From assembly GCA_913049815.1 (NCBI GenBank), contig CAJWYI010000011.1, forward strand, positions 1 to 34,559: a stretch of 34,559 nt of DNA. The letters run 5' to 3'. A program made the translations under genes and the position numbers. Positions 1-34,559 of the stretch are shown piece by piece (the stretch's first letter is position 1; every line of letters starts with the position of its first letter). The DNA comes from an uncultured Gammaproteobacteria bacterium. GTDB taxonomy: Bacteria; Pseudomonadota; Gammaproteobacteria; Pseudomonadales; Azotimanducaceae. The notes under the pieces are model-generated. The model saw nothing but the letters and a program-made list of their open reading frames with translations. It was not told the DNA's origin and did no database searches.

Positions 1-44
1 ATGTTTCATCAACATCGCCCACTCTGAAGATCATGTGGACAGGA

Positions 45-104
45 GATGCAGATGCCGATGCCGATGCCGATGCCGATGCCGATGCCGATGCCGATGCCGA
101 TGTT
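45..104. repeat. Hexanucleotide tandem repeat (GATGCC)8
   Basis: Eight exact GATGCC units fill 51-98, with one degenerate unit on each side (GATGCA, GATGTT). The array begins about 7 nt downstream of the sulfatase stop codon. On the minus strand a 33-codon frame opens with an ATG right after that stop (TAAATG), reads through the array as (Gly-Ile)8 and stops at 9-11. The plus strand reads (Ala-Asp)n in one frame. The unit is a multiple of three, so copy-number change would not shift frame. I do not assert a product. Confidence 0.9.
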
Positions 105-110
105 GAGCAT

Positions 111-1664
111 TTACATCCTCCAGTCAGGATCCAGCGGCCCCGCGTAGGGCTCGTACTCGAACCGGCAGGGTTGCTCCATCAATCTCGGGTCATTCTGTTC
201 TTCAAGAATACCCATCAAACGCGCTTCGAGTGACCGCCGTACGTTGGCATATTTTGGATCGTCAGCAACATTGTTCATGTAGTCCGGATCGTCGTTCAGA
301 TCATAGAGCTCTTCTCGTGGCCGCTTGCCAAATGCCAATTGATACAGAGGCTCCACATCCTGTTCCTCACGATGATGAATCATCCACGCTTTCGTAGGGC
401 TCGCGTCCAAATCCGGGTAGGCAACCATCGTGTCATAGGCTAATAGATCAAAGTCCGGGGGTGTCGCTGAAAGGTCATCCAGCCCTTTTGGGTCCCCCAT
501 GGGCCATCGATCAGGCTCAAAGTTCACGATGTAAATGAAGTCCTTGGTACGGATGGAACGTTGTGGATACGGGAGGAAACCGTCTCGTGCAATATGCACA
601 TGGCGCTCACGCCCCGTCACCACATGATCTCTCTCGGGATCAATCTGGCCACTCTCAGCACTCCTAAGTAAAGGCATAAGGCTTTTTGCGGTCATGGTGT
701 ACGCAGGCGCAAGGCCTCCGGCTTCACAGAAAGTCGGCGCTAGGTCCATCAGGTTGACAAAATCATCTACGACGCGACCGGGTGCTATGTATCCAGGCCA
801 ACGAACGGCAAGAGCGACCTCACAGCCAATATCGTAGAGATTACACTTGGCACGAGGCATTCCCGGAATGCCATGGTCACCACTCACGACAAAGAGTGTA
901 TTGTCGAGTTCTCCTATCGCTTCGAGTTCGTCGAGTAAAATACCGAGACCGACATCAACGGCGAGACATTCCCCAAGATAATCAGCTGCATCTTCACGAA
1001 CGTCATGGACATCCGGCAGGAACGAGGGCATTCGACCCTTCAGGTCATCAGGTTCGATATTCCAAAGTGTTTTTCCGGAACCCCGCTCCCAGGTCCGATG
1101 TGTATTGGTTGGACCCCACCAATAGCAGAACGGCTGGTCCTCTGGACGTGCATCCAAAAACGCCTTGAAGTTGTCTCTCGTCTCGTCAAACAGGGCCTGC
1201 TTCGCAGCGTCGATACCCATTTCCTCAGCTTTAGCTGAGACCCAGTGAGAGAACTGGTTGAAGTTCCGTCCCGCCGGTTGAAAGCGCGTCCGTTTACCAC
1301 CAATCGGCGCGTTGGCCGTCTGCCCGGGACTCCAGACTTTGTACTGATAGCCCACAAAATAACCGGCATGTTGTTCTAGCTCGGTGGTAAATGTCGGAAT
1401 CGACTCGTCCCACACTGCACCCACAAGAATGGCACCCAGGCCCGTCTGCCAGAAATACTGTCCTGACAAGACAGAGCTTCGACATGGAGTGCACGACGGC
1501 GCTGGTACCAGCGCGTTTCTGAACAACACACCTTCCCCGGCAATGCGATCAAAGTTGGCCGTATGAATAAGCTCGTTCAGCGACCCTGGGCCCTCGTGCG
1601 TCGCATACGCCGAAGCGTATCGTCCCCAGTCATCAGCAAAGGCAAAAACAATATTGGGCTTCAT
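111..1664 (-). CDS. Sulfatase (formylglycine type), cytoplasmic
   Basis: Alkaline-phosphatase-superfamily sulfatase that hydrolyses a sulfate ester or sulfamate. The N-terminus (KPNIVFAFADDWG) supplies the metal-binding DD pair at 11-12. The maturation motif C58-T-P-C-R62 would convert Cys58 to formylglycine, and D263-H264 (SGDHG) is the second metal-binding element. The protein has 517 residues, about the family norm. I start at the ATG at 1664, because the upstream extension (TTG at 1718) reads as unrelated basic sequence. No signal peptide is visible, so it probably acts in the cytosol on imported small substrates. The overall pattern recalls N-sulfoglucosamine sulfohydrolase-like enzymes, but the substrate cannot be read from sequence. 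No maturase gene (FGE or anSME) is in the window. Confidence 0.9.
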   Translation of the reverse strand: MKPNIVFAFADDWGRYASAYATHEGPGSLNELIHTANFDRIAGEGVLFRNALVPAPSCTPCRSSVLSGQYFWQTGLGAILVGAVWDESIPTFTTELEQHAGYFVGYQYKVWSPGQTANAPIGGKRTRFQPAGRNFNQFSHWVSAKAEEMGIDAAKQALFDETRDNFKAFLDARPEDQPFCYWWGPTNTHRTWERGSGKTLWNIEPDDLKGRMPSFLPDVHDVREDAADYLGECLAVDVGLGILLDELEAIGELDNTLFVVSGDHGIPGMPRAKCNLYDIGCEVALAVRWPGYIAPGRVVDDFVNLMDLAPTFCEAGGLAPAYTMTAKSLMPLLRSAESGQIDPERDHVVTGRERHVHIARDGFLPYPQRSIRTKDFIYIVNFEPDRWPMGDPKGLDDLSATPPDFDLLAYDTMVAYPDLDASPTKAWMIHHREEQDVEPLYQLAFGKRPREELYDLNDDPDYMNNVADDPKYANVRRSLEARLMGILEEQNDPRLMEQPCRFEYEPYAGPLDPDWRM

Positions 1665-1743
1665 GGCGATATCCCGTGCTTGAGGCGACAGTCTCGGCGG
1701 ACGGACCCATCGCGTCAACCAGCAACGAAACCGTTGCCGTATT

Positions 1744-1884
1744 ATGATTTTTGCGCTTCACACGAATCCTATGATCCTGTTGCACGATTACGGGATCTGG
1801 GAGGGCATCACCCGTGCATTTGAGGACCTGGAGTGTGATGAAAAACTCTGGTTGAGCGATGTTCGCGGCACTAGCCTAGGTTAG
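1744..1884 (+). CDS. Possible small ORF, 46 aa, unknown
   Basis: This open frame is too short for the ORF track and runs from ATG 1744 to TAG 1884. Its composition is protein-like (for example HDYGIWEGITRAFEDLECDE), unlike the antisense shadows around it. There is no Shine-Dalgarno before the ATG, and the frame stays open upstream for some codons. It may therefore be a remnant of a longer gene rather than a functional small gene. It lies antisense between two minus-strand genes, and its stop codon falls inside the right arm of a strong hairpin (1865-1890). I do not recognise a family. Confidence 0.25.
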   Translation: MIFALHTNPMILLHDYGIWEGITRAFEDLECDEKLWLSDVRGTSLG

Positions 1885-1890
1885 TGCCGC
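1865..1890. terminator. Hairpin downstream of gntK, terminator-like
   Basis: Perfect 9-bp inverted repeat GCGGCACTA / TAGTGCCGC with an 8-nt centre containing the palindrome CCTAGG. It starts 20 nt after the gluconokinase stop in the direction of transcription. No T-tract follows on either strand, so this is either a weak or bidirectional terminator or an mRNA 3'-end stabiliser. Confidence 0.5.
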
Positions 1891-1909
1891 AAACCGGACT
1901 AGCGGGCGT

Positions 1910-2419
1910 CTAGCTGTTCTGCAACGCCTCGGTGACCCTGATCAGCACTTCCTGCTGAACAACGGTTATCTCGCGATCGTTCCGAACCGAAACTGCCTGT
2001 GTCGGTCTCTCCAGCGTATCAAACTGACTCTGCACCAGCGACGACGGCATGAAATGATCGGACCGGGCCTTCAGCCGCTCCTTGGCCAGCGTGTCGGAGA
2101 TATCCAGAAACAGAAACAGAAGTGGATCGTCAGCGGAAAGCTGCTGTCGATATTTATCCTTGAGGGCGGAGCACGCGACAACGATAGGTGCCTCGTCCGC
2201 CTGCGCCATCTTCAGCAGGTTGACCAGGCGCGCCAGCCAGCCCGCACGATCGTGATCGTCGAGCGGTTCTCCCCGTGACATTTTCTCCACATTTCCAGGT
2301 GGATGAAAATCATCACCATCATGAAAAGGTCTTCCCAGCGCGTCAGCCAGCCAGGACCCGATCACCGACTTTCCACTGCCTGCGACCCCCATCACCACAA
2401 TGCTCCTGTTAGCAGGCAT
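1910..2419 (-). CDS. gntK: Gluconokinase
   Basis: Phosphorylates D-gluconate to 6-phosphogluconate with ATP in the cytosol. The P-loop G11-VAGSGKS-18 follows a short beta strand (SIVVMG). The family signatures HDGDDFHPP and the later VVACSALKDKYR are present, as is FLFLD further on. Length from the chosen ATG (2419) is 169 residues, typical of the GntK family; the track's longer version adds 59 residues that are only gnd read in another frame. The start shares one base with the gnd stop (TGATG), so it is probably translated by coupling. Its product is the substrate of the upstream gene, which makes this pair a compact gluconate-to-ribulose-5-phosphate unit. Confidence 0.93.
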   Translation of the reverse strand: MPANRSIVVMGVAGSGKSVIGSWLADALGRPFHDGDDFHPPGNVEKMSRGEPLDDHDRAGWLARLVNLLKMAQADEAPIVVACSALKDKYRQQLSADDPLLFLFLDISDTLAKERLKARSDHFMPSSLVQSQFDTLERPTQAVSVRNDREITVVQQEVLIRVTEALQNS

Positions 2420-3819
2420 CAATTCAGCCAGTCCGAATGCAATGCTGGACCGTCCGGGTCTGCCAGTCGCCGATAGGTATGTGCACCAAACGCGTCCCGC
2501 TGCGCCTGTGTCAGGTTCTGAGGCAGCGATGCCGTGTGGATAGCCAGGAGCCATTGTCGCGTCGCTGACAGGACCGGTGCTGGGCGCCGGGCGCATTCAT
2601 AGCTCGCAAGCACGCTTCCCCAGTCCACATGTGTCAGATCGCGAACAACCGGATCTTTTAACAGCGCGAGCACACGGTTGTCACGTTCGAGGACGGGGAT
2701 CAACTGATCCAGCAGTCTAGAGCGGATAATGCAACCGTCAGTCCAGAGTTTGAGCACCGAAGACATTTGAACGTGCCAGTCAAATTGTGCGCTCGCGGTT
2801 TCGATTAGCTGCAGCCCCTGGAGCAGAACGCAGACCCGCGCGGCGAGAAGCGCTGCACCAAGCTGGCCGACCACCTGTTCCTGTTCGAGCAACACTTCTG
2901 AGTGCATCGGATTGAATGCTGACAATTGAACGCGCTGCGCTTTCATCGATGAAATCACGCGTGCATTGACAGCCGCCGTGATAGACGGGATGGCTACACC
3001 AAACTCCAGCGCCAATTCTACCGTCCAGCGTCCTGTACCTTTCTGTTCAGCCGCATCCAATACCTGGTCGACCAGCGCGCCACCCTCGTTGTCCTGTTTG
3101 CGCAGCACCTGCGACGAAAGTTCGAGGAGATACGACTGCAGACCACCCGAGCACCACGACTCGAAAACGTCTGCAATCTCCGATACCGGGCAGTTGCAAC
3201 CAAATCGCAGCAGGTCATAACACTCCGCCAGCAATTGCATATCGGCGTACTCAATACCATTGTGGACCATCTTGACGAAATGACCGGCGCCATCTGGTCC
3301 GACTCTCTGCACACAGTGGCCCCAGTCGGTCGAGGCGGCAATAGGTTGGAGCATCGGAGCGATAGTCTCCCATTCTCCTTCACTACAACCGGCCATCAAA
3401 CTTGGACCAAACCGCGCTCCTTTCTCCCCACCAGAGACCCCCAGCCCAACATAGCCCACACCATGTTGAGCACAACGCTCGCGTCGTTCCTGAGTCTCTC
3501 TGAAATGCGTGTTACCACCATCGATCAATATGTCCCCGGTTGCCAGCAATGGGAGCAGTGCTCCTAGTGTCTCGTCAACGGCGGGTCCGGCTTTGATCAT
3601 CATCAGAATGGTGACAGCCTCGTCTCCACCGCGTAGAGCTGCCACCAGCGAAGTCAGACTCTCGGCTACACGCAGTCCATCATCGTCACGCTCTACCGCC
3701 AACGCATGTGCAACCTCCTGCTCTAGGTTCCAACCCACTACGTTGATGCCGTGGTCAAGGAAATTCAGCGCCAGGCTTCTCCCCATGGTGGCAAGACCTA
3801 CGATCCCAATCCGGCTCAA
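2419..3819 (-). CDS. gnd: 6-phosphogluconate dehydrogenase, decarboxylating
   Basis: Oxidises 6-phosphogluconate to ribulose 5-phosphate and CO2 with NADP+, as a cytosolic homodimer. The N-terminal Rossmann motif GLATMG (8-13) is followed by the substrate-site VSGG (128-131) and the catalytic K183, N187 and E190 in KMVHNGIE. KGTGRWT and the C-terminal FGAHTYRR...HSDW segment are also present. At 466 residues it matches the long form (about 468 in E. coli). The start is TTG (3817-3819), which gives the exact expected N-terminus (SRIGIVG); the only nearby ATG is out of frame. The Shine-Dalgarno is weak. It is first in an operon with gntK and divergent from the hydroxyacid dehydrogenase gene. 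Confidence 0.95.
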   Translation of the reverse strand: MSRIGIVGLATMGRSLALNFLDHGINVVGWNLEQEVAHALAVERDDDGLRVAESLTSLVAALRGGDEAVTILMMIKAGPAVDETLGALLPLLATGDILIDGGNTHFRETQERRERCAQHGVGYVGLGVSGGEKGARFGPSLMAGCSEGEWETIAPMLQPIAASTDWGHCVQRVGPDGAGHFVKMVHNGIEYADMQLLAECYDLLRFGCNCPVSEIADVFESWCSGGLQSYLLELSSQVLRKQDNEGGALVDQVLDAAEQKGTGRWTVELALEFGVAIPSITAAVNARVISSMKAQRVQLSAFNPMHSEVLLEQEQVVGQLGAALLAARVCVLLQGLQLIETASAQFDWHVQMSSVLKLWTDGCIIRSRLLDQLIPVLERDNRVLALLKDPVVRDLTHVDWGSVLASYECARRPAPVLSATRQWLLAIHTASLPQNLTQAQRDAFGAHTYRRLADPDGPALHSDWLN

Positions 3820-3952
3820 CTTCTATTTCCCATGTCTTTTCCTCATACTAGCGCGGCTTCGCCGGCGGACAGGAGTTTAGTCAGCCGAGCACACAACAGA
3901 CAATACACCCGATACAACAGTTTACAGCGAGCAACCGTCGACAGGAGTGAAC

Positions 3953-4921
3953 ATGGCAGAACGGATCGTAGTCCTTGATGGGTACACATTGAACCCCGGT
4001 GATATCAGCTGGGAGCCATTGTCCGAGCTGGGTGAAATCGAAATACACGATCGAACCCCCGGCGATCAGATCGTGGAGCGATCAAAGTCCGCAACCTGTT
4101 TGTTGCTCAACAAGACGCCTTTATCGGCTGAAACGATCGCGGACCTTCCAGACCTTAAATATGTGGGGGTCCTTGCTACTGGATACAACGTCGTTGATAT
4201 ATCCACCTGCAAGGAAAAAGGCATCGTTGTGACCAATATACCCACATACGGCACCGACTCAGTCGCCCAACACGTTGCGGCACTGATGCTGGAGTTTGCT
4301 CGTGGCATCAGTGTCCACAACGAGGCGGTTCATAATGATGAGTGGACCCACTGCGACGATTGGTGTTTTTCACGACAACCCATGTTTGAACTCGCAGGCA
4401 AGACCATGGGCATTGTCGGTATCGGTCGAATCGGTCAGGCGGCAGCGCGCATTGGCGCCGCCATGGGCATGAAGATAATCGCACACGATCTGTACTGGCC
4501 GGATGCTGAAAAGCTCGCAGGGATGGATGTGACTCAGGTAGACATGAAGACTTTGTTCAAAGAGGCTGACGTCATCTCGCTGCACTGTCCCCTAACGCCA
4601 GAAAACGAGAAGCTCGTGAATGCCGAGCGATTGGCACAGATGAAGTCTTCGGCGATCATTATTAACACGAGTCGAGGTCCTCTTATCGACAATGAAGCAC
4701 TCGCAAATGCACTGGTCAATGGGGTGATCGGCGGTGCTGCACTCGACGTGCTTGACGTTGAACCGCCACCAGCGTCGAATCCACTCCTCACTGCACCCAA
4801 TTGCATCATCACGCCACATATTGCCTGGTATGCAAAAGAGGCGCGGGCTCGTCTAATGCGGATCGCGGCTGACAATCTGTCAGCATTTATCGGTGGCAGC
4901 CCGGAAAACACGGTCGGTTGA
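3953..4921 (+). CDS. D-2-hydroxyacid dehydrogenase (hydroxypyruvate / 2-ketogluconate reductase type)
   Basis: NAD(P)H-dependent reduction of a 2-oxo acid to the D-2-hydroxy acid. The Rossmann motif is G156-IGRIG-161 within the inserted nucleotide domain. The catalytic triad is R241 (NTSRGPLID), E270 (LDVEPP) and H289 (TPHIAWY). Length is 322 residues, normal for the family. The ATG at 3953 sits 5 nt after AGGAG (3943-3947); the GTG at 3947 overlaps that Shine-Dalgarno and is less likely. The best-known relatives are glycerate dehydrogenase HprA and GhrB-type ketogluconate reductases. Divergence from gnd-gntK favours a 2-ketogluconate to gluconate role, but that is inference. Confidence 0.88.
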   Translation: MAERIVVLDGYTLNPGDISWEPLSELGEIEIHDRTPGDQIVERSKSATCLLLNKTPLSAETIADLPDLKYVGVLATGYNVVDISTCKEKGIVVTNIPTYGTDSVAQHVAALMLEFARGISVHNEAVHNDEWTHCDDWCFSRQPMFELAGKTMGIVGIGRIGQAAARIGAAMGMKIIAHDLYWPDAEKLAGMDVTQVDMKTLFKEADVISLHCPLTPENEKLVNAERLAQMKSSAIIINTSRGPLIDNEALANALVNGVIGGAALDVLDVEPPPASNPLLTAPNCIITPHIAWYAKEARARLMRIAADNLSAFIGGSPENTVG

Positions 4922-5106
4922 CGACCACGACGACCGGCCCTATTCCAACGGCCAATCACCCGGAAGTCCTCGCCCGTCATTTAAGATGCATAAGGTAAAG
5001 GGTCGGTGTTGCATAAAACAAGCACCACCAAAAAATACTTGTCCAACCTGGCGAGCACAGCAAGAAAACGGATCATCACCCTGAAGCGAAGCCCCGGATC
5101 TAAAAG

Positions 5107-5132
5107 GGCTCCAATGAAACATTGGATGAGCC
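5107..5132. terminator. Hairpin in convergent intergenic region
   Basis: GGCTC-CAATG / CATTG-(GAT)-GAGCC with an AAA loop: ten paired bases and a three-base bulge. It lies about 190 nt past the hydroxyacid dehydrogenase stop. A terminator role is possible but no uridine run follows. Confidence 0.3.
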
Positions 5133-5237
5133 ATCGCTATACAGAGATAAGGATCGCATTCGCATTGAACTTGATCACCAGGACGCTGGTGCGCGAGCAT
5201 CATGGATGCACAGATCAGTACCCGGACCGGGTCCCGT

Positions 5238-5408
5238 TCAGGCTAAATACTCGAAAGCCAGTGGGACATTGAGGGATTGACTCCAGTGCCAGGTTTCGAA
5301 CATACCTCCATCGGGATCCAGCGAAGGGTCAGGAAGACTACGAGCGCCCCCACGCAAGAATATGAAGGAGGATAATGCTCGAGGCGACGGACACGGACAG
5401 AGATCAGC
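5238..5408 (-). pseudogene. Possible 3' remnant of a coding sequence
   Basis: A minus-strand frame ends at TGA (5240-5238) and stays open back to a stop near 5410. Its last 35 or so residues look like real protein (LPDPSLDPDGGMFETWHWSQ, then SLNVPLAFEYLA), with balanced composition and no low complexity. There is no credible start codon with a Shine-Dalgarno, and an in-frame stop cuts it off upstream. It could be the C-terminal end of a decayed gene or a chance open frame. I do not recognise the family. Confidence 0.3.
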
Positions 5409-5417
5409 TCTACTAGA

Positions 5418-6899
5418 TCAGTTGATCTGACCTGTATCGCGGACATAGCGCCGGTAATCAGACAACTGATCCTGATTGATCGCATCCGCCAATGGCCGTA
5501 AATAACTCTCCGTCAGTGAATCTGCCAGCGTTGCATGCTCGGACAACAGATCATCCCGCAACTCATCAGGATCGTTGGCACAGTCGAACAACTGAGCTGG
5601 TTTGTGATCGTCAACGCGGACCGTCAATTTGTACTCATCAGTAATTAACGTACTTTGGCCAAACAACTCACTGAGGACACACTCATGCCCCTTGTGTGCG
5701 ACCTGATCGACTGAATCATAGCCCGCAAAAGGCATCAGGGATCGACCCTCAACATTCTTCAGAGGCGACGCACCGGCGATATCGGTGATAGTCACTGGCA
5801 CATCAATCTGCTGGACCAGAGCGCGACTCTGCCAACCCTGTTCTTGCGCTAGGTGTCCACGAGCCGGACGCATGATGCACGGGACGTGTACCGACTGGTT
5901 GTAAAAATTCGCTTTGCTCCACAAGCCGTGATCACCCAGCATCTCACCGTGATCTGAAGTAAAGATGATCCAGGTATTGTCCAGTTGGTTGTCTGCCGAG
6001 AGTTGGTCAAGGATTCGTCCGATCCATGAATCGATCAACGTGATATTTGCATAGTAGTTCACCCGCCACTGTTGCCGCTGTTCAGTACTAGCTCCGATGA
6101 TCGCCTGACTTCCAGCAAGACGCGCTCGCACGATCGGTGACCCACCAGACGGAATTTCTGTAATACCTGGGTCAATGGTGTTCGCATCATATCGATCACG
6201 ATAGGCCTCCGGACCATCATAAGGATCATGGGGCCCGGTAAATTGCACCTGGAGATAAAAAGGATTGCTGTGATCGTGCTGCCCAAGCCACCGGACCGCT
6301 TCTCGCCCAACCCAGGCATCGATGTCCTCCCCCTCTGGCACCGGCGCCGGACTTTGATTCCACGGAGTGGGGTCGTTGCCACGATACGCCTCACGGACCC
6401 AATCCATGATGAAAGTACGGTGCGCATCGAGCAGTCCTTCGCGAGCAAGATGGTCGGTGTAGTGACAATCCATCCAGCCGGTCTCAATGGGATCGTTGAT
6501 TTCCAGACAATCGTCAAATCCCCATGCCTTCAACCGATCTTCCATGGCAGCGACATGCAGACCTACCTGACCTGCCGCACCGTGACGCCATAGGTGAGTC
6601 TTGCCAATAACAGCAGTTCGGTAGCCTTCATCGCGAATGTTGCGGACATGACTGGGTCCTTCTTCATGAGCGCCACTACGGTTGCTCCAGACACCACTTT
6701 GCCTTGGCAGCTGCCCATTCATCAGTGCCGCACGAGCCGGTACACAAAGTGGTGAATTCGATATGCAACGTGTGAATGTCACACCTTCGGAGGCCAGTCG
6801 GTCCAGACAAGGGGTTTGAACCTGCTCGTTGACCACCCCCAGGCAATCACCGCGCATCTGGTCTGCAAAGATGTACAGGATGTTGGGTCGTTTCTTCAC
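5418..6899 (-). CDS. Sulfatase (formylglycine type), choline-sulfatase / PMH-like architecture
   Basis: Cytosolic type I sulfatase or arylsulfatase/phosphonate monoester hydrolase relative. Visible elements in order: D13-Q14 (FADQMRGD) as metal site; C52-V-P-A-R56 as the formylglycine motif; K100-T-H102; H224 in GPHDPYD; D316-H317 (SDHGEMLGDHGLW) with K329. The DQ pair and the 'GDHGLWSK' block resemble choline sulfatase and phosphonate monoester hydrolases more than lysosomal-type sulfatases. The 493 residues start at GTG 6899, fixed by AGGAG 7 nt upstream. No signal peptide is present. It follows the ThDP enzyme by 24 nt and is surely co-transcribed with it, which suggests the desulfated product or a derivative feeds that enzyme. 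Substrate unknown. Confidence 0.9.
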   Translation of the reverse strand: MKKRPNILYIFADQMRGDCLGVVNEQVQTPCLDRLASEGVTFTRCISNSPLCVPARAALMNGQLPRQSGVWSNRSGAHEEGPSHVRNIRDEGYRTAVIGKTHLWRHGAAGQVGLHVAAMEDRLKAWGFDDCLEINDPIETGWMDCHYTDHLAREGLLDAHRTFIMDWVREAYRGNDPTPWNQSPAPVPEGEDIDAWVGREAVRWLGQHDHSNPFYLQVQFTGPHDPYDGPEAYRDRYDANTIDPGITEIPSGGSPIVRARLAGSQAIIGASTEQRQQWRVNYYANITLIDSWIGRILDQLSADNQLDNTWIIFTSDHGEMLGDHGLWSKANFYNQSVHVPCIMRPARGHLAQEQGWQSRALVQQIDVPVTITDIAGASPLKNVEGRSLMPFAGYDSVDQVAHKGHECVLSELFGQSTLITDEYKLTVRVDDHKPAQLFDCANDPDELRDDLLSEHATLADSLTESYLRPLADAINQDQLSDYRRYVRDTGQIN

Positions 6900-6906
6900 C
6901 TACTCA

Positions 6907-6911
6907 CTCCT
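6907..6911 (-). promoter_or_regulatory. Shine-Dalgarno AGGAG fixing the GTG start of sulfatase 2
   Basis: AGGAG (read on the minus strand) ends 7 nt before the GTG at 6899. No in-frame ATG matches the family N-terminus, so this site decides the start. Confidence 0.8.
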
Positions 6912-6923
6912 GTGATGTTAAGG

Positions 6924-8588
6924 CTATCGTTCCTGAGTCAATAATTCCGGGTATTGCGAAAACCGAGTGTCCTGCCGGGTCGAGACCTCAATCACAACTA
7001 CTTCGCCATTCTCATTCGCCTTTTGCGCTTCGGCAATCGCTGGAACTATCCCCTCAGCCTTGTCCACATGGATCCCTTTTGCACCGAGTGCCATGCCCAT
7101 ACCGGCGTAGTCACCGCCCTGATTCCCTGCACCGAATTTCTCCATCGCTGTTGGCATCTTGGTGTCGTAGCCACCCATCGTCCGATTGTTGATGACCAGC
7201 GTGGTAATCGGCACCTCGGCGCGAACCGCTGTTTCAATCTCCGTGCCGGTGTGCCCAAAGGCAAGGTCACCCATGAAGTTCATACAGAATTTGGAAGGAT
7301 CCGCCAGCTTTGCACCGATCATGAGCGGAATCCCAAAGCCAAGGTGGGTTGTTTTACCCCAGCCTATATAGCTTAGGGGCGTCTTGCTCGCCTTGTAGAA
7401 AGGCATGATCTGATCACGTGGGTTGCCTGCATCATGTGTCAGCACTGTGTTGTCATGATCAACTGCCCGATTGATTTCATGGACAACACGATAGGGATTC
7501 ACAGGGACCTCATCCGACGTCAGAATCGGCATCCAGTCTTCGAGCCATTCACGACGTGTCTGGGTAATCATGCTATGTAGTTCTTCGTTTTTTGGCCGGC
7601 CGTCCTCACCGACCTGTGCTTTGACTTCATCGATCATAGCCTCCAGTGTCAGTTTCGCATCACCGACAAGGCCAAGATCAATGTCGTAATCTTTATTGAT
7701 GTCTTCCGGTGATACCGTACTCTGAATCATGAACTTACCGGGTGGAACGTCCTGCCCGAAGGATGTTCGGGTCAGCGCGGATCCGACCGCGAAAAACGTA
7801 TCGGAGATCCCAAGCCAACGATAGACACCTTTGGGTGCGGTTCGATTTGCAGATCCCAGTGCCAGCGGATGATCATCAGGAAACGCACTTTTCGCTTCCA
7901 TCGTCGTGATCACCGGAATCTGCATCAGCTCCGCTAAGATCATAAGCTCAGAGGTCGCGTCCGCATACAGCACACCCTGACCAGCCCAAATTACCGGATG
8001 TCGTGCTGACAATAACTGGCTAACTGCATCTTTCACAGCGTTGCGATTCGGTGCGTATTTCATTGGTTTGGAAGCCTCGTAATGCATCGCATTCTCTGGT
8101 ACTTCCTGAGACAAAATATCCCGCTGCATTTCAACCAATGCAGGACCTGGACGCCCCTGACGGATAGCGTGGAAAGCGCGTCGCATCTCACGGGCTGTTT
8201 TTGTCACGTCATCAATGGACAGAGCTAGTTTTGTCACCTTCTCGTAATTACGTACTGCAGAGAAATTGGGCGCAATACTGTATTTATCGGTGCCTGCTCC
8301 CTGTGGCAGGAACAAAAGGGGTACCCCTTCACCCCATGCTTGTGCGATACCACCAAACGAATTTTCGACACCAGGTCCATCTTGTGCCGCAAACACCCCT
8401 ACCTGCTTACCCAGTGTCTGGCGGCTGAATCCGTCTGCTGCGTTGATGCCGCCACGTTCCTGACGAAACACAATGGGACGGATATCCACTTTGGCCGCCG
8501 CTTCAATAAGCGGGTTAGCAGGGAAACACGCCATCCAGGTCACCCCTTCCTCTTTCAGGCATCGTGCAATCAGGTCAAAGCCGTTCAA
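6924..8588 (-). CDS. Thiamine-diphosphate-dependent enzyme (acetolactate synthase / 2-hydroxyacyl-CoA lyase superfamily)
   Basis: Three-domain ThDP enzyme of 554 residues: N-terminal Pyr domain (1-165) with candidate catalytic E44 in FRQERGG, a central transhydrogenase-like domain (about 190-325), and a C-terminal PP domain with the ThDP-Mg motif G440-D441...N467-N468. The motif reads GDL rather than the usual GDG. The start is TTG 8588, placed 6 nt after AGGAG; the track's longer ATG version adds 45 non-conserved residues. The superfamily covers acetolactate synthase, benzoylformate decarboxylase, oxalyl-CoA decarboxylase and 2-hydroxyacyl-CoA lyase, and I cannot assign one. It heads an operon with sulfatase 2, and a 9-bp inverted repeat lies in its leader. 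Confidence 0.85.
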   Translation of the reverse strand: MNGFDLIARCLKEEGVTWMACFPANPLIEAAAKVDIRPIVFRQERGGINAADGFSRQTLGKQVGVFAAQDGPGVENSFGGIAQAWGEGVPLLFLPQGAGTDKYSIAPNFSAVRNYEKVTKLALSIDDVTKTAREMRRAFHAIRQGRPGPALVEMQRDILSQEVPENAMHYEASKPMKYAPNRNAVKDAVSQLLSARHPVIWAGQGVLYADATSELMILAELMQIPVITTMEAKSAFPDDHPLALGSANRTAPKGVYRWLGISDTFFAVGSALTRTSFGQDVPPGKFMIQSTVSPEDINKDYDIDLGLVGDAKLTLEAMIDEVKAQVGEDGRPKNEELHSMITQTRREWLEDWMPILTSDEVPVNPYRVVHEINRAVDHDNTVLTHDAGNPRDQIMPFYKASKTPLSYIGWGKTTHLGFGIPLMIGAKLADPSKFCMNFMGDLAFGHTGTEIETAVRAEVPITTLVINNRTMGGYDTKMPTAMEKFGAGNQGGDYAGMGMALGAKGIHVDKAEGIVPAIAEAQKANENGEVVVIEVSTRQDTRFSQYPELLTQER

Positions 8589-8594
8589 CGTTCT

Positions 8595-8599
8595 CTCCT
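8595..8599 (-). promoter_or_regulatory. Shine-Dalgarno AGGAG deciding the TTG start of the ThDP enzyme
   Basis: AGGAG on the minus strand, 6 nt before TTG 8588. The family-like N-terminus (NGFDLIARCLKEEGV) begins exactly there. Confidence 0.8.
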
Positions 8600-8616
8600 T
8601 TCTTCTCGTATTTCGT

Positions 8617-8654
8617 TTGGAACACCAATGATTCTTGGTTTCAGAGTGTTCCAA
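8617..8654 (-). promoter_or_regulatory. 9-bp inverted repeat in the 5' leader of the ThDP enzyme
   Basis: TTGGAACAC (8617-8625) and GTGTTCCAA (8646-8654) are exact reverse complements separated by 20 nt, and the spacer can form a short extra CAA/TTG pairing. It lies 29-66 nt upstream of the TTG start. It could be an operator for a dimeric regulator or a leader hairpin; the sequence does not decide between these. Confidence 0.5.
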
Positions 8655-9188
8655 TTGATCATTTTCACTGCAGCAACTTCGCTCGCCTCTCTGGCCAGCG
8701 AAGACCTCCAAACCCACGGTCAATCAGCCCTTCACTGCAACACATTCATTTCAGAAATGTCGCCTTTAGGCTATCACAGATGAGCAAAGCGATTGAGATA
8801 ACCGATTCATGCGCCTTGTTGCGCTGGACCCGCAATCCAATCTTTCGTGGATTCATATGGGATGACGATACCACCGAAACGAACCTGTCCGGTCATCGGG
8901 TAGTCGCAGTTAGCACAGAGACTGCACAAACATAGCAACAGAAATCACTCGTCGTATCACCTACCATAGGCCCTAGGGAAGCGGTCGATGACCATGCAAG
9001 CAGTACGGTATCCCCTTCTGACATCAAACCTGACGGTGCCCCGATTCCCTGTCGATCAGCGACACCCCCAAATGGAGTTACATCTGTGTGGTAGCGACCC
9101 CTTGTGCCGTTGCACTATGGGAGGTGACGATGGGATCCTGCAATCGCGCACCAGACCGGATTATTCAGGGGCGAAAGATCCAATTCGG

Positions 9189-9929
9189 TCACCTATCTGA
9201 TTGTTCTGACAGTGGTCCAAGGAAGGTCTGCGTCGAGTGGCGCCACAGTCCTGACCTGAAAACTGGAAGATCGCAAAGGTCTGCGGGTACGCCCTTTGGA
9301 TTCACCCGGCTATTCAGCACCACCCTGATCCCGTCAGTCTGATTGATCCCTACCCGGTGCGCGCAGTGAGATGAGACAAAGACCGCCATACCCCGTTTTG
9401 GTATAATCTTAACCTCGCCGGGCAGTCGGCCATGATTGGGACCATCCGATGGAAAGCCCTCATAGAGATGCGAGCCTGGCAGGACGTATAGGCAGCCCTG
9501 TTCCGGTGCGTAATCACGTGTGTACACGAGCCGATTCAGGGTAAACCTGTTTGGATCGGTATCAGATGAGTCCTTGTGCCAACCCTGGCCTCCTGTTTTT
9601 GGGGTCGCGAATGCAAAACCATAAAGCGTCTCATACGTATCGCCGACGATCGATGCCGTAACGGCTTGCATCTCACGGTTTGAAAACAGCACTTGGAAAG
9701 GCGGAGAACGACTGATAGGCAGTGCCTTGAGGTGCACCTCGAATCGCCGTCGATACTCCGAACTCTCGCGGCCCGGCAGATCATCCCAGCGTGCCTGCCA
9801 GTCATCGACCAATGCATCTAGTTCTGCGACTTCCTGAAACCCGAAAAAATCGGGGCACACTACATAGCCGTCCCTTGCAAACGACTCTCGCAACTGAGCG
9901 TGCCCGACCAGGTTCCTCTGTTCCATCAT
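9189..9929 (-). CDS. Phytanoyl-CoA dioxygenase (PhyH) family protein
   Basis: Fe(II)/2-oxoglutarate-dependent oxygenase fold of 246 residues. The metal facial triad is H118-x-D120 (GWHKDSSD) with a distal His in SHCAHRVG (H188 or H191), and R202 (DGIRVVLNSR) can bind 2-oxoglutarate. CLYVLPGSHL is the usual strand before the second half of the cupin barrel. I start at the first ATG of the ATGATG pair (9929); the track start is an in-frame TTG with no Shine-Dalgarno, and none is obvious at 9929 either. It lies 78 nt after the next PhyH gene on the same strand. Many family members hydroxylate small metabolites rather than phytanoyl-CoA, so the substrate is open. Confidence 0.85.
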   Translation of the reverse strand: MMEQRNLVGHAQLRESFARDGYVVCPDFFGFQEVAELDALVDDWQARWDDLPGRESSEYRRRFEVHLKALPISRSPPFQVLFSNREMQAVTASIVGDTYETLYGFAFATPKTGGQGWHKDSSDTDPNRFTLNRLVYTRDYAPEQGCLYVLPGSHLYEGFPSDGPNHGRLPGEVKIIPKRGMAVFVSSHCAHRVGINQTDGIRVVLNSRVNPKGVPADLCDLPVFRSGLWRHSTQTFLGPLSEQSDR

Positions 9930-10007
9930 CGAAGCATGAGGACAACACGCACATCGGTCAAGAAGGGGGCACGCCGACTCGACTGGACGATCCAAAAAAC
10001 CTGACTG

Positions 10008-11057
10008 TCAATCTCCTGCCGCTTGGGTGCTCTCATCATCCTGTGACTGACGGGCCTTGTAGGCGGCACGGTGTCGTTCAAAGGACATTCGACCATCGTG
10101 CTCCAGATAATTGTACTTTGGCCGAATAGTGACTTTACCCGCGGCTGGCTCCTTATCGAAAAGACTACAGTAGGTCTCAACAGTGCCCCGACCGTGTCCC
10201 GTTCCGGGGGGCGCCTCCAGCGCACGAAGATCAGCAGTTCGATCGCTTTTACCAAAGGGAAACGGTCCATAGACATCCATCAGTCCGGCAAACCGCACGG
10301 TGTTTCTATCGAGCACTTCCTGGGTCACTGTCTCACGGTAAGGCTCTTGCGGCTGATATCTCGGGCGCATGTACTCGTACTGCAGCGCCATGCGAACGCC
10401 TGGCGTCTTGCGTGGATAAGAGCCGTGCCAGGTATGATTGCCCCAGACCACTGCTGATCCCGCCGGCGCATCAACCGCCACAGCACGGTCCGCCCAGTAT
10501 TTCGATTCGGGAGGACTGACCTGACGTCGCCACTTGTGGCTTCCGGGAAGAAATGACACCGCACCATCTTTCTTGTTGTAATCGGTCAGGAAGTAGTGGA
10601 CGTTCGCGTTCACGTTCAGACCAGGGTGCGCGTCAGGCGTCGGATCCAGATAATCGCCGTGAATTCCGGTTCGGGCCTCCCCCTGTCCTTTCACCCAACC
10701 ATTACAAAGACTCAGAATGCAGTTGGTACCAAGCAGGTACTGCGCCAGACCTAGGCCAGCCGGGTTGTACGCGTATTTTTCGAATCGCTCATCTTCCCAC
10801 ATCAGGAAACGCAGATTGTCGTTCACGTCATTCCAACGGTCTATATCTTCGGAAAAGTCACCAAACCGCCGCTGTACGACGCCCTCCAACGCATCTTTCA
10901 GTTCAATATGCCAGCCATCAGGTCCAATCTTTTCCGGAGGGATGATCGTGTACCCAAACGCTTCCAATTCGGCGATATTGGTTTCCAGTCCGAGCTGTTG
11001 AAGCTCCTGGTAGAGTGGACCCATAGACCCAGCGGTTTCCCAGTTTTCTATATTCAT
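10008..11057 (-). CDS. Phytanoyl-CoA dioxygenase (PhyH) family protein
   Basis: Fe(II)/2-oxoglutarate oxygenase, 349 residues. H133-G-D135 (GIHGDYLD) and distal H211 (HTWHGSYPRK) form the metal triad, and R222 (GVRMALQYEY) is the likely 2-oxoglutarate anchor. VSFLPGSHKW is the family strand. The start at ATG 11057 has GGAAG about 8 nt upstream; the extension to 11126 reads as promoter region. The C-terminal 100 residues (after MRPRYQP) extend past the minimal PhyH domain. It shares the PAGSAVVW...WH.xYPRKxPG pattern with the PhyH at 18667, so those two are closer to each other than to the other copies. It is divergent from the MDR/ACAD operon across a palindrome. Confidence 0.87.
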   Translation of the reverse strand: MNIENWETAGSMGPLYQELQQLGLETNIAELEAFGYTIIPPEKIGPDGWHIELKDALEGVVQRRFGDFSEDIDRWNDVNDNLRFLMWEDERFEKYAYNPAGLGLAQYLLGTNCILSLCNGWVKGQGEARTGIHGDYLDPTPDAHPGLNVNANVHYFLTDYNKKDGAVSFLPGSHKWRRQVSPPESKYWADRAVAVDAPAGSAVVWGNHTWHGSYPRKTPGVRMALQYEYMRPRYQPQEPYRETVTQEVLDRNTVRFAGLMDVYGPFPFGKSDRTADLRALEAPPGTGHGRGTVETYCSLFDKEPAAGKVTIRPKYNYLEHDGRMSFERHRAAYKARQSQDDESTQAAGD

Positions 11058-11095
11058 GGATGAATCTTCCGGTAAACTCCTAACATCTATAGTCA

Positions 11096-11113
11096 CACAT
11101 CTTACGTGATGTG
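11096..11113. promoter_or_regulatory. 18-bp palindrome in divergent promoter region, candidate operator
   Basis: CACATC-TTACGT-GATGTG, exact 6-bp arms. It lies 39-56 nt before the PhyH start (-) and 70-87 nt before the MDR start (+). On the minus strand a TATAGA hexamer lies just downstream of it, so a bound protein would occlude that promoter. Confidence 0.4.
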
Positions 11114-11182
11114 GTAACGAGACCAAATCTCACCGTTTTGCTATGCTCTGCGCCTTCTACTAGCGCTCCATAATGAGCTTCC

Positions 11183-12211
11183 ATGGCGATTAGTATCCGT
11201 ACCTATCGTTGTCATCGGATTGATGATGACATCACTACCATCTCACTCGACGAGGTGTCGCTGCCCTCACCTGCGCCAAACGAAGTGCAGGTGCGTTTAA
11301 AGGCTTGTGCTGTCAATTTTCCCGATATCTTGATGATTCAGGGAAAATATCAGAAAAAGCCACCACTACCGTTTGCACCTGGCGGAGAAGCTGCGGGAGA
11401 CGTCATTGCAACGGGCTCCGAAGTGACGAACGTGAACGAAGGAGATGCGGTCATTGTCAGCTGTGGCCATGGCGGTTTCGCCGAAGCGATCAATATCGAA
11501 AGCCACGCGGTTCGCCCCATGCCCGCCGGCATGGACTACGCGGCTGCCGCCTCTTTTCAAACTGCTTATCTGACCGCCTGGGTCGCACTGAGCTGTCGTG
11601 GTCAACTTCAATCCGGCGAACACCTGTTAGTCCATGGTGCTACCGGCGGTGTTGGAATGGCGGCTGTGGATCTCGGTAAATATCTGGGTGCAACGGTCAT
11701 TGCCACTGGCGGAAGGGATGACAAGCTGGCGGTTGTAAAGTCGCGCGGTGCTGATCACGTGCTCAACTACAGCCTCGATGATGGACGCATGGGCGGTTTC
11801 CGCGACGAGGTGAAAGCGCTGACCGATGGCCGAGGTGTCGATGTCGTCTACGATCCCGTGGGTGGTGACGTCTTTGACGAATCAATGCGTTGCGTCAACA
11901 TTGACGCCCGCCTACTCACGATTGGCTTTACGAGCGGTCGTTGGCCGCAGGCCGCCGTCAACCTGATTCTGATCAAACAGTTGTCTGTGATCGGGGTCCG
12001 TGCAGGTGAATACGGTCGAACCTACCCGAATCGAGGCATCGAGAACCAGAAGGCGATCTACGATCTCGCAGCCAGTGGAGCCATCAAACCCTACGTCTGC
12101 AAAGCGTTTCCCATAGAAGACGCCGTCGAAGCTATGCAGATGCTGGAATCACGGAACGTCATCGGCAAGTGCGTTGTGACGATGAATGGATACGAACCTC
12201 AACTGAACTGA
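11183..12211 (+). CDS. NAD(P)H:quinone oxidoreductase-like MDR protein (zinc-independent)
   Basis: Medium-chain dehydrogenase/reductase of the QOR group, 342 residues. The N-terminal GroES-like domain (about 25-115) carries VNFPDILMIQGKYQ and LPFAPGGEAAGDV, typical of QOR, and lacks the cysteines of zinc alcohol dehydrogenases. The nucleotide-binding loop is HGATGGVG (151-158). Substrates in the family include quinones, enones and acryloyl- or crotonyl-type CoA esters. It lies 20 nt upstream of the acyl-CoA dehydrogenase, so the two probably form one operon; an enoyl/acyl-CoA reductase role would fit this but is not shown. Confidence 0.88.
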   Translation: MAISIRTYRCHRIDDDITTISLDEVSLPSPAPNEVQVRLKACAVNFPDILMIQGKYQKKPPLPFAPGGEAAGDVIATGSEVTNVNEGDAVIVSCGHGGFAEAINIESHAVRPMPAGMDYAAAASFQTAYLTAWVALSCRGQLQSGEHLLVHGATGGVGMAAVDLGKYLGATVIATGGRDDKLAVVKSRGADHVLNYSLDDGRMGGFRDEVKALTDGRGVDVVYDPVGGDVFDESMRCVNIDARLLTIGFTSGRWPQAAVNLILIKQLSVIGVRAGEYGRTYPNRGIENQKAIYDLAASGAIKPYVCKAFPIEDAVEAMQMLESRNVIGKCVVTMNGYEPQLN

Positions 12212-12231
12212 AATAACCACTGGAGGAAACC

Positions 12232-13479
12232 ATGGCTGATCTGGATGCCGATCTCTTCAACCTGGCCATGTCGGCCGAAGCCCAACCGCTGATGGATGCG
12301 GTGAACAAACACATCGCAGAGAATGTCGATCCGATCACGGAAGAATTCTATGAGCTAGATAAAGAAAAGGAGGACCGCTGGAGCTGGCATCCAAAACAAC
12401 TCGAGCTCCTGGAAGGTGCCAAGAACAAAGCCAAAGAGAGCGGCCTCTGGAACTTTTTTCTTCCGGAATCGGAGTACGGAGACGGTTTGACGAATCTCGA
12501 CTATGCCTACATTGCGGCCGAGCTTGGCAAATCACCATTGGCATCAGAGACCTTGAACTGTTCGGCACCAGACACCGGCAACATGGAGGTCCTGGAACGT
12601 GTTGGTACACCTGAACAGAAAGAACAGTGGCTGAAGCCACTACTTAATGGAGAGATTCGATCCGCGTACGCAATGACAGAACCGGCACTTCCCTCCTCCG
12701 ATGCCAAAAACATCAGTACATCAGCTGTGTTGGATGGTGATGAATGGGTGATTAATGGCGAGAAATACTATATCTCCGGTGCTGGCGACCCACGTTGCAA
12801 GATCATGATCACCATGGTGAAAACTAGTCCAGACGCCGCACCTAACCGCCAACAATCGCAGATCCTAGTTCCGAAAGATACTCCGGGTGTTGAGATTATC
12901 GAGGGGATGCAGGTATTCGGTCAGGATCATGCCCCACGCGGTCACATGCACCTGCGCTTTAAAAATGTTCGAGTCCCCAAGGACAACATACTGCTAGGTG
13001 AAGGCCGTGGATTCGAAATCTCCCAGGTACGTCTAGGCCCTGGACGCATTCATCATTGCATGCGCTCAATCGGCAAAGCTGAAAAAGCGCTTGAGCTCAT
13101 GGTGAAACGTTCTGGCAAACGAGTGGCTTTCGGCAAACCGATCGCCAAACTTGGCAAAAACGTAGAAGTCATTTCACGCGCGCGTATTGAGATCAACGCG
13201 ATGAGACTTGCCGTTCTGCAGGCAGCCAAGGCGATGGATGTATTAGGCAACAAAGAGGCGCGTGTTTATGTGTCTGCCGTTAAGGCAATGGTGCCTGAAA
13301 AAGTTTGCGAAATAATCGATGCCGCGATTCAAATGCATGGCGCGACGGGTATCTCACAGTGGACGCCTTTGGCCGGTATGTACATGGACATGCGGCATCT
13401 TCGTTTTGCTGACGGACCGGATGAGGTGCATCACATGGTTGTCGGCCGTGCCGAACTCCAAAAGTATGACCTTTGGTAA
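12232..13479 (+). CDS. Acyl-CoA dehydrogenase, ACAD10/11 type
   Basis: FAD-dependent acyl-CoA dehydrogenase, 415 residues. The flavin-site YAMTEP (146-151) lies in the middle domain. The C-terminal helical domain contains GPGRIHHCMRSIG (269-281), a signature of the ACAD10/11 group, then HGATGISQWTPLA and RFADGPDEVH near the end. A GGAGG Shine-Dalgarno precedes the ATG. ACAD10/11 relatives take part in breakdown of 4-hydroxyacyl-CoAs together with a phosphotransferase domain or gene, and no such kinase is visible here. Other branched or medium-chain acyl-CoAs remain possible. The second acyl-CoA dehydrogenase at the window end is of a different subgroup. Confidence 0.9.
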   Translation: MADLDADLFNLAMSAEAQPLMDAVNKHIAENVDPITEEFYELDKEKEDRWSWHPKQLELLEGAKNKAKESGLWNFFLPESEYGDGLTNLDYAYIAAELGKSPLASETLNCSAPDTGNMEVLERVGTPEQKEQWLKPLLNGEIRSAYAMTEPALPSSDAKNISTSAVLDGDEWVINGEKYYISGAGDPRCKIMITMVKTSPDAAPNRQQSQILVPKDTPGVEIIEGMQVFGQDHAPRGHMHLRFKNVRVPKDNILLGEGRGFEISQVRLGPGRIHHCMRSIGKAEKALELMVKRSGKRVAFGKPIAKLGKNVEVISRARIEINAMRLAVLQAAKAMDVLGNKEARVYVSAVKAMVPEKVCEIIDAAIQMHGATGISQWTPLAGMYMDMRHLRFADGPDEVHHMVVGRAELQKYDLW

Positions 13480-14044
13480 ACATGCCTAGGCGTCAGCTAA
13501 CACCGAAAACCAGAAATCGATTGATGCTCCGACGACCTAGGCGCGGACTGCATTGCCTTAGTTGAAGCCTTTAGTGATCAAACACCAAACATAGCGATTA
13601 TGACCCTCCTTCGCGGACAATTTCTAACACCGCTTACCCTGATTAACACACATCGTGGCGAGAACGAGTTTACGTCGTTTGTGCGTTATCGGAAGCGGAG
13701 ACCAACGAAGCTGCAAATACAAAACCAACATTCAAACACTTCAAAACAGTCCCCGGCCTCAAACACGGGGGGTTATTCTTTTCAGTGCTCTTTCGTTTCA
13801 GGGCTCGTTGTTGGGAGGCCAAGGCTTGAATCGTTTATGAAAGTTATGAAGGCCAACTGTGGATAAAAACCATGGCCACTGCTGAGCAAAAAAATAACAA
13901 AGACTGCTAAAACACCTTGTGAGGTCAACGGCGGTCGCCCTCTTCACCCCTGCACTCGTCATTCTTCGCCTTATTGCCCCTTTCCCAATCTCGTCATCTG
14001 GCCAATCCAGTGCATCCCACCCCGTATGTTTGGTCAGGCAAATG
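13480..14044. other. 565-bp convergent intergenic stretch
   Basis: Separates the ACAD gene (+) from the end of hupE (-). It holds one terminator-like hairpin (13751-13770). CCTAGGCG occurs twice (about 13486 and 13536), about 50 nt apart. The open frames here (for example 13600-13866) have no Shine-Dalgarno and no recognisable family. No RNA gene is seen. Confidence 0.6.
13751..13782 (+). terminator. Possible intrinsic terminator
   Basis: CCCCG / CGGGG stem with a 10-nt loop, followed by a T-rich run (TTATTCTTTT). It is 270 nt past the ACAD stop, so it would end a long 3' untranslated tail. The large loop makes it weak. Confidence 0.3.
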
Positions 14045-15037
14045 TTAAAAGGCGACAACCCTGTCAATGAGCCAGTATGCAGAAATGGTGCCCACGAGAT
14101 ACCCCGCCGCGACGTGACCTTGAATGGGCAAGGCGGTATTCAGACGCCGTCCCAGTTCCGAGAACAGTCGGAGCAACAGGATAACGCCAAACGCAAACAT
14201 CACTTGTCCGATCTCGACCCCGACGTTGAACGCCACCAGCCCCGTGACAAGCTGTAGCTGCGGTAGCCCGATTTCAGAAAGTACCGCAGCAAATCCAAGT
14301 CCATGCAGCACGCCAAAGGAAGATGACACTGCAATCGGATGTCGCCAGGTCAGAGATTCAGAAGGTCCAAGTGCAAGTTCTCTGGCAAGGAACAGCACAG
14401 ACAGTGCGATGACAGCCTCAACCGGCCCAACTGGAAGTCTGACAAGTTCCAGAGCGGCCAATACCAACGTCACGGAATGTGCCAGTGTGAAGCCGGTAAT
14501 GGTGATCAGGATTCGCCGCCAATCCCCTGCAATCCAGATCAGACACAGAAGAAACAATAGATGGTCATAGCCGATCCATATATGTTCCATACCCAGCCAG
14601 GTGTATTGAAAGGCGACACCACCGGCCGTTTCAGGTGATGGAATATAGATACTGCGCTCCCCAGAACCATAGGCACGAGTAAATTCCTCACCACCTTGCA
14701 GGATCACTTTGATAACCGTCGGGTTGGCAACCTCGTAGAGAGGATAGACGACAGTCAGTTCCTCGCCATACACACTATCTGTGCATGCGACCTGAAATAC
14801 AGCGGCGAAACCCTCCCATTTACAGGATGTCGGGAACTGGAGTTCTGGCGTATTCTGAATAGCAATACGCGGGGGCAATCTCACTCGATAAGAGAATGCA
14901 GTACCCCTTGCTCCACCCTGCGCTAATTCCCGAATCTCCACATATAGTGGACGAAGATCATCCGCTGATAGCTGCACGCTTATCATGCACATGAGAACAC
15001 AACATTCCCACCGCCAGCGAGACACCGCCCTTTTCAT
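14045..15037 (-). CDS. HupE/UreJ family membrane protein
   Basis: 330 residues with a secretion signal (about 1-25, ending LSADD), a roughly 120-residue periplasmic domain with two cysteines, then about six to seven membrane segments. The HupE/UreJ_2 motifs are clear: H152-xxxx-D158-H159 (EHIWIGYDHLLFLL), H187 in FTLAHSVTL, FGVLHGLGFA (H245) and FNVGVEIGQ (E275). In HupE and UreJ such residues are tied to nickel or cobalt transport; in this longer form metal binding is likely but the cargo is unknown. The ATG overlaps the PPIase stop as ATGA. It is the last gene of the DUF3604-PPIase-HupE operon. Confidence 0.87.
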   Translation of the reverse strand: MKRAVSRWRWECCVLMCMISVQLSADDLRPLYVEIRELAQGGARGTAFSYRVRLPPRIAIQNTPELQFPTSCKWEGFAAVFQVACTDSVYGEELTVVYPLYEVANPTVIKVILQGGEEFTRAYGSGERSIYIPSPETAGGVAFQYTWLGMEHIWIGYDHLLFLLCLIWIAGDWRRILITITGFTLAHSVTLVLAALELVRLPVGPVEAVIALSVLFLARELALGPSESLTWRHPIAVSSSFGVLHGLGFAAVLSEIGLPQLQLVTGLVAFNVGVEIGQVMFAFGVILLLRLFSELGRRLNTALPIQGHVAAGYLVGTISAYWLIDRVVAF

Positions 15038-15918
15038 GGAATGAACTCAGCATCCAACAGCCCATCCAGTTCGATCTCGACGTCATACCGTGCCAATGCC
15101 CGTTCAAAAAACTGTTGGCGTTTCTGCTCGACGCGCTCAAGTATCAGGTCTTCACGTATACGCCCCGCAACCTCTTCGAGGGGCGGTACTCGAGCCGCTA
15201 TACGATCTCCGATCATCACCAGATGCTGTCCGTATTCCGATGCCACAGGGCCTTCCCATTGCTGGCGCTTGGACAGTTCAAGCACTGCGCCGGCGAATCC
15301 GCTACCGAAATGCGAGGCGACTTCGTCGTAGGTCTTTCCGACATAGTTTCGATGGTAAAGAAAATGATCGCCGTACGACGTTCCCAGATGAAAGGGTATT
15401 TGCTCTCTATTGAGAGACTCCTTTCTCTCCATTGCGATCTTTTTGGGGTCAGCATGTCGGTCACTGCTAAAGAAAACATGCGTAAACGTTATGCGGGGTG
15501 GTTCTCTGTATCGATCCTGGTGGATTTGGAAGTATCTGGTAATGTCAGCATTGGATACCACGATGCCATCATGAAAGGATGCTTGATTGATGTAGTCAAG
15601 TTGCGTAATTAAGCGGCGTTTGCTCGCGTAGTCGTTGGTATCGAGACCGATGGCTAGCGCTTCACGATAAAGCACTTCTTCCCGAACCATCTGTTCGACT
15701 AAGGAATCACGCTGCGAATCAGACATTTCAGAGGCCATTCGACGCGCGTTCACGAGATCCAGTCGAGGGTTACGATGCATCAAATAACGATCGAACGATC
15801 GCTCGTCAATCACGATACGCGATGACGTTGCCTCCGGTATCTCAGCGGAGATGAGCCCAAACCAGACGAACAGCGCGCCGCCCGTGATCAGGAAATACAG
15901 TAGCGGCTCCCGTGACAT
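15034..15918 (-). CDS. Membrane-anchored peptidyl-prolyl isomerase, parvulin (PpiC)-like
   Basis: A single N-terminal membrane segment (LLYFLITGGALFVWFGL) is preceded by the REPLL motif common to this group. It is followed by a SurA-N-like helical region and a degenerate parvulin domain (about residues 135-235: PRITFTHVFFSS ... HLVMIGDRI). The protein would face the periplasm and act as a folding helper. I use ATG 15918 (294 residues), which lies 5 nt after the DUF3604 stop; the track start at 15966 (310 residues) overlaps DUF3604 by 43 nt and is also possible, and neither has a good Shine-Dalgarno. The ATGA overlap with hupE and close spacing to DUF3604 imply a common job for all three. Confidence 0.82.
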   Translation of the reverse strand: MSREPLLYFLITGGALFVWFGLISAEIPEATSSRIVIDERSFDRYLMHRNPRLDLVNARRMASEMSDSQRDSLVEQMVREEVLYREALAIGLDTNDYASKRRLITQLDYINQASFHDGIVVSNADITRYFQIHQDRYREPPRITFTHVFFSSDRHADPKKIAMERKESLNREQIPFHLGTSYGDHFLYHRNYVGKTYDEVASHFGSGFAGAVLELSKRQQWEGPVASEYGQHLVMIGDRIAARVPPLEEVAGRIREDLILERVEQKRQQFFERALARYDVEIELDGLLDAEFIP

Positions 15919-15923
15919 TCGTT

Positions 15924-18497
15924 TCAACGTGGCGCGTAGCCCCCCACCCAGATCGGGCTGGACCATGCCATCGCATCGTTGGCCTGTCGCACACGTACAA
16001 AGTAATAGTCACCTTGCAAATCACCCGTGTCATTCACGACCAGACTGACATCACTTTCACCATCCGTGATGACTCGTCTAAGCGTGATCGTATCGTTATA
16101 GATGTCCAACGGAAATCCATGAGTCAACTTGCCGTCCCGCATGTCCCTGAGCTTGAGAGCGACACTGGCGGGTTTCGTAATGGCTGGTTGCCTGAATCGC
16201 GTTGGACTACCCCGTTCTGGGGCAGCCTTCAGCTGAAACACAATCTTTGCGGACCGGGCGATATTCTGCAGTTTAAGAACGATGGAACTCGCATCCCCAC
16301 GCGAACCTGTTGCAAAGTGAAGAGTGTTGGAGTCATCGTCATCTCGACGCAGTTCGTTGACTTCAGGATTGAAGAAATCGGTCGATCTAAACGCCTCAAT
16401 GTCCGCATCTGTGACGGTTAGCGTCCCTAGCCACCCTCGACTTCCACGCGCGTTGTCCTGTGGATGCATTGGAACTGAGTCACTCTCGAAACTGACCTGG
16501 ATCGTTTCGGCCTTATTGAGCTGACCTTCCTCGATCAACCGGTATTGACGCTCCCAGATTTCGACGTCGTTTTTGATCAGGGTAATGCTATCAATGGGCG
16601 CAGTACCTATCACGCGAACCTTGATCACACGATCCTGTAAAAACGGCGTCCGTTGCCCCATACCATGTCCGTTAAGTGTGACGTCCAGAATAATTCGATC
16701 TCCTGTCGTCGCGTAGGTCTGAATGTTCTTCATGGCGTCAAACAGTACATCCCTTTCCAATCTTTCAGCGAGCACCCCCGCAAGTCCACCCCGTTGAGAC
16801 ATGAAGCCCGCCCAGGTACTCGTGTATCCGGGTTGAGAGAGGTGATTGTCACTGGCTGCAATGAATCCAACCTGATGCCCCTGGCGGACATAGGCGCGCC
16901 CAAACCACTCGAACGTACCGTGCTGCGACATAATTTCAACAAGGCCCTGTAGATCAGGATCGCTCTGACGATAATCACCTGACTGGTGTGCATGGGGTAT
17001 CACCAGCACATCGTTGAAATCGTATGTGCTTTTGAGGCCCGTATAGAGTCGAGAGATTGTTGGATAATATTGGACCGGAACCCGACTTCGTTCACCGGTA
17101 TCCCGAAAAAGTACGTTATGGTGTCCCCCGTAACGATTCTGTTGGGTCCACTCATAGCCCAGGTACCCGATGAAGCGCCCTTCCTCCGAGTATTCGTTGA
17201 CCTTGTCTGTGAGCACCTGCCACTCGCTATCATCCATCCAGATGTCATGTTCAGAATGCATCACGAAATCAAGTCGGGCGTCTTCTTTGGCCCACCGCAT
17301 GAATCGGTCAGGTGTTCCAATACCCTCTGCAAACCCCGAGTGGCCGTGAGTGTCACCCCAGAACACTGGGCTCGCGTCCGCCGACACGTGAATTGGATTG
17401 CCGCGTCCCGTGATGGACCCATCGGTGGATTCGACGGTCAAATGATAGACACCTGCTGGCAATGCAATGTCCTCCAGAAGGTTAATTGCCTGCTCACCTG
17501 GCTCGGTTTGTCCGATGATCTTCCCATTCGCCCGGACGACAAAACCCGGAATTTTGCCTACAGCACGATTGTAGTAGGGGTCTCTTGCGCGGACGGAAAT
17601 ATCAAAAACTGCACCGGGTTTGACTACCGATGGTGCAAAGACATGAACGCCATCAATGGATTTACCATGCACGCGAAACGGAACGATCGGCAACGAGATG
17701 AGATCACCACTGCCATCAAAATCCACGTAGATTGGTAGTGGCAGGAAATCGGTTGCCGGTGCTCCCATTCTGAGTCCGCGACCACCACCCGTCGTATCTC
17801 CGTACGTCACGGTCACTGTATCTCCTGGCGTCAAACGCCCACGGTCAACCCTGAAAAAAAGTGAGGGTTGTGCACCGCGAAACCCACCGTGCATACCACT
17901 CAACGGTCTCTGTTCCGGCACAAAAGAGACGTCTGGGTTGCTCGTTGCAATGGTGATGAGGTTGTTGCCCTCTGGACGGGTGACCTGAAAGGCACCGTAT
18001 CCAGGCATGAAATGGCGTGCGACCAGCAACCCTCCCCCTGGCTCTACGGGTTTCGACCCGACCACCCACAGCTGTTGTAACGTGGCAAAGGTTCTCGCTT
18101 CGATGGACGTCGTATCACCTGTCAGTTGCCCCAGCGCATCCGGTTCTTCATCACCGAGTGTGAGTTCCCTGATGTAAAAGTCGAGCGCGGCTGCTTGTAC
18201 CGGTCTCGCAGGATCTGCGAGCCGCGGTCGAACAGAAGTCGTCGCGTTGACCGGAACATATCGACCATCGCGTGCGTAGGCATTCAGCCAGTCCCAGGCA
18301 ACCTGTGCGCGTGCCTGGTAGGTACGACGGTTCGTTGGGGTCTCCCTGACGTCCCGTTTGAGTGATTCCACCTTCTGGCGAAGATCCTTGTCAAGATAGT
18401 CTCCCTGTGCCGTCAGCGCATAGCCGCATACGAGCACCATATAAGACAGGCAGCGCAGGCTTCTTCTGGCCAGCTGGTTGGCTTCCTCTGATCTCAT
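15924..18497 (-). CDS. DUF3604 protein, PHP-like putative metal-dependent hydrolase, exported
   Basis: 857 residues. An N-terminal hydrophobic signal (SLRCLSYMVLVCGYALTA) suggests export. The first 370 residues are beta-rich. A PHP-like catalytic half follows with D382-x-H384-x-H386 (WGDTHGHSG), H414/H417 (MHSEHD), E449 (YLGYEW), H502/H504 (IPHAHQSG), H526 and D550/H552 (ASDNH), a full set of likely metal ligands. A C-terminal beta region completes it. DUF3604 has no firmly assigned reaction that I know of. The start ATG 18497 has AAGGA just upstream; the 56 extra track residues are promoter region. First gene of the operon with the PPIase and HupE/UreJ. Confidence 0.88.
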   Translation of the reverse strand: MRSEEANQLARRSLRCLSYMVLVCGYALTAQGDYLDKDLRQKVESLKRDVRETPTNRRTYQARAQVAWDWLNAYARDGRYVPVNATTSVRPRLADPARPVQAAALDFYIRELTLGDEEPDALGQLTGDTTSIEARTFATLQQLWVVGSKPVEPGGGLLVARHFMPGYGAFQVTRPEGNNLITIATSNPDVSFVPEQRPLSGMHGGFRGAQPSLFFRVDRGRLTPGDTVTVTYGDTTGGGRGLRMGAPATDFLPLPIYVDFDGSGDLISLPIVPFRVHGKSIDGVHVFAPSVVKPGAVFDISVRARDPYYNRAVGKIPGFVVRANGKIIGQTEPGEQAINLLEDIALPAGVYHLTVESTDGSITGRGNPIHVSADASPVFWGDTHGHSGFAEGIGTPDRFMRWAKEDARLDFVMHSEHDIWMDDSEWQVLTDKVNEYSEEGRFIGYLGYEWTQQNRYGGHHNVLFRDTGERSRVPVQYYPTISRLYTGLKSTYDFNDVLVIPHAHQSGDYRQSDPDLQGLVEIMSQHGTFEWFGRAYVRQGHQVGFIAASDNHLSQPGYTSTWAGFMSQRGGLAGVLAERLERDVLFDAMKNIQTYATTGDRIILDVTLNGHGMGQRTPFLQDRVIKVRVIGTAPIDSITLIKNDVEIWERQYRLIEEGQLNKAETIQVSFESDSVPMHPQDNARGSRGWLGTLTVTDADIEAFRSTDFFNPEVNELRRDDDDSNTLHFATGSRGDASSIVLKLQNIARSAKIVFQLKAAPERGSPTRFRQPAITKPASVALKLRDMRDGKLTHGFPLDIYNDTITLRRVITDGESDVSLVVNDTGDLQGDYYFVRVRQANDAMAWSSPIWVGGYAPR

Positions 18498-18518
18498 CGA
18501 TCCTTCCCCACGTGATCG

Positions 18519-18533
18519 TTGGCACTCTGCCAA
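18519..18533. promoter_or_regulatory. 15-bp palindrome upstream of DUF3604, candidate operator
   Basis: TTGGCA-CTC-TGCCAA, exact 6-bp arms with a 3-nt centre. It is 22-36 nt upstream of the DUF3604 start in a divergent promoter region, a position suited to a repressor site. Confidence 0.4.
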
Positions 18534-18552
18534 GACATTGTACACAAGCGAA

Positions 18553-18572
18553 AGGGTTCCTGACGTAACCCT
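18553..18572. promoter_or_regulatory. Second inverted repeat in the DUF3604/PhyH divergent region
   Basis: AGGGTT-CCTGACGT-AACCCT, exact 6-bp arms, 8-nt centre. It is unlike the TTGGCA palindrome 20 nt away, so it would be a different site or a hairpin. Function unknown. Confidence 0.3.
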
Positions 18573-18651
18573 ATCCTTGCTCGATATTTTTTCGTACAAC
18601 AAGCCTTTCGGATGTCCTATAGTGATATCAATGTTGGTAAGACGAGACACT

Positions 18652-18659
18652 AGGGGGAG
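18652..18659 (+). promoter_or_regulatory. Shine-Dalgarno AGGGGGAG deciding a TTG start
   Basis: Purine-rich site 7 nt before TTG 18667. The in-frame ATG at 18631 and the track start at 18478 have no such site. Confidence 0.7.
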
Positions 18660-18666
18660 TCGCACA

Positions 18667-19503
18667 TTGAGTGAGGTATTGGAGTCCGAGGCCTGGGGAT
18701 CAAGGCAACCTTTTGATCTCGATGACGAGGTAGGTCAGCGAATCAATGAATTGTCGCTCCAGCCAACGATTGACAGCCTGCAAGCAGAAGGATTCGGCTA
18801 CGTGATTCCCGCTGCTGACCCTGAGTTCAATGAACGTCTCAGGCACGTCATTATCGAACAGTGTCGGAAAAATGGTGGTGGCGGCGCCAACATGCTGCTC
18901 GACAAGGATCCTGTATTTGCAGAAGTCATCACAAATCCAAAACTACTTGCTGTCGCCGAAGTGATGTGCGGTAAAGGATTTATGATCTCGCAGATCGCAG
19001 CGAGCATCCGCCCCGAAGGCGCGGTGTCCATTGGGCTTCATGCGGATCAGAATTGGACTCCCGCGCCGTTTCCTGTTCATAACCAGCTGGTCACATTTTG
19101 TTGGGCGACTGACGATTACAACGAACATAACGGGTCAACAAAAATCATCCCAAAATCTCACTTGAAACGGCGCCATCCGACGCCTGAAGAGGTTCGTGAC
19201 GAACCAGGAGCCATTCCAACTGAGTGTCCGGCCGGATCTGCGGTCGTCTGGGATGGATCTGTATGGCACAGCAATTATCCTCGAAAAGCACCCGGTGAAC
19301 GTGTTGTACTGCACATCACTTATAGCCGCCTCGCACTGAGACCTGTCGAATGTTACGACGACCTCGACGATGAATGGCTGTCAGGTCAACCCGCGGTGAT
19401 GCGTACGCTCCTGGGTCGTGAAGATTTTCTCAATACAACCGGTGGCGCCTATGCCGGTGGTATGGAAAAGTTAGGCCGGACGTTTGTCTGGGCTAGAACA
19501 TAA
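18667..19503 (+). CDS. Phytanoyl-CoA dioxygenase (PhyH) family protein
   Basis: Fe(II)/2-oxoglutarate oxygenase, 278 residues from the TTG start. H125-A-D127 (GLHADQNW) and distal H201 (SVWHSNYPRK) are the iron ligands, and R212 (GERVVLHITYSR) is the likely 2-oxoglutarate anchor. STKIIPKSHL replaces the usual PGSH strand (K in place of G). The TTG choice follows the strong AGGGGGAG; ATG 18631 would add 12 residues. A small beta-rich protein gene follows after 41 nt on the same strand, probably co-transcribed. The gene is divergent from DUF3604. Substrate unknown; closest in the window to the copy at 10008. Confidence 0.85.
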   Translation: MSEVLESEAWGSRQPFDLDDEVGQRINELSLQPTIDSLQAEGFGYVIPAADPEFNERLRHVIIEQCRKNGGGGANMLLDKDPVFAEVITNPKLLAVAEVMCGKGFMISQIAASIRPEGAVSIGLHADQNWTPAPFPVHNQLVTFCWATDDYNEHNGSTKIIPKSHLKRRHPTPEEVRDEPGAIPTECPAGSAVVWDGSVWHSNYPRKAPGERVVLHITYSRLALRPVECYDDLDDEWLSGQPAVMRTLLGREDFLNTTGGAYAGGMEKLGRTFVWART

Positions 19504-19544
19504 GTAAATCAGTTAGTTAAAACTGTAATTCAAAGGAGTAAGAC

Positions 19545-19841
19545 ATGAGCTTTACTGGCACCTGGAGTACAACCATGCAAAGCCCAATGGGGAGCCGGCA
19601 GGCGAAACTGACCCTTGCCGAAGACGATGGCAATCTAACGGGTTCGATTGCCGTCGAGCAAGGCACACTCGATATCAGCGATGGTTCTGTAGACGGCGTT
19701 AGCGCCAGCTGGAAGGCTTCCATTCAGCAACCGATGCCCATGACCCTTGATTTTTCTGCAACACTGGATGGCGACAAGGTCTCTGGAACGGTGAAGCTGG
19801 GAGCGTTTGGGGAAGGCACGTTCGAAGGCACTAGAGACTAG
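19545..19841 (+). CDS. Small beta-rich (lipocalin-like) protein, 98 aa
   Basis: No signal peptide, so probably cytosolic. The sequence alternates hydrophobic and polar residues in short strands with repeated Gly-Thr/Ser turns (GTWSTTM, GNLTGSI, GDKVSGTVKLG, GTFEGTRD), which suggests a small beta barrel. I know similar stretches as single-domain proteins or tails on hydrolases, without an assigned activity. A good AAGGAG precedes the ATG. It shares the C-terminal pattern (GDxxxGxxxxxxFGxxxxxGxRx) with the lipoprotein encoded convergently at 19957, so the two are probably distant paralogues. It sits 41 nt after a PhyH gene. Confidence 0.75.
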   Translation: MSFTGTWSTTMQSPMGSRQAKLTLAEDDGNLTGSIAVEQGTLDISDGSVDGVSASWKASIQQPMPMTLDFSATLDGDKVSGTVKLGAFGEGTFEGTRD

Positions 19842-19865
19842 CCCGAACAACCCGACGAAAGACAT

Positions 19866-19899
19866 ATGCGGGATGGTGTGCAACACCATCCCAGCGCAT
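19866..19899. terminator. Strong hairpin between convergent genes
   Basis: GGGATGGTGT (19870-19879) / ACACCATCCC (19883-19892) form a perfect 10-bp stem with a GCA loop, extended by ATGC/GCAT outside a 3-nt bulge. Placement between two convergent genes suits a bidirectional transcription stop, although neither strand has a T-tract. Confidence 0.55.
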
Positions 19900-19956
19900 A
19901 CCTTCCTTGTCTAAGGTCTCTCCTTTTAATGTCTCTTTCGGTTCGCCCGAGGCTTT

Positions 19957-20328
19957 TTAGCTCTCTCGGCTACCCGTGACGCTAGCATTGCCAAACTGTG
20001 TCACTAACTCGCCTTTGATCGCATCACCATCGATGGCACCCATGAACTTCGCCGAAATATCAATCCCCTGAATAGAAAATGTCACGTCGAACGTCAGAGC
20101 GCCAGAATCGGAGACAACATTACGGAGTGTGAAATCCTGCCCCTGGGCCTTTAACAAACCTGTCATATCATTATTGATCACGATGGTCTGTTCATCGGTA
20201 CCCAACGCCGAAACAGCCACAACGTTCCAGTTACCAACCGCAGGATCAATACCACCGGAAGATACACAACCGGTCAGCATCAGCGCGAGGATCATCATGC
20301 CTGTCAATTTTGCAGTGCGATTGAACAT
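19957..20328 (-). CDS. Lipoprotein with lipocalin-like beta domain, 123 aa
   Basis: Signal peptide with lipobox LTGC (Cys21: LALMLTGCVSSG), so it is lipidated and anchored to a membrane on the periplasmic side. The rest is a beta-rich domain (VGNWNVVAVSALG, MTGLLKAQGQDFTL, KFMGAIDGDAIKGEL, FGNASVTGSRES) of the same style as the 98-aa protein on the facing strand. AAGGA lies 8 nt before the ATG. Function unknown; ligand binding is a reasonable guess for such a fold but nothing in the sequence names a ligand. Confidence 0.8.
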   Translation of the reverse strand: MFNRTAKLTGMMILALMLTGCVSSGGIDPAVGNWNVVAVSALGTDEQTIVINNDMTGLLKAQGQDFTLRNVVSDSGALTFDVTFSIQGIDISAKFMGAIDGDAIKGELVTQFGNASVTGSRES

Positions 20329-20437
20329 CTTTGATATCCTTCTGTATCGTGTTCAAAGTTGGCAGAGACCTTCACACAAGCATGCCTTGGATTCAAGCAG
20401 CGCTCATGAGATCAGGTAACAAAAAGGCAATAACACA

Positions 20438-21451
20438 ATGGCCCGAGCAGAGACATCTGACCAGGATCTGGAAGCCAGCCGAGAGGCAGCAAGGCGACAA
20501 CGGGAGGCACAGAAATTGAGCCAGACTTTTACAATGCCACAATTACCAACCGCCTCTGGGGAACAGACCGTCAGTCATGAACAAATCGGATTCTTCAAGG
20601 AGCATGGCTTCCTTATTCTCGAAAGACTCATCGACGAAGATGCGATCAACGCTGCCATGTCGCGGATCTGGGACTATGTAGAGGTCAGGATACCGGGTGC
20701 ATCAGAATCGTCTGTTCTACGTCGGGATGACCCGACCACCTGGCGTCAACCTGCATTTGGCAAACAGCCCCCTCAGCCCAAGACTGGTTATTACCAGGGG
20801 CGTGTGCCTGTCGAATATTTCGATCGAACGATCAAACTTCACGACATAGGTACCGAAGACTTCCTCCTCGATTTGCTCCCGCGACACCCATGTGTGGAAG
20901 CCATAGCGAAACGAATGCTTGGGCCAAATCTACGACCATCCAACGTGACACGCGGTGTCTATGCGCTCCTACCAGGAACGAAGGGCCGCTCTGCCAAGGG
21001 GTCCATGTTAGGACCTCATACTGACCAAGTGTGTCAGCAACTAAACACCTGCGCATATCTGAATGACGTAGAACCACGGGGAGGTGGATTTACCGTGTAT
21101 CCAGGAAGTCACAGGATCATGTTTCAGGCGCACGAAACAGAAGCGAACTTCTCACCGAATGCCCACTTTCGCGAGCGCATGCGTAAGGTCGTGAATACGA
21201 TTGAACCCTACGAACTGTGCGCGCCAAAAGGGAGCGTGATTTTCTGGCACGGACGCACCGTGCATTCGCCGGGAATACATCTTGGAGACAATATCCGTTG
21301 GGCGTTGTTCGGCGACTACAGTCTGGATCATCCGGTGCTTGACGACGATGAACATCGGGCCTGCGGTCAATATGAATGGTTTAAGAACACCCGACTGTTT
21401 CGCGAAGATCATTTCATTACCGAAGACATGTGGCGTGGATGGTCCATCTAA
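20438..21451 (+). CDS. Phytanoyl-CoA dioxygenase (PhyH) family protein
   Basis: Fe(II)/2-oxoglutarate oxygenase, 337 residues. H194-T-D196 (GPHTDQVC) and distal H276 (RTVHSPG) are the iron ligands, and R287 (NIRWALFGDYS) the likely 2-oxoglutarate anchor. GFTVYPGSHR is the standard strand. The first 40 residues are polar, rich in Arg/Glu/Ala and probably helical (about 8-28), ahead of the domain start at VSHEQIGFFKEHGF. AAAGG lies about 10 nt before the ATG. Divergent from the lipoprotein gene. It belongs to a different subfamily from the other three copies, with a longer insert between the N-terminal helix and the first His. Confidence 0.86.
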   Translation: MARAETSDQDLEASREAARRQREAQKLSQTFTMPQLPTASGEQTVSHEQIGFFKEHGFLILERLIDEDAINAAMSRIWDYVEVRIPGASESSVLRRDDPTTWRQPAFGKQPPQPKTGYYQGRVPVEYFDRTIKLHDIGTEDFLLDLLPRHPCVEAIAKRMLGPNLRPSNVTRGVYALLPGTKGRSAKGSMLGPHTDQVCQQLNTCAYLNDVEPRGGGFTVYPGSHRIMFQAHETEANFSPNAHFRERMRKVVNTIEPYELCAPKGSVIFWHGRTVHSPGIHLGDNIRWALFGDYSLDHPVLDDDEHRACGQYEWFKNTRLFREDHFITEDMWRGWSI

Positions 21452-21484
21452 GGGGGGTACCGGAATCTCAAACCACGAATGGAC

Positions 21485-22720
21485 TTACTCTCCATACCGA
21501 AGCTGATCCTGGAAGTCAGGATGCGCAATCGCAATGAGTCGCTCCGCCCGTTCCTGTAAAGGAGCATCAAACAGTTCTGCCACACCAAACTCAGTCACCA
21601 CGATATCGACATCAGTTCTGAGTGCCGTGACCATCTCGACCGTGGGAACAATTCTGGAGACCGAACCACCTCGTGCGGTTGAAGCCATCGCGACAACACT
21701 GCGTCCACCCTCGGAAGCTTTTGATGCTCGCATGAAATCAATCGAACCGCCCGTTCCGGAGATTTGCCTGCCACCGGCTACCTCAGCATTTACCTGACCA
21801 AAAAGATCAATCTCGACCGCAGAATTGATAGACACGAATCTGGGGATCTGCGCAATCACGTGATAGTCGTGCGTATAGTTTGCACTTCTAAACAGTACGG
21901 ATTCGTTGGTGACCAACCATTCGTGTAGCGATTCTGATCCCAGCGCCATTCCTGTGACATGTCTTCCATTATCGACCCGCTTTTGACGTCCGTTGATGTT
22001 TCCGGCATCGATGAGTTCCATAACACCGTCGTCAATCAAACCTCCATGAAAACCGAGATCACTCTTATCCTTCAGATTCGCCAGGATGGCGGCCGGTACT
22101 GCACCGATACCTGTCTGCAGACAATCGCCATCACGAATCAGTCCTGCAATATGTGCTCCGATGATCGATGACGTTTCATCAGGTTCTGTCACCGGGTAGG
22201 TCATGACAGGGCTTTCGCAGGTCACGAGATAGTCAACCTCGTTCTCATCCACCGCGGGACAGGTAAAGGGCGCCGTGTAGGCATCCGACACCTCTACCAC
22301 CAGCATCTTTGCAGCTGCCCTTGCCGCGTCCAGGTAATCAACGTTAGCGGCATATCGAATGACACCATGCTGGTCCCTCGCCGCCGATAACAGAGCAACG
22401 TCGACTGGCATCCGTGCGATGTGATCAAAGATATTTCGCATCTGCATCGGCGTGAACAGCACACGTCCGGTTGCCAGTCCATCCTTCAGCGACGGCGTGA
22501 CAAAGTAAGTTTCCTGTCGTGTAGTGTCATGAAATGAGGACAAATCATACTGATTAATCGGTAGCGGTTGCTGCACAAAAGTAACGCCTTCAGCGCAAGC
22601 GGGTTGCACTGCGATTGCAGCCAGCATAGCCCGGGGTTCGCTACACGAACCTGCGACAAATACACGATGCCCAGGGGCGAGAAGCTCAGGAACCTCGCTG
22701 AGGTCCAACATCTGTGCCAT
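21485..22720 (-). CDS. Acetyl-CoA hydrolase / 4-hydroxybutyrate CoA-transferase family protein
   Basis: 411 residues, two-domain CoA-transferase family. Visible motifs: GIGAVP (204-209), SINSAVEIDLFGQVNAE (297-313), GTGGSIDFMRAS (322-333) and VVTEFGVAEL (374-383). In 4-hydroxybutyrate CoA-transferases the segment GIH(S/T)EM carries the glutamate that forms the CoA thioester; here it reads GFHGGL (223-228), so that Glu is a Gly. It may use another mechanism, act as a hydrolase, or belong to a divergent subfamily. The ATG overlaps the synthetase stop (TGATG), so the two are translated together. Confidence 0.85.
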   Translation of the reverse strand: MAQMLDLSEVPELLAPGHRVFVAGSCSEPRAMLAAIAVQPACAEGVTFVQQPLPINQYDLSSFHDTTRQETYFVTPSLKDGLATGRVLFTPMQMRNIFDHIARMPVDVALLSAARDQHGVIRYAANVDYLDAARAAAKMLVVEVSDAYTAPFTCPAVDENEVDYLVTCESPVMTYPVTEPDETSSIIGAHIAGLIRDGDCLQTGIGAVPAAILANLKDKSDLGFHGGLIDDGVMELIDAGNINGRQKRVDNGRHVTGMALGSESLHEWLVTNESVLFRSANYTHDYHVIAQIPRFVSINSAVEIDLFGQVNAEVAGGRQISGTGGSIDFMRASKASEGGRSVVAMASTARGGSVSRIVPTVEMVTALRTDVDIVVTEFGVAELFDAPLQERAERLIAIAHPDFQDQLRYGE

Positions 22721-24342
22721 CAGGATAATCCCAGTGCCGCAAGCGCCGTCGCTTTTGCCCACTTGTAGTCGGCCTTTCCATTCGGAGCCCGCTGCACCCT
22801 ATCGACGAGCACGACATTTTTAGGGAGTTTGTAACCGGCGATGCGCTCACGACAGAACATAATCAGCGCAGGTTCGTCCAGTTCGCCCTGATGGGATACG
22901 ACGGCAACAACGCGCTCGCCGAAACGATCATCTGGCACTCCGACCACCAGCGTATCCATAACCTCATCATGTCGCTTGATGACCTCTTCAACCTCTTCAG
23001 GGAACACTTTTTCTCCAGCGGTATTGATACACATCGAACCGCGGCCCAGCAGTGTGATAGAGCCATCAGATTCCACCTGCGCATAGTCACCCGGGAACAC
23101 ATACCTGACGCCCCCGATTTCACGCACGGTCTTCGCCGTCTTCTCAGGGTCTTTGTAGTAACCCAACATCGCACTTTGCGTTGCGATCATGCCAATGTTG
23201 CCGGAACCAGGGGTCACCTCGTGATCATCGTCGTCAATCACCTTGACGTTCGCATTCAACTGAAACTTCGCGGTCGATACCTTGCTCTCACGATTACTGA
23301 CCGAGCTTCCCATTCCCCCCTCTGTGGACCCCATTGCGTCAATCAGATTCATCTCGTTATGACCCAGCAATCCTTCTTTGACCTCCTGAGACCACATAAC
23401 GCCAGAAGATATCATCACCTGTACGCTGCTGATGTCGTAAGGTTCGCCTCGATCATGGGCCGCATCCAATGCATTCAGCAAAGGCCGCGCAAACGCATCA
23501 CCCACAATGGTCAAAGCAGTCGCACGGTGGAGCTGTGCCTCTGACCACAGTTGATCAGCATCCAGACCCAGGGAATTAACAGTGATCACTGTTCCCCCTG
23601 CCAAATGGGTCGCAAACGCCCCCACCCACATACCAGTACCATGCATCAATGGGCAACAGACAAGTCCCACTGGAAGCGCCTCAGCGGCCGCCATTGTTGA
23701 AACGTTATCACTTATCTCTTCCACGCTGGTTGATACGGGCTGACCCAGACTACCGGCGAATGCCGCCAGACCTGCTGCGTGAGCGCCAGAGCTATACATG
23801 ACCCCTTTTGGCATTCCTGTCGTACCTCCGGTGTACAACATGTACAGATCGCTGGCAGGACGTTCAATACGTGGCATAGGGGACGCTGTATTGATCGCAT
23901 CCTCGAAGCCTATGGCACCATCAATCAGCGGTGCACCAGAGTCGTCATCCAACTGAATGAAGCACCGTATGTTCGTAAGATCTGATCTAATGGCGTCGAT
24001 CTGATCTGCGTACGCCGCCTGAAAGAAGACTGCCTCTGCATCTGCGTTATTGAGCAGATACACCAGTTCTTCTTCCCGGTAACGATAGTTAACATTGATG
24101 GGCACACCGCGCATTTTGAAAATACCGTGATGCGCTTCTAGGTACTCATTGCTATTGTGGAGGTAGATGCCCACTTTACTGTTCGGCTGGAGCCCATGCT
24201 CGGTGAGGGTTGCAGCCAGGCGGGCTGCGCGATCGTCAAACTCAGACCATGTTCGACGGACGTTTCCACAAATCAGTGCCGTGCGATCACCGATTGCATC
24301 GGTTACGGCCTCGAATGCATTTGCAAAGTGCCACTCAGTCAT
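22720..24342 (-). CDS. Acyl-CoA synthetase (AMP-forming, class I adenylating)
   Basis: Activates a carboxylic acid to its CoA thioester via an acyl-adenylate. 540 residues: the large N-terminal domain has the P-loop-like A3 motif YTGGTTGMPKG (170-180) and MGSTEGG as A5; the hinge and small domain contain GEKVFPEEVEE and the C-terminal catalytic Lys in PNGKADYKW. Start ATG 24342 has AGGGAG 8 nt upstream; the extra 16 residues in the track lie in the leader. The chain-length class is not readable. It lies 61 nt after gspM on the same strand, so read-through from the T2SS operon is possible. Confidence 0.9.
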   Translation of the reverse strand: MTEWHFANAFEAVTDAIGDRTALICGNVRRTWSEFDDRAARLAATLTEHGLQPNSKVGIYLHNSNEYLEAHHGIFKMRGVPINVNYRYREEELVYLLNNADAEAVFFQAAYADQIDAIRSDLTNIRCFIQLDDDSGAPLIDGAIGFEDAINTASPMPRIERPASDLYMLYTGGTTGMPKGVMYSSGAHAAGLAAFAGSLGQPVSTSVEEISDNVSTMAAAEALPVGLVCCPLMHGTGMWVGAFATHLAGGTVITVNSLGLDADQLWSEAQLHRATALTIVGDAFARPLLNALDAAHDRGEPYDISSVQVMISSGVMWSQEVKEGLLGHNEMNLIDAMGSTEGGMGSSVSNRESKVSTAKFQLNANVKVIDDDDHEVTPGSGNIGMIATQSAMLGYYKDPEKTAKTVREIGGVRYVFPGDYAQVESDGSITLLGRGSMCINTAGEKVFPEEVEEVIKRHDEVMDTLVVGVPDDRFGERVVAVVSHQGELDEPALIMFCRERIAGYKLPKNVVLVDRVQRAPNGKADYKWAKATALAALGLS

Positions 24343-24403
24343 TGTGTTCTCCCTAGTGGACTGTTTGACTAGGATTGTACTGACTCCCATTCAGGAGGGC
24401 GAA

Positions 24404-24895
24404 TCAGCCACTTTTGCCGCTGAGAACTACGCGGGCATTAACCGTACCGGCAGATTCTTCCCGGTCAACCGACATCTGTTTCACACCAATACCGGATCTG
24501 GACTGGGAATCCAGCCATCGCATCAGATCGTTGAACGCAACATCATCGAACCAAACGCTGACACCGTCACTGCCCTCAGGTTGTAATCGTGTCGGCTTGA
24601 TGTCGAATTGACGGGTAGTTCGAGAAACCTGATTTAGTATTTGTTGACCGCTCAATGTTGAGGCCGTGCCGCCTAAATTTTGACGCGCAGTATCCATGGT
24701 GCTTTCCATACGAGCGACCAATGCGACGTAGCGATTCCGCTCTTCCAGTCGATTGCTATAGAACGACATTGCGGAGGTTAATGTGAAGTAACACAGCAAC
24801 ATCAGCATAAAAATGCCCAGTGCAACCAGAGCCGTGCGCTCATTGGGTTCGAGATTCCCAAAACCGCTTCTCAGGTTGACCCAGAGTTCTGTCAT
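24404..24895 (-). CDS. gspM: Type II secretion protein GspM
   Basis: Inner-membrane platform component, 163 residues. A short cytoplasmic N-terminus with WVNLRSGFGNLEPNERTAL is followed by one membrane segment (about 23-43), a coiled-coil-like stretch, and a periplasmic ferredoxin-like domain to the end. It dimerises with GspL in the family. The start overlaps the gspL stop (TGATG). This is the last gsp gene; no gspN follows. Confidence 0.88.
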   Translation of the reverse strand: MTELWVNLRSGFGNLEPNERTALVALGIFMLMLLCYFTLTSAMSFYSNRLEERNRYVALVARMESTMDTARQNLGGTASTLSGQQILNQVSRTTRQFDIKPTRLQPEGSDGVSVWFDDVAFNDLMRWLDSQSRSGIGVKQMSVDREESAGTVNARVVLSGKSG

Positions 24896-26160
24896 CAGCC
24901 ATCCACCCGAATCTTGATGTTGCCCTTCACCAGACCTTCATCCTGGCTCAGCGTACCAATGTCTGCCTGGAGGCCTGCCTGTGACAGCGTCCGTGCGAGT
25001 GTGACGAACTGTTCATTACGGGAAGCTTGGAGTTGCATAATCAGATCACCACGACTTGCATTAAAGTTCACACTGATCAATTGCATATCGCTGGCGGGCA
25101 CGTGTCGTGCTGCTTCGGAGAAGACTTTCATGAAACTTTGACCACTGTCCACCCGATTGCCTCTCAGATGGGCTTCCCACTTTGTGCCGATACCAGTGAC
25201 GCTTCGCGCGTTAGGGAACACGGATCGATACAGATCAACTGCCTCTGCCTCATGTTGGCTAGCTTTGATGTCCAGGTACGTACCCTGAACAAACAACAGC
25301 AAAATATTAAAGACGAACGTACACGCCGCGAGCACAGCCAGTGTCTGCCAGCGGACGCCACGCGTTGAGGGTGGTCGTTTGATCTTGTAGTCACCCTGGA
25401 GAAGATTAATCGCATTCGTATTGAAATTTCGACAGAGGTACTCGAACGCTGAGTATTCTGCCCTGTGGGTTTCAACGGCAAGGGATTCAGCCGCAAGCTG
25501 GCTCGCCAAAACCTCAATCGTATCGACATCGGACTTGGATGCTGTAATCGATACCGGACGTGCCTCATTGTCCACTGTCTCACCGACAGACGTCATCTCG
25601 TGGACGTCTGGCGACCCGAACAACATCGGCAGGAGCGCGACACTGGTTAGAACGCCGCCGTTATCCTCAGTACGGACCCAGCAACGGCCGCCGTGAACTA
25701 ATGCACTTGGCCAAGATGGCTGATGTAGCACGTCAGGTGTTAACGTGGAAATAGGTAACCCTGTTGTTGTTAACCAGTCAAATAGGTCTGACATCAACTC
25801 GCTGTCGACCACAGCGACGGCATATTCGGAGCCCCCTGTCGAGCTTGTAGCGAAATGGCAATGTTCGACTTCCGTTGCCAGGTCATCCTCTACCATATAG
25901 GGAATGGCTTGCGACACCTGACGTTGCTGACGACCTGGTACCGTCGCGCGCGTCAGCAGACACAACTCCGTTGACAACAGCACGTGAACCTCACCCGCAA
26001 TGGGTTGAAGGTTGCTCAGCTCATCCTGAAAGTCAGAACCATCGCCAGCACCTTTCGCACGCACAATACCTGTGGACTCGTCGAGCAGCAGCCATTGCAC
26101 TGCGTAGCAATCCAGAGATTCGGCAACTCGAGATAACCGGACATAGAGATTCTCAGGCAT
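24895..26160 (-). CDS. gspL: Type II secretion protein GspL
   Basis: 421 residues. The N-terminal cytoplasmic actin-like domain (about 1-260) docks GspE. A single membrane segment (about 275-295, LAVLAACTFVFNILLLFV) and a periplasmic C-terminal domain (about 330-421) follow. Position between K and M, the domain order, and the 8-nt overlap with gspK support the call. Sequence conservation of GspL is low in general, so the call leans on context and architecture. Confidence 0.9.
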   Translation of the reverse strand: MPENLYVRLSRVAESLDCYAVQWLLLDESTGIVRAKGAGDGSDFQDELSNLQPIAGEVHVLLSTELCLLTRATVPGRQQRQVSQAIPYMVEDDLATEVEHCHFATSSTGGSEYAVAVVDSELMSDLFDWLTTTGLPISTLTPDVLHQPSWPSALVHGGRCWVRTEDNGGVLTSVALLPMLFGSPDVHEMTSVGETVDNEARPVSITASKSDVDTIEVLASQLAAESLAVETHRAEYSAFEYLCRNFNTNAINLLQGDYKIKRPPSTRGVRWQTLAVLAACTFVFNILLLFVQGTYLDIKASQHEAEAVDLYRSVFPNARSVTGIGTKWEAHLRGNRVDSGQSFMKVFSEAARHVPASDMQLISVNFNASRGDLIMQLQASRNEQFVTLARTLSQAGLQADIGTLSQDEGLVKGNIKIRVDG

Positions 26161-27160
26161 CCCCTGCCTCAGTCAGAGTTAATGTGTCCTGATCGCCGTC
26201 TAACTTATCGTCATGAAGAACAGGAAAGAATTTGCGACTGTGGTCTCTGTAAATCACCTGCATGACACCTAAAGTCGGGTTCCTTTCAATGACGCTCGAA
26301 AGATACGCGTAGCGATCCAGATATCTTGCTCGGACCTGAACACGAAAATAGCGTGATTGTACACTAAGACCTGCCGGTACCACGCCAAGACCTGCTAACT
26401 CCGGTTGACTCAAAAATGACGCGATCGATGTATAACCGCCTTCAGCATCGCGAGCGAGCACCATCGACTCAGCCTGTGCCAACGTAAGACCAGGTGAGAG
26501 TGACTGAAGCACACTCGCAGGCGCGGTATTGACATTAATAAACGCAAAATTGATGGGCAGCGCGGTCAAACCACCATTTAAAAGTTCAAAAACTTCTGGG
26601 GTCATATCCAGTAAGAGCCTAAGCTCGCTGATATCTGTAATCGGACCATCTGCGGGTCTGAACGGTCTCGCCAGAGCGAGATAGTCATATTCTTCAGCAC
26701 CTAAACCGCGGGTTGCATTATCCGAATCCACCCAATCGACAATCCTGTCCTGAAACGCCGAGTCAACCTGAAGCTCATCGATATAGGTTCGCAGCCATCG
26801 TGAAGTGCGCGAATTCTGACGTTCTGTGACTGCATTCACGTTGATGAGTCCCTGTAAGTCTATGATCTGCAGAGACACTTCACCATTTTTAAATTCAAAA
26901 CTGAGATTAGGATTCGCCCACGGCTCTCCCAGATGGTCCCAAGACGCTGACTCTGCACTCCGCATATCCTCAGCTAGGATCTGACGAGCAAGTTCCTCCC
27001 CACCGAGGGCATACTCTCTTGCCTGCATGTTGATGCTCTGCGTGCCAGCACGACTGGCTGACAGACTCTGCGTTGTAATCATCCGAACAGCGAGCACTGT
27101 ACCCACAACCACGACCAACAGGACGGAGATTAGGGCAATACCTTTGCATCGAGTCCTCAC
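26153..27160 (-). CDS. gspK: Type II secretion minor pseudopilin GspK
   Basis: 335 residues, the large pseudopilin expected at the pseudopilus tip. A basic leader ending in KG is cut before IALISVLLVVVVG. It lacks the Glu at +5, as is usual for GspK. A large globular domain includes INVNAV and the later FINVNTAPASVLQSL, which resemble the helix-hairpin-like repeats of the family. ATGA overlap with gspJ. Confidence 0.92.
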   Translation of the reverse strand: MRTRCKGIALISVLLVVVVGTVLAVRMITTQSLSASRAGTQSINMQAREYALGGEELARQILAEDMRSAESASWDHLGEPWANPNLSFEFKNGEVSLQIIDLQGLINVNAVTERQNSRTSRWLRTYIDELQVDSAFQDRIVDWVDSDNATRGLGAEEYDYLALARPFRPADGPITDISELRLLLDMTPEVFELLNGGLTALPINFAFINVNTAPASVLQSLSPGLTLAQAESMVLARDAEGGYTSIASFLSQPELAGLGVVPAGLSVQSRYFRVQVRARYLDRYAYLSSVIERNPTLGVMQVIYRDHSRKFFPVLHDDKLDGDQDTLTLTEAGDA

Positions 27161-27831
27161 TGAATCACCGGACCATCTGATGGTTCTTCCGCGTTCCCAT
27201 CCGCCCCCTCACCTGTGGACCAGAACTCCAGGCCCTGTCTTATCGCTGTCAAAGGATAAAGCGCCTGTATCGAGCCTACGTGCGCCAGCGTGAGGTCAAT
27301 TTGCAGTAACCGAGGTTGATCGCCATCCTCCTGTAGCTCATTCGAAGGCCATTGATCCAGGACCCGATTGTCTGTTCGCAATGAAACCCTGAAGTCCTGA
27401 ACGTCGGTAAACAGGACCTGCGACTTTGGTTCTGTATTCTGTGCTCGATCCAGAACCAGCCAGAAGTGTCGAATCAATTCGTCATCACTATTGATCGAAT
27501 AGGCAACACGTTGCAGAGAACTGCGAGGCAGCTGGGCAGGATTGCTCCATCCGGACCGTGTCAGTTCGACCGTATGAGGACCGAAATTGACCATGAGCGC
27601 TGGTAAACTATCTCCATACTGATCTTTGATGTTGCGCAATGTCAGCTGCGTAAAATCCCTTTCCATAGCCGCCAGCGCACGGCTCATGATGGTAACTTCG
27701 TCGCCAACATGCCGTGACGTATCCTCAGCGTTAAGGACTGTTCGTAATACGGCGTTGGAACCGAGACCAATCAGCGCAAATATGCTGATCGCAATCAGTA
27801 CCTCTAGCAAGGTAAATCCTCGATAGCGCAT
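27157..27831 (-). CDS. gspJ: Type II secretion minor pseudopilin GspJ
   Basis: 224 residues. The prepilin site RG|FTLLEVLIA begins almost at the N-terminus (leader MRYRG), with Glu at +5, then a hydrophobic helix and a beta-rich globular domain. It forms a tip complex with GspI and GspK in the family. Start overlaps the gspI stop (TGATG). The C-terminal tail is acidic (GEGADGNAEEPSDG). Confidence 0.92.
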   Translation of the reverse strand: MRYRGFTLLEVLIAISIFALIGLGSNAVLRTVLNAEDTSRHVGDEVTIMSRALAAMERDFTQLTLRNIKDQYGDSLPALMVNFGPHTVELTRSGWSNPAQLPRSSLQRVAYSINSDDELIRHFWLVLDRAQNTEPKSQVLFTDVQDFRVSLRTDNRVLDQWPSNELQEDGDQPRLLQIDLTLAHVGSIQALYPLTAIRQGLEFWSTGEGADGNAEEPSDGPVIQ

Positions 27832-28241
27832 CAGTAACGACCTAGAAATCCTGTTAACTCAGCGACTACACTATCGGGATCAGCCTCCCTGGCGACCTGG
27901 ACATTGATCCGACGCATCAGCTCGTTCTCCGTCGATTCTGTTGTGACGATAAGTTCCCAATCTCTGCCTGCCATTGTGACGCTCTCACGATCGACGCCAG
28001 GACCGCGGAAGGTACTGTCCTGGCGGGGTGCTGCACGAAGCTCACTCAGTCGATTCCTGGCGATCAATTCGGCAATGCCACGCTCTCGGAGTGTATCGGT
28101 TTGAAGTAACGAAAAGCTGGCACTCTTTACGAGCGCCGCCGAGACGACTGCAAACACCGCCAATGCGATCATGACCTCGACAAGGGTAAATCCACTATTA
28201 CGACAGGAACATCTTGCTGATCGTCTACGGTTCCCCTTCAT
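27831..28241 (-). CDS. gspI: Type II secretion minor pseudopilin GspI
   Basis: 136 residues from ATG 28241. The leader MKGNRRRSARCSCRNSG is basic, and peptidase GspO would cut before FTLVEVMIALAVF. The rest is a short globular domain with LIARNRLSELR, common in GspI. The 11 extra track residues overlap gspH; the chosen start overlaps it by only 17 nt. Confidence 0.9.
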   Translation of the reverse strand: MKGNRRRSARCSCRNSGFTLVEVMIALAVFAVVSAALVKSASFSLLQTDTLRERGIAELIARNRLSELRAAPRQDSTFRGPGVDRESVTMAGRDWELIVTTESTENELMRRINVQVAREADPDSVVAELTGFLGRY

Positions 28242-28770
28242 TGCCGTTATCCCACTCAAAACCGCCGTAACCATCGGCAGTCAATATCCTGCTACCCAGA
28301 TCGTCTTTCAGACGCAACTCAAAGGGCGTGACTTCTCCACTGGAAAGAATCAGGACGGCCGGGGGCTCGTCTTCGCCGATCGTCAATGGCACATCTTCGA
28401 TTCGCAATGACAGTAATTGCCCCTCCTCCAACTGCCTTGGACGAAACGGGCGCTCATCTAACGTAATCCACTGTTGTCCATCATCATCGTAACGAACGAA
28501 CTCGTACCCGAATCCCTCGGTACGGAATCCCAACTCTACCGATGCTGACACCGCCTCGTCATGGGCGAGTGTCATCAGCGTTTTCAGACGTCGCATCTCC
28601 GTATCGAAAGTATCTGTCACCACAAGCGCCGGAATACTGGACACAACAATGCCCGTCATGACTGAGACGATAAAAAGAACAACCAGTATCTCAATGAGTG
28701 TGAAGCCTCGAGCCCAAGGCCGCAACTTGGACGAAGAATCGTTACAGATCCGAGAAACGAATGTCCGCAT
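28225..28770 (-). CDS. gspH: Type II secretion minor pseudopilin GspH
   Basis: 181 residues from ATG 28770 (AAGGTG upstream). A long leader ends at ARG|FTLIEILVVLFIVSVM, Glu at +5. The globular domain shows the GspH/FimT-like pattern (LMTLAHDEAVSASVELGFR). It overlaps the end of gspG by 29 nt. The track start at 28803 would add a segment inside gspG and is less likely. Confidence 0.88.
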   Translation of the reverse strand: MRTFVSRICNDSSSKLRPWARGFTLIEILVVLFIVSVMTGIVVSSIPALVVTDTFDTEMRRLKTLMTLAHDEAVSASVELGFRTEGFGYEFVRYDDDGQQWITLDERPFRPRQLEEGQLLSLRIEDVPLTIGEDEPPAVLILSSGEVTPFELRLKDDLGSRILTADGYGGFEWDNGNEGEP

Positions 28771-29173
28771 CCACACCTTCACCACCTTCCCGGCGATCAG
28801 CACCGAAGGAAATCAACTCGAAGTGCCTCGGACCTTCACTGATGTAAAGGAACGGCTCTCCCCAGGGGTCTTCAGGAAGCTTGTTCAGATAGGGTTCCGG
28901 TCCCCATTTACGCGGTTCAGGATAACCAGAAGGTTCACTGACGAGCGCATCCAAACTCTGTTCCGAGCTGGGATACGTACTGTTGTCTATTCGATAGAAA
29001 TCGAGAGATGCCGCCACATTTTGCATTTGAATTTTCGCCGCTTCCACTCTGGCTTCTTCGGGTTTACCAATGATATTGGGTACGATGATGGCTCCAAGAA
29101 TTCCCAGAATCACCACAACGACCATGACCTCGATCAGGGTAAAGCCGCGTTGGACGATCTGATTGTTTACCAT
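28742..29173 (-). CDS. gspG: Type II secretion major pseudopilin GspG
   Basis: 143 residues from ATG 29173. Leader MVNNQIVQRG is cut before FTLIEVMVVVVILGILGA. The rest matches GspG well: VPNIIGKPEEARVEAAK, then YRIDNSTYPSSEQSLDALV, then YLNKLPEDPWGEPFLY, with the acidic C-terminal loop that binds calcium in the family. It forms the pseudopilus shaft. A 98-nt gap separates it from gspF, the largest in the gsp run, so a separate translation signal (GGAG) serves it. Confidence 0.95.
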   Translation of the reverse strand: MVNNQIVQRGFTLIEVMVVVVILGILGAIIVPNIIGKPEEARVEAAKIQMQNVAASLDFYRIDNSTYPSSEQSLDALVSEPSGYPEPRKWGPEPYLNKLPEDPWGEPFLYISEGPRHFELISFGADRREGGEGVDADIRFSDL

Positions 29174-29271
29174 GTTCTTCTGCTCCACATCGGATGAGGA
29201 TTCGACGTCTGATCGTCTCTCAGTTTTCCTGACCACATTGTAACAGGGTACAGACGCATGGAGATGTCTCC

Positions 29272-30501
29272 TCAAAGGCCAACGAGTTGATTCAGGTTGA
29301 TGATCGGTAACAGAATTGCCATCACAATCGTAAAGACGGCACCGCCCATCACCACGAGCATCAGCGGCCCAAAGAGGCTGAGAAGAACATTCATCAGCAT
29401 CTCGACACTCTGTTCCATCTGGACGGCAACCCGTCCGAGCATTTGATCAAGCTCGCCGGAATTTTCACCACTAGCAACCATGTGAAGCATAATCGGTGGA
29501 AAACAGCCGCTGGCTTCCAGTGCCAAGTTCAGCGAAGCGCCCTCGCTCACCGACTCGGTCGCTTCCCGAATTTTCAATTTTAACCACTCGTTTGAAAGCA
29601 CTTCACCAGCAATACGCATCCCATCAACCAACGGGACACCACTGGATGTAAGTATGCTGAGCGTACTGGAAAACAAAGCCGTGTTCGTGCCACGGCTGAC
29701 CTTGGCAACAAGCGGCAAGTGCAGTAGTCGCCGATCCCACGAAAGACGGATCTCTGGGATCCGCAACGCATACAGACACCCGATCACAATCAAAATGACG
29801 ACGAACAGAACCCAGATTCCCCACTCTGCTACGAAGTGACTCGTGGCAATGATCGCCACCGTCAGAGTCGGCAGTTCCTGACCAGTCTCGGCAAAGACCT
29901 CTACGATGTCGGGTACGACATATCCCATCAGTCCCGCCAGAATCGAGAGGGTCAGCACAAAAAGAATGATCGGATAGACCATCGCCTGCTGAATGCGCGC
30001 TCTCGACTGCTGACGGGCTTCCGTGTAGTCCGCGAGCCTGTTTAACACCAAGTCCAGATGACCTGCGGACTCACCTGCTGCCACCGTTGCCCGGTAGAGA
30101 GCCGGGAACGCTCGCGGAAACTCAGCGAGGCTGTTAGCGAGTGAGTACCCCTCCATGACTCGTGCACGAACCGACAACAGCATGGTCTCCACGCCCGTCT
30201 TTTCGGTTTGTCGCGACACCGCCAACAACGCTTCTTCTACGGGTAACGCTGCTGCGATCAGCGTTGCTATTTGACGTGTAATCAACGCAAGGTCCGACGT
30301 TGATAACGAAGGTCGGAGAAGAACGTTCAAATTGAACTTTCGGGCGGATTCTTCTTTATTGTCGACAGCCGCAGAGACCGTGAGTGGCGCCAACGATCGA
30401 TCCCGTAAAATCTGGCGCGCCTGTCGCATGGAATCTGCTTCCAGTACGCCCTTCTCTTCGCGCCCACGCTCATTGAGCGCGGTGTAGGCAAACGCGGCCA
30501 T
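29272..30501 (-). CDS. gspF: Type II secretion inner-membrane platform protein GspF
   Basis: 409 residues with two T2SSF domains (about 70-195 and 275-397) and three membrane segments (about 170-190, 220-245, 375-400). MAAFAYTALNERGREEKGV is the typical GspF start, and the repeated VAAGESAGHLDLVL / VASGENSGELDQML motifs mark the two halves. It couples GspE ATP hydrolysis to pseudopilus growth. The ATG overlaps the gspE stop (TGATG). Confidence 0.95.
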   Translation of the reverse strand: MAAFAYTALNERGREEKGVLEADSMRQARQILRDRSLAPLTVSAAVDNKEESARKFNLNVLLRPSLSTSDLALITRQIATLIAAALPVEEALLAVSRQTEKTGVETMLLSVRARVMEGYSLANSLAEFPRAFPALYRATVAAGESAGHLDLVLNRLADYTEARQQSRARIQQAMVYPIILFVLTLSILAGLMGYVVPDIVEVFAETGQELPTLTVAIIATSHFVAEWGIWVLFVVILIVIGCLYALRIPEIRLSWDRRLLHLPLVAKVSRGTNTALFSSTLSILTSSGVPLVDGMRIAGEVLSNEWLKLKIREATESVSEGASLNLALEASGCFPPIMLHMVASGENSGELDQMLGRVAVQMEQSVEMLMNVLLSLFGPLMLVVMGGAVFTIVMAILLPIINLNQLVGL

Positions 30502-31973
30502 CAGTCTTCCATAGTCAGGCGAATAACCTCGTCGATAGAGGTCTGACCTGCAAGTATTTTCTTACAGCCATCCTCGCGGACACCCGCACCATTGCGTCTA
30601 ACCAGCGCTTCCATCTCCATTTCGGATGATCCCTGATGAATCATACGGCGCAGATCATCGTCAATCGCGACCACCTCATAGATGCCCTGCCGACCTCGGT
30701 AGCCCTCGTATGCACAATGTTCACAACCCGCTGCACGATAGACCGTCGGAGGATTTGATTTATCGACGCCCAGAAATTCGCACTCATAATCATCAGGAGT
30801 GTACGCTTCCCGACAGTGCTGACACAGCACACGGACCAGACGTTGCGCGATCAGGCCGACAATGGAGTTGCTGAGCAAATACGGCTGAACGCCCATGTTG
30901 GCGAAGCGTGTCAACGCCCCAATCGCAGTATTGGTATGAATCGTCGATAGGACCAGGTGCCCCGTAAGACTCAGCTGGACAGAAATATCAGCAGTCTCAG
31001 CATCGCGAATCTCCCCCACCATGACCACATCTGGATCCTGTCTGAGAATGGCGCGGAGTCCTTTAGCGAACGTCATGTCGGCTTTGGGATTCACCTGGGT
31101 CTGACCGATGCCCTCAACATCGTATTCAATCGGATCCTCAACCGTCAGAATATTCCGAGATCGATCGTTCAACTGATCCAGGCATGCGTACAACGTTGTG
31201 GACTTTCCTGATCCGGTAGGGCCAGTGACGAGGATGATGCCATGTGGTCGTTTGATCAGATCCTGCATGATGACAAGGTCTGTACCGTTCATACCCAGGT
31301 TTTTCAGGTCGCGTCGACCTTCCTGTTTATCCAGAAGTCGGAGTACGACCCGTTCACCATTGGCACCTGTCGGGATCGTCGATACGCGAACGTCGACTTC
31401 CTTGCCCGCCAGTTTTATGGGAATACGCCCGTCCTGAGGCAGCCGCTTTTCGGCAATATCGAGTTTTGCCATCACCTTCACTCGACTCACAAGCAGTGGT
31501 GCCAGTGCGCGTCTGGGGCTGGACACTTCTCGCAATACTCCGTCCACGCGGAACCGCACGACCATCCGTGTCTCGTAAGTCTCAATGTGGATATCCGAGG
31601 CACCTGCATTAATAGCCTTCATCAGCAATGTGTTGATGAATTGAACAATTGGGGCATTGTCATCCTGGTCCAACAGGTCACCAGTCTCAGGAATCAGTTC
31701 GGCGAGATGCGTGAGATCCATCTCATCGCCAATCTCTTCAATCACATCCATAGAATCGCCGTCGCGATAGACTTCAGCGAGCTGTTGATCGAAACGCGCA
31801 TCATCAACCAACCGCCAAGCGTCAATCTGACCCGCCACCCGCTGAACCTCGGCGATCACTGTCGCCGTTAGGCCTGCCCGATGGATCAGCGTCGGCTGTT
31901 CATCCTGCTCGACCAACAGGACACCATGTCGACGCGCAAAGCCGTACGGCAAGATCGTCAGTTGTTCACTCAT
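30501..31973 (-). CDS. gspE: Type II secretion ATPase GspE
   Basis: 490 residues, hexameric cytoplasmic ATPase. The N-terminal GspL-docking region (1-95) is followed by the PAS-like domain with ASDIHIE (125-131). Walker A is G251-PTGSGKST-259, then the Asp box (TVEDPIEYD), Walker B (DPDVVMVGEIRD) and the His box (GHLVLSTIHTN). The zinc-binding tetracysteine is C384, C387, C417 and C420. AGGAG lies 9 nt before the ATG. First gene of gspEFGHIJKLM; divergent from the LysR gene. gspC and gspD are not in the window. Confidence 0.96.
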   Translation of the reverse strand: MSEQLTILPYGFARRHGVLLVEQDEQPTLIHRAGLTATVIAEVQRVAGQIDAWRLVDDARFDQQLAEVYRDGDSMDVIEEIGDEMDLTHLAELIPETGDLLDQDDNAPIVQFINTLLMKAINAGASDIHIETYETRMVVRFRVDGVLREVSSPRRALAPLLVSRVKVMAKLDIAEKRLPQDGRIPIKLAGKEVDVRVSTIPTGANGERVVLRLLDKQEGRRDLKNLGMNGTDLVIMQDLIKRPHGIILVTGPTGSGKSTTLYACLDQLNDRSRNILTVEDPIEYDVEGIGQTQVNPKADMTFAKGLRAILRQDPDVVMVGEIRDAETADISVQLSLTGHLVLSTIHTNTAIGALTRFANMGVQPYLLSNSIVGLIAQRLVRVLCQHCREAYTPDDYECEFLGVDKSNPPTVYRAAGCEHCAYEGYRGRQGIYEVVAIDDDLRRMIHQGSSEMEMEALVRRNGAGVREDGCKKILAGQTSIDEVIRLTMED

Positions 31974-32257
31974 CGCCGGAAACTCCTGAGCCCTGTTCTA
32001 AACATCGCTGGTCTGGGTTTCTATGTTTGTATTGCCTTGCCCCCAGGCTCTGAGCAACGTTCACGATTCGAGAAGGCGCAAACATAAGAAATGGCATGGC
32101 TCTGTGTACTGGTATTGCCAGTAAGGCATACTATAAGTCATATTTATCACAATGATACTGTCAATTCAGGCCACGAATAGACATACAGCCAACCTACAAA
32201 GAGGACACCTTAAAGAGCTGGCAGTTACCATTAGGAACTGTAAAGCACATCACGACC
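31974..32257. promoter_or_regulatory. Divergent promoter region between gspE and lysR
   Basis: 284 bp. An exact inverted repeat ACTGG-TATTG-CCAGT lies at 32108-32122, about 136 nt before the LysR start. On the plus strand TTGCCA (32115-32120) and CATATT (32139-32144), 18 nt apart, could be -35/-10 elements, with the inverted repeat overlapping the -35. This is weak evidence from hexamer similarity only. No small gene is seen. Confidence 0.35.
32108..32122. promoter_or_regulatory. 15-bp inverted repeat, possible LysR-type operator
   Basis: ACTGG-TATTG-CCAGT. The dyad and its position upstream of a LysR gene fit autoregulation, a common LysR habit. Binding is inferred, not shown. Confidence 0.35.
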
Positions 32258-33178
32258 ATGAAACTCAGTGACATCGATCTCAACCTCTTTGTCGTCTTTG
32301 ATGCGATCTACACGGAAGGTAATCTGACCCGTGCCGGTGACATCATCGGGATAACGCAACCTGCCGTTTCCAATTCGTTGTCGCGACTCAGGAATCTCTT
32401 CAATGATCCTCTGTTTGTTCGCACCGCTGATGGAATGGTACCGACGCCGGTCGCGCAGAATATAATCGGGTCCGTTCGCCAATCCCTTGCACTCATGCGC
32501 GCCAGCGTTCAAGACAGCGAACTATTTGATCCGGCAGCCTCCGATAAACGCTTCCGCCTGAGTATGACCGATCTCACACAGGCAATTATCCTGCCCTATG
32601 TGTTTGAACGGGTCCGCGTGGAAGCACCGAATACCGCCATCGATTGTTACCAGGTCCGGCGCCGGGAAATGAACATGGAATTGGCATCGGGAAATCTCGA
32701 TCTCGCGGTGGACATCCCGCTGACCCCAGACCCACATATCTGTCAGGCTCCGCTCTTCTCACATCCACATGTCTGTGTCATCAGAACAGATCATCCGTCA
32801 GTCGGCGATAGCATCAGCACCAAGGAATACCTGTCTCTTAAACATATCCACATCTCGTCCCGTCGGGGTGGTCTTGGACACGTGGATCTTGCCCTCGGGA
32901 AAATGGGCGAGCGCCGGGACATCGTTTTTCGAACCCAGCATTATCAGGCTGCCCCCGAACTGGTGGGCCAAACAGACTTCGCGATGACCGTGCCGCAAAT
33001 ATTTGCCGAGCGCATGAACAGCCAATACCCCGTACGGTACGTCGACCTCCCATTCCCCGTGCCAGGTCTTGAAACCAATCTTTACTGGCACGAAAGCACA
33101 GACAAGGATCAAGCCAACCAATGGATGCGTGAACTCATTCTCGCCTTACCCTCCCAATATCTCTGGGGACGTAAATGA
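32258..33178 (+). CDS. LysR-family transcriptional regulator
   Basis: 306 residues. The N-terminal winged helix-turn-helix (about 4-63: LNLFVVFDAIYTEGNLTRAG, ITQPAVSNSLSRLR) is of the NodD/LeuO-like subgroup. The periplasmic-binding-protein-like effector domain follows (about 95-300). No good Shine-Dalgarno is visible before the ATG. Its stop overlaps the pyrB start as ATGA, which is unusual because LysR genes usually face their targets divergently. A target cannot be named; the divergent gsp operon and the downstream pyrB/IVD genes are the candidates. Confidence 0.9.
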   Translation: MKLSDIDLNLFVVFDAIYTEGNLTRAGDIIGITQPAVSNSLSRLRNLFNDPLFVRTADGMVPTPVAQNIIGSVRQSLALMRASVQDSELFDPAASDKRFRLSMTDLTQAIILPYVFERVRVEAPNTAIDCYQVRRREMNMELASGNLDLAVDIPLTPDPHICQAPLFSHPHVCVIRTDHPSVGDSISTKEYLSLKHIHISSRRGGLGHVDLALGKMGERRDIVFRTQHYQAAPELVGQTDFAMTVPQIFAERMNSQYPVRYVDLPFPVPGLETNLYWHESTDKDQANQWMRELILALPSQYLWGRK

Positions 33179-34197
33179 AATTTTCCGGCAGTCACATCCT
33201 CTCAGTGGACCAGTTCACACGAGAAGATATCGACACAATCTTCTCGGTTGCGGATGAGATGCGCCCCTATGCAGAGAGACAACGCATTACGCGCGTCCTG
33301 GAAGGTGCCATCCTGGGCAACATGTTTTTTGAGCCAAGTACACGAACTAGGGTGAGTTTTGGCTGCGCTTTCAATCTGCTTGGCGGCGAGGTACGCGAGA
33401 CAACAGAAGTTCGTGCTTCTGCAATCGCCAAAGGCGAGTCGTTTTATGACACGGCGCGAGTGCTATCAGGCTACAGCGACATCATTGTGATGCGTCATCA
33501 GATCGAAGGTTCAGTCGGAGAGTTCGCAGATGCCAGTCGGAAACCCGTGATTAACGGCGGTGACGGGTCTAACGAACACCCGAGCCAGGCACTCCTGGAT
33601 CTTTATACGATTCGTCGCGAAATGGCTTCAAAGGGGAAATCCATCGACAACCTGAGAATCGCTCTGATTGGTGATCTTCGCTATGGTCGGGCCGTGCACT
33701 CGCTATGCAAGTTACTCGGGCTCTTTGACAACCTTCATATGACCTTGATATCGCCGTCTGAGCTTGCGCTACCCGAAGAGTACACATCAGCGCTGATTGA
33801 TCGGGGACACACGGTGATCGTTAGCGATGATCTTCACAATGGTATTCAGGGTGCCGACATTCTGTATTGTACTCGGACACAGGAAGAACGATTCCCTTCA
33901 CTCGAAGAAGCCAATCGCTATCGTGGCCTCTTCCGTCTGAACCAGGCGATCTACACTGAACACTGTGAACCGAACACAGTGATTATGCATCCTCTCCCCA
34001 GAGACTCGAGGGCGGAAGCTGGTGAACTCGACAACGATCTGAACGACAATCCCAACCTCGCCATTTTCAGACAAACGGATAACGGGCTTCTGGTTCGGAT
34101 GGCTCTCTTTGCGCTGATTCTCGATGTCGGAGACCGCATACATGACTCTGCGAGAGATGTCGGCTGGTATACAGGACCACCTGGTCAACTACTATGA
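33175..34197 (+). CDS. pyrB: Aspartate carbamoyltransferase
   Basis: Joins carbamoyl phosphate and aspartate in pyrimidine synthesis. 340 residues, the length of the PyrB form found in several marine gammaproteobacteria. Carbamoyl-phosphate site S55-T-R-T-R (FFEPSTRTRVSF), K86 from the neighbouring subunit (AKGES), R107 in VMRHQIEGS, H135 in NEHPSQALLD, R in LRYGRAVHS, the aspartate-site R and Q in YCTRTQEERF and HPLPRDSR are all present, so it should be active. No pyrI follows. It is translationally coupled to LysR upstream and to an acyl-CoA dehydrogenase downstream by ATGA overlaps. A close transcarbamoylase paralogue with another amine substrate is a minor alternative. Confidence 0.9.
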   Translation: MKFSGSHILSVDQFTREDIDTIFSVADEMRPYAERQRITRVLEGAILGNMFFEPSTRTRVSFGCAFNLLGGEVRETTEVRASAIAKGESFYDTARVLSGYSDIIVMRHQIEGSVGEFADASRKPVINGGDGSNEHPSQALLDLYTIRREMASKGKSIDNLRIALIGDLRYGRAVHSLCKLLGLFDNLHMTLISPSELALPEEYTSALIDRGHTVIVSDDLHNGIQGADILYCTRTQEERFPSLEEANRYRGLFRLNQAIYTEHCEPNTVIMHPLPRDSRAEAGELDNDLNDNPNLAIFRQTDNGLLVRMALFALILDVGDRIHDSARDVGWYTGPPGQLL

Positions 34198-34559
34198 ACT
34201 TCGGCCTGCCAGAAACGGTTGAAATAATCCGGGATCAGGTCCGACGGTTCGCAGAACGAGAAATCACGCCTCTGGCTGATCAGATTGATCGTGAGAACAA
34301 CTTCCCGTTGTCGCTCTGGAAGACGATGGGTGAACTGGGTGTTCTCGGCGTGACTGTCAGTGAAACTTACGGGGGGGCAGGACATGGATACCTAGCCCAT
34401 GCCGTGGCCATGGAGGAAATCAGTCGAGCGTCAGCGTCTGTTGGCTTGTCCTACGGCGCCCATTCAAACCTGTGCGTCAATCAGATCTTCCTGAATGGTA
34501 CGGACGAACAGAAACAGCGGTACCTGCCCCGCCTGATATCGGGTGAATATATTGGTGCG
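34194..34559 (+). CDS. Isovaleryl-CoA dehydrogenase-like acyl-CoA dehydrogenase, 5' part
   Basis: Missed by the ORF track because it runs off the window. ATG 34194 overlaps the pyrB stop as ATGA, and 122 codons are visible. FAEREITPLADQIDRENNFP, then LWKTMGELGVLGVTVSETYG, then SYGAHSNLCVNQIFLNG match the N-terminal helical domain of isovaleryl-CoA dehydrogenase and its relatives. IVD is normally the first gene of a leucine-degradation (liu) cluster, so methylcrotonyl-CoA carboxylase genes might follow outside the window. The catalytic Glu region is not in the window, so the exact substrate remains open. Confidence 0.85.
   Translation, partial: MNFGLPETVEIIRDQVRRFAEREITPLADQIDRENNFPLSLWKTMGELGVLGVTVSETYGGAGHGYLAHAVAMEEISRASASVGLSYGAHSNLCVNQIFLNGTDEQKQRYLPRLISGEYIGA

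Follow-up and report, generated by a model that had tools for sequence, protein, structure and literature searches.

A membrane parvulin and a HupE/UreJ-2 protein form a conserved pair that may mature exported PHP-type hydrolases

A membrane-anchored parvulin and a HupE/UreJ-2 membrane protein are encoded together as a conserved unit. The regular partner of this pair is the canonical DUF3604 protein of ~640 amino acids. Because the two genes travel together in many bacteria, and nearly always in genomes that encode a DUF3604-type hydrolase, their products probably fold and metal-load the hydrolase outside the cytoplasm. We put a probability of roughly 0.55 on this reading, in which the pair would constitute a two-protein envelope module for maturation of an exported PHP-fold hydrolase. 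The parvulin would provide folding and HupE/UreJ-2 would supply metal. The operon from which we worked lies in a 34,559-nucleotide stretch of DNA from an uncultured gammaproteobacterium of the family Azotimanducaceae, here called the window.

Three genes are arranged on the minus strand of the window. First is a DUF3604 or CehA/McbA-like exported PHP-type hydrolase of the long form (15924..18497, minus strand, 857 amino acids), with its ATG at 18497 and a Sec-type N-terminus comprising a signal helix. The hydrolase TGA (15924-15926) and a 5-nucleotide gap (together 15919..15926) precede the ATG of the second gene at 15918. This encodes a membrane-anchored parvulin-type foldase resembling SurA, PrsA and PEB4 (15034..15918, minus strand). 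The full open reading frame spans 15034-15966; we place the start at 15918, where the N-terminus MSREPLLYF is conserved in loci L010 and L013. One transmembrane segment occupies residues 6-24, and the parvulin (Rotamase_2) domain (15169..15558, minus strand) corresponds to the Pfam stretch 137-266 of the 310-residue reading. The parvulin stop codon overlaps the start of the third gene in the motif ATGA (15034..15037, minus strand); both junctions were read from the sequence. The third product is the HupE/UreJ-2 protein (14045..15037, minus strand; PF13795). Its extracytoplasmic N-terminal domain (14618..14965, minus strand) was delimited by alignment and is the counterpart of the "anglerase" domain (PMC12537917). 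Its transmembrane core (14162..14605, minus strand; Pfam stretch 145-292) carries membrane His, Asp and Glu residues.

A sequence-only reading of this DNA had described three tightly coupled genes for envelope proteins. The 5-nucleotide gap and ATGA overlap agree with the first part of this description. The second part is also consistent with our predictions: a Sec-type N-terminus for the hydrolase, one transmembrane segment for the parvulin, and five strong transmembrane segments by hydropathy plus an exported domain for HupE/UreJ-2. A divergent PhyH gene forms the upstream boundary of the operon. On the 3' side, 565 bp without a listed same-strand gene extend to the end of a convergent acyl-CoA dehydrogenase gene at 13479. 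A scan of the locus for consensus promoters and terminators gave no informative signal. Sulfatase and PhyH genes are abundant in the window.

The window hydrolase scores 57 bits against PF12228, above the Pfam gathering cut-off of 20.4, with only two partial stretches matched. Against NF038032, which describes the CehA and McbA carbamate hydrolases (PMC8292978), it scores 55.8 bits, below the cut-off of 80. It is thus homologous to these enzymes, sharing a PHP-like His-rich active site, and is not filed as CehA/McbA. The ligand region (16842..17360, minus strand; residues 380-552) has the pattern HxH, HD, E, HH, HxH, E, H, DxH. The 13 putative PHP-type ligands are H384, H386, H417, D418, E449, H459, H460, H502, H504, E521, H526, D550 and H552. 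All are invariant in 46 relatives from Gammaproteobacteria, Acidobacteriota, Verrucomicrobiota, Planctomycetota and other groups, which bears out the complete ligand set noticed earlier. The window hydrolase is probably a metal-dependent enzyme. AlphaFold2 modelled it with a mean pLDDT of 92. When the full model was compared with the PDB using Foldseek, the matches listed were to beta-sandwiches only, the best query TM-score was below 0.2, and no PHP fold was among them. A sequence-profile search for solved relatives of the hydrolase or of HupE found none.

Members in OM182 and MED-G24 metagenome-assembled genomes share 82-85% protein identity with the window hydrolase, and its host appears to be a marine gammaproteobacterium close to these. 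Profile scores clearly set the 857-residue CehA/McbA-like form apart, as a subfamily, from canonical DUF3604. For the L070/L255 relative of the window hydrolase, the long profile gave 1218 bits and the canonical profile 90. Full-length canonical proteins scored 626-762 bits on the canonical profile and 63-119 on the long profile. At least three canonical DUF3604 genes are found elsewhere in the window's host genome.

We then turn to the two putative helpers. The window parvulin scores 33.3 bits against PF13145 (Rotamase_2; cut-off 27) and the profile of its family matches the structures of PEB4, HP0175, SurA and PrsA. Catalytic residue H248 is present in 52 of 54 family members, while H163 is replaced by Gln in 22 of the 54; the window protein has both. 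At locus L038 a homologue lacks the parvulin domain altogether. In the sequence-only reading, the prolyl isomerase could fold or metallate an exported partner. Isomerase activity as the key function of this protein is doubtful, given the Gln substitutions and the L038 protein.

HupE/UreJ-2 of the window is a confident member of PF13795 (142.9 bits; cut-off 24.5), the sole family found; a Pfam search gave no match to TerC (PF03741). Eight polar membrane residues (H152, D158, H159, T184, H187, H245, N271 and E275) are invariant across 56 members, in keeping with the metal-handling His/Asp motifs that had been suggested. At the mature N-terminus the window has Asp, where 37 of 56 relatives have His. 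Comparison by hhalign with just one PF04955 member returned a probability of 28% (E = 6e-4) over 114 columns. An AlphaFold2 model built from four sequences had a pLDDT of 54 and was not used; no metal path was visible in it.

These features bear on the possibility that the two proteins serve folding alone. They would then assist large exported enzymes, either as a foldase in the membrane or as an accessory to the translocon, and the membrane His and Asp residues would have a structural role or serve some other membrane chemistry. The match to SurA, PrsA and PEB4 fits such a role. So does L038, where the parvulin domain is lost and the N-terminal chaperone part kept, as does the frequent Gln at the first catalytic His. 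However, the eight invariant membrane residues of HupE are of a type that metal-handling proteins use. Furthermore, the partners found repeatedly beside the pair come from families of metal-dependent hydrolases and do not represent exported proteins at large. We consider a role restricted to folding unlikely.

To define the conserved unit we used three sets of genomes: an order-level sample of 195, a phylum-level sample of 299 Pseudomonadota, and 43 that encode the long hydrolase. In the order sample, 60 of the 66 strong parvulin matches adjoin HupE/UreJ-2. Thresholds in the phylum sample were >240 bits for the parvulin (next match 88) and >320 bits for HupE (next match 231). Under these, the 20 parvulin loci were the same as the 20 HupE loci. 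Among the long-hydrolase genomes, 38 of 40 HupE loci adjoin the parvulin, including those of Acidobacteriota, a planctomycete and an alphaproteobacterium. An alpha/beta hydrolase, a protein without a Pfam match and a TetR gene recur beside some pair loci. We rejected these as functional partners, since they look like synteny only. A 670-residue reading frame beside the pair at L173 was likewise discarded as a third partner; its composition and want of a family match mark it as spurious. The neighbours at L230 are HupE_UreJ and spermidine-synthase-like genes, and were not accepted as another client.

The pair and DUF3604 occur in the same genomes. In the order sample, 51 genomes have both, 4 the pair only, 7 DUF3604 only and 133 neither (p ~3e-34). 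Corresponding numbers in the phylum sample are 17, 0, 4 and 278 (p ~3e-24), or 15, 0, 4 and 135 when counted by genus (p ~2e-17). These genome counts are only partly corrected for phylogeny. DUF3604 is thus present in 17 of 17 pair genomes of the phylum sample, against 21 of 299 genomes overall. A survey of this kind had been suggested as a check on the three-family grouping, and its outcome is strongly positive. The grouping does recur. What did not hold is the trio itself as the conserved unit, since the pair is that unit and its usual partner is canonical DUF3604, not the window's subfamily.

The genes are also neighbours. In the phylum sample, a DUF3604-type gene directly adjoins the pair at 19 of 20 loci: an intact canonical gene at 17, a fragment at one (L275) and the long form in the window. 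The exception is G435, with DUF3604 41 kb away. In the order sample, 32 of 60 pair loci have a DUF3604-type gene within 5 kb, most commonly in the order DUF3604-parvulin-HupE, and 26 have no DUF3604 in that range. By our own estimate, assuming a handful of DUF3604 copies per 4 Mb, adjacency would arise by chance in about one case in 60. Adjacency of the three genes is far beyond chance. Pair-adjacent DUF3604 proteins are spread over many subclades of the family tree, where well supported branches force at least 13 changes of label. Two rows at the root, L313 and L323, are probably wrong-frame translations and leave this conclusion unaffected. Because the adjacent proteins are so scattered, we conclude that the association was made or broken many times. 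Canonical DUF3604 proteins adjacent to the pair have an invariant His/Asp/Glu set, including HxH and DxH motifs. Most carry Sec signals and some carry lipoprotein signals. Up to ~30 DUF3604 paralogues, as first-look candidates, accompany one pair per genome.

A shared lifestyle could account for some of these patterns. Here, a common catabolic niche, marine or host-associated, would retain both pair and DUF3604, and the two would have no direct functional contact. The many pair genomes with multicopy DUF3604 can be read in this way, as can the richness of the window in sulfatase and PhyH genes. Such a niche would not predict direct adjacency and overlapping genes, in several gene orders and in more than ten families. 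Nor would it predict adjacency even where DUF3604 is single-copy in the genome, or the fused operon relic of G223. This genome has neither a parvulin nor an intact DUF3604. One 333-residue reading frame in it (L273:8040-9038) starts like a DUF3604, with its lipoprotein signal and the first of the PHP motifs, and continues in frame as the C-terminal third of HupE. The fusion matches the product expected if a DUF3604-parvulin-HupE operon had collapsed through an internal deletion, and we read it as the relic of such an event. We regard shared lifestyle as the least probable of the explanations considered.

Four genomes have the pair and no DUF3604. In two of these, G184 (L224) and G162 (L227), four genes in tandem immediately adjoin the pair, coding for proteins of ~450-510 amino acids that start with Sec-type signals. 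All four proteins at L224 match the arginase family, and a gene for a urea-type ABC binding protein follows HupE. The L227 proteins were assigned to the arginase family by length, position and a GGDH motif in three of the four. Enzymes of the arginase family normally bind two metal ions. Therefore, two unrelated folds of exported metallohydrolase are found with the same pair, and these exceptions point towards a role in metal supply.

This finding is relevant to metal scavenging. Here, a secreted hydrolase would break an organic metal complex or free a ligand, HupE/UreJ-2 would import the metal, and the parvulin would only fold envelope proteins. HupE/UreJ proteins are reported nickel permeases, and it has been proposed that their N-terminal domains "fish" for metal to be taken up (PMC12537917). 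Ester and carbamate hydrolases are found in the superfamily of the long enzyme (PMC8292978). A single substrate pathway fits poorly, however, with one pair accompanying many DUF3604 paralogues, and with at least two DUF3604 subfamilies and an arginase family sharing the slot. In addition, no metal-responsive regulator or metallophore genes recur among the identified neighbours of the pair. Scavenging has perhaps one chance in six of being correct, which makes it the strongest of the alternatives.

The long hydrolase of the window was rejected as the regular partner of the pair, since most loci encoding this form have no adjoining pair and the pair tracks the canonical protein. Among the 43 long-hydrolase genomes, canonical DUF3604 and the pair are both present in 33 and both missing in 8, with one discordant genome in each direction (p ~5e-7). 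Hence, the link of the pair is to canonical DUF3604, and the long form can be retained without the pair. The eight genomes with neither lack the parvulin too, so the long enzyme does not depend strictly on the pair. The window, L010 and L013 have the full trio with the long hydrolase. In this lineage the long CehA-like enzyme fills the hydrolase slot of the operon, which it may have taken over. Three other lineages have the long hydrolase beside one helper only. At L070 it is followed by HupE with an ATGA overlap, and of the two parvulins in that genome, one adjoins a canonical DUF3604. At L038 it is separated by 2 nucleotides from the parvulin homologue that lacks its parvulin domain. At L046, in a planctomycete, the HupE gene precedes it.

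From the operon, conservation, co-occurrence, ligand sets and export signals that we observed, we infer that the pair acts on the hydrolase. In the maturation model the hydrolase would cross the inner membrane unfolded, via Sec. The tethered parvulin would catch and fold it at the membrane face. HupE/UreJ-2, a polytopic protein that combines the invariant membrane His, Asp and Glu with an exported domain of a metal-binding type, would provide the active-site metal, whether by exporting it, concentrating it locally or handing it over directly. A single pair could act in trans on several hydrolases of a genome, most often canonical DUF3604 proteins. Several observations count against maturation. 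HupE-type proteins are known or proposed metal uptake permeases, and transport may run inward. The window HupE has Asp in place of the metal-binding N-terminal His. The long enzyme occurs in eight genomes that lack the pair. Finally, there are the 26 of 60 order-level pair loci without DUF3604 within 5 kb.

The nearest described parallel is in Bacillus subtilis. There, exoenzymes depend for their metal on the TerC proteins MeeF and MeeY, which co-purify with SecDF as well as with the parvulin PrsA, and Mn is implicated (PMC10550928). The likeness is a polytopic membrane metal protein together with a membrane-bound parvulin foldase. TerC differs in belonging to another family (PF03741), and MeeF and MeeY are not described as encoded with their clients in the passages of PMC10550928 considered here. 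The "anglerase" N-terminal domains of HupE/UreJ-2 proteins have nM affinity for Cu and Ni, the N-terminal His being central, and uptake is proposed (PMC12537917). They share the PF13795 membrane core and exported N-terminal domain with the pair, in which 37 of 56 members have that His. The differences are the Asp of the window and that neither a prolyl isomerase nor DUF3604 is mentioned as a neighbour in the main text of PMC12537917. Canonical DUF3604 (PF12228) operons have the same DUF3604-parvulin-HupE order and are the usual form of the module, with a hydrolase of ~640 rather than 857 amino acids. Another functional parallel is NifM, a parvulin-domain protein dedicated to one metalloenzyme class, which differs in having another client and no known membrane partner. 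NifM is not a membrane protein. It is of the PpiC type and matures the nitrogenase Fe protein (PMC12691677). Our search covered the open-access literature. We found no description of the DUF3604/parvulin/HupE association and nothing relevant linking HupE or UreJ with a prolyl isomerase. DUF3604 is hardly mentioned in that literature.

More broadly, HupE/UreJ-2 and the membrane parvulin could be a widespread module, not described before, that matures polynuclear metallohydrolases exported through Sec. Clients would be of DUF3604/PHP type and in some cases arginase-type, often encoded with the pair, and the module would be a Gram-negative counterpart of TerC/PrsA metalation. We hold this wider proposal tentatively, at a little under even odds. 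How Sec-exported enzymes are loaded with metal outside the cytoplasm is largely an open question in Gram-negative bacteria. The module makes this question testable, with genes, clients and pair-lacking lineages now named. It also gives a first lead to the role of DUF3604, which has no assigned function and is multicopy in some marine bacteria. DUF3604 enzymes expressed without the pair may be inactive.

The window carries a run of type II secretion genes (GspE, F, G, H, I, J, K, L and M; 24404-31973), for which folded periplasmic enzymes could be candidate cargo. Also present are two sulfatase genes (111-1718 and 5418-6899) and four PhyH (phytanoyl-CoA-dioxygenase-like) genes (9189-9995, 10008-11126, 18478-19503 and 20438-21451). 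One of these PhyH genes is divergent to the DUF3604-parvulin-HupE operon.

In several other gammaproteobacteria, a gene encoding a HIT-like protein, with an HxHxH motif, takes the place of the parvulin-HupE pair and lies closely downstream of the long DUF3604 gene (loci L032:5224-5685, L033:12415-12951 and L044:9502-10056). Altered forms of the module also occur. At L273:8040-9038, a DUF3604 lipoprotein N-terminus is fused in frame to a HupE C-terminus; this open reading frame is a relic of a collapsed operon. A parvulin-family homologue at L038:12487-13038 has lost the parvulin domain and retains only the flanking chaperone-like parts. The same genome has full-length pair loci at other sites (L247 and L265).

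Some pair loci encode a secreted beta-helix (NosD-like) lipoprotein and a weakly cytochrome-like protein 3' of HupE (L246:6513-7778; L236, L241, L245 and L251 are similar). In two genomes without DUF3604, four tandem exported arginase-family genes precede the pair (L224:8432-16115 and L227:7999-15572, the latter assigned by length, position and a GGDH motif in three of the four genes). At L224, a gene for a urea-type ABC binding protein follows the cluster. This arrangement of arginase-family genes and pair is unusual and merits separate study.
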